The translations under genes and the position numbers were made by a program. Shown here piece by piece: positions 1-64,000 of a DNA stretch of 64,000 bases. Within the stretch, counting starts at the first letter, position 1. The number at the start of each line of letters is the position of its first letter. The DNA comes from Vulcanimicrobiota bacterium (GTDB lineage: Bacteria > Vulcanimicrobiota > Vulcanimicrobiia > Vulcanimicrobiales > Vulcanimicrobiaceae), in the NCBI GenBank assembly GCA_003168375.1, contig PMSI01000003.1:682001-746000 (forward strand), given 5' to 3'. The notes under the pieces were generated by a model. The model searched no databases. It was not told the origin of the DNA and saw only the letters and a program-made list of their open reading frames with translations.

Positions 1-492
1 GCCGAAGCGTTCGATCGCGAGCGCGTAGACGCGCGGATCGGGCTTGTACGCCCGCACCGCCTCGACCGACAACACGTCGGCCAGCAGCGCGCGCACGCCG
101 GCGTGTTCGAGCGCGGCATCCGCGGAGATCGGCGTGCCGTTCGTCAGCACCGCCAGCGGGACGCCGTGCCCGGCGAGCACGCGCAGTGCCGGCGCGACGT
201 CGCCGTACGCCGGCATCGTCCGCCAGGCTTCGACGAGAGAGGCGCGCTGCTGCACGTCGAGCGCGACCGCGCGCTGCGCGCAGGTGTGCTCGAGCGCGAG
301 CGCGGTCAGCTCGTCGAAGTCGCGATAGCGCTGCGCCAGCGATGAAAGAAACGCGTACTCGAGCTGTTTTCGGCGCCAGTCCGCCACGAACGCGGGCGCG
401 TCGCCCACACCCGCGGCGTCGACGTGCACGGCCATCGACTCGATCGTCAGGATCGTGCCGTAGAGATCGAAGACGACGGCGGCGGCGGCCAT
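1..492 (-). CDS. Haloacid dehalogenase type II-like HAD hydrolase (3' end outside window)
   Basis: Leftward gene starting at ATG 490-492; the last codons lie beyond the window edge. The visible 164 residues begin with the HAD motif I FDLYGT (catalytic Asp near residue 8), followed by a helical cap and motif II in VLTNGT. A KPDPRVY segment matches the Lys motif of (S)-2-haloacid dehalogenases. Family members hydrolyse 2-haloacids or small phosphate esters in the cytosol. The substrate here cannot be read from sequence. It starts two bases after the stop of the neighbouring YqeG-like gene, so both are probably one transcript. Confidence 0.85.
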   Translation of the reverse strand, partial: MAAAAVVFDLYGTILTIESMAVHVDAAGVGDAPAFVADWRRKQLEYAFLSSLAQRYRDFDELTALALEHTCAQRAVALDVQQRASLVEAWRTMPAYGDVAPALRVLAGHGVPLAVLTNGTPISADAALEHAGVRALLADVLSVEAVRAYKPDPRVYALAIERFG

Positions 493-494
493 CG

Positions 495-977
495 CTACGT
501 CCGTCCCGCGATCGTACGTTCGAGGAAGCGCAGCACGCGGGTCAGCGGGAAATCGCGCTCGACGAGCGGTTTCGTCAGGATCGTGCGCAGCCCGACGAGC
601 TTGGCGCCGAGCACGTCGGTGAAGAGCTGGTCGCCGATGACGATCGTCGCGCCGCGCGGCGTGCCGAGCAGCTTGAGCGCCCGCAGGAACGCGAACGGCA
701 GCGGTTTGAGCGCGTTCGGGACGACCGGAATCCCGAGCTGCGCGCCGACCGACGCGACCCGTTCGGTGAAGTTGTTCGAGACCAGCACGAGGGCGAAGCC
801 GCGGTCCCGGGCGCCGGCGACCCATTCGGCGACGCCAGGCGCCAATTCGGGCCGGCGATAGGCGCAAACGGTGTTGTCCAGGTCGACGACGATCCCGCGG
901 ACGCCCGTCTCGGCCAGCAGGTCGAGCGAGACAGCGGTGAGCGTCTCGGCGTGATGGTCGGCCCGGAACCTCTCCAC
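495..977 (-). CDS. YqeG family HAD IIIA-type phosphatase
   Basis: About 160 residues, the usual YqeG length, if the GTG at 975-977 is the start. The frame is open to 1079, but that extension has no YqeG-like sequence. Motif I is VDLDNT (Asp near residues 32 and 34), motif II is VSNN, and GDQLFTD provides the motif IV acid. YqeG proteins are small HAD phosphatases often next to ribosome-assembly genes; their substrate is not established. It is the first gene of a leftward pair with the downstream HAD hydrolase and is divergent from nrdJ. Confidence 0.85.
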   Translation of the reverse strand: MERFRADHHAETLTAVSLDLLAETGVRGIVVDLDNTVCAYRRPELAPGVAEWVAGARDRGFALVLVSNNFTERVASVGAQLGIPVVPNALKPLPFAFLRALKLLGTPRGATIVIGDQLFTDVLGAKLVGLRTILTKPLVERDFPLTRVLRFLERTIAGRT

Positions 978-1100
978 GCTATCCCCGGTTCCGTCCACAG
1001 CCCGCTCACCCCGCTCGCAGCGAGTGCACATGGCCTGCTTGCCACCCTCCACAGAAAAGAAAAAGTCGTCCCCGCCCATTCACAAGGTCCCTGGATCGCA

Positions 1101-1148
1101 GTACAATATCTAGTACATCCCGGCGGGAATAGGCACAAGCGATTGTAC
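1101..1148 (+). promoter_or_regulatory. Tandem NrdR-type boxes upstream of nrdJ
   Basis: Two 16-bp dyads lie 32 bp apart start to start: GTACAATATCTAGTAC at 1101-1116 and GCACAAGCGATTGTAC at 1133-1148. The first follows the core of the NrdR consensus (C-W-A-T-A-T-N-T-W-G). The second keeps the outer ACAA/TTGT arms but not the central AT run. Paired boxes about three helical turns apart before a ribonucleotide reductase gene are the classic NrdR repressor arrangement. The nrdJ start is 107 bp downstream. The rest of the 978-1255 gap shows no gene. Confidence 0.65.
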
Positions 1149-1255
1149 CCAAGCCCGTTCTGGGGCGTGCTAGGGATTGACGAGATCGAACAGACGTTCG
1201 ATAATTTCTGGTCCCCGCACACCGCTTTCACCGCGACCAAGAGGACGCAGCCGGC

Positions 1256-4200
1256 ATGAAGTTCTCGCGCACCTATTCCGCCCCCGGCGAACCCTACGCC
1301 GGAATCGATTTCGAGCCGCGAACCTCGCGGATCGCCAACCCCGACGGCAAGGTCGTTTTCGAGCTGAAGGACATCGAGATTCCGACCGGCTGGAGCCAGG
1401 TCGCGACCGATATTCTCGCTCAGAAGTACTTCCGCAAGGCCGGCGTGCCGGATGCGCTCGTACGCGTCCCTGAAGACGGCGTACCCGAGTGGCTGTGGCG
1501 CTCCGAACCCGCGTCCGACGCGAAGTTCGTCGGCGAAACCGACGCCCGCCAAGTGTTCCATCGCCTTGCCGGCTGCTGGACCTACTGGGGCTTCAAGCAC
1601 GACTATTTCGACAACGAGTTCGAAGCGCGCGCCTATTACGACGAGATGTGCGCGATGCTCGCCCGCCAGATCGGTGCCCCTAACTCACCACAATGGTTTA
1701 ACACGGGCCTGCACTGGGCGTATGGGATCTCGGGCCCGGCTCAAGGCCACTACTACATCGACCCCAAGACCACCCAGCTTATGGAGTCCACGTCCGCGTA
1801 CGAGCACCCAGCTCCGCACGCGTGCCTTCCGTATAGAGCGCTTGTCTCGACGCCCGATGGTCCGGTCCCAATCGGCGAGATCGTCGAGCGGAATCTCATT
1901 GGACTAGCGGTGTACGACATGGCTGGTACGACGAACGTGCTCGCCGTGAAGCACAACGGCGTCAAGCGCGTCGTGCGTGTTCGGCTCGCCGGTGATAAGT
2001 CGATCGAAGCGACGGCCGATCACATCGTGCTCGCTCGGCGCTCGCCGGACCACGCGTATCAATGGCTCGGCGCCGGTGATCTCGGCCAAGGCTGGTACGT
2101 CATCGAGCGCAGCGACTTCGTGATGTCGTTCGCCCAACGCACCGCGGCATTCGATGCGCGAGCCGGCTCGATGCGAACCCTTGAAGCGCCGCCAAAGCAC
2201 GACCTGCTCGGGACGGTCGACGTTCGAGTGCTCGGCGTCGACCATGTCGGATTCGAAGATGTCTACGACATCGAGACCGAGTCGCATACATTTCTCACGA
2301 ACGACATTGTCGTTCACAACTGCTTCATTCAGAGCGTGAGCGACGATCTCGTCAATGAGGGCGGCATCATGGACCTGTGGGTTCGTGAAGCGCGCATTTT
2401 TAAGTACGGAAGCGGCACGGGCTCAGACTTCTCCAACATTCGAGGCGAAGGCGAAAAGCTGTCCGGCGGGGGCACCTCATCAGGATTGATGTCGTTCCTG
2501 AAGGTCGGCGATCGCGCTGCCGGTGCGATCAAGTCCGGCGGCACGACGCGGCGCGCTGCAAAGATGTGCGTTCTCAAGCTTGACCACCCTGACATCGAAG
2601 AGTTCATCACGTGGAAGGTGACGGAGGAGCAGAAAGTCTCAGACCTGGTCGCCGGTTCGATCACGTGCGAGAAGCACTTGAACGCGATCATGAAGGCCGC
2701 CACCGACGCGAAAGTGCCGGAATCAGCGCGCCTCGACCCAACGTACAACACCGGGCTGAAGGCCGCGATGCGTGCGGCGTTGGGCGCCGGAATCCCGCCG
2801 GCGAACATCCAGTACGCGCTCGACTACGCCAAGCAAGGCTACAAAGAGCTGAAGATCGAGACGTACGACACGAACTGGGATTCGAAGGCGTACGGAACCG
2901 TTTCCGGCCAGAACTCGAACAACTCGGTCCGCATCCCGAACGAGTTTTTCGCGCGCCTCGACGCCGGACAGACGTGGGATCTCATCCGGCGAACCGACGG
3001 CCGCGTCCATAAGACGTCGCCCGCCGCCGACCTCTGGGAAAAGATCGGTCTCGCTGCATGGCAGTGCGCGGATCCCGGCGTGCAGTACGACACGACGCTC
3101 AACGAGTGGCACACGTGCCCGGTTGATGGGCGTATCAATGCCTCTAATCCGTGCGTCACTGCCGATACAGTGGTCGCGACTGCAGAGGGCGCGAAACTAG
3201 TTCGAGATCTGGTTGGCAAGCCGTTCCGCGCAGTTGTTGACGGTAACGCGTTTGATTCCGATACTCGCGGCTTCTATTCGACTGGAATAAAGCCGGTGTT
3301 CCGACTCGTGGCAAAAGACGAGACAACGCTCCTACGCGTCACCGGAAACCATAAGATCCTGACGATCCAGGACGATGGCTCCGAAGTCTGGCGTACCGTC
3401 GATGAGCTCCAGAGCGGCCAACGGATCGCGCTGCACGACGACGTCGCCGGCGGACATCCGCGCGTCGAAGCGATGCGGAGCCGTAATCTTGTCGGACAAC
3501 GTCCGGGAGTTACCGCAACGACCGCACCATCGAATCGCCGTGCATCGCTGGCGCTGTCGCGGCCGTACGTCGAGCTCGCAGCGAAGATTCCGGACGGCAT
3601 GGAAGAGGTTTTCGATTGCACGATCCCGCGGAAGTCCGCGTTCGATGCAAATGGACTCTATGTCCATAATTGTTCAGAGTACGTTTTCCTAGATGACACG
3701 GCATGCAACCTTGCTTCGCTTAACTTAGCAACCTTTCTCGACGAAGCGGGGCACTTCGACGCGCGCAAGTTCGCCAATGCCTGCCGCATCTGGACGTTCA
3801 CGCTCGAGATCAGCGTCCTTATGGCGCAGTTCCCGAGCGCCGAGATCGCGCGGCGTTCGTACATGTACCGCACGCTCGGCCTTGGCTACGCGAATATGGG
3901 CACGCTGCTGATGCAGCTCGGCCTTCCGTACGATTCCGAGGAAGGCTTCGGATGGTGTGCCGCGATCTCGGCACTGATGACGGGGATGGCGTACAAGACG
4001 TCGGCCGAGATGGCGCGCGAGCTCGGGCCGTTCCCCGGTTACGATCGCAACGCCGAGCACATGGGTCGCGTGCTCCGCAATCACCGTCGCGCTGCGTATG
4101 CGGTGCCGGCGAACGAGTACGAAGAACTCACCGTCACGCCAACCACGCACCAGCCGACGCTCTTCACTCAGGAGACGTGGGCGCTGGCGCGCTCGACGTG

Positions 4201-7123
4201 GGACAACGCGCTCGCGATCGGCGAAGTCGCCGGCTACCGCAACGCGCAAGTCACGTGCATTGCACCGACTGGCTGTCTCGTGGGCAACTCGCTCGTCTCG
4301 ACTGATCGTGGGCTCATGCGCCTGAACCGGCTCGGTAACGCCGACGGCGAAAAATGGCAAGACGTCGCTTTCCGAGTGTTGACCGACGATGGCGAGCAGC
4401 GTGCGACGAAATTCTTCGTCAACGGTGTCGAGCCCACTCGGCGCATCACGACCGCCAGCGGCTACGTGATTCAGGGCACACCAACGCATCGCATCAAGGT
4501 CATCGATTCGGAAACTGGCGACCTCCGCTGGAAGCGCTTCGCTGAGGTTTCATCGGACGATGTTGTGGCGTTGTCGATGGGAACACTCGCTGGCGAACCG
4601 CAACGGGTCAACTTGCCTCCCCTTGGCGAGGAGTACTGGACCGCGGACTTCACGACGCGCGTCCCCCGCAATGTCACGCCTGAGCTGGCCGAGCTCGTCG
4701 GCTACTTTATGGGCGACGGTTCGCTCCATGCCAAGGGACTGCGGTTCTGCATCGCTCGCGATGACCAGGACGTACTTCACCACCTGGCCACTACGATTCG
4801 CACATTGTTCGGCATCGAGCCGATCACAACGTCGAAGGAAGGCTACATCGAGCTCGCTGCAAACTCCGTCTCCCTGACGCTTTGGTGGGAAGCCTGCGGC
4901 TTTGCCAAGCTATCACCCTCCCAGGATCACCGCGGCAAGGGCTACGTTGCCCGCGTGCCGGACGCGATTCTCGCGACGAACGATCCCGCAGTTTATGGCG
5001 CCTTCGTTCGCGGTGTCTTCGAGGCCGATGGAACGGTTACGAACGACGCTGCCTGTTGGTCGACCGTGACCAAGACGTTCAGCGAGGACGTCAAGAGCGT
5101 GATGCTGGCCCTCGGCATCCCGACCTCGAGCAAGGTGACGACGACGGGTTGGGGTCAGAGCGACTGCCATATCTTGCGCGTCCGCACTGCGTCCTATGCG
5201 ACCACGTTCATCTCACAAGTAGGCTTCATCGGCGCTCGCAAGCGCGACGCCGTCAAAGCCTGCGATCTGCCGCAGGGAACCAAAGGCGATCAGGTCTTCC
5301 TCCCCGATCCGCTCATCCGCGAACTCGTCCCGACCAGCAGCGATCTGTACGCCCGCACGCAGCTATATCGGCATCGCCATGATGGTGCCGTTAGCCGAGC
5401 TACCGCGACGGCGCTGCTCGAACGAACGGAACATCCGCGCATCGCCTCGGCGTTGCAGTTCTTCTACGACGCCGTCGCGTCGAACGAAGACGGTGGCGAA
5501 CAGCTTACGTATGACCTGTCGGTTCCGGCGAACGTCACATACATCGCCAACGGTTTCATCTCGCACAATACGATCGGCCTGGTGATGGATTGTGACACGA
5601 CTGGGATCGAGCCGGACTTCGCGTTGGTGAAGTTCAAGAAACTCGCCGGTGGCGGTTACTTCAAGATCGTCAATCAGTCGGTTGAGCCGGCGCTACGCCG
5701 CCTCGGCTACAACAACGAGCAGATCGCGGCTATCGAGACGTTCGCCAAGGGCACGAACACGCTCGAAGGCACGCCGCACATCAACAAGGCGACGCTCAAG
5801 GCGAAGGGCTTCGACGATGAAGCCGTAGCCAAGATCGAATCGCAACTGCTTGGCGCGTTCGAGATCGGCTTCGTCTTCAACCAGCACGTGCTGGGCGAGG
5901 AGTTCTGCCGCGAAAAACTTGGCATGACGACCGAACAGCTCGCCGACTGGAACCACTCGATCCTGAAAGACACGCTGGGCTTCAGCCAATCGCAGATCGA
6001 GGAAGCCTCCGACGTGATCTGCGGCCGGATGACGCTCGAAGGCGCACCGTTCCTCAAGGACGAGCACCTGCCGGTGTTCGACTGCGCGACACCGTGCGGC
6101 AAGCACGGCGCGCGGTTCATCCGCCCGCTGGCGCACGTCGACATGATGGCTGCCGCACAGCCCTTCGTTTCCGGAGCAATCTCCAAAACAATAAATCTCC
6201 CACAAACAGCGACGATCGCGGACGTCAAAGAAGCGTATCGCTACTCGTGGGAAAAGATGATCAAGGCGGTCGCGCTGTACCGCGACGGCTCGAAGCTCTC
6301 GCAGCCGCTTGCGGCGAGCTACGATGTCGGCGCCGGCGACGACGAGCTCGACCAGCCGCAGGTCGCCTACGAAGGCCCGATCCAAATTGCGGAACGCGTC
6401 GTGTACCGGTACATCGCGAAGCGCCGGCGTATGCCGGACCGCCGCGGCGGCTACACGCAAAAGGCCGTCATCGGAGGACACAAAGTCTATCTCCGTACGG
6501 GCGAGTACGACGACAAGTCGATCGGCGAGATCTTCATCGACATGCACAAGGAGGGCGCCGCCTTCCGCAGCCTGATGAACAACTTCGCGATCGCGGTGTC
6601 GCTCGGGCTGCAGCACGGTGTCCCGCTCGAGGAATACGTGGACGCCTTCACGTTCACGCGCTTCGAGCCGAACGGCCCCGTCGTCGGGCACGCGAACATC
6701 AAGATGGCGACGTCGATCCTCGACTACATCTTCCGTGAGCTCGCCGTGAGCTATCTCGGCCGCTACGACCTCGCGCAGGTGCAGCCGTCGCAGGCACTCG
6801 ACGCAATGGGGCCTGAACCGGAGTACGTCGGCGAGGAAGACAGCGGCGAGGTCCACATCGTCGCGACCGCCCTGCCGCCGAAGGCCGGATCACCGAGCGC
6901 TCCCGCTCTTCCCACGCGCATACCGGAACCGGTCGGTGCGGTTGCATCGGCACCCGTCGCCGGCGGCGCCGCGAAAGGCCAGATCGTCGCCGCGAAGACG
7001 CGCGAGTCAATCGCGAAGGGCTACAGCGGCGACGCTTGTACGCAATGCGGTGGCTTCACGCTCGTCCGCAACGGCACGTGCCTGAAGTGCGACAGCTGCG
7101 GCACCACGAGCGGCTGTTCGTAA
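1256..7123 (+). CDS. nrdJ: Adenosylcobalamin-dependent (class II) ribonucleoside-diphosphate reductase carrying three inteins
   Basis: The 1955-residue ORF reduces to about 1184 residues after removing three inteins (residues 190-355, 633-805, 1007-1438). The mature enzyme would make deoxyribonucleotides using a B12-generated thiyl radical. The extein keeps the first redox Cys in PHAC-FIQSV, the NPC-SE radical-cysteine loop (Asn, Cys, Glu), the [12 protein letters not shown] partner Cys and the APTG-TIG phosphate loop. Its C-terminus is a zinc-ribbon-like Cys-rich tail with CTQC, CDSC and TSGCS. ATG 1256 follows an AAGAGGA ribosome-binding site. The gene stands alone behind NrdR-type boxes and ends in a strong hairpin terminator. 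Confidence 0.97.
1823..2320 (+). other. Mini-intein 1 of NrdJ (166 aa, no endonuclease)
   Basis: Starts with Cys ([13 protein letters not shown], block A), has a block B TADH motif, and ends in VVHN just before an extein Cys. That +1 Cys lies in the CFIQSV motif, the equivalent of the redox-active Cys225 of E. coli NrdA. At 166 residues there is room only for the Hint splicing domain, and no LAGLIDADG motif is visible. All residues needed for self-splicing (Cys1, block B His, terminal His-Asn, Cys+1) are present, so it is probably active. Confidence 0.92.
3152..3670 (+). other. Mini-intein 2 of NrdJ (173 aa, no endonuclease)
   Basis: Begins [13 protein letters not shown], has block B TGNH and ends GLYVHN directly before the Cys of NPC-SE. 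That Cys corresponds to the thiyl-radical Cys439 of E. coli NrdA, so the residue that carries catalysis also serves as the +1 splicing nucleophile. The 173-residue length indicates a Hint-only mini-intein. Third-position A/T codons look somewhat more common than in the surrounding extein, by eye. Confidence 0.92.
4274..5569 (+). other. Full-length intein 3 of NrdJ with LAGLIDADG homing endonuclease (432 aa)
   Basis: Inserted between Gly and Thr of the APTG-TIG loop that binds substrate phosphate. It starts with Cys ([13 protein letters not shown]), has block B TPTH, and ends FISHN before Thr+1. The central part carries two LAGLIDADG-type dodecapeptides, [11 protein letters not shown] and [12 protein letters not shown], each with the acidic residue expected in the metal site, so the homing endonuclease looks intact. 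Unlike the two mini-inteins it should still be able to spread into intein-free alleles. Confidence 0.93.
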
Positions 7124-7188
7124 AACGTTCCGGTGTAACATAATACGTTACAGCGTCGGAGCCGCCCAGCGCTCTGCCGGTACGCGCA

Positions 7189-7215
7189 AAGAGAGGCCAT
7201 AACCTGGCCTCTCTT
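7189..7215 (+). terminator. Hairpin terminator of nrdJ
   Basis: Perfect 11-bp inverted repeat AAGAGAGGCCA / TGGCCTCTCTT around a five-base loop, 65 bp after the nrdJ stop. It is followed by CTCGTGTTCTT rather than a clean U-tract. It separates the housekeeping gene from the recombinase unit. Confidence 0.75.
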
Positions 7216-7271
7216 CTCGTGTTCTTACGCGCAGAAGGGGTTGTTACAATGTCTCATTAAACGTTACCCTC

Positions 7272-8384
7272 GTGGATGACGGTAAACACGATGACAAGCA
7301 CGTGACGGCCCACGATCTCCTGCCGTCCGATGTCGGGCTATTGCACCCGGAACAACATGTGTTTGAGGCGATGATCGAAGGATGGGGACGCCAGCAGCGT
7401 AGCCGTCAGCTAAAGCAGTCAGTGATCGAATCGAGAATCGCGCTCATTCGCGCCTTCGGACGCCACGCGGAACGATATCCCTGGCAATGGAATCCGGAAG
7501 ATCTCGAGTTCTACACCTCGCGTTGCTCAGAAGCCGGAAATCGATACTCAACGATTCGCGGAAAGCAAAATTCTATCAGGCAATTTTGCGAGTACATAAC
7601 GGATCCGCGGTACTCTTGGGTAACCCTCTGCGTCGACCGGTTCGGCTCCGCTCCCCAGCAGATTTGCCATGAATGGAATACGGTCGGCCACAACTCTGAC
7701 TATGAAGGCGACCCTGCGCGGCGTCCCCTTACAGCCTCGGAACTTGAAACACTCTTCGCCTGCGCTGATGATCGTGTGGATAAGATCCGCCGGCGAAGGC
7801 GTAAAGGCAGCCTCGCAGCATTCCGATCGAGCGCCTTCTACAAGGTCGTTTATTCTTTCGGCCTTCGCAACAGGGAGGCTTGCTTCATCGAGCTCGCTGA
7901 TTTTCTCCCGAACCCAGACCATAGCAAATATCGCTCGTTCGGCTCGTTACATGTTCGCTACGGTAAATCCGCTCATGGCGGACCGCCTCGACGTCGACTT
8001 GTCTATCTTCTACCGGAACTCGACTGGATCATCGACGTGCTTGCGCAGTATTTCTCCGAAATCCGACCCATCTTCAACCCCGGGCGCCTTCCGTATGTGT
8101 TCCTTACCGATCGCCACGGGCGCTTGAATCCGAAGCGCGTCGCCGAAGACTTTGCAGATCTTGTGCAAGAGGCGAACCTGCCGACGGCACTCGATCTACA
8201 TTGCTTGCGACATACGTACGCAACGCATATGGCTGAATGGGGATACGACGAGTATTTTCGACAGAAGCAGCTCGGACACGCATACGGTTCCTCGACGGGA
8301 ATCTACACTCATCTCGGCAGCGACTTCAAACGAAGCGCCATCCGCCTGGCACTCGCACGTGTCTACGGGGACTTCAAGCAATGA
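7272..8384 (+). CDS. Tyrosine-type site-specific recombinase/integrase
   Basis: A 370-residue protein with an N-terminal SAM-like core-binding region and a C-terminal catalytic domain. Visible catalytic residues are Arg199 (GLRNRE), Lys232, His310 and Arg313 (HCLRHTYATH), His336 (QLGH) and the nucleophile Tyr345 (IYTHLG). This full set indicates an active phage-integrase-fold recombinase that cuts and rejoins DNA through a 3'-phosphotyrosine. The start is a GTG at 7272. Its stop overlaps the next gene's start (ATGA), which makes it the first member of a coupled three-gene recombinase unit. Confidence 0.93.
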   Translation: MDDGKHDDKHVTAHDLLPSDVGLLHPEQHVFEAMIEGWGRQQRSRQLKQSVIESRIALIRAFGRHAERYPWQWNPEDLEFYTSRCSEAGNRYSTIRGKQNSIRQFCEYITDPRYSWVTLCVDRFGSAPQQICHEWNTVGHNSDYEGDPARRPLTASELETLFACADDRVDKIRRRRRKGSLAAFRSSAFYKVVYSFGLRNREACFIELADFLPNPDHSKYRSFGSLHVRYGKSAHGGPPRRRLVYLLPELDWIIDVLAQYFSEIRPIFNPGRLPYVFLTDRHGRLNPKRVAEDFADLVQEANLPTALDLHCLRHTYATHMAEWGYDEYFRQKQLGHAYGSSTGIYTHLGSDFKRSAIRLALARVYGDFKQ

Positions 8385-8701
8385 CGAAAAAGATGGCGGC
8401 TCGGTGGCTCCTTCGCATCCGCCTGGCGGAGCGCGGCATCTTTAATACGACCGACCTGATGCCACATCTAGAAGAGCGAGGTGTTAAATTATCCCGGATG
8501 CAGGTCTATCGCCTCGTCACCGAGGAGCCGATCCGCGTCTCAATGGACCACATCGCGGCGCTCTGCGACATTTTATCGTGCACGCCGTCGGACCTCATCG
8601 AGGTTGTCCCGGAAGCACGGCCGACACGGCGCGCCGCCAACGAGCGCGGGACCCTTCCAAGTGGTATCAAGCCGGTTCGCGCGCGCCTTCATAAGCGATA
8701 G
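8381..8701 (+). CDS. Xre/Cro-type helix-turn-helix regulator
   Basis: A 106-residue protein from ATG 8381, overlapping the integrase stop by 4 nt. Residues from LSRMQVYRLVTEE onward match an HTH_26/Xre-type DNA-binding domain, including the characteristic ALCDILSCTPSDLIEV. The remainder is a basic Arg/Lys-rich tail. Sandwiched between two recombinase-like genes, it probably regulates the unit or acts as a directionality factor; the latter is inference. Confidence 0.85.
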   Translation: MTKKMAARWLLRIRLAERGIFNTTDLMPHLEERGVKLSRMQVYRLVTEEPIRVSMDHIAALCDILSCTPSDLIEVVPEARPTRRAANERGTLPSGIKPVRARLHKR

Positions 8702-8706
8702 CGGAA

Positions 8707-10893
8707 GTGACGAAGCGAGCTGGCAACGAAAGATTACGCGCGCTCCTCGACTTCGTCGCAGGCCGCAGGATTGACCTTTCGCCTCGTTCGATCGAAAGCG
8801 CTATCCGAGCCGCAGTGCCAGCAGAATGGGCTAAGACCAGAGCACTGAACTATTTGTGCTCTCATCCCTGTGCTTTAGAGGACGGCTCCCCCGGACCAAG
8901 ATCGATCTCACGCCTGGTAAATGAATTGCTTGCACGCGGCGCAGTACGCGTCCAACCCCCACGTTGTCCGAAATGCGCGGGACCGAAGCCGCTAGAGTAT
9001 CGAAATAGCGGCCAGTACATATGTAGGTCTTGCTATACAAACAAAGTCAACGTAGCGAGCTGCGGCCAATGCCAGCGCGTCCGGCCAATTGGTGCGCGCC
9101 GTGGGTCCGATGTCATCTGCACTTCCTGCATACATCAAGATCCCTCGAAGCGCGAAATCTGTTCGCGGTGCCAGACTCTAGCGCCCGTCTCGGGCCGAGA
9201 TGCCGGTGCGTCCATCTGTCAACTTTGCCTCGATCGTCCGGAGCGGCGCTGCGATGACTGTGGCGAGATGCGCGTGATTCACTCAAACAAGGGCGGTCAA
9301 AGTGTCTGCAAGTGGTGTTACCGTAAACGAAGGAACGGTATCACAAATCTACGGACACGCCTACCTAAGCGTCCAATGCGCCGGCGGCAGTGCTTCAGCT
9401 GTGGCGACTATCGGCTTTGCGTGGACTACACCACAGAAAAGCCCCTCTGCGTACGGTGTGCCGAGCCACTCATTCGCACGTGCGTGATTTGTCTACGTGA
9501 GCGGCGCACGCATGCCGTATGGCCGATAGGCCCGGTCTGCGTAAGTTGCTGGGAAGGTCATGAGGGCCGGTGCGAGACGTGCGGGGGTGCTGACCTACGA
9601 GTCGTCGTGTTGAGAGGGGCGCTCCACTGCCTTAGATGTGTAGGAAGCGGCGGCATCAGTAATTGCTTACGTTGCGGTCGCGCTGGTCGCCCATTTCGAG
9701 ATAAGATATGCGCACCGTGCTGCACGGAAATCGAGTTCGATCACATAGGGCTAACGCGCAACAGCACGCTTTACCCGCTGCGAACCCTCCTGGTGTCTCA
9801 ACACGGTGCGAGGGGCCTTCTTATGTGGCTCCGCAGGAGTCCGGCCGTTCCTCTGATAGCTGGATTCGCTGCCCGCAATGAGGTGCCGAGTCACGACTTT
9901 CTCGACTCAGTGGACCATCACAAAGCCGCGCTGATCCGCAGCGCGCTCATAGCAGCGAAGCTGCTCCCGGAACGCGTCGAGTCGGTCGGCCGCGTCGAAC
10001 GATGGCTACAACAGTATCTCCGGTCCGCCGACCAAGACCATCTGCCGCTTCTTGTTGCCTTCGGGAAATGGCACGTCCTCCGGCGCCTAAGGTCCCTCTG
10101 TGAACATCGCGGTGAAACGGCGGGAGCTGCAGCCGGTGCTCGAGCGCGCATCCGCGCTGCCGGGCACTTCCTTCGATGGCTAGCAACAGTCGGTCGTACC
10201 CTGTCGACATGTCGACAGGAAGACCTTGATCAGTGGCTCGTATCGTCGAAGACGACTGGTTACGACGTTAAGTACTTCGTTCGATGGGCTACGACTCGAC
10301 GGCGCTGTCAGCAGCTCGTGATGCCCAATGCGAAAGGGGCCGCGCCGACCGCGCCTAGCGATGAAAGCGGCCGCTGGGCAATCGTCGAGCGCCTCTTGAC
10401 CGACGAGAAAATCGATCGAACAGACCGCATTGCTGGCCTCTTTCTGTTGCTCTATGCACAGCCGATGACGCGCATTCGGCGTCTTAGTGACGCCGACGTG
10501 ACCGAGAGCGAGGGGGAAGTTCTCGTTCGCTTTGGTAGCGATTGGACGCCACTCTGCCCGGTGCTGGACGACCTCGTCCGTTCACTGATTCAAGATTACC
10601 GTTTAGTTCCTCGTAGCCGAACGACGGCTGGCGCCACACTCTTGTTTCCAAGTCCCGTACAATACGGCCGGCCGGTGGGTGCGACCGCCCTGTCAAGAAA
10701 GCTTCGGCGACTCGGAATCAATGTCGTCGCTGATCGGCTCAGTATCGAGACCGAGCTTCTGCGACGGATAAAGATTCCGCGCATCATAGCTGATATGATT
10801 GGCATCCATATCGGAACCGCCGTACGAAAGGCCGTGGAGCTGAATGTTTCGGCGTCCCAATATGCCGTCAAAAATGTCCGCCACGGCACATGA
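8707..10893 (+). CDS. Large recombinase-like protein with eight tandem zinc ribbons
   Basis: A 728-residue protein starting at GTG 8707, six bases after the Xre gene. After about 85 residues come eight consecutive CxxC...CxxC pairs (roughly residues 87-340), for example CPKC/CRSC, CGQC/CTSC and CLRC/CAPC. The C-terminal half resembles a tyrosine-recombinase scaffold. It has a SAM-like segment, a segment LYAQPMTRIRRL where the catalytic Arg box is expected, and a terminal LADLLGI-type helix (IADMIGIHIGTAVRKAVEL). I see no clear HxxR or nucleophile Tyr, so it may be a catalytically degenerate partner of the upstream integrase. Similar int-xre-Cys-rich trios occur in actinobacteria. Confidence 0.8.
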   Translation: MTKRAGNERLRALLDFVAGRRIDLSPRSIESAIRAAVPAEWAKTRALNYLCSHPCALEDGSPGPRSISRLVNELLARGAVRVQPPRCPKCAGPKPLEYRNSGQYICRSCYTNKVNVASCGQCQRVRPIGARRGSDVICTSCIHQDPSKREICSRCQTLAPVSGRDAGASICQLCLDRPERRCDDCGEMRVIHSNKGGQSVCKWCYRKRRNGITNLRTRLPKRPMRRRQCFSCGDYRLCVDYTTEKPLCVRCAEPLIRTCVICLRERRTHAVWPIGPVCVSCWEGHEGRCETCGGADLRVVVLRGALHCLRCVGSGGISNCLRCGRAGRPFRDKICAPCCTEIEFDHIGLTRNSTLYPLRTLLVSQHGARGLLMWLRRSPAVPLIAGFAARNEVPSHDFLDSVDHHKAALIRSALIAAKLLPERVESVGRVERWLQQYLRSADQDHLPLLVAFGKWHVLRRLRSLCEHRGETAGAAAGARARIRAAGHFLRWLATVGRTLSTCRQEDLDQWLVSSKTTGYDVKYFVRWATTRRRCQQLVMPNAKGAAPTAPSDESGRWAIVERLLTDEKIDRTDRIAGLFLLLYAQPMTRIRRLSDADVTESEGEVLVRFGSDWTPLCPVLDDLVRSLIQDYRLVPRSRTTAGATLLFPSPVQYGRPVGATALSRKLRRLGINVVADRLSIETELLRRIKIPRIIADMIGIHIGTAVRKAVELNVSASQYAVKNVRHGT

Positions 10894-11084
10894 GGTGATC
10901 GTGTTAAATCTGGCCGCGACGTCGACCGGCGCGTCGTCCTCAAAGCTCGTTTCGTACGAAATACGTACTGCTCTAAGATTGCGCAGAGCGAGAGGCCTTC
11001 CGCTCCGGCTCTCCGGCGTCGGGCCTCGGCCGAGACCTCCGCGACCATCGTGATCGTAGTCCAGAATTGTGCGGACTTGAGATC

Positions 11085-11810
11085 CTACTTCGTAAGCCAT
11101 TCCCCGTACGCTTCGATATCGATCATCGGGACCGTGCCGCTGAATTGCAGCTGCGAGATGAGTTTGAAAAGGAACGCCGTCGCAGGCTTGCTTTCATCGA
11201 CGAACGTGAAGCCGGACGTCTGCTGATCGTAGAAGAAGTGACCATGCGAGGCGACGCATCCGATGTCGAGACGCCCTTCAGAAACATCGGCTCGCAGCGC
11301 CCTTTCGAACGGCGTCCCAAGGGCAGGCCTCCAGTCGCTCTCGAAGGTCAAGAGCCCTCCGAGAATCGGGATCAACGGCTTAGCTGGGTATACACCCTTC
11401 GCGTATGGGATCGGTAGACTCGTGCGATACAGCCGACGCACGCTGGCGACTTTCTGTTGCGCGTAGTCGACGAGGTTCGCGTCGGCGGTCTGCTTCGCTT
11501 CGAACACAGCATAAACGCTCTCTGCTGGGACGATCGTCTGTCCCTCGTAGTCGAAGATGAACGGCGAGTACTGTCGGTCGAAGATCACCACGTCGATTTG
11601 TTGGCTGAAATTGCCTTTGCTGTCAACGACGTGCGCCTTAGCCGCCTGGTAACGTTTGGGCAGATACTTGTCGAACATGCTGATCCAGACGTTCTCGCTG
11701 GCGTCGCCCTTGGTACCGGGATGATTAAACGTCTTCCGCACCGTGGCGAGTCGCTGCTGGATGTCATCGTGCAGCGACGCGAGCAGTTGCGACAAAGACC
11801 ATTCAGACAT
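11085..11810 (-). CDS. DUF6602-like putative PD-(D/E)XK nuclease, candidate CBASS effector
   Basis: A 241-residue protein, last gene of the leftward CBASS operon, 30 nt after the CD-NTase stop and preceded by a GAGG site. An acidic GDASEN helix, QIDVVIFDR and AVFEAKQT supply the E, D and ExK pattern of restriction-endonuclease-like folds. The region resembles DUF6602 proteins. No NucC, SAVED, phospholipase or membrane effector is present in the operon, so this is the best candidate for the nucleotide-activated effector. No dedicated ligand-binding domain can be identified, and nuclease activity is inferred from the motif only. Confidence 0.7.
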   Translation of the reverse strand: MSEWSLSQLLASLHDDIQQRLATVRKTFNHPGTKGDASENVWISMFDKYLPKRYQAAKAHVVDSKGNFSQQIDVVIFDRQYSPFIFDYEGQTIVPAESVYAVFEAKQTADANLVDYAQQKVASVRRLYRTSLPIPYAKGVYPAKPLIPILGGLLTFESDWRPALGTPFERALRADVSEGRLDIGCVASHGHFFYDQQTSGFTFVDESKPATAFLFKLISQLQFSGTVPMIDIEAYGEWLTK

Positions 11811-11840
11811 CGAGAACCTCAGGATCGACTAGTGTAGCGA

Positions 11841-12740
11841 TCACGACAACGGAAATTTGGGGCCGAACATCTCGCGCCAAGCCTTGAGCGCTTCGCCGTT
11901 GCGCCCTCTTCGCACATGGTCGACCGCCAGCGTCGCCTCGCGCTCCGCGCCGCGCAGCAGTTCGCGCGCCCGCGTCTTCCGTTCGGCGTCCATGCCATCG
12001 CTGATCGCGGGGCCGAGGCCGGCCGGATCGGGCCACTCATCGAATATGCGGTCCGCAAGCGTCGCGAAGAACGCTTGCATTTCCCGATCGAAACTTCCGC
12101 CCCAGCCGCCGTGCAGGCATTGAAGCGCCATGACCTCGATGAGGAATGACGGCTTTACCGGCTTCTCGCCGTGCTTGGAGTTGTTGTTCCAGTACTTCAC
12201 CATGCGCACGAGGCCTTTCCACTCGCTGGAGTAAGCCTGGTGCGCGGCAGTGGCCTTGGCCGCGTGCGTCTGCGGATTCGTCTCGATCCATTTCGCCAGA
12301 TCGGCGTCTGGGATTTCGTAGTCTCCGTCCTTGTCGAACGCAGGGACCACGTCGACGCTGATGATGCGATAGTCCGTGTTGTCATCCACGTCCGCCTCGA
12401 CACCGAAATCGACGTTGATAGAGCGGTTTTGTTTCTTCGCGTTGTTCTTGCCGTATTTAGCGACGAGCGCGCTGTGGAAGTCGCCCAGCACCCGCGAGGG
12501 ATCCTCCGAACGATAGTGGTCCTCGGGCGACTTCAGCACGAAGAAGATGTCGACGTCCTTCAACGGTTTCGTCTTGGTCCACCTCGCGTAAGACCCGGTG
12601 AGGAAGCTGCGGTCGATCTTGAACTGGGTGTCCAGGTAGTCTCGCACTTCTTGTTGTCGCGCAGACGCATTCTCCTGTTCACGTTCGTTCAGTTCAAGAC
12701 GACTCTTAAACTTACGAAATGCTTCATCGATCGTCAGCAT
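11841..12740 (-). CDS. cdn: CBASS cyclic-oligonucleotide synthase (CD-NTase)
   Basis: ATG 12740 follows GGAGAA and overlaps the HORMA stop (ATGA); the frame is open further upstream, but that part is shadow. The 299-residue protein has the nucleotidyltransferase signature Gly49-Ser50, then Asp62-Val-Asp64 and Asp130 in SVDVVPAF. An all-helical SMODS-type C-terminal half follows. On phage infection such enzymes make cyclic di- or trinucleotides that switch on an effector. Product identity is unknown. Adjacent HORMA and TRIP13 genes place it in type III CBASS, where the HORMA protein activates the synthase. Confidence 0.93.
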
Positions 12741-13240
12741 CAGGTTCTCCGCAGATATGAAGTTCTCGCGCCAAGGCCGCTGTGTTCGACCGTAGTGCCG
12801 AGGCTCTGGCGAACCATGCCGGCCGTAGAACGGTAACTCCCAGTGCCCCACCCGTCGACGTTCGGTCGTCCCGGCTTGGTGTCCAACAGCAGACAGTAGC
12901 GCGCCTCGCTCGGCGCAACGCCAGCTTTCCGGATTGCATACTTCAGCTGCTCTGTGTCGGTCCAAAAGCTTCCGTCGCCTTCGGTCCAGCCGTATACGAT
13001 CTCGATGTCCCACCTCGTGATGAGCGCGCCCGTTTTCGGATTGTATATTTCAAGCGCGATGCCTCTGAGGTCACCGGAGTTCAACCACGTGCGCAAGCCA
13101 TTCATGTAGACCTGCCATTCGCCAACGAACTCGGCCGGGTTTAGCCCGCTCAACCGGATGATGTCCTTCAGGCTCTTGAGGATGTTGTCCGCCACGTAAG
13201 TGACGGAGTGAGTGTACGAGTAGACTGCGACGCTGGTCAC
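12740..13240 (-). CDS. cap7: Bacterial HORMA-domain protein of type III CBASS (Cap7-like)
   Basis: A 166-residue protein with a GTG start at 13240 that overlaps the previous gene's stop. The N-terminus ([17 protein letters not shown]) and the following strands ([20 protein letters not shown]) match bacterial HORMA proteins. In characterised systems these bind a peptide or phage-derived protein, close around it, and activate the CD-NTase. The TRIP13 ATPase disassembles the complex. Position between TRIP13 and the synthase supports the call. Confidence 0.85.
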
Positions 13241-13710
13241 GGTGCGAGAAAGCCCTTCGGGTCAATCGTCAACGATCCGGTTGCAGCAGCAGTCGCGTCG
13301 TCGGCCGCCACGTTGACTCCTAACTCTCGCGCAGTTATGCGACTACTACGCTGTGCAAGCGCGCTCTGCACCCAGGACAGGTCGTCCCTCTCGCATGGGA
13401 GCGAGATTCGCCAGTCGCCTTTGAGGGCGTCGAATCCCAACACGTCCTCGTTTGCGTCCGCGCCGTCCACAGCGTCGTCGGCATATACGCAATAGAGACG
13501 TGTGCGCGGCCCGTCGCACGTCACGACGATGGGCGCATCTTTCGGTGCTTCATCGGCGATGACGCTCGCGGCGACGCCGGCGACGCCGAGAAGTTCCGCG
13601 CGCACGTCGCCCGTCCGGTTCTCTGTGAGAAGATCGACGATAGCGCTCCAGGTCTCGGCGGCGTCGCGATAGGGGGAACTTCGGAACGTACGGCTCGCGA
13701 CGGTGCTCAC
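13237..13710 (-). CDS. Unrecognised 157-aa protein of the CBASS operon
   Basis: GTG start at 13710, overlapping the TRIP13 stop (GTGA), and its own stop overlaps the HORMA start, so it is translationally locked into the operon. The sequence is alpha/beta with no catalytic motif that I recognise. It ends in a disordered-looking Ala/Thr-rich stretch and a [10 protein letters not shown] tail. It could be a diverged second HORMA protein or a carrier of the closure peptide captured by HORMA. Both ideas rest on position alone. Confidence 0.8.
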
Positions 13711-14666
13711 GCCTTCCTCGTTCGTAGGGCGCGGTTGGCCTTGGTCGCTCTAGCCGCTTCGAGCAGATCGGCCGACGTCACCGCGCCGGGATTCATCGCC
13801 GTCGCGGGACTGCTCGCGAGCGCGTTTGCGACCATCTTACGAATGGCACGACCGTCGAGCCCAACGCATTCGTTGGCACATTGCACAAGCTGTGGCGAGT
13901 TCGTGATCTTACCGATCGCCGGGTAGATACGCGCGAGGCCGATCAAGCAATCCTCGAGAATCTTGGCGCACGCATTGCGGTCTGGCAACGGGATCTGGAG
14001 TACTAGGTCACAACGGGACGTGAACGCGGTGTCGACCGCTTCCGGAAAGTTGCTGGTCGCGACGAAGAGCAACTGCGTGTAACGCTCGGCAAGAGAGTCG
14101 AGCTGCACGAGGACCGCGTCCGTGGCGCGGTGCACGTCCACCGGATTCGCCTCGAAACTCGCCTTCGAGCGATCGACAGCAAGCGTCTCGATCTCGTCGA
14201 GGAGCACGATCGTAGGCCCGCCAGACGCCGCTTCTGCGATCGACTGCGAGAACAGCTCCGAAACGGCGCGCTGCGTTTTACCCATCGCGGAGCTTGTGAG
14301 TATATGCGGCTCGACCTCCAGCAAACGGAAGCCGCCCTCCGCGAACGATTCCGCGGTTCGATGTGCGAGCCCACGCGCGAGCGACGTCTTGCCGGTTCCG
14401 GGCGGACCAACGAGTAGGATGACGCCGTGAAGCGGAAGCACCGTCCGCGGCACCTTGCCCCGAACCGTGAAGTTCAGCACGGCCTGCGATAGCAGCTGTG
14501 TCTTGAGCTTTTCCTCGACGATGATCGACTGCCACAGCGCGCCCAGCTTTGGGTCGGGCAGGCTGCGGCTCCGGTTGATGCCCTTGGGTAGGTTGATCTC
14601 ATCGCCTTGGCGAGCGTGCGCGGTTCTCATTCCGCGCGCAATGTTCGATCTGGCGGCCTCGAACAC
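13707..14666 (-). CDS. cap6: TRIP13/Pch2-like AAA+ ATPase of type III CBASS (Cap6-like)
   Basis: A 319-residue AAA+ protein with Walker A GPPGTGKT (residues 87-94), Walker B IVLLDE (153-158), a sensor-1 Asn in VATSNFPE and a downstream Arg in FTSRCD. These match the TRIP13/Pch2 remodelers that unfold HORMA proteins and switch CBASS signalling off. It is the first gene of a five-gene leftward operon in which every junction but the last overlaps. The ATG at 14666 is used; an in-frame ATG at 14630 is an alternative. Confidence 0.9.
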   Translation of the reverse strand: MFEAARSNIARGMRTAHARQGDEINLPKGINRSRSLPDPKLGALWQSIIVEEKLKTQLLSQAVLNFTVRGKVPRTVLPLHGVILLVGPPGTGKTSLARGLAHRTAESFAEGGFRLLEVEPHILTSSAMGKTQRAVSELFSQSIAEAASGGPTIVLLDEIETLAVDRSKASFEANPVDVHRATDAVLVQLDSLAERYTQLLFVATSNFPEAVDTAFTSRCDLVLQIPLPDRNACAKILEDCLIGLARIYPAIGKITNSPQLVQCANECVGLDGRAIRKMVANALASSPATAMNPGAVTSADLLEAARATKANRALRTRKA

Positions 14667-15153
14667 CTGTTCGAGGCGCGACCATCAAGCGGGCTGGGAC
14701 GGACCCGCGAAACGCCGCTCCGGTGCTCTCCGTGGCGACCGGCGGCAAACCCCTTGCGCGGTCGTCGCGAGAGCCTCTGCCTTTCTATGCAGGACAAGCC
14801 ACCGAGTTCGGGTACAAAATATTAGCGGGGCACTGCGGGAATCTCGCCCGGGAAACAATGGGGACGCATGGAGTTCGGGGTTCCTCCTTGATGTTGGGCG
14901 AGCGTCGCGGGCGCTGCGACGTCCCCGCCGTCCCGCGGACGGCGCCGATCCGAGCCCGACCGGAGGGCCATAACATGCCCGTCTTGGCCGTCTCACATAC
15001 AGCCGGCTTTGTGCGAACGCGGGCACGGCTGGGACTCGTATGTGCGTCCGCTGACCGGCACAAATCGCTCCAATGGGCGGTTGGCGACGATACTATCCAG
15101 TCTCACAAGGGCCGTGGACATCGTACGCGCCCAGTTACGTGGGGACGACGCGT
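14667..15153. other. Intergenic region between divergent CBASS and Qat operons
   Basis: About 490 bp separates the leftward CBASS operon from the rightward Qat operon and should hold both promoters. ORFs run through it on both strands, but none looks like protein. I see no strong hairpin or recognisable -10/-35 pair. The first 81 bp depend on which qatA start is used. Confidence 0.5.
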
Positions 15154-17100
15154 GTGACCCTTTGGGCAGACAACGAGACAACGACGGACCTCCTCGGCTT
15201 CACGCCTTGGGTCAAAACCGTTGCGGAACTCGTGACGTCATCCGACATGCTTCCGGTGACGGTCGGAATCTTCAGCGACTGGGGAGGCGGCAAGACGAGC
15301 CTCATGACCATGTTGCATGACGACCTCGTCAAGCTCGATGGGGTTGTCGTCGCCGAGTTTCAGCCGTGGCTGCACCGAAGCTACGATGACGTACGCGGCG
15401 CTCTTATGGTCGCGATCGTCGACGCGCTAAATGCGAAGGTTCCGCTATGGGAGAAAGCCGGCAAGGCAGTCGGTAGCGAAGCAAAGGCGGAGCTCAAGAA
15501 GTTCGCGCGACGCATCGATTGGCTGCGCCTGATGAAGTTTGGCTTCAAAGCAGGCGGAGCGCTAGCAACAGTACTTCATGCACCACCCGTCGGGTTTGCA
15601 CTGGGCGCAGGTGCGCTGAGCGATCTGCCACACCTGCTTACGGACGCAACCGATGAGAAACCGAATGGCGACGGCGAAAGCGCCCCGGCGACGGCCGACG
15701 CCATCAAACCGAAAGAACGCGAGCTCGCCATCCAGCAAGCGGCGCCGCCGGTCGAGCGCGCAATTGCGGAGTTTCGTGAGGAGTTCAAGCATCTGCTCAA
15801 ACATCTGGGCATCGAGTCGCTCACCGTGCTCGTCGACGACCTCGACCGATGTTCGCCCGCTACGATTCTCGACACACTAGAGGCAATCAAGCTCTTCTTC
15901 GCGGTGCCACGCACGGCATTTGTAATTGGCGCAGATCAGCGCATTATCAAGCACGCTCTCGAAACGCGCTACCCGGAGACAGGACCCCTCGCGACAACTT
16001 TGGGCCGAGAATACCTCGAAAAGATCATACAAATTCCCGTGCAGATCCCGCCCCTGACGCCAGCGGAACTTGAGGCATACATGTACCTCCTCATCGTTGA
16101 GCGGCACCTTGGGCGCGGCGGCGATAAGGCAACATTCTCGACGTTCCGCGAGGCTGCGCTCGCGCGCATGGCCGGCAGCACCGGCGCAGTCGCGATAAAC
16201 TACGGCGTGATCAAGGAGCTACTCACCGATTTGCCCGAGACGCTCCAAGCCGATCTCGCACTTGTAGCGCAGGTTGCGCCAGTGCTTGCTCCGCAACTCA
16301 AAGGCAATCCACGCCAAGCCAAGCGCTTCCTCAACCTCGTGTTCCTTCGAGAGCGTCTCGCGAAGGCGATCGGCTTGACCGTCGACATGTCGGTTCTGGC
16401 GAAGTTGGCATCGCTCGAATACTTCGACGAGGAGGCCTTCTCTCAAATAGCAACCTGGAACGCCGAGGCGCCCGGTGCGTCGCCGCAAATTTGTGCGCTG
16501 GAAGCGTTCGCTAGTGGCGCTACTCTGCAAGCGGGCAAGGATCAGGACGCGCTGGAACGTTTCGTCGCGCCCGCGCGCGTCAGGGGATGGCTGAAATCAG
16601 CGCCGCTCATCGGGTCTGTGGACATCGGACCGTACGTCACTTTCGCGCGAGAGAAAGTTCGAGGCTTCGGCGCCCGCGAGCGGACGCTGCCGCCAGCAAT
16701 CCAAGATATTCTCGTTGGACTGCTGGACGACACCGCCGCCATCGCAAGCTCCGCTATGGAACGCGCAAAGGCGCTCGATACCGAGGATCAAGAATCGTTG
16801 TTCGCAACGTTGCTAGCGCGCCTTCCGTATGGAGAGGTCACGAACGCGCATGTCGATGCCGCCCTCGGGTTAATTGAGGTGGCGCCGTCACGCGCGCCTG
16901 GCTTCGCAGCAGCGCTCGGCGCCGTTGCACCGGATAACGTACCCGCCGATCTGCCGATGACAATTCGCATGCGCGTCCCGGCGTCAGTATCAACGTTCAT
17001 CCCGATCTTCGAAACTTGGGCGCGACTCGCCGAGCCCGCGATGCTCGCGAAGGTAGCGCAGCGCGCCATAAACGCGAGCACCGATAAAAAGAGAAGCTAA
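15154..17100 (+). CDS. qatA: QatA: KAP-family P-loop NTPase
   Basis: About 648 residues from GTG 15154, which follows GGGGA and begins VTLWADNETTTDLLGF, the usual N-terminus of the family. The frame is open back to ATG 15073, but that 27-residue extension looks non-coding. Walker A is DWGGGKTS near residue 51 and Walker B is LVDDLDR, both typical of KAP NTPases, with hydrophobic stretches between them. QatA is the NTPase of the QatABCD anti-phage system. qatB starts two bases after the stop. Confidence 0.92.
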   Translation: MTLWADNETTTDLLGFTPWVKTVAELVTSSDMLPVTVGIFSDWGGGKTSLMTMLHDDLVKLDGVVVAEFQPWLHRSYDDVRGALMVAIVDALNAKVPLWEKAGKAVGSEAKAELKKFARRIDWLRLMKFGFKAGGALATVLHAPPVGFALGAGALSDLPHLLTDATDEKPNGDGESAPATADAIKPKERELAIQQAAPPVERAIAEFREEFKHLLKHLGIESLTVLVDDLDRCSPATILDTLEAIKLFFAVPRTAFVIGADQRIIKHALETRYPETGPLATTLGREYLEKIIQIPVQIPPLTPAELEAYMYLLIVERHLGRGGDKATFSTFREAALARMAGSTGAVAINYGVIKELLTDLPETLQADLALVAQVAPVLAPQLKGNPRQAKRFLNLVFLRERLAKAIGLTVDMSVLAKLASLEYFDEEAFSQIATWNAEAPGASPQICALEAFASGATLQAGKDQDALERFVAPARVRGWLKSAPLIGSVDIGPYVTFAREKVRGFGARERTLPPAIQDILVGLLDDTAAIASSAMERAKALDTEDQESLFATLLARLPYGEVTNAHVDAALGLIEVAPSRAPGFAAALGAVAPDNVPADLPMTIRMRVPASVSTFIPIFETWARLAEPAMLAKVAQRAINASTDKKRS

Positions 17101-17102
17101 CA

Positions 17103-17816
17103 TTGGGCACATCTAGTTCCTACTCGTCACCGACGACACTCCCGTGGAAACGCGCCAAGAACGCCACCTCCCGCTTCGCATCTGGCGGCGGCGAAGCCGG
17201 CGGTCGGAGCCCCGCCCTGCCCATCGCACGCTTCGTCCAGGCGCTCGGCGGCGCTCGCGAAGCCGCACGTGAGGCGCCGGTCGGGCGAGCGGTTGCAAAC
17301 CGCCTTCTTGCATTTGGGCAAGCAACCGCACAGCGCGGGATCGATGCGGCGCTGCGCGAGTTCGGCCTTGAAGACGCCGTCGGTCTCGCGGCCGACGAGG
17401 CGCTCCAACGCATCGTCGACACACTGGCGGCCGGCGCAAACACTCTCGATGAAACCGCGGCGCGCGAGGCACTTGTCGACGTTATACGGGAGTTGCTCGA
17501 GGACTCCGACGACGTCGAGGATGCGTTCGGGGACCTTGACGTAGTCGGTGCTTTGGACCTGCTGCGCCGCTTCATCGCAGCCTACATCTTCCGACGTTTC
17601 GCGAAGGCGCTAGGAGATCGCTTGCGCGCGCACGCAGAAAGTGCTCCGGCGGCGCGAAGGCGTGAGGAAGAGATGAAACGCTACATCGCCGCCGAGGTTG
17701 TGATCGCTTTCGAAGACATCGACGTCGAAACGCTCGATTGGCGAAATGATACGGAACGCATCATTGAACGATGCATGCGCGAAGCGTTCCGCACACTCGG
17801 AGACGAAGATGCCTAA
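17103..17816 (+). CDS. qatB: QatB defence protein
   Basis: A 237-residue protein starting at TTG 17103 with MGTSSSYSSP, the characteristic QatB N-terminus. The rest is helical and Ala/Arg/Glu-rich with no enzymatic motif. Its function in Qat defence is not known. It overlaps the qatC start by 8 nt. Confidence 0.88.
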   Translation: MGTSSSYSSPTTLPWKRAKNATSRFASGGGEAGGRSPALPIARFVQALGGAREAAREAPVGRAVANRLLAFGQATAQRGIDAALREFGLEDAVGLAADEALQRIVDTLAAGANTLDETAAREALVDVIRELLEDSDDVEDAFGDLDVVGALDLLRRFIAAYIFRRFAKALGDRLRAHAESAPAARRREEEMKRYIAAEVVIAFEDIDVETLDWRNDTERIIERCMREAFRTLGDEDA

Positions 17817-19164
17817 ACGCAACGTGTACGTTCGAACGTCGCCGGCGGACACCGTCCCACCTTCTCTATCGGATGCCCTCGTCGTGAGCGATCTGGCCGA
17901 AGGCTCGACATTGTCGCACGATATCCATCGAATAACCGACGTGGTTGGCGAACCACTGCCCGCGGCGCGCGATCTCTTCACGTTTGCCGGCGCAGTATAT
18001 GTCGCCGATAAGAAGACACCGCGTAAATCCACTGCGGACGCATGGACGCGCGACTTCGAGGTCCGGATGCCTGTCGCCGACGTGGAGCGATGGGAAAGTG
18101 CTCGACCCGCGCTTGAAAGGTCACTGAGCTTCCTCACAGGCGATACTTGGAGTCTGCGCTTTCGGCGCGGAATTCGACGACCCGTGCGCGCGCGGAAGGC
18201 CGGCGCGTCTTATAATGCAGTGCACCTCTTTTCTGGAGGTTTGGATTCGCTCATTGGGGCGATTGACGCTCTTGCGGGCGATGAGCGGCTATTGCTTCTC
18301 GGCCATCACGATTCGGGCCTGACGGAGCCTCCACAGAAGATCCTATCTTCGGCGCTCGACGACGAATATGAGAATCTCAGCACGTTCGTGCCAGTGCGGG
18401 CTCGAGGGAAGACCAGTGGTTTATCGGCGTTTCCCTTGCCGGCAGGTTCAGAGAACACTACGCGCAGTCGATCGTTAGTCTTCATCGCAATGGGCCTCGT
18501 GGGGGCATCCGCGCTGGGCGCAAATGTAACACTGCGTATACCAGAAAATGGCCTCATCGCCCTCAACGTACCGCTTGTGCCCGAACGGAGCGGGAGTTGC
18601 AGCACACGGACGACGCATCCCCACTTCCTCGCCCAGCTACGGCAAGCGCTAGACGTGCTCGGCATCAGAAACGAGCTCGACAATCCGTATCTCTTGTTGA
18701 CCAAAGGCGAAATGCTTGAGCATTGCCGGAACCCGGAACTCATCCGTAAAATCGGCTATGCCAGCGTGTCATGCTCGCGCTCCGAACAAGCTCGATGGGA
18801 CGGCAAGAAGAACTTTCCCAAGAACTGCGGTTACTGCTATCCGTGCATCATCCGACGAGCGGCATTTCATGCAATCAACGAGGATCGCTTTCGAGAGCGC
18901 ACCGGACTTGAACGGTATCGCATTGACGTTTGCAAGAAGCCTGACTTCGTGCACGAGCCAGTTACTGGACGTGATCTTCGCGCGGTATTGGCCGCCGTCG
19001 GCGCCGGCCCTAAGCGACTTAACCCTTTGCTTTCGGGGCCGGTACCCGCGGACGTTACGATGGAACAACTCTCGCACCTGCATGCGCGTGGCATCCAGGA
19101 GCTGCGCGACTTCTTCGAACAAAAGGGATCGCGTGGGGTGAAGTCCTACGCAGGGATCGCCTGA
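17809..19164 (+). CDS. qatC: QatC: QueC-like PP-loop enzyme
   Basis: A 451-residue protein from ATG 17809. The PP-loop ATP-binding motif is SGGLDS (residues 142-147), and a QueC-type zinc site is visible as a lone upstream Cys plus CGYCYPC. QueC makes preQ0 from carboxydeazaguanine with ATP and ammonia. QatC proteins are longer homologues used in anti-phage defence and probably modify another target. It overlaps qatB and is followed by the convergent qatD. Confidence 0.92.
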   Translation: MPKRNVYVRTSPADTVPPSLSDALVVSDLAEGSTLSHDIHRITDVVGEPLPAARDLFTFAGAVYVADKKTPRKSTADAWTRDFEVRMPVADVERWESARPALERSLSFLTGDTWSLRFRRGIRRPVRARKAGASYNAVHLFSGGLDSLIGAIDALAGDERLLLLGHHDSGLTEPPQKILSSALDDEYENLSTFVPVRARGKTSGLSAFPLPAGSENTTRSRSLVFIAMGLVGASALGANVTLRIPENGLIALNVPLVPERSGSCSTRTTHPHFLAQLRQALDVLGIRNELDNPYLLLTKGEMLEHCRNPELIRKIGYASVSCSRSEQARWDGKKNFPKNCGYCYPCIIRRAAFHAINEDRFRERTGLERYRIDVCKKPDFVHEPVTGRDLRAVLAAVGAGPKRLNPLLSGPVPADVTMEQLSHLHARGIQELRDFFEQKGSRGVKSYAGIA

Positions 19165-19357
19165 GGCCTTCCGCATCCACACGCTCAGTGGCGAAGACCC
19201 GTCGGATCTCAGCCGGGACCAAGGGCGAGACCGCAATCACAGTGCTGCCCGTTTCAGAGTTTGACGGTGGCCAGCAAATGCGATCGGACACCTCGCAGAT
19301 TCACCCCCGCTCAAGATCGTGATTTCCCTCTCTTTACGAAGCAACGTCGCCTTCAAC

Positions 19358-20122
19358 TCAGGGAAACAAACAGGGCGTTGATACCACGACCCCTGTCCTG
19401 ACAGCCTCCAAATTCCGTGCCAATTGGGCTCTGACATCTCTGATGTCGGCGCTCCATAGACGCGCCACCGCCGCGTAAACAGCGCGGACGTCTGAAGGCG
19501 AGGCGGGCTTCCCACGGTGCCGTGCGTACGGTCCGTCACTCTCAGCAAGCACGCGTTCGCGAGGAAGGAAACGCAGAATGTCCGTTCCCTTCGCGGATGC
19601 AATCATCGCCGTGTTTATTGAAAGCAGATGCCCCGCGCTCAACACAGCATCTAATTCAACTCTGCTGCCGGAAAACCAGTGCAGGACCGCCCCTGTCAAC
19701 TGCGCGTCCGCAAGGTGTTTTAAGACGGGCCGGACGGCGCGTCGCGAATGCACGGTGATAAGGCGAGGTCGATCGCGTAACATTGAGAGAACCTTGGCGA
19801 ACACGCGCTCCTGAGCGGCGCGATCAGCGGCGGGTGAGAAGTCGAGGCCGACCTCGCCGATGTGATCGGCAGTCGTGACTTTGGACTGGAAGATGCGCCA
19901 CTCACCTTCGTGCATCTTGGCGGCCTCGACCGGGTGCGCGCCAAGCGCGAAGCTCACGTGCGGCGCGAACGGCAGCCGTGCTTGCAGTCGTTGACGATGG
20001 CTTGGAAGGTTTGTGACCGCGATGATCTCGACCTCAGCACGCGCCGCCTCAGCGGCTGGTTCGAACGGCCGAAAATAGGCGTCGAGATGACAATGGGTGT
20101 CGACAAAGGGGGCGACGATCAA
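19358..20122 (-). CDS. qatD: QatD: TatD-family metal-dependent hydrolase
   Basis: A 254-residue TIM-barrel hydrolase with all TatD metal ligands: THCH, Glu in HIGEVGLD, His in TVHSRRA, His in VLHWFSG and Asp in AESDGP. TatD proteins are DNases or related phosphoesterases. Together with qatABC it completes a Qat system. It lies on the opposite strand, tail to tail with qatC (193 bp apart), rather than as the fourth gene of one operon, so it must have its own promoter. Confidence 0.9.
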   Translation of the reverse strand: MIVAPFVDTHCHLDAYFRPFEPAAEAARAEVEIIAVTNLPSHRQRLQARLPFAPHVSFALGAHPVEAAKMHEGEWRIFQSKVTTADHIGEVGLDFSPAADRAAQERVFAKVLSMLRDRPRLITVHSRRAVRPVLKHLADAQLTGAVLHWFSGSRVELDAVLSAGHLLSINTAMIASAKGTDILRFLPRERVLAESDGPYARHRGKPASPSDVRAVYAAVARLWSADIRDVRAQLARNLEAVRTGVVVSTPCLFP

Positions 20123-20332
20123 CGGTGTCTCCGGCGGCGTACCACGACTTCTGAGATTTGATTGCCGTCCTCAGTTGCGCAGACCTGCGGGCGTGACTTC
20201 CTTCTCGACCGGCTCACAGATTCTCGGCGGGCCGCGACCTTGTCGACGCGACGATTCTGGCCGTCCCTACTGCGGAACCACTTCGAGCCCGTCGTCGACC
20301 GCCGTCTCGTCGGTCACCCGGGGATGTAGCGG

Positions 20333-20360
20333 CTAGGATATGTACCGGTTACCAGTAAAG
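20333..20360 (+). repeat. Dispersed intergenic repeat, copy 1 (degenerate left part)
   Basis: AGGATAT-N7-TTACCAGTAA with spacer GTACCGG. The left GGAATA box is degraded to GGGATG about 15 bp upstream. It lies 163 bp before the ATPase gene at 20496. Confidence 0.75.
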
Positions 20361-20399
20361 CTAGGGACAAGGCAAACGCTGCCACCGTGTCACCGAATC

Positions 20400-20447
20400 A
20401 GTTCGCAAGGCGTGGAGTGCCGACGAGCACATCACACCTTGCGAACT
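20400..20447. repeat. 48-nt near-perfect hairpin before the ATPase gene
   Basis: Two 21-nt arms (20400-20420 and 20427-20447) flank the loop CGACGA. Eighteen of 21 positions are Watson-Crick pairs. The other three are one G-T wobble and two mismatches. The outer 11 bp (AGTTCGCAAGG / CCTTGCGAACT) are perfect. It ends 48 bp before the ATPase start, so it could be a leader RNA structure, an operator, or a cruciform/recombination site. Confidence 0.85.
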
Positions 20448-20495
20448 CTGAGAGAGTACTAAGTCGGTAGCAGTGCCTTTCCGAGGTATTCCAAA

Positions 20496-22367
20496 GTGCG
20501 ACGAGTCTATCTGACTTCCATAAGCACGAACAGCGGTTTCCTGGAACACTCACCCGTCAGATTTGACCGAAAGTTGACTTGCATCATAGGCGCGCGCGGT
20601 ACCTGCAAGTCGACCGTCGTAGAATCAATCCGATTCGCCTTCAATGTCGACAATGACCGAGTCGCAGAAATCCTCGATAACGACAGAGGCGTTATCAGAA
20701 AGACTCTCGGCTCCGGCACCGTGACGTGTGAATTGACGGTAGAGGACGGGGCGCGGCAAGAATCATATATCGTTGAGCGCGAAATGGATGGCCGACCACG
20801 TCTGCTCCGCGACGGTGTTCGCGACGCGGTGAATGATGATCTACTCGATGAAGTTGAAATATACTCTCAAAGCGCATTACAACAGCTCGCTTCCGCTGAT
20901 CACCCTCAAAAACGACTTCAACTTATAGATCGCCCGCATCGGGGCGTGCTCCTAGACCAGGTGAAACGCATTGAGCGGGATGTAGCAACGCTGAAGCAAA
21001 TCGGCTCAGCTGTACGATTGACTCGAATGGAACTCGAGCGGCTGCGAGCGCAACTACGCGAGCTCCCCCAGGTCCGCTCGGAGCTCGCACAAGCGCTGGA
21101 GAATCGCCCGGCGCTCCCGCCATCCTTGCAAGAACAGCATTCGCAGTATTTGCAGCGACAGCGAACTCTAGAACTTATCGTCGAACTTAGGGATTTACGC
21201 AACACGGCCACGGGCATCTTAGATGCCCTCGCGCCAGCCCGATCCACGGCAGCGTCGATACGAACGCGAATAGCGTCAGAAGCAACCTCCCGGCCCGAAG
21301 TCCCGCTGGCGGTTCTCGACCGCATCGACGCCGACCTTCTGACGGCCGAGGCGATAAAAGCATCGATCGCCGGTATTGATATTGACGCTGCCTGGACCGC
21401 GCTCGTCAGCGACTTCGAACAGCTCGATGAAGCTTATTATAAGCAGCGTCAACAGCAGCAGGCTGTCAGCGAATCCCTCAAGCGCGAAGATCAACTACGC
21501 CGTCGCTTGGCCGAGTTAGAAAAAGCCGACCGAGACTTCGAACAGTTTCAGACACAATTTGAGGACGCTACGGCACAACGTCGAGGGCTTCGGGCCGAGG
21601 TAGCTCAGAGTCGGGAAACCATCTTTGAGACGAGGGTCTCGGAGGCGGATCGCATAAATCGTGAGTTCGGCGCCGTCGTTCTTCTCACCGTTCGCCGCTC
21701 AGGCTTTACTAGTCCCTACGTAACGCGTCTTAGTCGCATGCTGTTGGGATCCCGTATACGTGAACAGGATGAGATCGCTAAGGGCCTTGCAACATCTTTC
21801 AGCGCTACAGATCTCCTCCAAATCATCGAAGACGGCGACATCCCGCGCGTGGCGAACGTCCTTGGGCGAGACGTAGGCCAAGTCAGTCGTGTCCTTGCAT
21901 ATCTTCGAGATCACCCCGACTTGTATGAGCTCGAGGGAACGCTGCTTGACGACGCCCTCGACATTACTATGTTTGACGGTGGTGTGCCGAAGGCTGTCGA
22001 TCAACTCTCCGAGGGCCAACGCGCGACAGCACTTCTGCCTCTAATCCTACGAGGATCCACGGGCCCACTGATTATTGATCAGCCGGAGGATGATCTCGAC
22101 AACAACTTCATCTATGAAGTGCTGGTCAAGAACATCTCGCGGCTAAAGATCGAACGACAGCTAGTCTTCGTTACGCACAACGCCAATATCCCGGTTTTAG
22201 GTGAGGCTGAATCGATTGTCGTAATGAATATGGCGTCGCCGCGCAAGGCTGCACCCCCACGAACTGGACCATTGGATGCCCGCAAGGATGACATACTTCA
22301 TCTTCTCGAGGGCGGTCGCGAGGCATTCGAGCGGCGGGAAGCACGCTACGGCAAACTCCTGTCGTGA
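20496..22367 (+). CDS. SMC/RecF-like AAA ATPase with atypical Walker A motif
   Basis: A 623-residue ABC-type ATPase like those found in many defence islands. The N-terminal P-loop reads GARGTCKS (residues 32-39), with Cys37 where GxxxxGK[ST] has Gly. A coiled-coil-rich middle (about 150-390) follows, then the signature LSEGQ (504-508), Walker B LIIDQPEDDLD (from 525) and the switch His in VTHNAN. Overall order matches RecF/SMC/TrlF-type ATPases that sense or remodel DNA. It overlaps the kinase-like gene by 4 nt (GTGA), so the two products probably work together. Confidence 0.88.
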   Translation: MRRVYLTSISTNSGFLEHSPVRFDRKLTCIIGARGTCKSTVVESIRFAFNVDNDRVAEILDNDRGVIRKTLGSGTVTCELTVEDGARQESYIVEREMDGRPRLLRDGVRDAVNDDLLDEVEIYSQSALQQLASADHPQKRLQLIDRPHRGVLLDQVKRIERDVATLKQIGSAVRLTRMELERLRAQLRELPQVRSELAQALENRPALPPSLQEQHSQYLQRQRTLELIVELRDLRNTATGILDALAPARSTAASIRTRIASEATSRPEVPLAVLDRIDADLLTAEAIKASIAGIDIDAAWTALVSDFEQLDEAYYKQRQQQQAVSESLKREDQLRRRLAELEKADRDFEQFQTQFEDATAQRRGLRAEVAQSRETIFETRVSEADRINREFGAVVLLTVRRSGFTSPYVTRLSRMLLGSRIREQDEIAKGLATSFSATDLLQIIEDGDIPRVANVLGRDVGQVSRVLAYLRDHPDLYELEGTLLDDALDITMFDGGVPKAVDQLSEGQRATALLPLILRGSTGPLIIDQPEDDLDNNFIYEVLVKNISRLKIERQLVFVTHNANIPVLGEAESIVVMNMASPRKAAPPRTGPLDARKDDILHLLEGGREAFERREARYGKLLS

Positions 22368-24280
22368 ATCCCGATGCTATCATCGCAGGAGCTACCGACG
22401 CCTTTGAAGGCAGCCTTGATTCCCTATCGCGTGATCTCGGTATCGCCCGCTTAGTTGCAGCACTGGAAGTACTCGACAAGAGTGGTCTCCCGAGCGTCGA
22501 AAAGGAACGGCGCTTTCAAATAATATTCGCTCGGGCAAAATACTCTGGCGACGAGCTCGGCCGTCTCGCGACGGCAGCCGCAAGCTTATCCAGTTTGTTG
22601 CTGAGGAATGCGGTCGCCGGCTCCCTGCCCGCCGAGCTCCGCCCGGTTGCGTATGGTACTGCGACGACGACTGCTACACAAACAAGTGCTTTCGCGCAGC
22701 CGTCATCGCCAAGCTCAGTACAGGTCAACGGCAAAGAAGATAAGACCGACGAGCGAGCAATTCCGGTCGACTTCTCCGATGTTCTGATTCTTTCTGCTAA
22801 CGACGAGCCAGGAATAACTTCGTTACTCAGCGGGGCGAGTTTCGCGCCATATCGCTGTGCTACGCTTGATGCTTTGCCAACTATGCTCAGCTCCGGCGCT
22901 GGCATATGCGCCGTGCTCGTCGAGCCGTCTTTCCTAAACATGCTCGACAAGCCGGAGCAACTCGATCTCATGCGGCTTTTGGCCGCGTTTTCAACTTTCA
23001 GCTTCGTTAGATGTCAATCCGAAGGTCTTAAGGTATCCGAACCCGAGGTCCAAGACATCGTACGGGCTCAGCGATGCCGCAAGCATGCTCCTACAGTTGA
23101 GGAGCTTTCCATCCGTGACCGCATCTTGCAAGAGCGTGAACTACCCAATATTTCGGCGGCGCGAGATCGGTTAACGGCGGGAGCGCAGACCGGCCTATTC
23201 ACTCCTGGTGAATTGACGGCCGCTGAGATCAGCTTGCTGGCGTCAGCTATGGCGCGCTACTCGCAAGAGCGTCACTTCACGCAGCGCTTTGAGCTCACGT
23301 CTTTGAAAACGCAGTTTTTTCGGGATGGAGCCTCTGGTGCAAGGGTCGCGCTCGTGCGGGTGAACGATCTGCGCATGCCAGTGGTCGTTAAGCTTGACGC
23401 GAAGGAGCGGATTATTGAGGAGGCGCAACGCTTCTATACCTACATACTTCGCGATAACAATGACCTGAATCCGGAAATTCACTTTCACGGACCTGCCGCG
23501 CTCATAATCTTTGATGTAATCCCACAGGATGGAGTCGATGCTGAAGCGGCTCCCGGGCTGCGTGAGGTTCTTCGGGATCTTTGGTTTGCCGAAATGAATA
23601 CTAAGAAGGCCTATCCTGTAACCGATAGCCTCGTCGCTGGATTTAAGCACGCTACGCAAAGACTCGTTGCGCTGAACAGTAGACCGTCATTTGAAGCACA
23701 ATTCACCTGCAAGGCGAATCCTCAGATAACCCTTATCAAGGAGATGGAGGATGTGGGCTTCCATTGGGGTCTTGGACCAGCCCTAGTTGAAGCGCGAGAT
23801 GAAGCAGCGCGCGTCATGGAGACGGCGGCCACGAAGGCAATATGTCACGGAGATGCACATGCTTCAAACGTACTAATACGTGCGAACCAGGGTTTCTTAA
23901 TTGACTACGCCCTGAGCGGACCTGGTCACCCCTGCGCTGACCTGGTGAAGCTGGAGCTGTCGTTGTTCCTTACATTCTTTCACCCGTTCGGCTCCGTAGA
24001 GCAACTCGTCGCATTCCAGCGCGACTTGACCAATGGCGAAGATAGCGTTACGACTCTCGAAGAGCGCTACAAGCCACTCATGCTCTCAAGAAGCAACGTT
24101 CTCTGCTTGCGACTGTGTGTCATAGCCAGAGACGCGACGGCCCCCGTCCTAGAGGCACACGGTCTTGGTCACGAACACTATGTCGCGGTAAAGCGTCTCA
24201 CCGCGTGGCAGTCGCTGCTTATCCCGTCACTGCAGCAATCTCTAGTGCGAGTCGTTATTCAGGCTTTACAGGAGCCCTAA
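22364..24280 (+). CDS. Pseudo-receiver-like plus APH-like phosphotransferase fusion protein
   Basis: A 638-residue protein with a GTG start overlapping the ATPase stop. After about 135 residues a Rossmann-like segment (DVLILSANDEPG ... CAVLVEP) resembles a degenerate receiver domain without clear acidic-pocket residues. The C-terminal half is an aminoglycoside-phosphotransferase/kinase fold with a likely ATP Lys343 (VVVKLD), catalytic loop HGDAHASN (495-502) and metal Asp514 (LIDYA). The substrate is unlikely to be an antibiotic in this context. It may phosphorylate or nucleotidylate a protein partner, which is inference. Confidence 0.8.
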   Translation: MNPDAIIAGATDAFEGSLDSLSRDLGIARLVAALEVLDKSGLPSVEKERRFQIIFARAKYSGDELGRLATAAASLSSLLLRNAVAGSLPAELRPVAYGTATTTATQTSAFAQPSSPSSVQVNGKEDKTDERAIPVDFSDVLILSANDEPGITSLLSGASFAPYRCATLDALPTMLSSGAGICAVLVEPSFLNMLDKPEQLDLMRLLAAFSTFSFVRCQSEGLKVSEPEVQDIVRAQRCRKHAPTVEELSIRDRILQERELPNISAARDRLTAGAQTGLFTPGELTAAEISLLASAMARYSQERHFTQRFELTSLKTQFFRDGASGARVALVRVNDLRMPVVVKLDAKERIIEEAQRFYTYILRDNNDLNPEIHFHGPAALIIFDVIPQDGVDAEAAPGLREVLRDLWFAEMNTKKAYPVTDSLVAGFKHATQRLVALNSRPSFEAQFTCKANPQITLIKEMEDVGFHWGLGPALVEARDEAARVMETAATKAICHGDAHASNVLIRANQGFLIDYALSGPGHPCADLVKLELSLFLTFFHPFGSVEQLVAFQRDLTNGEDSVTTLEERYKPLMLSRSNVLCLRLCVIARDATAPVLEAHGLGHEHYVAVKRLTAWQSLLIPSLQQSLVRVVIQALQEP

Positions 24281-24356
24281 ATGCCTGGCGTTGACTATGC
24301 GCTAACCGAAGTAGTTCACTGCAAGTCGCAGCGCGAGAATCGGTGTTATTGAGGCA

Positions 24357-24635
24357 TTGGATACCTGCGTCGACCGCCATTTCTCGGCCGTGATGCTGCA
24401 GTCAGCGGCCTCGCTCTTGGTCGTCATGGGTAAAGCCCGCAGACCAGTGCGGCGCTTAGTCGACATCGATCCCGGCGTGCGAATGGCCGATTTAGAGTTA
24501 AGTGGTCGGCAGCGGCTCATCGTCTTCTTAGGCCACCCCACTGGTAATGAACGTCGGACCTTCGTCGACGTTTATGCGGACGAGTTGCCGCGAATGAGGC
24601 AAGCCGTTGCGTCTGCACTAAGCGGATCCCCTTGA
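24357..24635 (+). CDS. Small uncharacterised protein, possibly frameshifted at its 5' end
   Basis: The only start in frame is TTG 24357 (92 residues). However, an ATG at 24281, immediately after the kinase stop, opens another frame for 23 codons. A one-base shift near 24340 would join the two into a protein of about 118 residues, MPGVDYALTEVV ... RIGVIEALDTC. The C-terminal part (VDIDPGVRMADLELSG ... FVDVYADELPRMRQAV) looks like a real small alpha/beta domain. No family recognised. Confidence 0.45.
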   Translation: MDTCVDRHFSAVMLQSAASLLVVMGKARRPVRRLVDIDPGVRMADLELSGRQRLIVFLGHPTGNERRTFVDVYADELPRMRQAVASALSGSP

Positions 24636-24688
24636 GCGGACCCGCGGCGTCAAGGGTTTCCTTGGCCATAGGAGCAAGGGCGCGTTGA

Positions 24689-25636
24689 ATGTCACTCGCC
24701 GACATAGCACTTCAAAGCGCACTGAGTTTCGCCGCTGAATCAACGGCTCGCTTCTATCATCAATTTCCTGACGCCTATGAGACCTCGCTCGATCACTCTC
24801 TGCTTTTCAACGTGCAACGGGACGTGGCACTCGATAATGAACGGACGCTTGGCGACGGCTCGTCCTATGGAATCGCTGTTAGGTTTATAGGCGGCCCTGG
24901 GGGCCAGCTCGTGGATCGTAGCGACCCGACAAAGAGGGTCGAGGTCGCTGACCTTGCGATACTGCTAAAGAGCCTGTGCAGCCCTACTAAGCTGCTTCTT
25001 CTCCAGTCAAAGAAATTCAAAGCGAAATCGTTGCCAAAACAGCTGTACGGTGGACATGACTTGGACGACTTACGCGCCGTCGTTCAGAGATCAATGACGA
25101 ATCGACGCTCCTTTGATTCATCAACCTCGTACGGGTCGTCGAGGGTTAATCAGTGGATCGCTATAGCAGCAGTTAATCGTGCATCGCGGAGGCTTCACGG
25201 GCACGACTTGATACACTACCTATTTTACCATCCGCCCTACTATCTTGGGATGCCGCCGTCGACTGGTGGGACCGTTGGACTACGCGTTGTACAGCAATCG
25301 GACTGTCGTCTGCGCACGATGGATGCGTCGAAGATTCGGGCTCGCTTCGGCAACGACTTGACAGAGTTTGCGCGCTTCGTCATCGCGGCAATCAATTGCA
25401 AGTTCGGCATCCCGATCCGTGGCACCGGAAGACTTGGCGCCCCCTACGACGCGGGCGGCGACGGCCACCTATTCGACTTCGGCGTAACGAGGGCGGATTT
25501 TGCGGCAGAGGTCGACGCGCTCGGCGCAGAGGCGGCTGCTAAGACGTTCTCATTCAATGAGCCGATCTTAGACCTTTCCGAATGCCCGACCACTATTATT
25601 TCGGTTGAGCCCGTTAGTGACGAAACTCCAGCGTAG
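24689..25636 (+). CDS. Uncharacterised defence-island protein with possible nuclease motif
   Basis: A 315-residue protein with ATG 24689, 53 bp after the small ORF. EVADLAILLK followed by KLLLLQSKKF gives an Asp88 ... Gln106-x-Lys108 arrangement, a known variant of the PD-(D/E)XK active site. The rest (for example HYLFYHPPYYLG) matches nothing I recognise. Position in a run of same-strand genes with an ATPase, a kinase-like protein and a nuclease-TOPRIM fusion suggests the same system. Confidence 0.65.
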   Translation: MSLADIALQSALSFAAESTARFYHQFPDAYETSLDHSLLFNVQRDVALDNERTLGDGSSYGIAVRFIGGPGGQLVDRSDPTKRVEVADLAILLKSLCSPTKLLLLQSKKFKAKSLPKQLYGGHDLDDLRAVVQRSMTNRRSFDSSTSYGSSRVNQWIAIAAVNRASRRLHGHDLIHYLFYHPPYYLGMPPSTGGTVGLRVVQQSDCRLRTMDASKIRARFGNDLTEFARFVIAAINCKFGIPIRGTGRLGAPYDAGGDGHLFDFGVTRADFAAEVDALGAEAAAKTFSFNEPILDLSECPTTIISVEPVSDETPA

Positions 25637-25758
25637 CCGAGAGCGTCGGGACTCGTTTTCTGCGGCGTTAACTGCCGCAAAACATCGCGGACATGCACTG
25701 TGCGCGAATTGAAAGTCGGAGGGTGCTTTGATAGGTCATTGTCAGTGAGCGAGGCGCA

Positions 25759-26790
25759 ATGACGATGCCGACGTACCGGCCCACTATGTATATCGAGGCG
25801 TTCGCAAGACTCAGCAGCGTCACCCATCCGCCCGCGAATTGGGCGCAGCTACGCGGTTTGGCGTTCGAACGCCACCTGCACGACGTCTTGAAGGCGCAAC
25901 TGCTTCAGCCGCGGACATCGTTTCGGCCGTCCGGCGAGCAGGTCGACGGCTCCTTCTTGCATCGCGGTCGCATATATCTCCTGGAAGCAAAGTGGACGAA
26001 AGACTCGCTGCCGGCCTCTTCGATCTATGCGTTCAAAGGAAAAGTCGATGGTAAGTTAATCGGGACGGTCGGCATCTATATCTCAATGGCCGGTTACGAC
26101 GAAGACACGGTTAACGCACTGGTCGTCGGCAAAGATTTGAATGTGCTTCTCTTTGATAGCGATGACTGGTTGCGGTCACTGAAGTCCGCCGACGGCTTCG
26201 CGCGCGTTCTCGACTATAAGTTGAGGGCGGCGGCCGAAGAGGGCACCCCCTTTGCAGCCTCGTCCGGCCTACTGAGCGCATCGACAGCCGGCGACTCCTT
26301 GAGCTCGGTAGCCATAGTCACCGAAGGCAGAATGGATGAACACATCGTTCAGTGTCTCATTAGAAGGTTGACGCTCCAAAGACCGGTTAGAGTCGTGAAC
26401 GCCAATGGAGCTGCTAACCTGCCTCGCATCGTGAGGCTCGTTGTAGATTTGGACTCCGCCCAAGACGTGATCGCCGTCGTCGATGATGACGCTGCCGGTG
26501 CCGCAGCAGAACTTCAGTTGCGCGAAGCCGGACCGCAGGTCTTCGTGGTTCGAGCGGACCCCTATCTTGACGTTGCCCTTGCCGATGAGATCCGTGCATT
26601 GGTCACGACGATGGATGCTTACAGGGCGAAACCTTACGACGCGCGGGTCGCGATCGTGCGCGACGCGATCGCTAACATGCCTCTGCCTGCGCTTCTCCAA
26701 AACGCAACGATTCGGCGGTTGCTCAAGCGGCTTAGCGACATCGGGGCGTGGAATGGGGACGGGCTCGCTGACCTGGACGTCTCGAATTGA
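25759..26790 (+). CDS. Restriction-endonuclease-like plus TOPRIM fusion protein
   Basis: A 343-residue protein. The N-terminus is Mrr-like, with Glu37 (AFERHL), Asp63 (GEQVDGSF) and Glu76-x-Lys78 (YLLEAKW). After residue 180 a TOPRIM-like core appears: Glu189-Gly (IVTEGRMDE) and the acidic cluster 242-244 (AVVDDDAAG). OLD-family nucleases use a C-terminal TOPRIM fused to an ATPase. Here it is fused to a second nuclease fold, while the ATPase is a separate upstream gene. An in-frame ATG at 25765 is an alternative start. Confidence 0.8.
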   Translation: MTMPTYRPTMYIEAFARLSSVTHPPANWAQLRGLAFERHLHDVLKAQLLQPRTSFRPSGEQVDGSFLHRGRIYLLEAKWTKDSLPASSIYAFKGKVDGKLIGTVGIYISMAGYDEDTVNALVVGKDLNVLLFDSDDWLRSLKSADGFARVLDYKLRAAAEEGTPFAASSGLLSASTAGDSLSSVAIVTEGRMDEHIVQCLIRRLTLQRPVRVVNANGAANLPRIVRLVVDLDSAQDVIAVVDDDAAGAAAELQLREAGPQVFVVRADPYLDVALADEIRALVTTMDAYRAKPYDARVAIVRDAIANMPLPALLQNATIRRLLKRLSDIGAWNGDGLADLDVSN

Positions 26791-27145
26791 TCACCGGCGA
26801 TCCTTGAACAACACGCTGACACCGAAGGCAGTCACGCCGGCCTCCGGTCCAGCTGTACGGCGCTGACTATAAACCGGCAATGCCGTACCGAGCTTCAGAA
26901 AAGCACCACGCTTGGCCGAAACCTACGCGTCTCGTTCTTACAGCCACGGGGCGTCTCGTCCCGGAGATAGCGCGCGTTGTCCACAGGCCAAGTGGCGTAG
27001 ACGTCGTTCCGAGGGAGTGCCTCCTGCTAAACCCCGCCGTCTCTGGACAGGTTCAGGCGCTTAATGCGGCCTGCGCCATTTCCGCCGGCGCCAGGCAGTC
27101 GAGCCGCGAGTGCGGCCGCCGCTCGGGGTCGATAGGTCCGGGTCA

Positions 27146-27190
27146 GAGGAATACACCCTGGTTGGAATATGCCGGCCTTACCAGTAAACG
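27146..27190 (+). repeat. Dispersed intergenic repeat, copy 2
   Basis: Complete copy: GGAATA-N10-GGAATAT-GCCGGCC-TTACCAGTAA. The spacer CACCCTGGTT is shared with copy 7 at 44.7 kb. A perfect hairpin follows within a few bases. Confidence 0.85.
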
Positions 27191-27195
27191 CGATG

Positions 27196-27231
27196 GTGCC
27201 GTTTTACATCGGAATCGGTGTAAAACGGCAC
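27196..27231. repeat. Perfect 13-bp hairpin GTGCCGTTTTACA/TGTAAAACGGCAC
   Basis: Perfect inverted repeat with a 10-base loop (TCGGAATCGG), directly after dispersed repeat copy 2 and 112 bp before the DUF4238 gene. GCCGTTTTACA-type words recur at the ends of some IS21-family elements, so it may be an IS-end remnant. No transposase is nearby. Confidence 0.85.
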
Positions 27232-27343
27232 TTACGCAACATGGTGCTTGCATAATGTCACTTACCGCGAAAGCGCTGCGACTTTCGGACCTCGAGTGTA
27301 ATCGCGCAACGGTCCTCTAATCTATCGCCGTCGTTCCAGGCAG

Positions 27344-28582
27344 ATGTCTAACGCGTATCGCAACAATCACTACGTCCCAATTTGGTATCAGAAGCGCTTT
27401 CTCGTTCCTGGCACCAACGAGTTGCTATATCGAGATTTGAAACCCGACACGTTCGTCGATCCGAGAGGCGTTGCGCACAAGACTCGCGAGATTCGGAGAC
27501 TCGGATTCAAGAAAGGCTTCGCCCAGGAAGACCTATACACTCAGTTTTTCGGGGCGCAACCGAGAACCGACATCGAAGAACAGTTCTTCGGCGAAATTGA
27601 TCGGCACGGACAAGCAGCCGTGGATTACTTCGCTCGTTTTGCTCATCCGTGGGATGGGACGCAACTCTTCGAAGAGTTGATACTCTACATGAGCACGCAG
27701 AAACTCCGAACCCCTAAAGGTTTGGGGTGGCTGCAGAACTTCGCCGCCGGACGCGGCTCAGTTCTCAACGTCATGGTAGAGCAACGAAGTCTGTTTTGCG
27801 CGATCTGGACCGAGTGCGTTTGGCTCATTGCAAGCGCCGAGCAATCGGAAACCAAGTTCATCGTCTCGGACCATCCGATCACGGTCTACAACCGGCGCTT
27901 CGGGCCTAGGTCGTCATCTTGCCGTGGGCTCGAAGACCCTGACATCCGCCTGCACGCGACCCACACGATCTTCCCGCTCTCCCACGACAAGGTGCTGATT
28001 CTCACGAACCGCTCGTGGATGCAAAATCCATATCAAAAGGAGAACGGGATCCGGCCCAATCCGCAGATGATGCGTAATGCGCTCTTTCATCTGCTCGACA
28101 TACAAACGCTGCGCATGCTGACCGAAACCGAAGTGCGCGAGATAAACTTCATCATCAAGAGTCGCGCACTACGCTATATCGCTGCCGCCAAGGAGGACTG
28201 GCTCTATCCCGAGCGATTCGTCACGAAGGCCGACTGGCATGACTTCGGGCAGGGGTACCTATTGATGCCCGACCCCCGCAGCGCGCACTACGGCGGAGAG
28301 ACGATCATGATGTTCACCGGCGGTCGGTCTGTCGCCGTTGATGAATATGGGCGCCACCCCGGCCAATCCGGATATAGCGGTGACCGTCGAAGCCCTGGCC
28401 CGGACTGGAATTCTTATCAACGATTTCAAGGAGAGTTTAGCCGTCTCTTTGGCCCGGAGCGGCGAGGTCGCGCCTGCACGGGCACACGACTCGATGGTCC
28501 GCGCTTGTCGGATGACTATTTTCAGGCGCTCCTCAATGGTGAAGAGCGTCATCGCCGCTTGATGTCCGGACAAAGAACATAA
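27344..28582 (+). CDS. DUF4238 domain-containing protein
   Basis: A 412-residue protein starting MSNAYRNNHYVPIWYQKRF, the N-terminal signature of DUF4238 (HYVP..Y...F). A second conserved block (FIVSDHPITVYN) lies near the middle. Function is not established; members are frequent near defence and mobile genes. Roughly the last 70 residues are Arg/Gly-rich and poorly conserved-looking. Transcription probably stops at the hairpin 5 bp downstream. Confidence 0.85.
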   Translation: MSNAYRNNHYVPIWYQKRFLVPGTNELLYRDLKPDTFVDPRGVAHKTREIRRLGFKKGFAQEDLYTQFFGAQPRTDIEEQFFGEIDRHGQAAVDYFARFAHPWDGTQLFEELILYMSTQKLRTPKGLGWLQNFAAGRGSVLNVMVEQRSLFCAIWTECVWLIASAEQSETKFIVSDHPITVYNRRFGPRSSSCRGLEDPDIRLHATHTIFPLSHDKVLILTNRSWMQNPYQKENGIRPNPQMMRNALFHLLDIQTLRMLTETEVREINFIIKSRALRYIAAAKEDWLYPERFVTKADWHDFGQGYLLMPDPRSAHYGGETIMMFTGGRSVAVDEYGRHPGQSGYSGDRRSPGPDWNSYQRFQGEFSRLFGPERRGRACTGTRLDGPRLSDDYFQALLNGEERHRRLMSGQRT

Positions 28583-28586
28583 ACAC

Positions 28587-28620
28587 GAACAGAGCCGGCG
28601 TGATTTAGCCGGCTCTGTTC
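28587..28620. terminator. Bidirectional hairpin terminator
   Basis: Perfect 13-bp stem GAACAGAGCCGGC / GCCGGCTCTGTTC with an 8-base loop, between the convergent DUF4238 gene and the leftward ORF ending at 28621. No long U-tract follows on either side. Confidence 0.75.
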
Positions 28621-29052
28621 TCATGCAGCACCTGCGACGTCGCGCTCGCTGATCTCCAGCGGAGGGTTCAGTACGACCGGATTATTCTTGTCGAACACGA
28701 TGCGCTGGTTGTACATGTGCTCCATCAGATTCAGTGCCCGGAGATTCGCCACGATCAGGATCGCGAGCGATTCGTTTAGACGCGCAACACCGACCGACTT
28801 CGTCGCCGCATCGAAGATCGTGCTTTGGACTTCGGGAGGGTAACTTGAGAACGGCTTCTTCTCATCGATTCCAGCGGGAAACACCGCCTCGGGATCGCCT
28901 TTACGTCGGCGAAGGCCCGTCCCGCGCGAAACGGCGCGTTGATGTCGCTCGCAGCCGATTTGGAGGCTGGAATCATCGCTAGTGCCTTTGGACCACACAT
29001 AAACACTGCGGTCCGTTGGTCGATCGACGCCGGACGATCTTTCAACCGACAT
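28621..29052 (-). CDS. Hypothetical protein, 143 aa
   Basis: A leftward ORF whose stop abuts the shared terminator. The C-terminal 75 residues (VQSTIFDAATKSVGVARLNESL ... FDKNNPVVLNPPLEIS) look like a compact, plausible protein. The N-terminal third is Arg/Ser-rich and may not be translated or may be out of frame. No family recognised. Confidence 0.45.
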   Translation of the reverse strand: MSVERSSGVDRPTDRSVYVWSKGTSDDSSLQIGCERHQRAVSRGTGLRRRKGDPEAVFPAGIDEKKPFSSYPPEVQSTIFDAATKSVGVARLNESLAILIVANLRALNLMEHMYNQRIVFDKNNPVVLNPPLEISERDVAGAA

Positions 29053-29177
29053 ATCGCCTTACATGTTTCCAAAAAAAGTAAGCCGCAAGGTCAATCCTCC
29101 GACTCCGTCAAGAGAGGTCCCCAAAGATCGCGCGCAAAACTGCGCGAGATACTTGCTCCGTCTTCCAAGGGGTCGTA

Positions 29178-30050
29178 ATGTCCTTTCATGCTCCCATTCA
29201 CTTTGGTATTTGTACTCTAGCGGTTCTGCTACTGACTGCTTGCAGGCTCGACGTCACGCAAACGGTCGATGCAACCTCTAAGGGAAGGCAAGTCATCACC
29301 TACACTGAGATGTTCGATGATGAAGCATTTAAAGTCACGGGGCAACTTGGAGGCGCCTCCGCTTTTGCGTTTGATACGGCGAAGGCCGATGGCTGGGACG
29401 TGCGATCTAGTGGGCCAAATCGGCACACATTTGTCTTTAAGCGCTCATTCTCCGGAGAAAATGTTGAAGCTGAGCTTACACGCCTCGCGCGCGATAGCGC
29501 AGCGGCTACGCCGGATTACGCGTTCCTACTGGGGCCGACCGCATTCATCGGTTTTCCAATAACGAGCTTACCTTCCGAAAACGGCAGCGCATCCATACCG
29601 GCTCTTCTACGCCCAGCGGAAACCGTAACGAACGAGGGCCGGAAAGGTCCAGACTTTCAGCTTGCAAACGCACGCATCAATGCTGCCGCTGTAAATTCTG
29701 TGGTTCACGTTCGTATCGAGCTCCGCGACGCTACGGGAGTCCACCACATCGAGCCGAGCTTTTCTGAGGCAACGTCCGTTTCGCCGTCGTCAGGGGTTGC
29801 ACTTCATGTCGGGCAAGCTTGGCCGCTGTCGCGCGTGCTCGCCTTTTGGCGATACGTTGGGCCCTATAGTGTCTTTGATTACGAGCACCATTCACCGCCG
29901 CTCTGCAGCGCCGACCCGCAGTACCGCAAATCGTGGATGTTCGCCGTTGGTGTTTATGCGAGCGGTGCAAACATCCCCAAAGAACTGATGGCGACGTCCG
30001 GAACACTCGCCGAAACGTGGCTTGCGCAGCACCGGGTAAAGTGCCCATAG
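29178..30050 (+). CDS. Predicted lipoprotein of unknown function
   Basis: A 290-residue protein with a lipoprotein signal peptide ending in LLLTAC (Cys22). Right after it, TQTVDATSKGRQVITYTEMFD resembles the start of LppM-like/DUF3153 lipoproteins, but similarity beyond that is not evident. One pair of Cys near the C-terminus may form a disulfide. Probably surface-anchored. Confidence 0.7.
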   Translation: MSFHAPIHFGICTLAVLLLTACRLDVTQTVDATSKGRQVITYTEMFDDEAFKVTGQLGGASAFAFDTAKADGWDVRSSGPNRHTFVFKRSFSGENVEAELTRLARDSAAATPDYAFLLGPTAFIGFPITSLPSENGSASIPALLRPAETVTNEGRKGPDFQLANARINAAAVNSVVHVRIELRDATGVHHIEPSFSEATSVSPSSGVALHVGQAWPLSRVLAFWRYVGPYSVFDYEHHSPPLCSADPQYRKSWMFAVGVYASGANIPKELMATSGTLAETWLAQHRVKCP

Positions 30051-30152
30051 TCTGCCAGCTTCCTTGGCCGTCCATGACACAGGCTGTCTGGTCCGAGGAC
30101 GACTCAGCATCTGCGGTACGCGTAGAGACTGGCTGCCTGAAACCCGGTGCAA

Positions 30153-30569
30153 ATGAAAACGTTAGCACCGAGTCAAAGCAACGGGCGCTTCTTGATCGAT
30201 TCGTCGGCGACAAGGGTTTTTAAGAAACCGGGCTCAGCTCGCCCCGGTGATGTACGTCCCTTGCGCGAATTTGTTGCTTCGGTGCTCGGGCACTGGCTTT
30301 CACTCCCGATTTCGCGGGTTGAGCCGCTGCTGGAGGAAACTGGCCCCGTAGCCCTCGTGAGAGAGATCCCTAACTACATTAGCCTCTCGCACCTGCGCGC
30401 CTGCGGTTTTTGCCGGCCTTTGCAGGCCGCGGGCTACAGCACTCTAACCTCTTTGGCCCCCGTCATTGTGCTCGAGACATGGGTTGGTGTTGGCGATCGC
30501 CCGGACCCTCACAGCAATCATCTCTACAACGTGAAAGAGAGCATCTGGAACAGCATCGATTACGCATGA
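30153..30569 (+). CDS. HipA-like/phosphatidylinositol-kinase-like protein, probably truncated
   Basis: A 138-residue protein (ATG 30153; an in-frame GTG at 30147 is possible). LREFVASVLGHWLSLPISRVEPL followed by VIVLETWVGVGDRPDPHSNHLYN recalls the N-lobe and catalytic loop of HipA-family kinases (Asp and Asn in GDRP ... SNHL). SIDYA sits at the metal-Asp position. The ORF ends right there, so the C-lobe helices of full-length HipA-like kinases (over 250 residues) are missing. It overlaps the next gene by 4 nt (ATGA). Confidence 0.45.
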   Translation: MKTLAPSQSNGRFLIDSSATRVFKKPGSARPGDVRPLREFVASVLGHWLSLPISRVEPLLEETGPVALVREIPNYISLSHLRACGFCRPLQAAGYSTLTSLAPVIVLETWVGVGDRPDPHSNHLYNVKESIWNSIDYA

Positions 30570-31000
30570 GGCTTTCGCGATGGTCCGCTGCCTCTGCAAT
30601 CGTACTCGCGATCGCATTGCTGTACGTCGCCGCGCTGCCCATAGGCGCGCGCCAAGCAACGCACAACGAGCTCCTCGCGTTTTCGCGCGAAGTGGCCAAC
30701 GACTCAGGCTTGGGAAGTGTCGAGATCGGCGGCGGGTACGTGGAGGGATCCTGGGCAGCTGCATCATGGCGTTCCGCGGATGGCAAGCGCCGCGGGCAGG
30801 CACTCTTCTTCCATATCTGCGACCATTGGAACCTAGCCGAAACGAGAGCGGGCGCTTTCACGAAATCGTACCTTTCGCGTTTGCACCGAGCCCAGCCGCT
30901 GACGCCTCAGATCGCTGCTCAGCTCGGGGCCGACAGCATCAAGCTCCAACGCACCCACACCGCGTACTTACCACCCTCACACCGCACCCCGACATGCTGA
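30566..31000 (+). CDS. Small membrane-anchored protein of unknown function
   Basis: A 144-residue protein whose ATG overlaps the HipA-like stop. An N-terminal transmembrane or signal segment (ASAIVLAIALLYVAALPIG) precedes a soluble domain with no recognised motif. Translational coupling suggests a functional pair with the preceding kinase-like ORF. A copy of the dispersed repeat begins 6 bp after the stop. Confidence 0.6.
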   Translation: MRLSRWSAASAIVLAIALLYVAALPIGARQATHNELLAFSREVANDSGLGSVEIGGGYVEGSWAAASWRSADGKRRGQALFFHICDHWNLAETRAGAFTKSYLSRLHRAQPLTPQIAAQLGADSIKLQRTHTAYLPPSHRTPTC

Positions 31001-31005
31001 GGGAC

Positions 31006-31051
31006 GCGGAATATCCCGGGGTCGGAATATTCCGTACTTGCCAGTAAACTG
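31006..31051 (+). repeat. Dispersed intergenic repeat, copy 3
   Basis: GGAATA-N10-GGAATAT-TCCGTAC-TTGCCAGTAA; one change in the right box. Lies 55 bp from the 3' end of the leftward oxidoreductase gene at 31107, with copy 4 on that gene's other side. Confidence 0.82.
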
Positions 31052-31106
31052 CCCGCTCATTCGCCGCATCACGACGGATTGGCGGCGGGCGACGGCGGCG
31101 CGCAGT

Positions 31107-32132
31107 TTACTGCGCGGGGCTCGCCGTCAGCAGGACCTTGCCGGCGGTCATGTGCGCTGCATAGTTCTGAAGGGCTCGGGAAACGTGTTCCAACGGATAG
31201 TGCGCCTGAATCTCCGTCTTGAGATCACTGGCGAGCAGTTTCTGAACCTGGCTAGCTACGCGGAGCTGGCGGAGCAGATTTCGATCGCGCATCCAATCGC
31301 TCAGGTACAAGCCCTCAACTGACTTGCGTTCGAAGATGAGCGGTGCTGCCCCAATCTGAACGGGCGCGTGCGATAGCAGTCCATAGACGATCAAACGGCT
31401 CCCCTTGGGTTGTGCGCGCAATATTCGTTCAGACATATCGCCGGCGACTGCGTCAAAGCCGATGCTTGCACCAAGTCGATGGCACTCTTCGCGTAGCCGG
31501 GTGTCGAACTCCGGAGCACTACTGTCCAGTACATGCTCTGCACCCGTCTCTTGCAGCAGACGGACCTGGTCAGCGCGGCGAACGACATTGATCACCGGGA
31601 TCGAGAACCTGCGCGCAAGCCGTATCACCATCTTCCCGAGCGCGCTAGCCGCCGCGGTCTGAACTACAGATCGATGGCGCCCACGCCGCGCCTCATCCAT
31701 GAGTGCCCATGCCATGAGCGGGTTCACGAGCATCGTCGCACCCTGTTCCATGTCAACCTGTTTCTGCAATGGAACGCAGAGGCGCGCTGAGGTAACCATA
31801 TATTCGGCCCACGTGCCGCTCGCCACGTTCGCGTCGGCGGCGGTGCACGCCACGCGTCGCCCCTTGAGCAACTTCGGTAGAATTCCGTTTCCGGCTGCGA
31901 CGACCGTGCCGCTTCCTTCAAATCCCGGGATTGCGGGCAGCCGTTTCTTGAAGCCATAGAGGCCCCGAACGAAGAGCAGGTCCGATGGATTGATTGGCGA
32001 GGCGTGCATCCGTACAAGCACTTCACCAGCCCCTGGATGAGGCACAGCTATCTCGGCCACAGCCAGGCTCTCAGGCTTCCCGTCATAGGCGAGAAGCTGT
32101 GCGGCGAGCATCTGGCTGGATATTGAGGTCAT
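31107..32132 (-). CDS. Zinc-type alcohol dehydrogenase-like/quinone oxidoreductase (copy 1)
   Basis: A 341-residue medium-chain dehydrogenase/reductase with GroES-like N-terminus (PGAGEVLVRMHASPINPSDLL) and a Rossmann domain (AAASALGKMVIRLA). It lacks catalytic and structural zinc cysteines, as in NADPH:quinone/enoyl reductases (QOR/MECR). ATG 32132 is chosen; in-frame ATG 32114 corresponds to the start preferred in copy 2. About nine of ten residues match the gene at 43675-44682. Dispersed repeats lie on both sides (31006-31051 and 32261-32306). Confidence 0.9.
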   Translation of the reverse strand: MTSISSQMLAAQLLAYDGKPESLAVAEIAVPHPGAGEVLVRMHASPINPSDLLFVRGLYGFKKRLPAIPGFEGSGTVVAAGNGILPKLLKGRRVACTAADANVASGTWAEYMVTSARLCVPLQKQVDMEQGATMLVNPLMAWALMDEARRGRHRSVVQTAAASALGKMVIRLARRFSIPVINVVRRADQVRLLQETGAEHVLDSSAPEFDTRLREECHRLGASIGFDAVAGDMSERILRAQPKGSRLIVYGLLSHAPVQIGAAPLIFERKSVEGLYLSDWMRDRNLLRQLRVASQVQKLLASDLKTEIQAHYPLEHVSRALQNYAAHMTAGKVLLTASPAQ

Positions 32133-32260
32133 CGGTACCGCTCCGTCGTGCCGTATTCTTGCGCTAATGCGCACTACTCTGCCTGCGGAACCTCCGCGCC
32201 GCCGGCGCTCTCCTACGCGGTGGCCCGCCGCCGGTCTCGTGGCTGCGGCGTTTACCGTTC

Positions 32261-32306
32261 GGGGAATATGTACCAGTTGGAATATGTACCGGTTACCAGT
32301 AAACCG
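32261..32306 (+). repeat. Dispersed intergenic repeat, copy 4
   Basis: GGAATA-N10-GGAATAT-GTACCGG-TTACCAGTAA, a full match. Located 129 bp upstream of the copy-1 oxidoreductase start, on the opposite strand to that gene. Confidence 0.87.
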
Positions 32307-32408
32307 TAGGTTACTATCCTTCATTCCAAACGGCTCTGGTGGACGAAGGGGCGTCTGCGATAAACGTTGACGCCCTTCGTCTTCCATGCAACAACGCGTC
32401 GGACGTGG

Positions 32409-33367
32409 CTACTGCAACGCGAAATGCGCTACGGCCTCCACGATTGCTGCGACAAATGCATCGCCACCGCCATGGCCAGCGTCACCAAGAACACCAGCTC
32501 GCTCGTGGCCCATCGCCGTGATAGCCGCCAGGCGGATTCAAGTGGGCTACTGACATCGTAGCGACCGTGAATGAGCACTCCGGGAATGCCGCTTAGCAGT
32601 GAAGCGTTTCGAATCAGCTGTTCATCTTCGACGAACGCAGCATGCCTCCAGTAGTGCGTAACCAGTCGGGAAAACCGCAGGCGAAATTCCGGATCCAGGA
32701 ACCGCGTGTTCGGCGCGTGGCCGGGAGTAAGGGAGACGTGCGCATCTTCCCACCTACACCATTCCGACGCTGCACGCTCCCGCACTTCAGGATCGGAATT
32801 GAACAGGAGTGCTGCGTAGGCGTCCACCAACGACAAGTCGCGCATTTCAGCAGGAACGGCCGCGGCAAATCGATCCCACTCCTGCGGAAAGATACGGCCG
32901 ACATCATAGATGAGCCACCGAACTTCGCGACGTGACGTCGTCGTCACTAGAGCAAGTACCAGTGCGTCGACGTGATCTGGATATGCCTGCGCGTACGCTA
33001 GACCGAGTGTGCTGCCCCAAGAAAGACCCAAGATGGTCCACCTCCGAATTCCTTGGTGCTCACGCAGTAGCTCAATGTCGGCGATGAGATGACCGGTGGT
33101 ATTGGAGCTGAGGTCAGCGTCGGGCGCGCTGGCCAATGGACGACTACGGCCACATCCGCGTTGATCGAACAGCACGATGCGATATCTCTTGGGATCAAAG
33201 AAGCGTCGCTGGTTTGCGGAGCAACCTGAACCGGGTCCGCCGTGGAGGAACAGCGCAGGTCTACCATTTGGATTACCGCAGCACTCCCAATAGACCCGAT
33301 GCCCATCGCCTACGTCGAGCATGCCGCTGTCGTACGGTTCAATTGCCGGAATCTCGGATCCATTCAT
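32409..33367 (-). pseudogene. pip: Proline iminopeptidase with a C-terminal frameshift
   Basis: An alpha/beta-hydrolase of the prolyl aminopeptidase family: oxyanion HGGPGSG, nucleophile GLSWGS and acid in GRYDVSSP. As written the frame ends at 32429 with an aberrant tail lacking the catalytic His. Shifting one base near 32486-32489 restores GDAGHGGGDAFVAAI and continues to a stop at 32409. That gives a normal length of about 319 residues with the missing His. Either a one-base deletion has inactivated the gene or there is a sequence error. Confidence 0.8.
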
Positions 33368-33663
33368 GTCTCCACCACGCCTACTTGTAGTCGAAATGAT
33401 CGTCGAAACGCTTCACGACGCTGCCCGCTCAATCGCCTAGATTCGGCATACCATCGCTGCTCAGCTTTAACCTTGCATTCGCCTTCAACCTGACCTCTGC
33501 GTTGACTCGCGGGCGATGAGCGCCGGAGGACGAAGTCCGAGGTACCAATTCCGAGGCGCCGAACGCGCTCTAGAACCCGGTGCGGGCATCCAGCGGCCAA
33601 TGAATCGCGTCCACTTCGCGCGCGAGCCGGAGTTGCAGACGTTACCGCGACGGAGTCCCGTCT

Positions 33664-33987
33664 ATGCCAAAGAGTCGCATCATGTACATCGAGGACAAGT
33701 CCGACGGCCTCGTAGGGCCGGCGCGGATCGGTCGCGTCACGTTCTCAAAGCGCGGAAAGACGTTGCACTACCGCGACCTGAGCTTTCAATCTTTAGCGGG
33801 TAGTGGCTTCAAAGCAAACTTCTTTTGCGTCGAAACCGCCGCTCACTATTGGATTTCTGGCCCGCGAAAAGATGGTCAGGACGGCCTGTACGGCTACCGT
33901 CCGACGCCAATCGACGAAGACGTCCGGGAGGAATACTGGACGGTAATCCGCGGTGCGCCGGCCCGCCTACACGATGCCACGACGTAG
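33664..33987 (+). CDS. Small conserved protein of unknown function (107 aa)
   Basis: Begins MPKSRIMYIEDKSDGLVGPARIGRV and contains GSGFKANFF, YWISGPRKDG and DEDVREEYW. This compact family is widespread in bacteria and often mislabelled as 1-deoxyxylulose-5-phosphate synthase in databases. It is far too short for that enzyme. The 296 bp before it, between it and pip, hold no convincing gene. Confidence 0.75.
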   Translation: MPKSRIMYIEDKSDGLVGPARIGRVTFSKRGKTLHYRDLSFQSLAGSGFKANFFCVETAAHYWISGPRKDGQDGLYGYRPTPIDEDVREEYWTVIRGAPARLHDATT

Positions 33988-34055
33988 CCTTTGGTCCAGT
34001 CGGAAAGTGCTACCGGCGCGGGCGCGTTGAAGCGGCTTAGCGGGGAAGCCCGGTG

Positions 34056-34102
34056 CCGAGGAATACCGTATGGTTGGAATATGCGTACGTTACCAGTAAG
34101 GC
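34056..34102 (+). repeat. Dispersed intergenic repeat, copy 5
   Basis: GGAATA-N10-GGAATAT-GCGTACG-TTACCAGTAA, full match. Ends 78 bp before the start of the secreted-protein gene at 34180. Confidence 0.87.
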
Positions 34103-34179
34103 CACGCTATTCTATTAGAGAAGCGCGCTAGCCAGACTTGGAAACAGGTATCGCTCCCGAGGAGGCGGTAGGCCGGCGA

Positions 34180-35022
34180 ATGGCCCGACTCATCGCCGGC
34201 CTTCTGATACTCGCGACGGCTCTTCTCAGCGCCGCGATCCCGCTTCGTGCCGAAACGTCACCCCCGCGGATACGGCTTCAGTCGTGTGTCGTTAGGGCTG
34301 TTGGTGAGGGCAATATCGAGTCGATCGCGGCCCTGATGCAGGTGCGTTTCATGAATGAGTCCGCGCAGACGCTCAAGAGGATCGTCTGGCGCTCGCAAAC
34401 TCCGACGGGTACGATCGATATCGCGGACACTGGGACGTTCTCGCCGGGCGTAAGCATCTATCGGCACCCTATATACAAAGGGAAGGCGTGGAAGGTCTCT
34501 CGCAATGCATTTCAGATGATGGGTCCCGGCTTGTGCACTGTCATCCAGACCGAAGGCGCCGACGGTGCGATTTGGAAAGCGACAGGAATCGCGCCGGCGG
34601 CGATCGACATTCCGCCCTCGCCTCCCGATTCAGCGACACCAGTCCCGCCGGCGTTTGACAATCCGGAGCACAATCCGATCGGCATCATTTCGTGCCGGTT
34701 CAGCCTGTATTGGGGCCGGTCGCACGGAACGGTGCGATTTCGCAATCTCTCGCCGCGACCGATCGATAGCATCACCTTCCGCGGCTTGTTCGGCGAGGCA
34801 GGTATCGACGTCGTCAAGCAAGGCATGTTTTCAACGGGTGCCTTCGTCAACAGCGGGGATATGATTCGGCGCGACCTGCCGGCGAACGCCTATCAGGAGT
34901 ACGAGTCGCTGGACTCGCCGACGAGCTGCGTCGCCGTCAGCGCACATTACGTGGACGGAAGCGTTTGGCAAAACCCGAGCGTGAGTCCCACGGAGCCGCC
35001 GTTCCCCGTTGGCGTCCCGTGA
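34180..35022 (+). CDS. Secreted two-domain protein of unknown function
   Basis: A 280-residue protein. ATG 34180 gives a clean signal peptide (MARLIAGLLILATALLSAAIPLRA); the frame extends to 34138 without adding a credible start. Two similar beta-rich halves, each with a pair of Cys and an F(S)PG/F(S)TG motif, are joined by a Pro-rich linker. The second ends CVAVSAHYVDGSVWQNPS. The layout resembles the protein at 40103-41206, suggesting one secreted family expanded in this genome. Confidence 0.75.
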   Translation: MARLIAGLLILATALLSAAIPLRAETSPPRIRLQSCVVRAVGEGNIESIAALMQVRFMNESAQTLKRIVWRSQTPTGTIDIADTGTFSPGVSIYRHPIYKGKAWKVSRNAFQMMGPGLCTVIQTEGADGAIWKATGIAPAAIDIPPSPPDSATPVPPAFDNPEHNPIGIISCRFSLYWGRSHGTVRFRNLSPRPIDSITFRGLFGEAGIDVVKQGMFSTGAFVNSGDMIRRDLPANAYQEYESLDSPTSCVAVSAHYVDGSVWQNPSVSPTEPPFPVGVP

Positions 35023-35055
35023 GGTATGCCCGAGGCCTTATCAACGCGATCGCTT

Positions 35056-35511
35056 TCATCGCCGCGGGCGCTGTTTCAATGAGACCGAGCGCATGATGGT
35101 CACGAGCGCACCACGGTCCCGCATGGGCGTCGGCGCTTGCGCTTCGGCAACGTTTAGGAGTTCGGCGACACCGGGCAGAGCGAGCGTCTCCGCCCCACCG
35201 GGTAGGCGCAGGAAGCGGTTCTGTTTTCCACTCCCGGCGAGGAGGCCGCGCGGATCGCTGATATCGGCACCGCGGTAGAACGACAGGCCGACGCCGTTGG
35301 CGTCGGCGGCGATCGATACGATGCAATCCGACGGACGCTCTGTCGAACAATAGCCGATCACGAAGAAATTGTAATTGTCGTACGCGAGTTCGAAAGTCGG
35401 GAAGCGTTCTTGTAGGACGGCCCGCACCGCGCGGATCATCCGTGCGACCGCCGGGTCAAATTTTGCAATCGCCGCCGTGATTTGCGCCCGGTCGGTGGCC
35501 AGGGTCTTCAT
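35056..35511 (-). CDS. DUF1801 domain-containing protein
   Basis: A 151-residue protein from ATG 35511. FPTFELAYDNYNFFVIGYCS and the following SFYRGADISDPRGLL match the YdhG/DUF1801 fold, a small alpha/beta domain of unknown biochemical role. The frame is open to 35643, but that part is Arg-rich shadow. It lies downstream of the ModA-like gene on the same strand. Confidence 0.8.
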   Translation of the reverse strand: MKTLATDRAQITAAIAKFDPAVARMIRAVRAVLQERFPTFELAYDNYNFFVIGYCSTERPSDCIVSIAADANGVGLSFYRGADISDPRGLLAGSGKQNRFLRLPGGAETLALPGVAELLNVAEAQAPTPMRDRGALVTIMRSVSLKQRPRR

Positions 35512-35655
35512 CGGCGAAGCAGCCGCGCGAAATCCGGACCTATCGCGGCGCGGGCCCCGAACTGAACGGGGTAAACGACCGCAGCGAGTTTTGCGGCGTC
35601 GCGAAGCAGGCTCAGGCGAGTACCTCCGACGGGTGTGCTCCACGCCGACCGCGGA

Positions 35656-36498
35656 TCACAATGTCGAGCGGTGCGGAATGGGCTCGAGCCCGGTCTTCGC
35701 GATGCCCGGCGCGGCGGCCGGTGACGCGAGAAACGCGAGCAGCGCGCGTGCTGATGGGCCGTGCTGCGCGTTCGCGACAACGCCGCCCGCGAACACGGTG
35801 ATCTTCTGCACTTCGGACGGGATGACGCCGACGATGTCGATGCCGTGTACGGGTCGCAGCTCGCTCAGCTGCTGAAAACCTATCTCCGCGTCGCCGCGCG
35901 CGACCACCTCGCCGACCGGCGTCGCAGGGATCATCGCGCTCTTCGCCCGTACGGCGTCGGCGATGCCGAGCTTCGCGAACATCTCGTTCTGGATGTAGAC
36001 GCCGCTAGCGCTGTCCGAATACGCGATCGATCGCGCGTTCAGCAGAGCTTGCTTGAAGTGGTCGACCGTACTGATGTCGGGCTTCGGGGCTCCGGCGCGC
36101 ACCGCCATCGCGATCGGCGAACGTGCGAGATCGATGCGGCTGTTCGCGACGACCGACCCGGCCTTGATCAGGTCGTCGAGCGCGTAACCGACCATGATGA
36201 CGACGTCGGCCTGCTCACCGCGTGCCAGACGATTCGGGATCGCCTGCGCCGTCGCGCCCATCGACGGGCCGGATATGATCTCCAGCGTGTCTCCGGTTTG
36301 CTGCCCATACGCCGGCGCGAGATCGCGCAGCGCCGCGGAGAATCCACCCGAGATCATCACGCGAACCGTTTCGGCGCCGGCGATCGCCGTCTGTGAGAGG
36401 AAGAGCGCGGTAGCCGCTGCGAGAAACGCGGACCGCGAGCCCGTTGCCCGGATGTTCCTCCGGACGAATTCGGACGCCCTTAGCCGGTCCACCTCCAT
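35656..36498 (-). CDS. ModA-like periplasmic substrate-binding protein
   Basis: A 280-residue protein with an N-terminal export signal (FLAAATALFLSQTAIAGA). The type II periplasmic-binding fold is visible in VRVMISGGFSAALRDLAPAY and SGPSMGATAQAI near the ligand loop, then ARSPIAMAVRAGAPKPDI. ModA proteins bind molybdate or tungstate for an ABC importer. No modB or modC lies beside it, so it is either an orphan or serves another ligand. Confidence 0.82.
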   Translation of the reverse strand: MEVDRLRASEFVRRNIRATGSRSAFLAAATALFLSQTAIAGAETVRVMISGGFSAALRDLAPAYGQQTGDTLEIISGPSMGATAQAIPNRLARGEQADVVIMVGYALDDLIKAGSVVANSRIDLARSPIAMAVRAGAPKPDISTVDHFKQALLNARSIAYSDSASGVYIQNEMFAKLGIADAVRAKSAMIPATPVGEVVARGDAEIGFQQLSELRPVHGIDIVGVIPSEVQKITVFAGGVVANAQHGPSARALLAFLASPAAAPGIAKTGLEPIPHRSTL

Positions 36499-36606
36499 CG
36501 AGGCTGAAGGCCGGCACGAATCAACAACCTAGCCTTGTTCAGCGGGCGGGGTCAGCCGGGGCACGGCGTTTCGAGCTTGGCGGGTCGTCTAATCGCGCGA
36601 TATCTC

Positions 36607-36641
36607 CGGTGGTTGGAATATTCCGGCCTTACCAGTAGGAG
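36607..36641 (+). repeat. Dispersed intergenic repeat, copy 6 (right part)
   Basis: GGTTGGAATAT-TCCGGCC-TTACCAGTAG; the left GGAATA box is not recognisable. It lies immediately before the truncated EamA fragment (open from 36657). Confidence 0.82.
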
Positions 36642-36656
36642 ACGCAATGGCTGTAA

Positions 36657-36836
36657 TCGATTTTTCGTCACGCGGCCCAATTAGTTCTCGAGCCGGTGAT
36701 CGCCGCGGTCCTCGCGTCCTGGCTGTTCTCCGAGCGGCTGGGCACGACGACCGCGCTCGGGGCCGTCATAATCTTCGGCGCAATCGCGGTCGCGGTGCGC
36801 GGTGAACGCGCACTGGACGGTCCGGCGAGCGGCTGA
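36657..36836 (+). pseudogene. 3' remnant of an EamA/DMT-family transporter
   Basis: The frame is open from 36657 without a start codon and reads AAQLVLEPVIAAVLASWLFSE, then a last hydrophobic helix GAVIIFGAIAVAVRG. That is the C-terminal end of a ten-helix drug/metabolite transporter. The other eight or so helices are absent. The 5' break falls within about 15 bp of dispersed repeat copy 6, which suggests rearrangement at the repeat. The remaining part of 36499-36888 has no gene. Confidence 0.75.
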
Positions 36837-36888
36837 CGAAGCACGCTCGCCGGATCGATCAGCGGGTTCGCAAGCGACGAACGGTAAC

Positions 36889-37416
36889 CTATTGCCGCGT
36901 GCAGGATTCCTTGGACGTCAGCACCTTTCCGGTCTTCGACGACGTCCAGCTGCTGGCCGACGAGTACGCGTTGCCGGCCGTCTTCGTGAATACGCTCGTA
37001 CCGTTGCTCGTGCTCGGGTACACCACGGACCATTTCGAGCCGTTGAGCGCCGGTGACGTGCTCGTCTCGACCTGGCTTGCTCCGCGGGAGTCGATGGTGA
37101 TGAGCACCCAGTTGGCGTGCTGCGGATTGTACGCGAGGTACAGATCTTGTTGAGAACCGGTTTGACCGTCGCGCATGGTGGTCTGCGCCGCATGCAGCCA
37201 TTGCGGGCCGTGCGCGGTCACGACTTGCGTCTCCGACATCGTTGCGGTCTTGGCCGTTCCGGCGACGTCGACCGTGCGCGTGCAATGCCATGTGCCGAGC
37301 AGAAACTTGAAGCTTGCCGCTCGGTCGGCGGCGGATCCGGGGGCCGGCGCGCCGATCGCGGGGGTTGCGCCGATCAGGGAAAGGGCGAGGATGAGGCCTA
37401 CTGCCTTTGAGTACAC
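36889..37416 (-). CDS. Secreted DUF1579-like/lipocalin-type protein
   Basis: A 175-residue protein with signal peptide MYSKAVGLILALSLIGATPAIGA. FKFLLGTWHC begins a beta-barrel-like domain like the THAP4/DUF1579 type of small ligand-binding proteins. Two Cys (in WHC and near the C-terminus) may form a disulfide. Ligand unknown. It is the downstream member of a same-strand pair with the 37438-37752 gene. Confidence 0.75.
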   Translation of the reverse strand: MYSKAVGLILALSLIGATPAIGAPAPGSAADRAASFKFLLGTWHCTRTVDVAGTAKTATMSETQVVTAHGPQWLHAAQTTMRDGQTGSQQDLYLAYNPQHANWVLITIDSRGASQVETSTSPALNGSKWSVVYPSTSNGTSVFTKTAGNAYSSASSWTSSKTGKVLTSKESCTRQ

Positions 37417-37437
37417 GACGTCTTCTCTCCTTAGCCG

Positions 37438-37752
37438 TCAGTTACAGACGTAGACGTAGCGATACACATAGACGCAACGACCGCCGCTACAGTAGTACAC
37501 GTATCGGTAGACATAATAGCATACCGGGACCCAGGCGACTTGCGTCGGCAAGGTGCCCAGCAGTTGTGCCGCTCGCGCCGTTTCCGCTGCGGACACGGGG
37601 TGCGAGACACTGTCCGGCGCGACGCCGACGTGAGCGACTGCGGTAGCGCTCGGGTTCGACACGGAGTCGGCCCGGGCGAGTGCTGGGGCCGTGCCCGCCG
37701 CCATGAGGGCGCTACACGCGAGAAGGACGGAGATGACGCGGGGATATGACAA
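37438..37752 (-). CDS. Small secreted protein with Tyr/Val/Cys-rich C-terminus
   Basis: About 104 residues from TTG 37752, preceded by GGAGCG; the frame extends to 37797. A signal peptide (VISVLLACSALMAAGTAPALA) is followed by a short linker. The tail has 11 Tyr/Cys within about 27 residues: VCYYVYRYVYYC, then SGGRC, then VYVYRYVYVC. The two halves of the tail mirror each other around SGGRC, suggesting a beta-hairpin locked by disulfides. No family recognised. Confidence 0.65.
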   Translation of the reverse strand: MSYPRVISVLLACSALMAAGTAPALARADSVSNPSATAVAHVGVAPDSVSHPVSAAETARAAQLLGTLPTQVAWVPVCYYVYRYVYYCSGGRCVYVYRYVYVCN

Positions 37753-37993
37753 GAATTCGCTCCGTTCATAAGAAGCCACCCGGCTGTACGACCACACGTT
37801 AGCACCGTTTCGGCCTCCTGACCATGGGGGGCCGACCCTTTACTGCGCGCGGAGCAGCGTGAGCCCGCGTCGTAGCCGGCACCTGTCGAGGAAAATGTGG
37901 CGCCCGCCTGGATGTGGCGTAGTATCGGATCGGAGAGGGACTATCGACGATGCGAAAGCCGTCGTCGTTGCAGCGCGCGTTTCAGCCTCCAGA

Positions 37994-38378
37994 CTACGTG
38001 ACTTTGTGGGCGTACGGCGTCATCAGCCAGGCCTGCATCTGCGAGCCGCCCTGCCATGGGCCCGCGATCACCGTCGTCCCCGGCGGGAAGGGGCCGGACG
38101 ACCCCGAGACGGTGAGGTACGTCTGCGGATCGGTACCGCCCGTTCGGATCGTGCTATAGCCTTCGTCCTGCGCGCTGCCGACGGTCCACGTCGACCACAG
38201 GCCGCCGTTCCCCGAGTCGATACAGGAAACCGGGCCGCCGCCGACGGCGCTCATCATGATCATGCTGAGTTCTTCGTTGGCGAAGACGACGCCGAGCGGG
38301 ATCACCCCGTCGATTCAGGTAGTTGGCGTTCCACAGTTGCGCCGGGGCGGCCTCAAAGTCGGGACCGGAGGGCCGCTC
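37994..38378 (-). pseudogene. Truncated, frameshifted hypothetical gene
   Basis: The 103-codon frame ending at 37994 (GVVFANEELSMIMMSAVGGGP ... TGGTDPQTYLTVSGSSGP) has no ribosome-binding site. Upstream, the next frame continues the same composition (DFEAAPAQLWNANYLNR), so one base is missing or extra near 38312. Further upstream the sequence turns into an oxidoreductase relic, so the true 5' end is lost. Confidence 0.55.
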
Positions 38379-38437
38379 CAGTATTCGTTCGGACATATCG
38401 CCGGTGACTGCGGTTAAAGCCGATGCTCGCACCCAAG
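38379..38437 (-). pseudogene. Relic of a third quinone-oxidoreductase copy
   Basis: About 58 bp match the two oxidoreductase genes in the segment encoding LGASIGFDAVAGDMSERIL. The relic carries one inserted base that splits the peptide between frames. Similarity stops abruptly on both sides. The match to 31.43 and 44.0 kb is far too long for chance. Confidence 0.75.
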
Positions 38438-38496
38438 GGAGGCATCGCTCGGAGCCGAAGGTGCGGTACAATCTGCTCGAACGAGGAGTTCCTAAG

Positions 38497-39252
38497 ATGC
38501 ACCGAGCGGCGCTCGGCATTGCCGGCTTCGCAGCCGGCGTCCTCGCCCTCTCTCCCGGATCGCCGTCGGCCGCGGGTCTCGGGTTCGTCGCGACCGTGAA
38601 GGCGACACACCCGGTCGCCTATTATCGCCTCACCGGGATGAGCGGGTCGAGCGAGGTCGGTTCCTCGACGTACACGGCCGTCGGCGGCGTCAGCTCGGTC
38701 GCCAACGCCTCATTGTGCGCGCCGATCAGCGTCCCCGGCAACCAGTGTACCCTCTTCGACGGCACCTCCGGGTACTTCGACACGTCGCAAATGGGCGGGA
38801 TACGTGGCGCGGGGAGCATCATGGCTTGGGTGCATCTGACCGCTCGGCCGAAGTTGACCGGCCGCATCTCCTACGTCGCCGGGATCTCGCAGAACGGCAA
38901 CGATTTCGACGTGCAATTCGAGCCGGACAATACCCTGCGATTTTACACCGCTGCCGCACCGTACGTGGCGTACAGCCCACCATTGGCGACGTTCGAGGGA
39001 GAGTGGCATCTCGTCGTCGCCACCTTGAGCGAGGGCACGGGAGTGTGCGCGATCTATTGGGATGGGAAGCTCGCCAAGAGCGATCACGGAGGAGGCACTC
39101 CCGGCAAGACCAACGAGTTCTCGATCGGCGAGAGCAAGGTCTTCCATGGACGCTTCTTCAACGGAAGCCTCAGCGACGTCGCACTTTGGAACACCGCGCT
39201 AACCGCCGACACCATCGAGAAGATCTACGCATCGCGCTTGAACGCCCCCTAA
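38497..39252 (+). CDS. Secreted LamG/concanavalin-A-like domain protein
   Basis: A 251-residue protein. ATG 38497 follows GAGGAG, with a TACAAT -10-like box about 30 bp upstream. The signal peptide is MHRAALGIAGFAAGVLALSPGSPSA. VATVKATHPVAYYRL starts a laminin-G-like jelly-roll fold, with ITxSxWxH-type strand EGEWHLVVATL and the final VALWNTALTADTIEKIY typical of LamG_3. It probably binds carbohydrate outside the cell. Confidence 0.87.
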   Translation: MHRAALGIAGFAAGVLALSPGSPSAAGLGFVATVKATHPVAYYRLTGMSGSSEVGSSTYTAVGGVSSVANASLCAPISVPGNQCTLFDGTSGYFDTSQMGGIRGAGSIMAWVHLTARPKLTGRISYVAGISQNGNDFDVQFEPDNTLRFYTAAAPYVAYSPPLATFEGEWHLVVATLSEGTGVCAIYWDGKLAKSDHGGGTPGKTNEFSIGESKVFHGRFFNGSLSDVALWNTALTADTIEKIYASRLNAP

Positions 39253-39308
39253 CCGCCGACGCCGAAATACGCGTCAGGGTGCGCAGTTATTCTCGGGCAA
39301 CCCTTTCG

Positions 39309-40022
39309 TTAATCCGTTGCCGCGTCCGCGGCTACAATGGCGATGCGGTCTCGAAGCATCTTGTGCCCGTCTGACAACGGCATTGCGTCGATTGACGCAA
39401 GCACGGAGAACAACCGGTTCTTGCGCCCCTGTTCGTCGCGCCAAGCTGGTGTTTGTAGGTATCTCTGATTCTGGTCATCTCGTTCATAGACGATCAGGTC
39501 GGTATCGAATTCAATTGAGGCCCGAATTCCGTCCACCAAGTCTCGCCCACGGTCCGACACGATAGCCGTCAGGCGAAACGCCGGTTCAACGTCGTTGACG
39601 AAGTCGAGCGTCGCATCGACGAGCCAATGGTTATCAACGATCGTAACCAGATGGCCACCCCACGAATCGTGCGTATCCTCGGTACTCGAGCTCACGACGA
39701 TCGCTCCCAGGCTGCGTTGCAAGGCTTCGTTTTCGGGCAGTCGCCCCTGCCGGATGAGCTCTCGACATTTTCGATTCGCGACGTGAAGCCGAACCGAAAC
39801 GCACGTCGCCGCGACGCCAACACAAATCATAAAGTCGCGAACGGCTGCGGACCCGTCGATCCCTGACGGTAGTTGGTTCGGGTCGATTCCCCTGACGGCG
39901 ACCACGACATCCTGAAGCGCCGAGGCCGGTACGCCGCTCGGGGGTGGAGCGCCCGGCGTCCGGACTACGCGAACGTTATCAGCGGGGCGCATCTTCCTGG
40001 AAAGCCGCTGCCAAAAGCCCAT
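39309..40022 (-). CDS. Transglutaminase-like protein of unknown function
   Basis: A 237-residue soluble protein. A Cys-His-Asp arrangement is visible: AATCVSVRL (Cys), WGGHLVTIV (His) and NHWLVDATL (Asp). It fits papain/transglutaminase-fold enzymes. No signal peptide. The substrate is unknown, and the assignment rests on this motif spacing alone. Confidence 0.6.
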   Translation of the reverse strand: MGFWQRLSRKMRPADNVRVVRTPGAPPPSGVPASALQDVVVAVRGIDPNQLPSGIDGSAAVRDFMICVGVAATCVSVRLHVANRKCRELIRQGRLPENEALQRSLGAIVVSSSTEDTHDSWGGHLVTIVDNHWLVDATLDFVNDVEPAFRLTAIVSDRGRDLVDGIRASIEFDTDLIVYERDDQNQRYLQTPAWRDEQGRKNRLFSVLASIDAMPLSDGHKMLRDRIAIVAADAATD

Positions 40023-40102
40023 CCCCTTTTCATATCCCGCGTAAACCGGCGACGTAACCTCCGGAAGCGGCTCGCAGGGACCGTACTGTCGCCGGCGTCC
40101 CG

Positions 40103-41206
40103 CTAGGGCGCCGTGATCGATTCGCCTACGACCGGGTAGGTCGGCGACATCCAGGTCGTGCCGTCGGCGAAGTCGACGATCTCCGGGCTCACCACGATCC
40201 GGCCAACGGCGAACGCCGGCACCCCCTCTGCGGGCGAGTACATGAACGTATCGCCGTCCCAGCGCCCCTGGATGCCCTCGCAGGCCGAACCGGAGTCGTC
40301 GGCCGGCGTCCCGGGCGCGAATTTTCCCCTACTGTCCAGCGTCTCGATCCCGCCGATCTTTCCGGTGCGATCAACGATCGCAAGGTCGACGCGAACACGC
40401 TTCGCACCGCGCGGGTCGCGGTTGCCGAACACCATGCAGATCTGCTGCGAGCGAAGCGTCTGCGGTAGGGCAGCGAGGACCTGCAGCAAACCGGGACCCG
40501 ACGGCGGTCCGCCTCCGGTCTGCATCGCGCTTTCGTACCGGAACGCGTCGGTGAGCTCGATCGGCGAACCCGTCATGGCGCGCGTCGTGATGCGCGGCGG
40601 ACCGGCCGCGACTGCGGCACTGAACGGCGGCGCAACGGGAAGCGTGACGTGATCGCCGGTTTGCGGAACCTGGTCGGTGCGCCACGCGGTGCCGTCGTCG
40701 TAGACGATCTCGCGCGCCGAGACCAGAATTGCGGCGACCTCCTGCACCGGGGCGTTCTTGTTCGCGCGATAGACGAACGTCGAGCGAGCCGCCGCTCCGG
40801 CGGCCCCGAACCCGTGGCAATTGCCGTTTCCGATATCCTGTCCGTTGCTGCCGACCGAGAACGCCGACCGCGTGTCGACCAAGAACTTGCCGCGCGGGTA
40901 CATGACGTCGACGTCGACGACGGTACCGGTCGCATCGACCAGCGCCAAACTCAGGCCGACCTTCGTGGCCAGGCGCGGACCGTGGTTGACGAACACGACG
41001 CAGGCGACGTTCTGCAGGTTGCCCCTGCTGTCGAGCACATACGACGTTGCGCCCGTGATCTCGATCGCGCTGGGCCGCGCCGGATCGCCGGCGATGAGCG
41101 GACGGGACCCTGCTGCGGCAGCCGGAGCGCCGCTCGCGCACATCGCACCGAGCGCAGCTACGCCAAACCCGATCGTACCCGCGGCACGGGCGAGCGTTAT
41201 GTTCAT
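40103..41206 (-). CDS. Secreted two-domain protein of unknown function
   Basis: A 367-residue protein from ATG 41206, which gives a signal peptide (TIGFGVAALGAMCASGAPAAA); upstream codons are shadow. Two repeats each contain a Cys-VVF-N opening, a LALVDATG/LAIVDRTG strand, a RGKF motif, a second Cys and a DGT(A/T)W strand near the end. The pattern echoes the 34180-35022 protein. Divergent from the glycosylase gene by 61 bp. Confidence 0.75.
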   Translation of the reverse strand: MNITLARAAGTIGFGVAALGAMCASGAPAAAAGSRPLIAGDPARPSAIEITGATSYVLDSRGNLQNVACVVFVNHGPRLATKVGLSLALVDATGTVVDVDVMYPRGKFLVDTRSAFSVGSNGQDIGNGNCHGFGAAGAAARSTFVYRANKNAPVQEVAAILVSAREIVYDDGTAWRTDQVPQTGDHVTLPVAPPFSAAVAAGPPRITTRAMTGSPIELTDAFRYESAMQTGGGPPSGPGLLQVLAALPQTLRSQQICMVFGNRDPRGAKRVRVDLAIVDRTGKIGGIETLDSRGKFAPGTPADDSGSACEGIQGRWDGDTFMYSPAEGVPAFAVGRIVVSPEIVDFADGTTWMSPTYPVVGESITAP

Positions 41207-41267
41207 CGCAAGGATTCTATCATAGCGAAGCTGGGAGTCGACGCTCAGCGGAGCGTAACCTCCAGGA

Positions 41268-42149
41268 GTGCCCGAGCTCCCGGATATCGCCGCGTATATC
41301 AGCGCGCTGGAGGACCGCATCGTCGGCCGGCCGCTGGAGCGCGTCAGGATAGCGAACCCGTTCCTGCTGCGGACGGCGGAGCCGCCGCTTTCGACCGTCG
41401 AAGGCCGCGTCGTGCGCGAGCTGCGGCACATCGGGAAGCGGATCGCGATCGGACTGGACGGCGATCTTTGGCTCGTGTTTCACCTGATGATCGCCGGGCG
41501 GCTCCATTGGCGAGCCGCCGGCGCGAAGCTCGCCGGACGGAACGCAATCGCAGCGCTCGACTTCCCGAACGGATCCCTCGTGCTCACCGAAGCAGGCACG
41601 AAGCGTCGCGCATCGTTGCACGTATTGCATGGGGAAGACGCGCTGCGGGCCATCGATCCCGGCGGGGTCGACGTGTTTTCCATCGACCTTGACGCGTTTC
41701 GCGCCGCGCTCACGGACGAGAACCGCACCCTCAAGCGCGCGTTGACCGATCCACGCATCATCAGCGGGATCGGCAACGCCTATTCCGACGAAATCCTCCA
41801 CGCGGCGCGACTGTCCCCGATCCGGCTCACGCGAAGTCTCACGCCGCCGGAATGGAAACGCCTCTTCACCGCGACCCGCACGACACTCCAACTCTGGATC
41901 GACCGGTTCCGAACCGAAGCGAAGGCGAAGTTCCCGGAGCACGTCACCGCGTTTCACGACGAGATGGCGGCGCACGGCAGGTACGGCAAACCGTGTCCCA
42001 CGTGCGGAGAAACGATTCGCCGAATCCGCTACGCCAACAACGAAACCAACTATTGCCCGCGCTGCCAGACCGGCGGAAAGATCCTTGCCGACCGCGGGCT
42101 CTCCCGGCTCTTGGGGGCAGACTGGCCGCGAACCCTCGACGAACTCTAG
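41268..42149 (+). CDS. mutM: Fpg/Nei-family DNA glycosylase
   Basis: A 293-residue protein from GTG 41268. After Met removal the N-terminus is PELPDI, giving the catalytic Pro and Glu of the family. A helix-two-turn-helix region (DPRIISGIGNAYSDEIL) and a C-terminal zinc finger with CPTC and CPRCQTGG follow. Such enzymes excise oxidised purines such as 8-oxoguanine, with lyase activity. The AspIle instead of GluVal in the N-terminal motif leaves open the exact Fpg/Nei subgroup. Confidence 0.9.
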   Translation: MPELPDIAAYISALEDRIVGRPLERVRIANPFLLRTAEPPLSTVEGRVVRELRHIGKRIAIGLDGDLWLVFHLMIAGRLHWRAAGAKLAGRNAIAALDFPNGSLVLTEAGTKRRASLHVLHGEDALRAIDPGGVDVFSIDLDAFRAALTDENRTLKRALTDPRIISGIGNAYSDEILHAARLSPIRLTRSLTPPEWKRLFTATRTTLQLWIDRFRTEAKAKFPEHVTAFHDEMAAHGRYGKPCPTCGETIRRIRYANNETNYCPRCQTGGKILADRGLSRLLGADWPRTLDEL

Positions 42150-42153
42150 GCAG

Positions 42154-43146
42154 TCAGCTCCCGACGCCCATCGCGCGCTTCACCGCGTCGGTCGTGGCTC
42201 GGGCGGTTGGCCTCAACTGCTCTGCAGCGCGCTGCAGGACCTCACGGACGACCGCGCGATCGCGCACCAGCTCATCGTACCGCTCGCGTATTGGACGCAG
42301 CGTCTCGACGAGTATATCGACGATCTCTTTCTTGAGGTCGCCGTAGCCGCGCGCGTTTGCGAAGTGCGCCTCCGCCTCTGATTGTGTCCGGCCGGTTGCG
42401 GCCATATAGATGCCAAGCAGGTTGGTCACCCCAGGTCGGGTGGAATCCCCGCGGATCTCACGCCCGCTGTCGGTCTGCGCGGCCATGACGGTCTTTCTGA
42501 TCTGGTCCGGTGCATCGAGGACACCCACCGCATGATACGAGCCCGGCGCACTCTTCGACATCTTCTTCGTGGGGTCGTCCAAGCCCATGATCCGCGCGCC
42601 TGCTGCGGGGACGGTCGCCTCGGGCAGGACGAAAACCTCGCCGTACGTCGCGTTGAAGCGCAGCGCGAGGTCGCGGGTGAGTTCGATGTGTTGCTTCTGA
42701 TCCTCGCCGACCGGGACGTGCGTCGTGCGGTAGAGGAGAATGTCGGCCGCCATCAGGACCGGATAGGTGAACAGGCCGACCCGAACCTCGCCTTTTTGCG
42801 CCTCGGACTTTTCCTTGAACTGCGTCATGCGATTGAGCTGCCCCACCGAGCCCACGCACGAGAGGTACCACGTCAGCTCGGCGTGCTCGCGCACGTCGCT
42901 TTGCACGTACAGCCGCGACTTGGCGGGATCTATGCCGGCAGCAAGCAGCAGGGTCGCGGTGTCGATGATCTGCACGGCGAGCACGGCGGGGTCTTGCGGC
43001 ACCGTGAGCGCATGCATGTCGACCAGGCAAAAGATGTTCTCCGCGTCGTCCTGGCCCGCAACCCACTGCTTGATGGCGCCGAAGTAGTTCCCGATATGAA
43101 TTGTGCCCGTGGGCTGGATTCCGGAGAAGACGACCTTGGAGCGCAT
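42154..43146 (-). CDS. trpS: Tryptophanyl-tRNA synthetase
   Basis: A 330-residue class I synthetase from ATG 43146. It shows the QPTGTIHIGN start (HIGH motif), the TrpRS-typical LVDMHALT and DILLYRTTHVPVGEDQKQHIELTRD, and the KMSKS loop. It charges tRNA-Trp. It is convergent with the glycosylase gene, with only four bases between stops. Confidence 0.96.
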   Translation of the reverse strand: MRSKVVFSGIQPTGTIHIGNYFGAIKQWVAGQDDAENIFCLVDMHALTVPQDPAVLAVQIIDTATLLLAAGIDPAKSRLYVQSDVREHAELTWYLSCVGSVGQLNRMTQFKEKSEAQKGEVRVGLFTYPVLMAADILLYRTTHVPVGEDQKQHIELTRDLALRFNATYGEVFVLPEATVPAAGARIMGLDDPTKKMSKSAPGSYHAVGVLDAPDQIRKTVMAAQTDSGREIRGDSTRPGVTNLLGIYMAATGRTQSEAEAHFANARGYGDLKKEIVDILVETLRPIRERYDELVRDRAVVREVLQRAAEQLRPTARATTDAVKRAMGVGS

Positions 43147-43201
43147 AGCCGTCTTGCGTTCGAGGTTGCCGAACACGCGGTCCTTCAACACACGACGGTT
43201 T

Positions 43202-43663
43202 CTATTTGTCCTTCACGAAATACTCGTCGGCTGCGGCCTGCGTCTCTTCGGAGCTCTGCTCTTTCAACTGCTGGTTGATGCCCCACTCGTGACCGAAGGG
43301 ATCGGCGATCTTTCCGTAGCGCGCGCCCCAGAAAAGATTCTGCACGGGCATGAGCACGCGCGCGCCGGCGGCCAAGGCGCGCTCGACGAGCACATCTGCG
43401 TCATCGACCATGAGCGTGATGCGCACGCATGTTCCGCCCAACGTCTGCGGCGTCTTGCACGTACCACCTTCGCTGTTGTCGAACTCATCGCTGACAAAAC
43501 ACGTGTGCCCGTCCAGACTTATTTCGCCGTGCATGAGCTTCTTGCCGTCCGGAGACATCATCCGGTGTCCCTCTTCAGCGCCAAACACTTCTTTGTAGAA
43601 TTCGAGAGCCGCAAGGCCGTTCGCGACGACCAAGTGGGGAACGAATTGATCTTTTCGATGCAT
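43202..43663 (-). CDS. VOC-family (PhnB/glyoxalase-like) protein
   Basis: A 153-residue protein; ATG 43663 follows GAGGAG. PHLVVANGLAALEFYKEVFGAEE and the C-terminal DPFGHEWGI are typical of PhnB-like vicinal-oxygen-chelate proteins. Metal ligands are not obvious. It starts 11 bp after the stop of the copy-2 oxidoreductase on the same strand, so they may be co-transcribed. Confidence 0.85.
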   Translation of the reverse strand: MHRKDQFVPHLVVANGLAALEFYKEVFGAEEGHRMMSPDGKKLMHGEISLDGHTCFVSDEFDNSEGGTCKTPQTLGGTCVRITLMVDDADVLVERALAAGARVLMPVQNLFWGARYGKIADPFGHEWGINQQLKEQSSEETQAAADEYFVKDK

Positions 43664-43674
43664 GTCTGCTCCTC

Positions 43675-44682
43675 TCACTGCGACGCCGGGCTCGCCATCA
43701 GCAGCACCTTGCCGGCGGTCATATGAGCTGCATAGCTCTGAAGGGCTTGCGAAACGTGCTCCAACGGATAGCGTGCCTGAATCTCCGTCTTGAGATCGCC
43801 GGCGAGCAATTTCTGAACCTGACTGGTAACACGGAGCTGGCTGAGCAGATTTCGATCGCGCACCCAGTCGGTCAGGTACAAGCCCTCCACAGACTTGCGT
43901 TCGAAGATGAGCGTTGCTATTCCAATCTGTACCGGCGCGTCCGATAGCGCTCCATAAACGATCAAACGGCTCCCCTTGGGTTGCGCGCGCAGTATGCGTT
44001 CGGGCATATCGCCGGCGACTGCGTCAAAGCCGATGCTCGCACCAAGTCGATGGCACTGATCGCGCAGCTCGGCGTCGAACTCCGGACCACTACTGTCCAG
44101 TACGTGCTCCGCGCCCATCTCTTGCAGGAGACGGACCTGCTCGGCCCGGCGCACGACGTTGATCACGGGGATCGAAAACCTGCGCGCAAGCCGTATCACC
44201 ATCTTCCCCAGCGCGCTAGCCGCCGCGGTCTGAACCACGGATCGATGTCGCCCACGCCGCGCCTCATCCATGAGTGCCCATGCCATCAGCGGGTTCACGA
44301 GCATCGTCGCACCCTGTTCCATGTCGACGTGCTTCTGCAACGGAACGCACAGCCGCGCCGAGGTAACCATATATTCGGCCCACGTGCCGCTCGCCACGTT
44401 CACGTCAGCGGCGGTGCAAGCCACACGTCGCCCCTTGAGCAACTTCGGTAGAATTCCGCTTCCGGCTGCGACGACCGTGCCGCTTCCTTCAAATCCGGGG
44501 GCAGCAGGCAGCGGCTTCTTGAAGCCATAGAGGCCGCGAACGAACAGGAGGTCCGATGGATTGATTGGCGAGGCATGCATCCGTACGAGCACCTCACCAG
44601 GACCTGGCTGAGGCACAGCTATCTCGGCCACAGCCAGACTCTCTGGTTTCCCGTCATAGGCGAGAAGCCGCGCGGCGAGCAT
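43675..44682 (-). CDS. Zinc-type alcohol dehydrogenase-like/quinone oxidoreductase (copy 2)
   Basis: A 335-residue MDR protein. ATG 44682 is preceded by GGAAGGA at good distance; in-frame ATG 44700 lies at the edge of repeat copy 7. Domains are as in copy 1: GroES-like fold, Rossmann AAASALGKMVIRLA, no zinc cysteines. Residue identity to copy 1 is roughly 90 percent by eye, and the DNA is also nearly identical over long runs. This means recent duplication or gene conversion. The reaction is probably NAD(P)H-dependent reduction of a quinone or enone. Confidence 0.9.
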   Translation of the reverse strand: MLAARLLAYDGKPESLAVAEIAVPQPGPGEVLVRMHASPINPSDLLFVRGLYGFKKPLPAAPGFEGSGTVVAAGSGILPKLLKGRRVACTAADVNVASGTWAEYMVTSARLCVPLQKHVDMEQGATMLVNPLMAWALMDEARRGRHRSVVQTAAASALGKMVIRLARRFSIPVINVVRRAEQVRLLQEMGAEHVLDSSGPEFDAELRDQCHRLGASIGFDAVAGDMPERILRAQPKGSRLIVYGALSDAPVQIGIATLIFERKSVEGLYLTDWVRDRNLLSQLRVTSQVQKLLAGDLKTEIQARYPLEHVSQALQSYAAHMTAGKVLLMASPASQ

Positions 44683-44700
44683 CGTGGTGGGTCCTTCCAT

Positions 44701-44746
44701 CCAAGGATACACCCTGGTTGGAATATGTGCATCGTATCGGTAGACC
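44701..44746 (+). repeat. Dispersed intergenic repeat, copy 7 (degenerate right part)
   Basis: GGATA-CACCCTGGTT-GGAATAT then TATCGGTAGA in place of TTACCAGTAA. It directly abuts the copy-2 oxidoreductase start region and shares its spacer with copy 2. Confidence 0.75.
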
Positions 44747-44803
44747 TTCTCGTCGTTTATTCCGGCGGAGGGTCTCGGGTGATCGGCGCGGCATACGACG
44801 CGC

Positions 44804-45217
44804 ATGCTGATCGACCGCCTGGACCATCTCGTGATCAACGTGCGCGACGTCGAGGCCAGCGCCGCGTGGTATCAACGCGTGCTGGGGCTCGAACGGGTCG
44901 ACTTCGCGCCGGCGCAGCAGCCCGACGCGAAGCGGACCGCGCTCACGTTCGGCAACCAGAAGCTGAACCTGCGACCCGTTGACGCCGATCCGCTTGCCTG
45001 GACGACGGCGGCGAGCGCAATCGCCGGCAGCGAGGATCTTTGTTTCATCACCAACGACGCACCCGGTGCGGTAATCGCGCACCTACGCTCTTGCGGCATC
45101 GAAGTGACGGAAGGCCCGGTGCCGCGCCAGGGCGCGCTCGGCCCGATGACGTCGGCGTACTGCCGCGATCCCGACGGCAATCTACTCGAAGTCGCGAGCT
45201 ACAACCGGCACGACTAA
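44804..45217 (+). CDS. VOC-family glyoxalase/dioxygenase-like protein
   Basis: A 137-residue protein. IDRLDHLVINVRDVEASAAWYQRVLGL is the standard VOC N-terminal strand-helix with a metal-type His, and DPDGNLLEVASY is the C-terminal motif with Glu. It resembles the YwkD/FosB-like single-domain glyoxalase group; substrate unknown. It overlaps the convergent diguanylate cyclase stop by 4 nt. Confidence 0.88.
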   Translation: MLIDRLDHLVINVRDVEASAAWYQRVLGLERVDFAPAQQPDAKRTALTFGNQKLNLRPVDADPLAWTTAASAIAGSEDLCFITNDAPGAVIAHLRSCGIEVTEGPVPRQGALGPMTSAYCRDPDGNLLEVASYNRHD

Positions 45218-46827
45218 GGTCCGGCGGAGACGTAGTCCGAGATCACCCCTGCGAGGGTTGGAATGAAGGTGGCCGCGGGCTCCGTCTGGTTGCGACCCTT
45301 GCTCTTGGCTTGATAGAGCGCGGAGTCGGCCGCCTTCACGAGCGCAGACGGCGTAGTCGACCCATTCGGCGACACGCGCCCAACCCCGATGCTCACGGTG
45401 ACGACGCCGTGGGGGCTGCGGACGTGGGCGATGTTCAGCCCGGCGACCGCGCGGCGGATTGCCTCGCCGACCGCAAACGCGCCCGGTGAGCTCGTGTCGG
45501 GAAGAAAGACCGCAAACTCCTCGCCACCATAGCGTGCTGCGAGATCCGCGGGTCGACCGAGAGCACCGGCGATGCATCCGGCGATGCTCTTGAGGACGTT
45601 GTCACCGGCTTGATGCCCGTAGTGATCGTTATAGCCCTTGAACTCGTCGGCGTCGATCATGAGAAAGGCCAGCGACGTACCCGCCCGGACGGCGCGCCGC
45701 CATTCGCGACCGAGCACGGCCTCGAATTGGTGTCGATTCCCGAGCCCCGTGAGACCGTCCACTAAGACGAGCCGCTCCAGCTGCGCCTCCGCGGTCTCGC
45801 GCTTCTTGATTTGTCGCACGAGGTACCCGCCGAGGATCGCCACGATGGAGATCATACCCACCAGCTCGACCAAGTTGAGCAGCGTCTCCCAGCGCCAGGC
45901 AGCGAGGACCTCGTCTTCCGCCACGCCGACCACGATCAACAGCGGATACCGGCTCACCCGGTGATATGCGTAGAACCGCGAAATGCCGTCGACGACCGAG
46001 CGGTTCTCATAACTCCCCGCCGCTGTCTGCGGGGGCGCCGTCCGGAAAAATGGTGCCTTCGCGATGCTCTTTCCGATGTTCGCTTGCTCGAAGGGCTTGC
46101 GCATCAGGATGGTGCCGTCCGCTAGCGCGAGCGTGATGATGCCGGATCGTCCAATATCGACCTGGTTATAGAGGTGGAGAAAATAGTCGCCGGAGATGGT
46201 CGCCATCGCCAATCCGGCAAAGCTGCCGTCGGCGCGATTCAAGCGTCGCGTTATCGTGATGATCCAACTCCCGTCGGTCCGGCTGCGTACCGTGCGTCCG
46301 ACGTGAGTGGTCTGGCCGGCGTGCGTTCGATGAAAAATGAAATACGGCCGGTCTCGGTAGTTCGCGTTCTTGAGTTGTGGAAGAGCGTTGACCAAGCCAT
46401 TGCCGTCGGCGTCAACGATGAAGAGATTGTGCAGCACGCGGAGCTGCTTGACGTGCTCGGACATCACCTTTTGCAGGCGCCGCAGCGCTCGCGGTTGCGA
46501 CCCGTCGGTTTCCGCGCGATCGACGAGCTCCCCAAGCACGCCGTCGACCGTCTGAAAGCTATCGGTCGCCTGCTGCGAGAGCGATTGCGCCAAGTTGGTC
46601 GTCTGCTGCGACGAGGCGTGGACATCCGCGGCCCGATTGTTCCAGGTCTCTTGTCCGGTCAGCCCGATCGCCAGCAGGCAGACAACGACCATGAATGCGA
46701 GCACACCTTGGCGCAGCGATAGGGGCTTGAAGCCCTGGCGCGAGCGGTTGATTGGTTTACGAACGGAAAACACTCGACCGTTTCTTCGCCGCCTCTGAGG
46801 ACACGCGACGATTGGATGTACCGCCAC
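45214..46827 (-). CDS. Membrane diguanylate cyclase with extracytoplasmic Cache-type sensor
   Basis: A 537-residue protein. A first transmembrane helix (VLAFMVVVCLLAIGLTG) is followed by a periplasmic dCache-like domain with FIVDADGNGLVNALP and YRDRPYF. A second helix (GMISIVAILGGYLV) leads to a GGDEF domain. The active site is RYGGEEF and the inhibitory I-site RPAD sits at the usual distance before it, so it should make c-di-GMP with product feedback. The true start may be an in-frame codon downstream of 46827. Confidence 0.92.
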   Translation of the reverse strand: MAVHPIVACPQRRRRNGRVFSVRKPINRSRQGFKPLSLRQGVLAFMVVVCLLAIGLTGQETWNNRAADVHASSQQTTNLAQSLSQQATDSFQTVDGVLGELVDRAETDGSQPRALRRLQKVMSEHVKQLRVLHNLFIVDADGNGLVNALPQLKNANYRDRPYFIFHRTHAGQTTHVGRTVRSRTDGSWIITITRRLNRADGSFAGLAMATISGDYFLHLYNQVDIGRSGIITLALADGTILMRKPFEQANIGKSIAKAPFFRTAPPQTAAGSYENRSVVDGISRFYAYHRVSRYPLLIVVGVAEDEVLAAWRWETLLNLVELVGMISIVAILGGYLVRQIKKRETAEAQLERLVLVDGLTGLGNRHQFEAVLGREWRRAVRAGTSLAFLMIDADEFKGYNDHYGHQAGDNVLKSIAGCIAGALGRPADLAARYGGEEFAVFLPDTSSPGAFAVGEAIRRAVAGLNIAHVRSPHGVVTVSIGVGRVSPNGSTTPSALVKAADSALYQAKSKGRNQTEPAATFIPTLAGVISDYVSAGP

Positions 46828-46918
46828 CCGGTGACGTCTCGGATTCAGTATTCGCCATCCGAGTAACGGAGAGGGGTCTTGCAGGATCGAGCGACGGTCG
46901 AGGGGCGGTCGCGCCTAG

Positions 46919-47341
46919 TTAGGGCTGCTGCAGGATCGGTGGGCCGCTGACCCAGGGGACCGCTCGCTTTGCGCCCGTAGCCATCTCGATCACGCAGCTC
47001 GGGCAGCGATTGTTATTGAGGTAATCCCGAAGGTTCACGAGCGTCACGCTGCTCATCCCTCCGCCGACCACCTTTTCTCCGAGCGAGTGCGTATGCGTGT
47101 TCAGCGCCGTTACCTGACGTTGAAGTTGCCCGTTGGCGATCTGGAGCTTCACGACGGCCGCGCGCAGGTCACGAACTTGCGCGGCAAGCTGATCAAGGGT
47201 CGGCGTCGGCTCCGTCCCGGGTGCACCCGCGGCCCCGGCCGAACCCGGTAGCGCGAAGGCCAAGAACGCGATGATGGCGAGCGAGCGAATCTGCACGGCG
47301 ATACCTCCGCGTCCTGCGTTGCAAACGCTCGGCCCGACCAC
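46919..47341 (-). CDS. Small exported coiled-coil protein
   Basis: About 140 residues with a signal peptide (SLAIIAFLAFALPGSAGAAG). A heptad-like coiled coil (LDQLAAQVRDLRAAVVKLQIANGQLQRQ, roughly residues 50-80) follows, then a Cys-x2-Cys pair in NRCPSC. An internal GTG at 47293 is an alternative start. No family recognised. Confidence 0.65.
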   Translation of the reverse strand: MVGPSVCNAGRGGIAVQIRSLAIIAFLAFALPGSAGAAGAPGTEPTPTLDQLAAQVRDLRAAVVKLQIANGQLQRQVTALNTHTHSLGEKVVGGGMSSVTLVNLRDYLNNNRCPSCVIEMATGAKRAVPWVSGPPILQQP

Positions 47342-47371
47342 CTGCTCGCGCCTCGGGTTCCCGCAGCCGCT

Positions 47372-48862
47372 TTAGTCGGCGAAGGGATCCGGCGGAGGCG
47401 CCTCGGCGTAGTCGATGACGACGGTCTTGGTCTCCAGGTACTCGTTCACGGCGTCGAAACCGTTTTCTCGACCGATGCCGCTCATTTTGTAGCCCCCGTA
47501 CGGGAGCATCCAGTGAACGGGGCGGTACGTGTTCACCGAAACGAGCCCGGATTCGAGTTGCGCAGCGACGCGATGGGCGCGACCGATGTCGCGCGTCCAC
47601 AGCCCGGCGACCAAGCCGTACACAACGTCGTTCGCCATTGCAACGGCCTCCGCTTCGCTGTCGAACGGGATCACCGAGAGGACCGGCCCGAAGATCTCCT
47701 CTTGCGCCAGGCGTGAACGGTTGTCGACCTCGCCGAAAATCGTCGGCTCGACGAAATACCCGCGCTCGAAGCCGGCCGGCCGCTTTCCGCCGAGCAGCAG
47801 CCGGTAGCCTTCGTCCTTGCCGAGCTGAATATAGCGATTCGTCTTGTCGAGCTGCACCGCAGACGTCTGCGGGCCGATGTGCGTCGTAGGGTCCAGCGGC
47901 ATCCCGACACGGATGCGCCCGGCACGTTGCACGAGCATATCGACCACGACGTCGTAGACCGCGCGCTGCACGAACAGCCGCGACCCTAGCGAGCACGACT
48001 GACCCGTCGACCGGAACGCACCGTGCGTCGCCACCGTGGCCGCGCGGTCCAAATCTGCGTCCGCGAAAATGATGTGCGGCGACTTGCCGCCGCACTCGAA
48101 CGAGATGCGTTTCAAGTTCACGGCCGCACTCTTCATGATCTCCTGCGCCGTGCGGTGCTCGCCGGTGAACGTGATCTTGTTGACGTTCGGATGCGCCGCG
48201 ATCGCCGCGCCGGCGATATGTCCGTAGCCCGGCACGACGTTGACGACACCGGGCGGGAAGCCTGCCTCGGTAACGAGCTTAGCGAGCTCCATCGCGCTCA
48301 CCGGCGTCAGCTCGGCGGGCTTCAGCACGACCGTGCATCCGCAGGCAAGCGCCGGCCCGAGCTTCCACGCGTACAGGCTCATCGGCGAGTTCCACGGCAG
48401 AATCGCGCCGACGACGCCGACCGGCTCCCGCCGCGTGAAGGCGTGCGCATCGGGCTTGTACGGGATCGTCTCGCCGTAGATCTTGTCCGCGGCGCCCGCG
48501 TAAAAGGTCAGCCAGTCGGCGGCGCGCTGCATCTCCCCGATCGTATCGCGCAGCGGTTTGCCGTTGTCGCGGCTCTCGATCTCGGCGAGCGTACGCGCAT
48601 CGCGGGTAATGAGCGCACCCAGCTTATGCAGCAAGGCCCCGCGTGCCGTCGGCGTCAGCCTCGCCCACGGCCCGCGCAGGGCCTCACGCGCGGCGGCGAC
48701 CGCGCGATCGACATCCACTTCGTCGGCCTCGGCGACGAGCGCCCAAACCTCTTCGCTGGCCGGGTCGATCGATGAGATCATCCGGCCCGAATGGGGCGCA
48801 ATCCACGAACCGCCGATGAACAGCTGCGCGTATTGCCGAGGGACGTCCACTGCGATGGCCAT
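47372..48862 (-). CDS. NAD(P)-dependent aldehyde dehydrogenase
   Basis: A 496-residue ALDH from ATG 48862, preceded by GGAGGAG; the upstream frame to 48904 is not needed. Catalytic Glu lies in FECGGKSP and catalytic Cys in TGQSCSLGSRL. The cofactor motif FTGEHRTAQ and the C-terminal YGGYKMSGIGRENG are typical of betaine-aldehyde/aldehyde dehydrogenases. It is divergent from an ABC importer and a ThDP decarboxylase, so it may oxidise the aldehyde that decarboxylase releases. Confidence 0.93.
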   Translation of the reverse strand: MAIAVDVPRQYAQLFIGGSWIAPHSGRMISSIDPASEEVWALVAEADEVDVDRAVAAAREALRGPWARLTPTARGALLHKLGALITRDARTLAEIESRDNGKPLRDTIGEMQRAADWLTFYAGAADKIYGETIPYKPDAHAFTRREPVGVVGAILPWNSPMSLYAWKLGPALACGCTVVLKPAELTPVSAMELAKLVTEAGFPPGVVNVVPGYGHIAGAAIAAHPNVNKITFTGEHRTAQEIMKSAAVNLKRISFECGGKSPHIIFADADLDRAATVATHGAFRSTGQSCSLGSRLFVQRAVYDVVVDMLVQRAGRIRVGMPLDPTTHIGPQTSAVQLDKTNRYIQLGKDEGYRLLLGGKRPAGFERGYFVEPTIFGEVDNRSRLAQEEIFGPVLSVIPFDSEAEAVAMANDVVYGLVAGLWTRDIGRAHRVAAQLESGLVSVNTYRPVHWMLPYGGYKMSGIGRENGFDAVNEYLETKTVVIDYAEAPPPDPFAD

Positions 48863-48931
48863 GCTCTCTCCTCCAGACGGGCAGAAGGATTCGCCGCCTG
48901 GCAACGCGATTGTCTGACAATCCTGGTGACA

Positions 48932-49720
48932 ATGTCAACGAACGCATTGGTCCGGATCGAAGCGGTTCGTCGCGTATTCTTTCGCCGCGATACCGAGCAA
49001 CTGGCCCTCGACGCAGTTTCGCTCGAGATCGCGTCCGGGAGCTTCGTCTGCATCGTTGGGCCCAGCGGTTGTGGAAAGTCGACGCTGCTCAACATGATCG
49101 CCGGTTTGATCGCGCCGACCAGCGGCCGCATTACGAACGCCGGGACGCTCGTCGACGGGCCGCGGCTCAACGTCGGCTACCTCACGCAGAAGGATACGCT
49201 GCTGCCCTGGCGTGATGTCCTGCGCAACGTCGAAATGCCGCTCGAGATCCGCAAGGTTCCAACCGCCGAGCGGGTTCGCAAGGCACGTGACCTCATCGAG
49301 GTCGTCGGGTTGCGGGGGCGCGAGCGGGCCTACCCGCGCGAGCTCTCGGGCGGGATGGCGCGACGAGCGTCGCTCGCACGGCTGCTGATCGCCGACCCCG
49401 ACCTGCTGCTCCTCGACGAGCCGTTCTCGGCGCTCGACGCCCAGTTGCGACAGGAGATGCAGAACGAGCTGCTGCGGCTCTGGGGCGGCAGCGGAAAGAC
49501 GGTGATCTTCGTAACGCACGACCTCGAAGAGGCGATCGCACTCGGAGACCGGGTTGTCGTGCTCGGCGAGCGCGGACGGATCGTGCGCGACGAGCAGATC
49601 GGGCTGGAGCGGCCACGGGATGTCGTCGCGATCCGGCGCCGTCCCGAGTTCCACGCGATCGAGGCTCGCCTTTGGGACGCCCTGGCGGCGCACTACCGGC
49701 CGGAGCCCGCCCCCTCATGA
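48932..49720 (+). CDS. ABC transporter ATP-binding protein (SsuB/TauB type)
   Basis: A 262-residue ATPase from ATG 48932. It has Walker A GPSGCGKST, Q-loop YLTQKDTLLPWRDV, signature LSGGMARR, Walker B LLLLDEPFSALD and switch His in VTHDLEEA. The wording of Q-loop and D-loop is that of nitrate/sulfonate/taurine importers. It overlaps the permease start by 4 nt. Confidence 0.94.
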   Translation: MSTNALVRIEAVRRVFFRRDTEQLALDAVSLEIASGSFVCIVGPSGCGKSTLLNMIAGLIAPTSGRITNAGTLVDGPRLNVGYLTQKDTLLPWRDVLRNVEMPLEIRKVPTAERVRKARDLIEVVGLRGRERAYPRELSGGMARRASLARLLIADPDLLLLDEPFSALDAQLRQEMQNELLRLWGGSGKTVIFVTHDLEEAIALGDRVVVLGERGRIVRDEQIGLERPRDVVAIRRRPEFHAIEARLWDALAAHYRPEPAPS

Positions 49721-50547
49721 GCGCTGCCACGGTGACGGTCAGCGCGTCGCAGGGCAAGCCCCGCGACGCAGCTCGCCGGCTGCGGATCTACGGCTGGCGC
49801 CTGGCATTGTTCGTTGCCGGCATCGCGGTGTGGCAAGCGGCGTCGCTGCTCAAGGGTGCGACCTTCTACATCAGCAGCCCCAGCGCCATCTGGGCGCGCG
49901 AGACGCAGTGGTTCGCGGACGGAACGTTGCTGTTTCACACGACGATCACGATCGAAGAGACCGTGGCAGGCTTCGCGCTGGGCGCCGTCGCAGGGATCGC
50001 GGCCGGGTTCGTCATCGGACCGCAGCGCGACGTCGGCGAAGTCCTCGATCCCTTCATCATCGCGCTCTATTCGATCCCGAAGGTCGCCCTGGCGCCGCTC
50101 TTCATCGTCTGGTTCGGCATCGGCATCTGGATGAAGATCATCCTCGCGATGGTGACCGTCTTCTTCATCGTGTTCTTCAACACGGTCGCCGGCGTGCGCA
50201 ACGTCGATCCGGACCTCGTCAACGCGGTGTGGCTGATGGGCGGATCATCCCGCGAAATTCTCTTCAAGGTCATCGTCCCGCACGCGCTGAGCGCCGCGAT
50301 CACCGGCGTGCGGATCGCGATCCCGTATGCGCTGATCGGCGCGATCGTCGGCGAGCTGATCGCCAGCAACCGCGGGATCGGCTATCTGGTATCGTCGGCA
50401 GCGAGCCAATTCGACACCGCCGGCGTCTTTGCGGCGCTCATCGTTCTCACCGTTCTCGCCACCGTTCTCAATTCGCTCGTGAACGTCGTCGACCAGCGCA
50501 CGTCGCGCTGGCGAGTCGACGCGGATCTCTCGCTCCGTCCGAACTGA
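49717..50547 (+). CDS. ABC transporter permease (SsuC/TauC type)
   Basis: A 276-residue integral membrane protein with about six helices and the EAA-type loop (GGSSREILFKVIVPHALSAAITGVRIAI) that contacts the ATPase. ATG 49717 overlaps the ATPase stop. It forms the membrane channel of a sulfonate/nitrate/pyrimidine-type importer. Confidence 0.92.
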   Translation: MSAATVTVSASQGKPRDAARRLRIYGWRLALFVAGIAVWQAASLLKGATFYISSPSAIWARETQWFADGTLLFHTTITIEETVAGFALGAVAGIAAGFVIGPQRDVGEVLDPFIIALYSIPKVALAPLFIVWFGIGIWMKIILAMVTVFFIVFFNTVAGVRNVDPDLVNAVWLMGGSSREILFKVIVPHALSAAITGVRIAIPYALIGAIVGELIASNRGIGYLVSSAASQFDTAGVFAALIVLTVLATVLNSLVNVVDQRTSRWRVDADLSLRPN

Positions 50548-50554
50548 GGTGCTC

Positions 50555-51598
50555 ATGTCCATCCCACGCCGTCGCTTTCTTCAATCGGCCGCCGCGCTCG
50601 GGGTCGCTCCCGCGTTCGCCCAGGCCGCAGCAGCCGCCGGCGTGACCGACCTCGCGGTCGGCTCGATCGGCCATTCGATCGCCCACTTTCCGCTCTACGT
50701 CGGCGCGCAGCAGGGGTTCTTCCAGCAGAACGGCGTCGACATCGGGAAGGTGACCGAGTTCTCGACCGGCGCGTTGGTCGGCACCGCGGTCACCGCCGGC
50801 AGCCTCGATATCGGCTCTTCGGTGATCACCGACGTCTTCTCGCTGGCCAAGGCCGGCCGGTCGGTGAAGATCCTCTCGGTAAGCGCAAATTCGTACTACA
50901 TCGACATCGTCGCGTCGAAGGCGTTCCTTCAGGCCACGAAGCTCACCGAGAAGAGCAGTATCGCCGATAAGATTCGCGCCATGCGCGGCAAGAACATCGG
51001 TGTCACCGGGCCGGGCAGCGGCACCGAGGCGCTCGTGCTGTACCTGCTCAAGCTGGGGAGCATCGACAAGACGCGCGACGTGCAGCTCGTCAACGTCGGC
51101 GCGAACATCCCGGCCGTGCTGGCGACTTTGCGCTCCGGCCGGGTCGACTTGGTCTCGTTCGCCTGGCCGCTCGGCCAGCAGGCGCAGGTCGAAGATATCG
51201 GCGAGACGTTCATCAGCCCGGCACGCGGCGATCTTCCGGAGATGACCCATGAGATCCAGGGAGTCGTCTACACGACGCAGGACGAGATCGATAAGAAGCG
51301 TGCGGCGATCGTCGGCTTCATTCGCGGATACGCCAAGGCCTGCACGATGATTCTGAAAGACCCGGTACATACCCGCGAGCTGCTCAAGGGATTCTACCCC
51401 AACCTCGATCCGAAGGCCCTCGATCTCACCCTCGACGTGTATCGCTCGACATCGGTGTCGTCGAACCCGATGCCGAGCGAGGTCGGCTTCTTGCGGGCGA
51501 TCAAGTTTCACCAAGCCGCGGGCCTCATCTCCGAGCCGTATTCGTACAACGACATCATCGCGACGAAAGTGATCGCCGATGCCGTCGGCAAGCGATAA
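50555..51598 (+). CDS. ABC transporter substrate-binding protein (SsuA/THI5-like, Tat signal)
   Basis: A 347-residue protein. ATG 50555 follows GAGG. The N-terminus SIPRRRFLQSAAALGVAPAFA is a twin-arginine signal. The body resembles NMT1/THI5/SsuA binding proteins (FPLYVGAQQGFFQQNGVDI, GKNIGVTGPGSGTE). It would capture the substrate for the adjacent importer. Its end overlaps the next gene by 20 nt. Confidence 0.92.
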   Translation: MSIPRRRFLQSAAALGVAPAFAQAAAAAGVTDLAVGSIGHSIAHFPLYVGAQQGFFQQNGVDIGKVTEFSTGALVGTAVTAGSLDIGSSVITDVFSLAKAGRSVKILSVSANSYYIDIVASKAFLQATKLTEKSSIADKIRAMRGKNIGVTGPGSGTEALVLYLLKLGSIDKTRDVQLVNVGANIPAVLATLRSGRVDLVSFAWPLGQQAQVEDIGETFISPARGDLPEMTHEIQGVVYTTQDEIDKKRAAIVGFIRGYAKACTMILKDPVHTRELLKGFYPNLDPKALDLTLDVYRSTSVSSNPMPSEVGFLRAIKFHQAAGLISEPYSYNDIIATKVIADAVGKR

Positions 51599-52109
51599 GG
51601 CCTGGCCCGACGTCGTCCTGGAGACCCTGAAAGCGAACGACGTTCGTCTCGCGGTATACGTCCCCGATAAAATCCTCATCCCCTTGATCGACGGCGTCCG
51701 GGCGGACCCGTTTTTCACCGCTCTGTGCGCGACGCGTGAGGAGGAGGCGGTCGGCATCTGCGCAGGAGCCTGGATGGGTGGGATGCGCAGCGTCCTGATG
51801 ATGCAGACGAGCGGATTCGGAAACATCCCCAACGCGCTCGCATCGCTCGCCGTGGCATACCAGATCCCGATCGTCTTGCTGATCTCCGAACGGGGGGCGC
51901 TCGGCGAGTTCAACGCCGGCCAGGTGTGGTCGAGCCGGGTCGTGGCTCCCGTCTGCACGGCACTCGGAATCCCGCATCACGCCATCGAGCGACTCGACGA
52001 CGTCGCGTTCATCCTCGATCGTTCGATCAAACAAGCAGTCGCGACGCAATCACCTGCTGCGCTGGTGCTCTCGCCGCTGTTGACCGGCGGAAAAGTGTTC
52101 GCCGGGTGA
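51579..52109 (+). CDS. ThDP-dependent decarboxylase, alpha (PYR) subunit, ComD-like
   Basis: A 176-residue protein equal to the N-terminal PYR domain of ThDP enzymes, with the activating Glu in CATREEEAVG. Small separate PYR and PP subunits are typical of sulfopyruvate decarboxylase (ComDE) and related phosphonopyruvate decarboxylases. It is translationally coupled to the upstream binding protein and the downstream beta subunit. Confidence 0.82.
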   Translation: MPSASDKAWPDVVLETLKANDVRLAVYVPDKILIPLIDGVRADPFFTALCATREEEAVGICAGAWMGGMRSVLMMQTSGFGNIPNALASLAVAYQIPIVLLISERGALGEFNAGQVWSSRVVAPVCTALGIPHHAIERLDDVAFILDRSIKQAVATQSPAALVLSPLLTGGKVFAG

Positions 52110-52696
52110 GCGAGCGCATGCAACGCATCGTTTTGATGCGCCGGCTCGCCGGCATGCTGCGCGACGAAGCCGTGGTCGGCGGCATCGGGAACACCAACTT
52201 CGATCTTTTCGCAGCCGGTCACCGTCCGCAGAATTTCTACATGCTCGGCAGCATGGGCCTCGCGTTCCCGATCGCGCTGGGGGTCGCCCTAGCACAACCG
52301 CAGCGACGCGTCATCGGGATCGAGGGCGACGGCTCGCTGCTGATGAACCTCGGCTGTCTCGCGACGATCGGGATGGTCGCGCCGCCGAATCTTACGCTGA
52401 TCGTGATGGACAATGCGTCGTACCAAATCACGGGCGGCCAGCCGTCCGCGAGCGCTGCGACGGCCGATTTCGTCGCCGTTGCGCGCGGCGCGGGGATCGC
52501 ACGAAGCGACTGGTCGCAGGATCCCGACGATTTCATACGGCTGGTGGACGCGGCGCTCCAGAGCAGCGGCCCGGCTCTGATCGGCGCTCGGATCGACGAA
52601 GCACCCGCCGCCGGCCAGCCGGCGCGCGACCCGGCGCAAATACGCGATCGCTTCATGCAGGCGATGGGCGCCCGCAAGGATTTCGGCGCGCCGTAG
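52106..52696 (+). CDS. ThDP-dependent decarboxylase, beta (PP) subunit, ComE-like
   Basis: A 196-residue protein from GTG 52106 (overlapping GTGA); ATG 52118 is an alternative. It carries the ThDP/Mg motif GDGSLLMNLGCLATI and MGLAFPIALGVALAQP of PP domains. With the alpha subunit it should decarboxylate a 2-oxoacid such as sulfopyruvate to an aldehyde. The importer genes beside it favour an organosulfonate substrate, but this is inference. Confidence 0.85.
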   Translation: MSERMQRIVLMRRLAGMLRDEAVVGGIGNTNFDLFAAGHRPQNFYMLGSMGLAFPIALGVALAQPQRRVIGIEGDGSLLMNLGCLATIGMVAPPNLTLIVMDNASYQITGGQPSASAATADFVAVARGAGIARSDWSQDPDDFIRLVDAALQSSGPALIGARIDEAPAAGQPARDPAQIRDRFMQAMGARKDFGAP

Positions 52697-52714
52697 CGAG
52701 GGCGCTTCGTTGCC

Positions 52715-53317
52715 CTACATGGGGGGCACGAGGCCGTTCTTTCCGACGTTGACGCGACCGCTCGAAAGCGAGCCATCGGGACCGCGCTGCGCGATAATGT
52801 AGACGTGCGCTCCGGGGACGAGCGCTTTCGCGTCGCCCGCTTCATATGCCACGATCGGCGTATCGTTGGAGACGATGAGCTTTTTCTCGCCGTCTTTGTA
52901 CTTGAGCGTGAGCACGCGGCCGCCGACGCTTTCGACCAGCGCGGTCGTGTCGACCGTTCCGTTGGTCATCGTGCTTTGCGGGCCGAGGTCGTAGGGCCGA
53001 TGTCCCTCGCCGTTGCCGCGCATCGCTTCGGGGAAGATGTGCACTTCTTGCGCGCGCAACGTCCCGTCGGGCTGAGTGACCGCCGCGCTGCCGACATACG
53101 TGCCGGGGACGATTTTCGCCAAGTCGGCCTTCACCACAGAGACGACGCGGAAGCCGTCGGTCAGCGTCACGCGGCGATTCTCACCTGCGGTCGCCACGGT
53201 GAGCACGTTGCCTTCGAGACTCACGATCGCGCCGCGAATCCGCGTCGTGTTGTCTTGCCCGAACGCCGGCACCGCGCCGAGCGCGAACAGGGACAAGAGG
53301 AGCGCGATGCGTTTCAT
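52715..53317 (-). CDS. Secreted DUF5666-like protein
   Basis: A 200-residue protein; ATG 53317 gives signal peptide MKRIALLLSLFALGAVPAFG. Two OB-like repeats (IRGAIVSLEGNVLTVATAG ... DGTLRAQEVHIFPE and ALVESVGGRVLTLKYKDGE ... DGSLSSGRV) match DUF5666-type domains. Function unknown. Only 20 bp separate its start from the divergent propeller gene. Confidence 0.8.
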   Translation of the reverse strand: MKRIALLLSLFALGAVPAFGQDNTTRIRGAIVSLEGNVLTVATAGENRRVTLTDGFRVVSVVKADLAKIVPGTYVGSAAVTQPDGTLRAQEVHIFPEAMRGNGEGHRPYDLGPQSTMTNGTVDTTALVESVGGRVLTLKYKDGEKKLIVSNDTPIVAYEAGDAKALVPGAHVYIIAQRGPDGSLSSGRVNVGKNGLVPPM

Positions 53318-53337
53318 CCAGAACCCCCTGCACCACG

Positions 53338-54354
53338 ATGCGTTGCCGCCGACAATTGTTCCTACTCGCCGCCGTCGGAAGCCTGATCGTTGCATCGCTG
53401 GGAAAACCGGCCGGATCGGTCTCCGCGGCGGGCAGCGACGCGATCCGCGGCAAGATCACCGAGTTCGCCGGGCCGACGGGCGGCGTGCTGCGATCGATCG
53501 CGCCCGGGCCCGACGGCAATATCTGGTTCGTCGAGGATAGCCGCGATACGATCGGGCGCATAACCCCGAGCGGCAAGGTGATGGAGTACCGGATCCCGAG
53601 GCCGCCGAGAACTTCGTCCGCGCAGCCGTTCGGCATCGCGCCGGGGCCCGACGGCAACCTGTGGTTCACCGAAGGGGCGCGGGGGCGGATCGGTCGGATC
53701 ACACCCTCGGGGACGATCGTCGAGTTCTTCATCCCCAACGGGGACAGTCAGCCCACGGGGATCACGGCCGGGCCCGATCGGGCGCTCTGGTTCACCGAGA
53801 ACGGCGCCAACAAGATCGGGCGGATCACGCTCACCGGAGCGACGACGGAATTCACGATTCCCTCGGCTCGCGCGTTTCCGTTTTCGATCGCCGCCGCACG
53901 CGACGGCAACCTCTGGTTCACCGAATACGGCGTCGGCAAGATCGGACGCATCACCCCCGCCGGTTCGATCACCGAATTCACTCTTCCGACCGCCAACGGA
54001 CATCCGTTCGGCATTGCCGCGGCACCCGACGGCAACCTGTGGTTCACGGAGAACTCCGCGGACAAGATCGGACGCATCACGCCCGCCGGCGCGATCAGCG
54101 AGTTCCCCCTATCGACGCCGAACGCCGGTCCGCTCGGCATCGCCGCGGGCGCGGACGGCAACGTGTGGTTCACCGAAGGCTCGCTGTCGAACCGCGCGCA
54201 CAAGATCGGACGCATCACGCCCGCGGGAGTCCTCACCGAATACCCGCTGCCGACGGCCGCAGCGCAACCGTTCGCGATCACCGTCGCATCCGACGGCAAG
54301 ATCTGGTTCACCGAGAATCAGCAAAACGCGAACCGCATCGGCCTCCTGCAGTAA
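53338..54354 (+). CDS. Secreted seven-bladed beta-propeller, virginiamycin B lyase-like
   Basis: A 338-residue protein with signal peptide FLLAAVGSLIVASLG. Seven repeats contain DGN(L/I)WFTE followed by IGRITPxG, one per blade, as in Vgb and NHL-like streptogramin lyases. Many environmental bacteria encode such proteins with no link to antibiotics. I cannot confirm Vgb catalytic His/Glu residues, so resistance should not be assumed. Confidence 0.87.
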   Translation: MRCRRQLFLLAAVGSLIVASLGKPAGSVSAAGSDAIRGKITEFAGPTGGVLRSIAPGPDGNIWFVEDSRDTIGRITPSGKVMEYRIPRPPRTSSAQPFGIAPGPDGNLWFTEGARGRIGRITPSGTIVEFFIPNGDSQPTGITAGPDRALWFTENGANKIGRITLTGATTEFTIPSARAFPFSIAAARDGNLWFTEYGVGKIGRITPAGSITEFTLPTANGHPFGIAAAPDGNLWFTENSADKIGRITPAGAISEFPLSTPNAGPLGIAAGADGNVWFTEGSLSNRAHKIGRITPAGVLTEYPLPTAAAQPFAITVASDGKIWFTENQQNANRIGLLQ

Positions 54355-55418
54355 TTCCCCTCGGTGCGAGGCTCAACGTGCAGGCGTCCCACCGGGCACG
54401 GGTGGAACGCGCACGAGCGCGTACAGCTCTCTCGCGATGCCTGGCGAACGTCTGGTGGTTCAGCGGAAACTCGAGCATGACGTGCAGGACGCTCAAAAAG
54501 TACAGCGCGATCATTCCCATGTCGTAGCTGTACGCGTAAACGGCCAACGAGCTCAGCCACACCGCCGCAATCAGTGCGACCCGGCTCTTCGGTATCTCGT
54601 GCCACTTGATGATCGACGTCTTCGAGAACCAATTGAGGTAGTGGTACGTGTACGCGAAGGCGATCAGCCGCATGACCGTGAGTCCTGCCGTCGAGTCGTA
54701 GATTTCGGTCAGCGATGCGCCGGTGCCGAGATGGAACAGCTTGATCAGTTCCGCGTTGAGCGTCTGGAACGAACCGTAACTGTGGCGCACATAGTCCCCG
54801 ACCGTCGAGCCGAGGGCCGAGGGCCGAGGGAGCATACACGAAGAAACTCACCGCGCACAGGAAGAAGACGATGAGGGACAATATGCCCGATCGACTTCGT
54901 CCCTTCAGGGCACCGAAGAGCACGAACGCCGCCGTAAAGACGAAGACGTGCACGATCGTGATCAGGAAGAACGCGACGAGCCCGAAATAGCGTGAGCTGC
55001 TGACGAACACCAGCGACAGCGCGGTGAGCACGACGAGTACGGCCGACACCGCCTTGTTCTTGACGAACACGAGCACACATGCCGAGACGAAGACGATATA
55101 GAACAGTCCGATCTCGTATGCCGGAGAGAATGTCACTCGCAGAATCCTCTCGGCCGCGAGACCATACAGCATGACGGCCAGCGTTACGGCGACGAGCGCC
55201 AGCCAATACCGCTCGGCCGGCCACGCCCGCCGGGCCGCGCCGGCTTTCACGAAATATTCTCGATCGTGAAGCCAAGAGATCTCGGTCAGATAGTGCAGCG
55301 GTCCGAGCACCGCATACGAGAACAGGAACAGCTCGAACGGAAACACATACGCCGCAAGGCATGAAAGCGCCATCAGGCCGATGTTGGCGTAGTTGATCGT
55401 ATCGGCGCTCGACCTCAC
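54308..55418 (-). pseudogene. Multi-pass membrane protein, out of frame at a 7-bp tandem repeat
   Basis: GTG 55418 overlaps the DUF2277 stop. The first about 200 residues contain six or more hydrophobic helices and conserved-looking His motifs (GPLHYLTEISWLHD, ITIVHVFVF). At 54810-54830 three copies of CCGAGGG shift the frame, and the written frame then becomes Arg-rich nonsense. Removing one unit gives YAPSALGSTVGDYVRH and continues through AYTYHYLNWFSK and LHVMLEFPLNH to the stop at 54308 (about 367 residues). Spaced His in membrane helices vaguely recall Brp/Blh-type oxygenases; that link is weak. Confidence 0.75.
54810..54830. repeat. Heptanucleotide tandem repeat (CCGAGGG x 3) inside a coding region
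   Basis: Three perfect 7-bp units. Because 7 is not a multiple of 3, each unit gained or lost changes the reading frame of the membrane-protein gene. Two units restore it, three do not. Confidence 0.95.
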
Positions 55419-55699
55419 GCTCCGGAGGCGCTCGTCCCAAACCTTGCAGCGGCCCGTGCGTGCCCCTTTGCGGCCTTTTCTTCTCGGTTCTTCGGCGTCG
55501 TGTTCGTTTCGAGGGCTCGCAAAAGGCGCGCCGAGATAGCGGCTACGTCATCGACTGCCGCCAGGAACGAAGCTTCGTTTCCCTTCGAAGGCTTTGTGAA
55601 ACCGCTGATCTTTCTCACGAACTGCAGCGAAGCAGCGTGAATCTCGTCGGCAGAGACCGGCGGATCGAAGTTGAAAAGGGTCTTGATATTCCTGCACAT
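55415..55699 (-). CDS. DUF2277 family protein
   Basis: A 94-residue protein starting MCRNIKTLFNFDPPVSADEI, the fixed signature of DUF2277, with LQFVRKISGF a few residues later. Role unknown. It is upstream of and overlaps the membrane-protein gene by 4 nt (GTGA). Confidence 0.92.
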   Translation of the reverse strand: MCRNIKTLFNFDPPVSADEIHAASLQFVRKISGFTKPSKGNEASFLAAVDDVAAISARLLRALETNTTPKNREEKAAKGHARAAARFGTSASGA

Positions 55700-55739
55700 C
55701 GTTTACTCGCTAAGCGTGCGTCGCCCGGCCGGCACCCTC

Positions 55740-56771
55740 ATGGCTGGAATCGCGACGTGTCCGGAGAAGCGTCTGGGAGGCGCGCCCTTTGGAGGACGTT
55801 GGGTTATCGATCGCCGGGATTTTACGACGCTACTCGGAGCTTCGCTGCTCGCCCCCGCACTCCCAGGCTGCGCGCGGACGGCGGTAGAGGAGCCGTCGCG
55901 TGCCATCGCGCCGGCGTCGTTTGCGGACACCGTACGGACGATCCGCGCAGCGATCGCCCGCGACGCTGCGGATCCCCTGGTCCTTCCCGCCGGGTTATCC
56001 CGGCTGTACGAGCACGGGCGACCGGTGGAGCACGCGGTCGTGCTCTTCCACGGCTTCACCAACTGCCCCCAACAGTTCGACGAGCTCGCCCGCGGCTATT
56101 ACGCGCGCGGCTGCAACGTGTACGTGCCGCGCATCCCCCACCACGGTCTGAAGGATCGGCTGACCCACGATCTCGACAACCTCACCGTGAGCGAGCTCCA
56201 GCGCTTCGCGGAGGAGACGTTCGCTCTGGCGCGCGGCCTCGGCACGACCGTCGCGGCGCTCGGGCTCTCGCTTGGCGGCGCGCTCGTGCTCTGGCTGGCG
56301 AAGACGCAGCCGATCGATCTCGCCGTCCCGATCGCGCCGTTCCTCCTGCCGCTGCCGGACCCGCAGTTCGTCGGAGCGCCGGCGCTACGGTTGCTGCGCA
56401 GCATCCCCAGCATGTATTGGTGGTGGGACATCCGCATAAAGGCGCGCTCCAAGCCTGATTACGCCTACCCCGGCTATCCAACGCACGCGATCGCGGAGCT
56501 GGTCTTCTTCGGCGACGCGATCCGCTCCGGCGCATCGACGACGAAGCCCCAAGGCCGGCACTGCGTCGTCGTCCTCAACGAGCAAGACAACGCCGTCGAC
56601 AATCGCGTCACGCGAAGCCTGCTCGCAACGTGGAACCGTAACGGCGCGGGCTACCGCGAACTGGTGCTTTCCGGAATGCCGCCGAAGCGGCATGACGTCA
56701 TCGACCCAACGACCTTCCCTCAGGCACGTTCCCTCGTCTACCCGAAGCTCGAATCGGTGGTCCTCGGCTGA
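55740..56771 (+). CDS. Exported alpha/beta hydrolase (Tat-type lipoprotein)
   Basis: A 343-residue protein from ATG 55740. An RRDF twin-arginine-like motif precedes a hydrophobic stretch ending in a lipobox (APALPGC), so it is probably an anchored lipoprotein. The hydrolase core has HGFTNCPQQF (oxyanion) and the nucleophile elbow GLSLGG, with an acid in NEQDNAVD. A His follows near the C-terminus (PKRHDVID). Likely an esterase or lipase; substrate unknown. Confidence 0.85.
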   Translation: MAGIATCPEKRLGGAPFGGRWVIDRRDFTTLLGASLLAPALPGCARTAVEEPSRAIAPASFADTVRTIRAAIARDAADPLVLPAGLSRLYEHGRPVEHAVVLFHGFTNCPQQFDELARGYYARGCNVYVPRIPHHGLKDRLTHDLDNLTVSELQRFAEETFALARGLGTTVAALGLSLGGALVLWLAKTQPIDLAVPIAPFLLPLPDPQFVGAPALRLLRSIPSMYWWWDIRIKARSKPDYAYPGYPTHAIAELVFFGDAIRSGASTTKPQGRHCVVVLNEQDNAVDNRVTRSLLATWNRNGAGYRELVLSGMPPKRHDVIDPTTFPQARSLVYPKLESVVLG

Positions 56772-56787
56772 CGCCCCGCCCAATCGG

Positions 56788-57144
56788 CTACTTGCGATGG
56801 TGCAGGATGAACTGATTGCCCTCGGGATCTTCGCCGAACGCCATGTGACACACCGGCGTATCGGTGATCTCGCCGCCCTCGTGGAACTTCACGCCGCGGC
56901 CCTTCGCAAGGTCGACCGCCTTTGCGACATCGTCGACAGCGAACAGCGCGCTGCCGCTGGGAGTCGCTGCGCCGCCTTCGGTGCCATAGATGCCGAAACT
57001 GCTCCCGTCCGGGAACGCCCACTCGGCCAGACGCCCCTCCCACTCGGTCTCGGGCGCCGCGCCGAGCAACTCCGTGTAGAATCCCTTCAGGGCGGCGACG
57101 TCTCCAACAGTATAGTACGTCGCATCGATCCCAGTGACTTTCAT
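56788..57144 (-). CDS. VOC-family protein
   Basis: A 118-residue single-domain glyoxalase-like protein: VTGIDATYYTVGDVAALKGFYTELLG at the N-terminus and FGEDPEGNQFILH at the C-terminus. Substrate and metal use are not evident. It is followed downstream by the convergent hydrolase gene. Confidence 0.87.
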   Translation of the reverse strand: MKVTGIDATYYTVGDVAALKGFYTELLGAAPETEWEGRLAEWAFPDGSSFGIYGTEGGAATPSGSALFAVDDVAKAVDLAKGRGVKFHEGGEITDTPVCHMAFGEDPEGNQFILHHRK

Positions 57145-57195
57145 GCCGGTGCTCCATTCGAACGAGAGGCGAGTCCAGAACGTACGAAGGTCGCC

Positions 57196-57960
57196 CTAGC
57201 CCTCCTGCTCGGTGGGCCGGATGAGCATCTCGTTGACCGCCACGTGACGCGGGCGGCCGATCACGTACAGGATCGCGTCCGCGATATCCCGCGCCTCGAG
57301 CCGTTCCATCCCAGCGAAGCGCTTCTTCATCTGCTCCTGAACTTCGGGACGATTGTGACCCGCGAGCTCGGTCGTGACGGCACCGGGCTCGACCAGCGCG
57401 ACCCGAACGTGCTGCCGCGTCACTTCCTGGCGCAGCGCTTCGCTGTACGCACCGACCGCGAACTTCGTCGCGTTGTAGACGCCTGCGTTTGCGCGGGCGA
57501 CACGGCCCGCGACCGAGCTGACGTTCACGACGTCGGCGACGCGGCGCGGTTCGCTCTCGGCCGCCCGCAGGAGGTGCGGCAGCGCGGCGAGCGTGCATCG
57601 CATCAGCGCGGTAAGGTTCAGGTCGACCATCCGCTGCCATTCGGCCGGATCGGCGCCCGGGATGGCGCCCAGGAGCATCACGCCGGCGTTGTTCACCAGC
57701 GCGTCGAGGCGGCCGAACTTCTCCGCCGTGCGCTCGACGATCGCCCCCGCTTGCGCCGGGTCCACGATATCCGCTTCGAGCACGAGCGCCTCGACGCCGC
57801 AGGCGCGAATCCGCGGAGCGAGGGCATCGAGGCGATCCTTGCGACGCGCTGCGATCGCGACGTTCATCCCGGCCGCGGCGAGCGCGAGGGCCGTCGCTTC
57901 CCCGATCCCGGAGCTGGCGCCGGTCACGAGCGCCGCCGTGCCTTTGAGGGTCTGTGTCAT
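57196..57960 (-). CDS. SDR-family NAD(P)-dependent oxidoreductase
   Basis: A 254-residue short-chain dehydrogenase with TGASSGIGE cofactor motif, NNAG, catalytic Ser in NVSSVAG and YNATK (Tyr/Lys). The AARRKDRL segment after the second strand suggests NADP preference. It is like YdfG-type serine/3-hydroxy acid dehydrogenases. Same-strand neighbour of the VOC gene, 51 bp apart. Confidence 0.93.
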   Translation of the reverse strand: MTQTLKGTAALVTGASSGIGEATALALAAAGMNVAIAARRKDRLDALAPRIRACGVEALVLEADIVDPAQAGAIVERTAEKFGRLDALVNNAGVMLLGAIPGADPAEWQRMVDLNLTALMRCTLAALPHLLRAAESEPRRVADVVNVSSVAGRVARANAGVYNATKFAVGAYSEALRQEVTRQHVRVALVEPGAVTTELAGHNRPEVQEQMKKRFAGMERLEARDIADAILYVIGRPRHVAVNEMLIRPTEQEG

Positions 57961-58028
57961 GGAACCCTGGACACGCGAACCGGCTGGAAAGAGGCGTCGC
58001 CGATCCGTCCGCAGCAGGCGTCCTCACG

Positions 58029-58619
58029 ATGCCGGCTTCTCCTCCCCTTGCTCGCGCCTTGCGCGCCGCGCTGCTCTTCCGGCAACCGTCGCTCGATCCG
58101 GCGCAGCTTCCGGCGGCGCTCTTCGTCGACACGGCCGCCCACTGCGATGAAGCGGATCGTGTCTACCAGGCGGCGATCGCCGGCGTGCTCGCGTCCGACG
58201 CCGCGCGCGACGTGCTTGCGGCCGCGAGCACCTTTCGGGAACGCGTTCGCGAGATCCGCGCGGCCGCGCGAACCGAGATCGACGCGCTCCTCGTCCGCAG
58301 CGGAAACGTTGGGATCGACTTCGATCCGCTCGACGTCGTGTCGCCCCGGGTCGGCGGACTGAATCACGTCGAGATCGTGCGGCTCGCCGACCTCTGCGAC
58401 CGCGCGCGGCTGCAGGTCGGCGGCTTGCGCAGCGAGGCGAACGCGCGGATCGCGCCACTCCTCTCGGAGGACTCGCGCAGCGAACTCGCTTCCGCCAAGC
58501 GCGCGCGCATCGCCGCTTTCCACGGCGCCGTGCACGCCGAGCTCGCGCGGTTGGGCCCGCTCGAGCGCTTCTCTCAAACCGTCGAGTCGCTCGCGACGCT
58601 CGCCGACGGTTGGTATTAG
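58029..58619 (+). CDS. Hypothetical helical protein (196 aa)
   Basis: Rightward gene; ATG 58029 is preferred because the upstream extension to 57954 overlaps the divergent SDR start. Almost entirely helical (DEADRVYQAAIAGVLASDAARDVLAAA ... RARLQVGGLRSEANARIAPLL), without recognisable motifs. Its stop overlaps the convergent esterase stop by 4 nt. Confidence 0.65.
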   Translation: MPASPPLARALRAALLFRQPSLDPAQLPAALFVDTAAHCDEADRVYQAAIAGVLASDAARDVLAAASTFRERVREIRAAARTEIDALLVRSGNVGIDFDPLDVVSPRVGGLNHVEIVRLADLCDRARLQVGGLRSEANARIAPLLSEDSRSELASAKRARIAAFHGAVHAELARLGPLERFSQTVESLATLADGWY

Positions 58620-59566
58620 CGAACCGCGGGCTGCGCTCCCAGCGCATCGCCGACCGCCTTGCCGGCGTAGACCACGGCTTCGCGGCCTTGCTCGAAGAGC
58701 GCGACGAACGAGAAGAACGCGTGGATCATCCCGGGATACACCTTGAGGTCGACCGCGACGCCGTCGGCGCGCAGCCGCTCCGCGTAGGCGACGCCCTGGT
58801 CGTGCAGCGGGTCGCACTCGGCCAGGATGATCGTCGCAGGCGGCAGCCCCCGCAACGTCTGGGCACGCGTGGCCAGGACGTACGGGATCTCCATCATCTC
58901 CGGTCGCGGGACGTGGCAACGCCCGTAGAACGCCATGCGCTCGCCGGTCAGAAAGTGGCCGTCTTTGTAGGCCGTGTATGACCCGCTGGTGGTGTCGTGG
59001 TCAACGCCGGGATAGACCAGCATCTGATACGCGATGCGCGGGCCGCCGGCGTCGCGCGCCTTGAGCGCCACGTTGGCGGCGAGCCCGCCGCCGGCACTGT
59101 CGCCGCCGACCGCGAGCCGCGCCGGGTCCGCGCCGAACTCCGCGCCGTGCGCCGCGAGCCACTCCGTCGCCGCGTAGCAGTCCTCGAACGGCTGCGGCGC
59201 CGGATGTTCCGGCGCCAGCCGATAGTCGACCGACGCGACGACGCATTCGCTCGCGCGTGTCAGCAGGCGGCACACCGCGTCGTAGCTGTCGCGGCTGCCG
59301 CACACCCAGCCGCCGCCGTGGTAGAACACGAACAGCGGACACGGCTCGCTCGCGCCCTCCGGCGTGTAGATGCGGATCGGGATCGGACCGCGCGGCCCCG
59401 GCGCCTCGACGTCGCGCACGCTGCCGACCTCAACCGGTGGACCGCCGAGCCGCGAGAACGTCTCCTCGAAGAGTGCGCGCGCTTCGGGGAGCGGGATCGT
59501 CTCGATCGGGGGCCGGTTCAGCGACGCGACGTAGTCGAGGAAGTCGCGCGCTTTCGGGTCCAGCAT
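58616..59566 (-). CDS. HSL-family alpha/beta-hydrolase esterase
   Basis: A 316-residue protein of the hormone-sensitive-lipase group: oxyanion HGGGWV, nucleophile GGDSAGGG, acid in ECDPLHDQG and His in GMIHAFFSF. It hydrolyses short acyl esters. Start ATG 59566; the ADH gene upstream on the same strand ends 11 bp before it. Confidence 0.92.
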   Translation of the reverse strand: MLDPKARDFLDYVASLNRPPIETIPLPEARALFEETFSRLGGPPVEVGSVRDVEAPGPRGPIPIRIYTPEGASEPCPLFVFYHGGGWVCGSRDSYDAVCRLLTRASECVVASVDYRLAPEHPAPQPFEDCYAATEWLAAHGAEFGADPARLAVGGDSAGGGLAANVALKARDAGGPRIAYQMLVYPGVDHDTTSGSYTAYKDGHFLTGERMAFYGRCHVPRPEMMEIPYVLATRAQTLRGLPPATIILAECDPLHDQGVAYAERLRADGVAVDLKVYPGMIHAFFSFVALFEQGREAVVYAGKAVGDALGAQPAVR

Positions 59567-59576
59567 GAACGGTCTC

Positions 59577-60725
59577 CTACGGGATGCACACGCTGCGCAC
59601 GACGTGACCGTCGGCGAGCGCGTCGAGCGATTCGTTGAGCTGATCGAGGCCGATCGTTCCGGTGATCAGCCGTTCGACGGGAAGCCTTCCGCTGCGCCAG
59701 AGCGCGATGTACCGCGGGATGTCGCGCTGCGGCACCGACGAGCCCATGAAACTGCCTTTGAGCGTGCGGTCTTGCCGCACGAGCAGGCTGTGCGGGACCG
59801 CGCACGTCGCCTCGTTGCGCGGCAATCCCACCGCCACGGTCGTGCCGCCGGTTCCGGTCGACGCCAATGCGTCCTCGAGCACCTGCGCGCTGCCGACCGC
59901 TTCGATCGCGTACCGTGCGCCGTGACCGCCGAGCGCTGCGCGCACGCGCGCCGGCACCTCACCTTCGCCGGGATCGACGGTCGCGGTCGCGCCGAGCTCC
60001 ATCGCGAGGGCTCGTTTCTCTTCGACCGGATCGACCACCACGATGCTGATCGCGCCGGCGACGACCGCGCCGAGCAGCGCCATCAATCCGACCCCGCCGC
60101 CGCCGAAGACGGCGACGCTGGTCCCCGCCTCCACGTTCGCCGCGTTCAGCACCGCCCCGAGACCGGTGAGCGCCGCGCAGCCGAACAGCGCCGCGATCTG
60201 CAGCGGCGTGTCGGCTGGGATGCGCACCAGCGATTCCTCGGCGCAGATCGTGCGCTCGGCGAAGCCGCCCACGCCGAGCTGGGTGAAGAGCGGCGCGTCT
60301 TTGTGCCGCATGCGCCGCGCGCCGCGCAGCAGCGTGCCGGCCATGTTGGCACGGTTCCCATGTTCGCAGAGTGCGGGGCGTCCCGACGCGCACTCGACGC
60401 AGTGCCCGCACATCGGCACGAACGAGAAGACGACCTTGTCGCCAGGCTGGACGCGGCTCACGCCGGGCCCGATCGCTTCGACGGTACCGGCCGCTTCGTG
60501 CCCGATCACCATTGGGAGCGGCCGCACCCACGTCGCATCGACGGTCGACAGATCGGAGTGACACACGCCGACGCTCGCCACCGCGACTTGCACTTCGCCG
60601 TACTCGAGCGGATCGAGCTCGACCTCGGCGATCTGAATCGGACGGCTCGTCGCGTACGGCCGCGGGGCGGCTTGCCGCACCAGGATCGCCGCGCGACCGG
60701 TCTTCGTGGGCCTCGTGCGCTCCAT
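59577..60725 (-). CDS. Zinc-dependent alcohol dehydrogenase
   Basis: A 382-residue MDR protein from ATG 60725; the frame upstream to 61367 is antisense to another gene. Catalytic zinc ligands are in GVCHSD and GHEAAG, structural zinc cysteines in CGHCVECASGRPALC, and the Rossmann motif is FGGGGVG. It belongs to the class III/Rxyl-like NAD alcohol dehydrogenases. It is followed by the esterase, so the pair may process an ester-derived alcohol. Confidence 0.93.
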   Translation of the reverse strand: MERTRPTKTGRAAILVRQAAPRPYATSRPIQIAEVELDPLEYGEVQVAVASVGVCHSDLSTVDATWVRPLPMVIGHEAAGTVEAIGPGVSRVQPGDKVVFSFVPMCGHCVECASGRPALCEHGNRANMAGTLLRGARRMRHKDAPLFTQLGVGGFAERTICAEESLVRIPADTPLQIAALFGCAALTGLGAVLNAANVEAGTSVAVFGGGGVGLMALLGAVVAGAISIVVVDPVEEKRALAMELGATATVDPGEGEVPARVRAALGGHGARYAIEAVGSAQVLEDALASTGTGGTTVAVGLPRNEATCAVPHSLLVRQDRTLKGSFMGSSVPQRDIPRYIALWRSGRLPVERLITGTIGLDQLNESLDALADGHVVRSVCIP

Positions 60726-60788
60726 GGTAGGTCCGTTCGGCGGCTCGTTCGAAGCGTCCGCTCCCCCATATGCGACCGGAGGGTGCAA

Positions 60789-61409
60789 ATGTCGCGATTC
60801 TGGTTTCCCATCCTCGCCCTTGCCGCGGCCATGGTCAGCGCGGCCGGCTGCAGCGGCGCGAAATCGACCCCCGCCGGGTCGGCGACGGCCGCGGCGACGC
60901 CGACGGTCACGCTGCGCGGACCGGGCACGGGCGCTGTTCCGGTCCTGACCGTCACCAGCACGGCGTTCGCGAACGGCGCCCTCATGCCGACGGGCGAGGC
61001 GCAGATTGGATGCAGCGGCAGCAACCAGTCGCCCGATCTGTCGTGGACCGCCGGCCCGCCGGCGACGCAGAGCTACGTCATCACCGAGTTCGATCCCGAT
61101 GCACCGACCGGCGTCGGATTCTGGCACTGGGTCTTGTACAACATCGGGCCGTCCGTCACCAACATCGCGCTCGGCTCCGGGACGAACCCGCCGTCCGGCA
61201 CGTCGGGACTGAACGACTACGGCGCCTTGGGATACGGCGGGCCGTGTCCGCCGGTCGGCGACGGCGCGCATCACTACCACTTCACGATCAGCGCGCTCGA
61301 CACGGCGCTGACGGGGATGCCCACCAACGCGACAGGCGCCTTCATAACCTTCAACATACGCGGCCACATCATCGCGCAGGGGACCTACATCGGACTGTTC
61401 GCACGATGA
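60789..61409 (+). CDS. YbhB/YbcL-type PEBP lipoprotein
   Basis: A 206-residue protein with lipoprotein signal (ALAAAMVSAAGC). SNQSPDLSW, DPDAPTG(V)GFWHWVLYNI and the GPCPP(V)GDGAHHYHF anion-binding site are the PEBP/Raf-kinase-inhibitor-like signatures. The bacterial role is unclear. It overlaps the cupin gene by 4 nt (ATGA). Confidence 0.92.
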   Translation: MSRFWFPILALAAAMVSAAGCSGAKSTPAGSATAAATPTVTLRGPGTGAVPVLTVTSTAFANGALMPTGEAQIGCSGSNQSPDLSWTAGPPATQSYVITEFDPDAPTGVGFWHWVLYNIGPSVTNIALGSGTNPPSGTSGLNDYGALGYGGPCPPVGDGAHHYHFTISALDTALTGMPTNATGAFITFNIRGHIIAQGTYIGLFAR

Positions 61410-61786
61410 TCGAGACGAAGGCGCCGAAGCACTACCGCTGGGACGACATGCCCGCCGAGACGCTCAAGGGCACGCTCACGCGGCGCATGATCACCGGCGA
61501 CAAGATGATGATCGCCGAAGTGCGGTTCAAGCAGGGCGATTACGTCCCGCAGCACTCGCATCACAACGAGCAGATCACGTTCATCACGGCGGGTGCGCTG
61601 CAATTCAAGCTCGGTGAAGCGCAGGATCAGGAAGAGATCGTGCGGGCGGGCGAGGTGCTCGTCATCCCGGCGCACTGCCCGCATTCTGCACTGGCGCTCG
61701 AAGACACGATCGACATCGACATCTTCTGCCCGCCGCGCGAAGACTGGCTCAGCGGAACCGACAGCTACATTCGCAACGAAGAGTAG
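61406..61786 (+). CDS. Cupin-domain protein
   Basis: A 126-residue single-domain cupin. Motif 1 (GDYVPQHSHHNEQITFITAG) supplies two or three His and a Glu for metal, and motif 2 ends in IPAHCPHSA. It probably binds a metal; a ligand-sensing or dioxygenase role cannot be decided. Translationally coupled to the PEBP gene. Confidence 0.9.
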   Translation: MIETKAPKHYRWDDMPAETLKGTLTRRMITGDKMMIAEVRFKQGDYVPQHSHHNEQITFITAGALQFKLGEAQDQEEIVRAGEVLVIPAHCPHSALALEDTIDIDIFCPPREDWLSGTDSYIRNEE

Positions 61787-61804
61787 CTGCCGGCCCGCCT
61801 GGGC

Positions 61805-63238
61805 TTAGAACAGGTTCCAGATGTACTGGTTGTACACTTCGTGGTGGTACTGCACTTCTTGTGCTTTCACGAAGGTGCCGAGCAGCCGCGGGCAGCGGTC
61901 CGCGGTGGCCTGCTTGAGTTCGGCGTAGCGCTCCTTGACGTCGGCGCCGAGCAGCTTCGTCGTCCACTCCGAGTTGCGGAAGTTCGTCAGCGCGTCGTAG
62001 ATGTTGTCGGGCAGGTAGCGGTCGGCTTGGCGCAGGTTTGCGATGTCGCTGATGCTGCCTTCCAGTCCGGTCTTGAACACCGAGAGCATCACCATGTACG
62101 GGTTCGCGTCGGGCGCGACCGAACGGACCTCGACCCGTGAGCTGCGCTCGTTGCCGATCGGGAAGCGGACCATCGAGCCGCGGTCGACCGCCGAGGCCTT
62201 GATCTGATTCGGCGCTTCGAAATGCGGATCGAGGCGGCGGTACGCGTTGACGCTCGAGTTCAGCAGCAAGCAGATGTCGTTGCCGTGCGTGAGGATGCGG
62301 TCTGAGAAGTCGAAGGCGAACTTGCTGAGGTTCTCCTGGGCGCCCTTCTCCCAGAACAGGTTCTTGCCGTTCTTGTCGCTGACCGAGACGTTGGTGTGCA
62401 TCCCGTTCCCGTTCACGCCGACGACGGGTTTGGGCAGGAAGCTCGCCGTCATCCCGAGCTTCGTCGCGACTTGGCGGCAGATCAGCTTGTAGAGCTGGAT
62501 CGTGTCGGCCGCGGCGGTGACTTCGCCGTAGCTGTAGTTGATCTCGAACTGCGACGGCGCCACCTCGGGGTGGTCCTTCTCGTTCTCGAAGCCCATCGCG
62601 CGCTGCACTTCGGCGACCGTGTCGATGAACTGGCGCAACGGGTCGCCGGGCAGCGAGTGATAGTACCCGCCGGTGTTGACGTACTCGAACTTGCCGGTCT
62701 CGTGATAGCGCTGCTCGGCGTCGAGTCCCTGAAAGACGAAGCCTTCGATCTCGTTTGCCGCGTTGAGGGTGTAGCCGTGCTTCGCGTACTGATCGGCGGA
62801 GAGCTGCTTCAGCACACCGCGGATGTCGGCGCTGAACGGCGAGCCGTCGCGGTCGAGCACTTCGCCGAAGATCAGCACCTTGCCGGCGCCGAAGATGTCG
62901 GCCGGGCCCCAGTAGAACGCGCCCCAGTCGAGCGCCAGTCGCAAGTCGCTTTCGCGCTGCGGCGTGAAGCCGCGGATCGAGGAGCCGTCGAAGGTCAGGT
63001 TGTCGGCGGACTTCAGCAAGAATTTCTTGTCGTAGTCCAGCATGTGCAGCCGGCCTTCGAGGTCGGAGAACATCACCGTGACCGCCTTGATGCGCTTCTC
63101 GTCGGTGAGGTACTTCAGCCGGGCTTCTTGGATCTTGTCGGGCGCGACGCGATCCCTCCGCTGCTTCTTGGCCTCCAGGTTCAGCTCTTCGAGCTCCCCG
63201 TACGGGAGCATGAGAAAATCGCGCAGTTCAGTAGGCAT
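61805..63238 (-). CDS. glnA: Type I glutamine synthetase
   Basis: A 477-residue GS. DGSSIRGF, the Glu cluster in NEIEGFVF, NGNGMHTNVSVSD, the PNQIKASAVDRG latch and NERSSRVEVRS are the catalytic GS signatures. It makes glutamine from glutamate, ammonia and ATP. I do not see the usual adenylylation-site Tyr context clearly, so regulation is undecided. Single gene with its own 5' region. Confidence 0.96.
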   Translation of the reverse strand: MPTELRDFLMLPYGELEELNLEAKKQRRDRVAPDKIQEARLKYLTDEKRIKAVTVMFSDLEGRLHMLDYDKKFLLKSADNLTFDGSSIRGFTPQRESDLRLALDWGAFYWGPADIFGAGKVLIFGEVLDRDGSPFSADIRGVLKQLSADQYAKHGYTLNAANEIEGFVFQGLDAEQRYHETGKFEYVNTGGYYHSLPGDPLRQFIDTVAEVQRAMGFENEKDHPEVAPSQFEINYSYGEVTAAADTIQLYKLICRQVATKLGMTASFLPKPVVGVNGNGMHTNVSVSDKNGKNLFWEKGAQENLSKFAFDFSDRILTHGNDICLLLNSSVNAYRRLDPHFEAPNQIKASAVDRGSMVRFPIGNERSSRVEVRSVAPDANPYMVMLSVFKTGLEGSISDIANLRQADRYLPDNIYDALTNFRNSEWTTKLLGADVKERYAELKQATADRCPRLLGTFVKAQEVQYHHEVYNQYIWNLF

Positions 63239-63361
63239 CGTGAGCGAAAGCTATGCCGCGGCAGCCGCGCGTACCTTGCGAAAAAACCAGCCTTTCGACA
63301 TATACACGACCACGGCTGCGCGCGCTGTGCCTTGTGGCCTATCGTGCTATACTCGGGCGCA

Positions 63362-63598
63362 ATGACGCAGGCGCAGACGCTGACCCGCGCGCTCAACGCG
63401 CTCACCAAGACCCCGCAGTTTTCGTACACCAAGGCGCGCGCCGCGGCGCGCCAGGACGGCAACGTCGACTGGCCCGGGACAAAGGCGCGCAACGACGATT
63501 TCAACCCCGAAGTGGACGGCTGCGAATCGTTCGTGATGCGCGACGGCAGCGTCTGCGAATGGGTCCCCGGCACCTACGGGTACGTGGCCCGCTCCTAG
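63362..63598 (+). CDS. Small hypothetical protein (78 aa)
   Basis: ATG 63362 lies 8 bp after a TATACT -10-like box (63348-63353), so the mRNA may be leaderless. The protein is basic at the N-terminus and ends in VDGCESFVMRDGSVCEWVPGTYGY. Two Cys flank the MRDG turn. No family recognised. Confidence 0.6.
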   Translation: MTQAQTLTRALNALTKTPQFSYTKARAAARQDGNVDWPGTKARNDDFNPEVDGCESFVMRDGSVCEWVPGTYGYVARS

Positions 63599-63640
63599 CA
63601 CTCGGAAGGCGCCGCTTGGCCCTCCCGGAAGGAGGGCGTC

Positions 63641-64000
63641 GTGGCTTCCCAGACCGTCGCTTCCCCGCGCGCCCCCGGCGACCGCCGCGTCGAACTCACC
63701 GTCCGCGGCCTCATCCTCGGGGCGCTGATCACGCTGGTCTTCACGGCCGCGAACGTCTACCTGGGCCTCAAGGTCGGGCTGACGTTCGCCTCGTCGATCC
63801 CGGCCGCGGTCATTTCGATGGCGCTGCTCCGCTTTTTCAAGACGTCGACGATCTGGGAGAACAACATCGTCCAGACGGTCGCCTCGGCGGCCGGGACGCT
63901 CTCGTCGGTGATCTTCGTCCTGCCGGGGCTGGTGATGGTCGGGTGGTGGACCGGTTTCCCGTTCTGGGAGTCGTTCGGGATCTGCGTGGTCGGCGGGATC
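63641..64000 (+). CDS. OPT-family oligopeptide transporter (5' part only)
   Basis: GTG 63641 follows GGAAGGAGGG. The visible 120 residues give ELTVRGLILGALITLVFTAANVYLGLKVGLT, the N-terminal signature of OPT/YSL transporters, then further membrane helices. It runs off the right edge of the window. Confidence 0.9.
   Translation, partial: MASQTVASPRAPGDRRVELTVRGLILGALITLVFTAANVYLGLKVGLTFASSIPAAVISMALLRFFKTSTIWENNIVQTVASAAGTLSSVIFVLPGLVMVGWWTGFPFWESFGICVVGGI

Follow-up and report, generated by a model that had tools for sequence, protein, structure and literature searches.

A three-gene tyrosine recombinase module behind nrdJ in an Eremiobacterota genome probably represents a family of small site-specific mobile elements

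The window analysed here is a 64,000-nt stretch of a Vulcanimicrobiota bacterium genome (GCA_003168375.1 PMSI01000003.1:682001-746000; referred to below as Eremiobacterota). Behind the nrdJ gene it carries, on the plus strand, three consecutive genes that will be called the trio. The first, int (7272..8384), encodes a 370-aa tyrosine recombinase (Pfam PF00589 Phage_integrase, 2.1e-16) in which R199, K232, H310, R313, H336, and Y345 are invariant in an alignment of six diverse members. It is followed by a gene for a small Cro/C1-type HTH protein (8381..8701; HTH_26, 1.2e-16) and by a gene for a Cys-rich protein of 728 aa with zinc ribbons (8707..10893; the Zn protein). An earlier note on this DNA had described an active-looking tyrosine recombinase, an Xre regulator and a zinc-ribbon protein in one overlapping unit at the edge of a defence island. 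The complete R-K-H-R-H-Y site of int and the HTH_26 match bear out the first two assignments, and the island is also there, as a type III CBASS (NucC, cyclase, two HORMA proteins, TRIP13; 11085-14666) and QatABCD (15073-20122) lie directly downstream of the trio. The overlap holds for int and the HTH gene, which share an ATGA, but not for the Zn protein gene, which is only adjacent to the HTH gene and begins 5 nt past its stop.

The Zn protein is composed of a helical N-terminal region, eight C4 ribbons (residues 87-338), and a dead recombinase half (residues 442-728). The ribbons are made up of 16 CxxC knuckles at 87..335, in agreement with the number originally proposed, and the knuckle count among members of the family ranges from 6 to 20. 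An AlphaFold (AF2) model built from an alignment of 40 homologues taken from genome loci, with plasmid rows left out, had a mean pLDDT of 84.9. The best Foldseek and VIA matches to residues 442-728 were all tyrosine recombinases, headed by XerH (VIA Z 12.9 over 271 residues; Foldseek E 2e-5) and including an integron integrase (Z 12.4), Tn1549 Int (Z 11.8), Cre, and lambda Int; the integrase-fold phage repressor phi3T SroF was also among the structural matches. The column of the catalytic Tyr is occupied by Trp in 37 of the 40 homologues, by Lys or His in the remainder and by Tyr in none, and in the HxxR motif the His is lost and the Arg kept in 39 of 40 (columns assigned by eye). When the C-terminal half was compared with int at the profile level using hhalign, no match was obtained. 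The comparison with XerD/Int by structure prediction, which had been suggested as a check, recovered that fold, and the model confirms the postulated degenerate scaffold, the C-terminal half being predicted to adopt a tyrosine-recombinase fold devoid of the catalytic Tyr.

When GTDB genomes were scanned with the int alignment as query, 80 loci were recovered, nearly all in Actinomycetota plus one in another Eremiobacterota genome. All three genes are present in nearly all of these loci, and where the contig continues the Zn protein gene is almost always next; a chance arrangement is ruled out because the trio is conserved over the 80 loci. Searching plasmids by tblastn with the Zn protein detected 233 records, the int-HTH-Zn order being found in those inspected, and many actinobacterial plasmids carry the complete trio. 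Phage records contained no trio match; a phage origin was rejected on this count, with a single match among viral contigs and no PHROG for either the HTH or the Zn protein. Element size is about 3.7-8 kb in Actinomycetota, and the trio-bearing module in the Eremiobacterota genome of the window is 13 kb. The elements are not defence-specific, because the actinobacterial copies carry no cargo or one or two miscellaneous genes, often located beside the right end.

On Rhodococcus plasmids the trio occupies a single exact position, with an integrase gene (A) on one side and a second gene (D) on the other. The insert of 3767 bp is 99% identical among four plasmids, whereas the flanks (0.9-1 kb on each side) are 84-92% identical, mostly 84-88%, with one pair having a common left flank; in a fifth copy (L013) the element is 91% identical and the flanks 76 and 64%. 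Empty sites, with A and D joined and no trio, are found in approximately 23 other plasmids. In Streptomyces sp. SM1, an element of 4605 bp is present in two identical copies, each behind a different integrase gene, and their left ends fall within about one codon after the catalytic-Tyr codon, such that the translated junctions read ..DTTMGYY and ..STTAIYM, each continued by NPRELHQTG.. from the boundary onward. The displaced tail of the interrupted integrase, which itself belongs to another trio, can be recognized on the right side of one of these copies. The ends of the SM1 element share no repeat of 10 bp or more, and so have neither long direct repeats nor a duplication of the target; target-site duplications, which the earlier note had proposed as a survey criterion, were not seen. 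With a matrix derived from the mapped actinobacterial element ends, the left-end motif (largest group, AACCCTCGGGAATTGCATCAGAYG) was located at 79 of the 92 trio loci, generally at a distance of 95-170 bp upstream of int, and it was confined to element ends in the two searched genomes that contain it. The right-end motif was present in 47 of the 87 loci searched. The expectation that trios lie at element borders is upheld by the frequency of the left-end motif and by empty sites in both Rhodococcus and Streptomyces; conserved ends, an exact target, and empty sites, the features by which a site-specific mobile element is recognized, are all present.

Target choice differs between clades. Members of a Streptomyces clade are inserted immediately after the codon for the catalytic Tyr of resident integrases, for which the element provides a replacement C-terminus. 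Under a strict rule for the Tyr box, 26 boundaries qualify, as against 0.56% of random positions; L066, which is among the 26, is a false regular-expression match, its boundary being an integrase stop. At loci where both ends were located, the integrase frame with its native tail is in many cases regained once the flanks are joined. On the int tree, target class (a classification that leaves out about 35-39 trio loci) clusters by clade, none of 200 shuffles giving as low a number of changes, with two changes needed for the Tyr-codon group and one for the Rhodococcus group. Targeting of nrdJ appears in separate places and has therefore been gained, or lost, more than once; the program marked the join of the two Eremiobacterota rows as a potential long-branch artefact.

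The target in the window is nrdJ itself (1256..7123, plus strand), which encodes an intein-containing B12-dependent ribonucleotide reductase; the homologues at L052, L056, and L076 were assigned by NCBIfam equivalogs. The element starts exactly after the nrdJ stop in the window and the same-genus genome G001 (L050/L052) and in the Streptomyces loci L056 and L076, making this stop the element boundary in four loci from two phyla. The left end in the window (AACGTTCCGGTGTAACATAATACGTTACA; 7124..7152, plus strand) is a weak match to the actinobacterial matrix, at -3.2 bits. At L056, the native terminator lies beyond the right end (GGAATAAGTGCCCTCCGCCAGTA), and the joined flanks are approximately 84.5% identical, through the junction, to uninterrupted nrdJ ends of other Streptomyces. 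The element has its own terminator-like hairpin near the left end, seen directly in L056 and in the window, and nrdJ therefore keeps a terminator. A related left-end motif lies behind nrdJ in four other members of the genus. The left-end motif stands there without a trio in G004, G007, and G008, the last of which has CBASS at this position, a pattern that would fit repeated gain and loss at one site. Rearrangement of this region among the genus members prevented reconstruction of an exact empty site for the window.

Downstream of the trio, the right-end motif GGAATATN7TTACCAGTA occurs at six sites in the window, all on the plus strand (20335, 27164, 31024, 32279, 34076, and 36615), with 0.00 expected in shuffles of the window; the 4.43-Mb genome holds six sites and none outside this array. 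Each right end consists of two 16-bp direct repeats starting GGAATA, followed by ACCAGTA, and in the first and sixth copies the leading repeat is degenerate. The signal of a second repeat has its maximum at exactly -16, in the window as well as in Rhodococcus and the Streptomyces nrdJ elements. The sites close six modules. Module 1 (7124..20357), comprising the trio, type III CBASS, and QatABCD (PADLOC, 1e-21 to 1e-147), ends in a motif with two mismatches and a degenerate first repeat (20319..20357), while module 2 (20358..27186), which is defence-like and encodes an SMC-like ATPase, a TCAD9/APH protein, an unknown protein, and an Mrr/OLD-TOPRIM protein, ends in GGAATACACCCTGGTT GGAATATGCCGGCCTT ACCAGTA (27148..27186, no mismatches). 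A DUF4238 protein and two unknown proteins are encoded by module 3 (27187..31046; right end 31008..31046, one mismatch), a zinc alcohol dehydrogenase on the minus strand by module 4 (31047..32301), and an alpha/beta hydrolase, also on the minus strand, by module 5 (32302..34098), the right ends of the latter two (32263..32301 and 34060..34098) being free of mismatches. Module 6 (34099..36637) has three ORFs, parts of which are found behind nrdJ in G004 and G007, and its right end, the last of the array (36599..36637), likewise has no mismatches. Within the genus, arrays occur only in the trio-bearing genomes G000 (six sites) and G001 (three, with at most one mismatch), and the other members have at most an isolated two-mismatch match. 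In G001, the trio is followed by SMC-ATPase/HerA-type defence-like genes. The window and this sister species share module 4, its right end included, at 97.9% identity, compared with approximately 84% for nrdJ, and the neighbours of the module differ, which argues for movement of a single module. Most of the trio-less modules have no clear left end.

From these sequence comparisons, the trio very probably serves a family of small site-specific mobile elements as their recombination module, and we strongly infer that it performs integration. The original proposal that it integrated the defence island survives as the best reading of the defence-bearing module, but not as a dedicated function, the element not being defence-specific. 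In the mechanism envisaged, Int would cut and join the element ends and the target in the manner of other tyrosine recombinases. In several loci, palindromes occur at the left end as well as at the start of int, and the HTH protein most likely binds these operator-like sequences at the left end and the int promoter and would act there. The Zn protein would most likely fill recombinase positions in the synapse, as a probable structural partner of int comparable to GinC and Tfp (see below), with its ribbons binding end or target DNA and so contributing to direction or target choice; a targeting role is plausible, and we hypothesize that it is target DNA that the ribbons read. A C-terminus or terminator supplied by the element keeps the target gene intact. 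The stack of modules in the window was probably built by one insertion after another behind nrdJ, each module being closed by the same kind of right end, with CBASS and Qat carried by the trio-proximal module. The order of events, the catalytic roles, and the mobilization of modules that lack a trio, whether in trans or in cis, are inferred.

Several alternatives need to be weighed against this reading. The A and D genes are repetitive across Rhodococcus plasmids, and the trio could in principle have been a passenger spread by homologous recombination between the flanks; this is highly improbable, since identity jumps exactly at both element ends, identical termini occur in unrelated targets and phyla, an insertion is nested in another trio in SM1, and independent insertions at identical nucleotides in unrelated backgrounds have largely been seen. 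Nor is there much to recommend the repeat of the window as a regulatory or terminator element of defence operons instead of a recombination site. Its location between genes and near gene ends would suit such a role, which is nevertheless very unlikely, as the same two-repeat structure is the mapped right end of actinobacterial elements and arrays are limited to the trio-bearing genomes of the genus.

Greater weight attaches to two further possibilities, one concerning the role of the Zn protein and the other the nature of the array. It is possible, though somewhat doubtful, that the Zn protein with its dead recombinase half is a repressor or excision regulator rather than a targeting subunit; its gene shares an operon with the HTH gene, and phi3T SroF, a phage repressor with an integrase fold, is among the structural matches. 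Against it, the Zn protein is conserved as strictly as int and retained in minimal 3.77-kb elements, and the gene sets needed for recombination in GInt and SE include a degenerate recombinase (PMC5385486, PMC10214605). Rather unlikely, in our estimation, is that the trio runs an integron-like cassette system in which the right ends serve as the single recombination site and the trio-less modules as cassettes. The presence of six right ends, all oriented alike, as the limits of intergenic modules, the solitary movement of module 4, and the one or two genes often found beside the right end in actinobacterial elements are all consistent with such a system, but each actinobacterial element has both ends and its own trio, five of the six right ends fold no better than shuffles and so lack attC-like folding, and tandem accretion of whole elements followed by loss of the trio, as in AICEs (PMC9513070), would look alike. 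The broader proposition, that a live recombinase and a zinc-ribbon dead recombinase recognize conserved coding motifs, including the catalytic-Tyr codon in the integrases of other elements, in elements of two phyla and have become an integron-like defence collector in Eremiobacterota, we regard as similarly unlikely. For the family as a whole, site-specific mobile elements remain the preferred reading.

Among known systems, GInt/Tn6571 (ginABCD) is similarly a target-specific island with defence cargo, headed by a recombinase operon in which a degenerate recombinase (GinC) and a small protein are also encoded (PMC5385486, PMC10121019). Some GInts insert at the 3′ end of the RNR alpha gene and alter C-termini (PMC5385486, PMC10121019), as occurs in P. 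aeruginosa (PMC5385486); GInt and the trio elements apparently make independent use of a similar target gene. GInt has three integrases and GinD, whereas the trio combines a single active recombinase with an HTH_26 protein and with a dead recombinase that bears eight ribbons, and membership was rejected for want of a ginABCD operon with three integrases. The SE elements (intA-tfp-intB-srap) share target specificity, short imperfect termini, and, in Tfp, a recombinase fold without catalytic residues (PMC10214605); they differ in having two active recombinases and Srap and in coming from Gammaproteobacteria, zinc ribbons not being mentioned in the parts of that account consulted. The intA-tfp-intB-srap order with two active recombinases is absent here, and SE membership was rejected. 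Tn554 (TnpABC) and RIT elements are also multi-protein tyrosine-recombinase transposons, Tn554 with a target preference, but they have two or three active recombinases and no zinc-ribbon partner has been described for them. Tn554 was rejected on the single active recombinase of the trio, as opposed to TnpA and TnpB plus TnpC, and RIT on the lack of three active recombinases and 34-bp terminal inverted repeats. The Gamma-Mobile-Trio (GmtYZX) likewise combines a tyrosine recombinase trio with defensive cargo (Mahata et al. 2024, cited in PMC12715929), and was rejected with int scoring 17.1 bits on the GmtY model NF040693 (cut-off 340). Integrons resemble the array as a stack of modules each closed by one site type, but the right ends of trio elements are direct repeats without attC folding; int scored 37.1 bits on the IntI model TIGR02249 (cut-off 265), rejecting an integron, and an attC hairpin was rejected with folding z-scores above 0 at five of the six right-end sites. 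The trio elements thus resemble GInt, SE, and Tn554 in their working and fail the gene-content definitions of all three. In the literature searched there was no description of the trio or of elements homing to the catalytic-Tyr codon of an integrase, and the family is apparently undescribed.

An abundant family of actinobacterial and Eremiobacterota elements can now be assigned exact ends, targets, and gene content. Elements that home behind the active-site codon of an integrase and give it a new tail are hyperparasites riding mobile DNA such as plasmids, and the zinc ribbons fused to a dead recombinase may constitute a modular target reader. In the window, the trio heads a complete CBASS and Qat, which offers a concrete mechanism for the growth of some defence islands; if the cassette-collector reading were true, this machinery would gather defence modules behind nrdJ in Eremiobacterota.

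The nrdJ gene, directly after whose stop codon the trio element begins in the window, encodes a product of 1955 aa (1256-7123) and is broken up by several intein-like insertions, so that the target gene of the element is itself home to other homing elements. In three further genomes of the genus, G004, G007 and G008 (loci L042, L043 and L044, respectively), the left-end motif CCGGATTTNCATC..ACGTTACA is found immediately 3′ of nrdJ and the trio is absent; at the trio-less locus of G008, a type III-like CBASS lies behind nrdJ.

The left-end palindrome TTGCATCNGATGCAA is found again close to the start of int at several loci, including the Streptomyces locus L056 (9830-9960), L055, L063 and L110, and its presence at both positions suggests autoregulation. 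Several trio loci (L114, L064, L084, L121, and L111) have a tandem or nested arrangement, and in L111 the right end of one element directly abuts the left end of the next.

In many Rhodococcus plasmid neighborhoods (L014-L017, L004, L009, and L011-L013), a tyrosine recombinase gene (A) and a gene encoding a protein of unknown family (D) form a pair of ∼2.3 kb with a sharp left border. This recurrence and the sharp border indicate that the A-D pair may be a separate mobile unit that hosts the trio.

Module 2 carries genes (20496-26790) for an SMC-like ATPase, a TCAD9/kinase-like protein, an unknown protein and an Mrr/OLD-TOPRIM protein, a set that looks like an uncharacterized defense operon. 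A second copy of the module 4 alcohol dehydrogenase gene, ∼90% identical, is located at 43675-44838. This copy has at 44720 the decayed remains of a right-end-like motif, also found in G004, and the resident locus may be the source of module 4.

Follow-up and report, generated by a model that had tools for sequence, protein, structure and literature searches.

A TrlF-type ATPase and an APH-type kinase as a candidate defence pair, related to a three-gene module that appears to be unnamed, in a defence island of a Vulcanimicrobiota bacterium

TrlF and the anti-phage protein Ppl have, as their defining domain, an N-terminal PHP phosphoesterase in addition to an SMC-like ATPase part, and Gabija, PARIS and OLD-type systems are ATPase-TOPRIM systems. 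Detocs is a two-component phage defence system whose effector is fused to a receiver that a histidine kinase phosphorylates, this effector being a nucleotide-cleaving enzyme and not an APH-type kinase; the system is not known to include an SMC-like ATPase. The name of another domain relevant here, TCAD9, comes from the vWA-MoxR-VMAP ternary conflict systems (PMC7159879, PMC10910872). Here, we compare with these systems a cluster of five genes, P1 to P5, from a Vulcanimicrobiota bacterium with a genome of 4.43 Mb, a member of a small phylum represented here by 149 genomes. The window referred to throughout is the whole stretch of DNA that was analysed, 64,000 nucleotides in length.

An ORF check verified the coordinates and shared plus strand of the five ORFs, as well as the 4-nt overlap of the first two, all as described in an earlier note on this DNA. 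That note had also placed the cluster in a defence island, and this setting is real, since a complete type III CBASS and then a complete Qat system lie immediately upstream of P1-P5. The CBASS genes, encoding NucC, CD-NTase, HORMA, and TRIP13, occupy 11085–14666 on the minus strand, and the Qat genes occupy 15073–20122 on mixed strands, with QatA (15073–17100), QatB (17103–17816), and QatC (17746–19164) on the plus strand and QatD (19358–20122) opposite to them on the minus strand. At the start of the window is a class II ribonucleotide reductase gene with a LAGLIDADG intein (1256–7123, plus strand), a locus conserved in relatives, and after it, at the edge of the island, a tyrosine integrase gene (7272–8384, plus strand). 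Between the integrase and the CBASS lies a 728-aa ORF (8707–10893, plus strand) with no Pfam or PADLOC match.

P1 (20496–22367, plus strand; 623 aa) is a stand-alone TrlF/Ppl-type SMC-like ATPase that has no PHP domain. It had been read as SMC/RecF-like, and this assignment can now be sharpened to TrlF type, with an E-value of 3.7e-81 against the TrlF model NF045780 (274 bits, under the NCBIfam cut-off of 350) and of 7.5e-33 against the Ppl model (113 bits, under the NCBIfam cut-off of 1000). P1 aligns over the whole length of the ATPase part of TrlF and Ppl, but it stays below both curated cut-offs, starts directly at the ATPase with no PHP gene preceding it, and is paired with a kinase gene. 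Unlike in the fused TrlF and Ppl, a PHP-like gene in another genome (G095) is separate and adjoins the ATPase gene. The motifs of P1 are a Walker A GARGTCKS (residues 32–39), a signature LSEGQ (504), and a Walker B IIDQPEDD (526). When P1 is aligned with ten ATPases of the three-gene module described below, its signature and Walker B are intact, and its Walker A has cysteine at the site before the lysine, where 10 of the 11 sequences have glycine; this substitution could weaken ATP binding. Within the phylum, P1 has matches in only eight other genomes, most of them weak, and none of the six phylum genomes whose neighbourhood was read has a P2 beside a P1-like gene.

P2 (22364–24280, plus strand; 638 aa) carries an APH/TCAD9 kinase in its C-terminal half. 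Its earlier description as an APH-like phosphotransferase is borne out by scores over the cut-offs of both PF01636 (APH; 34.1 bits versus 23.2) and PF19974 (TCAD9; 65.2 versus 40). The kinase motifs are a GASGAR loop (322), K343, HGDAHASN (495), and IDY (513), and the catalytic residues, i.e., H495, D497, and N502 of HxDxxxxN and D514 of IDY, are intact. A TCAD9/APH-type kinase domain is what P2 has in common with the vWA-MoxR-VMAP ternary systems, while a Pfam scan of the cluster proteins found no vWA, MoxR, or VMAP. The pseudo-receiver that the earlier note saw in P2 did not hold up, in that neither hmmsearch nor hhalign found a receiver in residues 1–300 when these were compared with 13 genuine receiver domains, and the AlphaFold model of P2 (pLDDT 33) is uninformative on a receiver. 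Direct searches with P2 returned no relative from 117 genomes of the class, GTDB contigs, or plasmids, and class genomes, GTDB contigs, plasmids, and the phylum yielded no other case of precisely this P1-P2 pairing.

Searches of plasmids with P1 revealed, in Vibrio, Shinella, Klebsiella, and Rhodococcus, a mobile module of three contiguous genes that encode a PHP-less TrlF-type ATPase (~610 aa), a soluble histidine kinase, and a receiver-APH/TCAD9 kinase. Searches with the third protein of this module also found it in Rhizobium, Caballeronia, Leclercia, Pantoea, and Phaeobacter. The loci of Photobacterium and of two viral contigs, near-identical to each other, came from contig scans; the genome-contig scan with an alignment that contained P2 returned one module, that of Photobacterium, together with four generic APH proteins. 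The complete modules are located on plasmid, viral, or chromosomal sequences, their hosts being Alpha-, Beta-, and Gammaproteobacteria and Rhodococcus, and their gene order is identical in 12 of 12 loci (L033–L036, L045–L047, L064–L066, L068, and L069). The receiver-APH family was not found in phage records, a DNA search of E. coli genomes with the Klebsiella module gave no match, and a Piscirickettsia plasmid carries a module remnant without the ATPase, an instance of module decay.

Across the module proteins, invariant residues include E7, D8, D53, T90, and K125 of the receiver; H96, N194, D232, and the G-box residues of the histidine kinase, whose N-terminus looks HEAT-like by eye; and H338, D340, N345, and D358 (HxDxxxxN and the IDY Asp) of the APH-type kinase. 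With a histidine kinase and a receiver-APH kinase following the ATPase, the signal in the three-gene module is very probably a phosphorelay. Phylogenetically, the module ATPases form one clade (support 100/99) apart from PHP-linked TrlF, and P1 sits next to this clade on a very long branch with weak support (75/73). Neither PADLOC 2023 nor NCBIfam 2026 has a model for the kinase components of the module beyond generic domains, and literature searches on TrlF with a histidine kinase or response regulator gave nothing relevant; the module is apparently unnamed so far. A role in defence is supported by the neighbours of two copies, as the Caballeronia module adjoins Hachiman and the Vibrio module lies near AbiEii.

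P1-P2 share with this module (e.g., L035, L045, and L065) the type of ATPase, the kinase family, and the gene order. P1 matches a profile of the module ATPases at an E-value of 9e-79 over residues 5–620, i.e., its full length; the TCAD9 model is matched by both P2 and the module receiver-APH kinases; and hhalign relates P2 to the receiver-APH family (96.9%, E-value 1.8e-10) over residues 303–544. The kinship of P2 was reached only through the neighbours of P1 relatives and is demonstrated only for its kinase part, APH kinases being widespread. On the other hand, the pair has no histidine kinase and no detectable receiver, and P2 is ~160 aa longer than its module counterpart. No match to the profile of the module histidine kinase (A5) was found in the window, and the genome outside the window has no module-type histidine kinase; what matched there did so partially and in the ATPase domain of histidine kinases of other types.

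On balance, and with slightly better than even confidence, we read P1-P2 as an ATPase-kinase defence pair, a predicted operon of two genes, that is kin to the three-gene module and lies beside independent nucleases, i.e., as a divergent counterpart of the module from which the histidine kinase was lost or in which it was never present. P1 would sense an abnormal state of DNA, such as foreign or damaged ends, and would then switch on P2, an APH-type kinase which, as the effector, would phosphorylate a cellular or phage target and so stop phage growth or the cell. Coupling of P1 to P2 in the window would probably be direct, with no phosphorelay, which fits the absence of a histidine kinase and of a detectable receiver. 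The signalling through a kinase that had been proposed earlier is right in part: in the relatives it looks like a real two-component phosphorelay, but the window has no cognate histidine kinase and no detectable receiver. The Detocs logic of a histidine kinase acting on a receiver-effector would apply to the three-gene relatives as well, whereas the window pair is without such a relay. We suggest more tentatively, and at rather less than an even chance, that PHP-less TrlF-type ATPases are the first component of a novel class of mobile modules for defence with an APH-type kinase as effector, acting in most bacteria via a histidine kinase on a receiver-APH kinase and, in the window, directly.

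Downstream of P2, the 92-aa ORF P3 (24357–24635, plus strand) has a TTG start and is a doubtful gene: no Pfam or NCBIfam family scored over its cut-off, none of the loci read contained a homologue, and P3 may not be a real gene. P4 (24689–25636, plus strand; 315 aa) is an orphan and possibly a PD-(D/E)xK-like nuclease. Its D-QxK motif (D88 and Q106-S-K108), noted earlier, is present and kept in one homologue, while no known family in Pfam or NCBIfam is matched, and its AlphaFold model (pLDDT 31) is unusable. The only clear relative of P4 (29% identity) is flanked by DrmMI and DrmA in the class 1 DISARM locus of another genome (G054; L038, 8726–9748, minus strand), where this D-QxK protein is possibly a DISARM accessory; a Rubrobacter plasmid has a weaker match to the G054 protein, and direct searches with P4 found no relatives on plasmids, in phages, or on viral contigs.

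P5 (25759–26790, plus strand; 343 aa) combines an Mrr-type nuclease with a probable TOPRIM domain, so that the fusion of a PD-(D/E)XK nuclease to TOPRIM read in the earlier note is borne out for its first half and only probable for its second. The nuclease part is barely over the Pfam Mrr_cat cut-off (21.3 versus 21), and three aligned sequences all keep D63 and E76-x-K78 (E76-A-K78 in P5); the C-terminus scores 18.2 against OLD-like_TOPRIM, below the cut-off of 23.2, and weakly matches two more TOPRIM models, though E and DDD motifs (E189 and DDD at 242) are there. Relatives that reach into the TOPRIM part are solitary on a Klebsiella plasmid, and shorter ones lie near VapBC genes. In prophage regions, P5-related Mrr-TOPRIM genes were seen as single cargo genes (L116, 7986–8972; L117, 55–798). 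The likeness of the cluster to Gabija, PARIS, and OLD-type systems consists of an SMC-like ATPase near a TOPRIM-bearing protein and yields only weak partial matches; here, the probable TOPRIM domain forms one protein with an Mrr nuclease, a protein found solitary elsewhere, rather than being fused to or paired with an ATPase. P5 reads as a member of a single-gene family and probably works on its own as a restriction nuclease.

The island also contains a 42-bp repeat, with the consensus GGAATAYN10GGAATATGN6TTACCAGTAAA and ending in TTACCAGTAAA, of which a matrix search located seven copies in the window, all on the plus strand, at 20318, 27147, 31007, 32262, 34059, 36598, and 44703 (span 20318–44744). 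The copies score 35–57 bits versus at most 6.5 bits in one shuffle, with a matrix partly built from the same copies. The exact 11-mer of the repeat occurs only three times in the genome, and a search allowing up to two mismatches found six genome copies, in both cases all inside the window. The repeats split the island into cassette-like segments, and those flanking P1-P5 are 6.8 kb apart: a degenerate copy on the left (20318–20359), followed by a hairpin (20400–20447), and a copy on the right (27147–27188) with a strong hairpin after it (DNA z = −4.2). Relatives have single or paired copies, four of which lie 1–2 kb downstream of the ribonucleotide reductase gene that is also found at the start of the window. 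The repeats are possibly recombination sites, and no recombinase linked to them was found. Relatives carry the site with no homologue of the integrase at 7272–8384 in the stretches read, so the repeat is at most a putative attachment site of that integrase; a promoter function is unlikely, because some copies face genes of the same sense and others genes of the opposite sense.

These features bear on whether P1-P5 are a single multi-gene defence system, with the ATPase as sensor, the kinase as relay, and P4 and P5 as nuclease effectors, as in the five-part scheme of the earlier note. The genes do share a strand and fairly close spacing, and a 42-bp repeat copy stands at both ends of the cluster, but the gap before P5 is 122 nt and that from P2 to P4 ~410 nt if P3 is not a gene. 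Moreover, relatives of P5 are solitary on plasmids and in prophages, the relative of P4 is within DISARM, and no relative of P4 or P5 adjoins any of the 12 complete module loci, so we regard a single system of five components as quite improbable. By the earlier note's own yardstick, under which a lack of co-occurrence of homologues elsewhere would count against the scheme, it fails for P3-P5. Since their relatives occur without P1-P2 and are missing from complete modules, P4 and P5 appear to be separate defence genes and neighbours by chance; bracketed by the repeats, the five genes may nevertheless have travelled as one unit, with or without a joint function. What stands of the claim to an undescribed system is P1-P2 as a candidate ATPase-kinase system, because its distant relatives form a conserved three-gene module without a name in PADLOC 2023 or NCBIfam 2026, and not a system of five components.

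Two further readings concern P1 and P2 themselves. They might have nothing to do with each other, P1 being a degenerate TrlF ATPase and P2 an adjacent APH/TCAD9 kinase with some other function, e.g., small-molecule phosphorylation; the long branch and unusual Walker A of P1, the weak profile match of P2 beyond its kinase core, and the abundance of APH-like kinases across the phylum are consistent with this, yet the two genes overlap by 4 nt and follow the ATPase-then-APH order of the conserved module, and we consider such a chance pairing unlikely. Decay of the island, with P1 and the N-terminus of P2 as degenerating remnants of a three-gene module after loss of the histidine kinase and of receiver function, strikes us as very unlikely. 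It would agree with the lack of a module-type histidine kinase in window and genome, with the undetectable receiver, with the Walker A substitution in P1, and with the decay seen on the Piscirickettsia plasmid; against it, neither reading frame is truncated or interrupted by a stop, and the signature and Walker B of P1 are intact, as are the motifs of the P2 kinase.

If the reading of P1-P2 as a defence pair akin to the three-gene module is true, bacteria would combat mobile DNA with an SMC-like ATPase that senses DNA and is linked to a classical phosphorelay and to an APH kinase, which would tie two-component signalling and antibiotic-kinase-like enzymes to immunity. The compact three-gene cassette, which is also available from culturable Enterobacterales and Vibrionaceae, would be open to direct testing, and the direct ATPase-kinase pair of the window would be an example of how a relay of this kind may become shorter.
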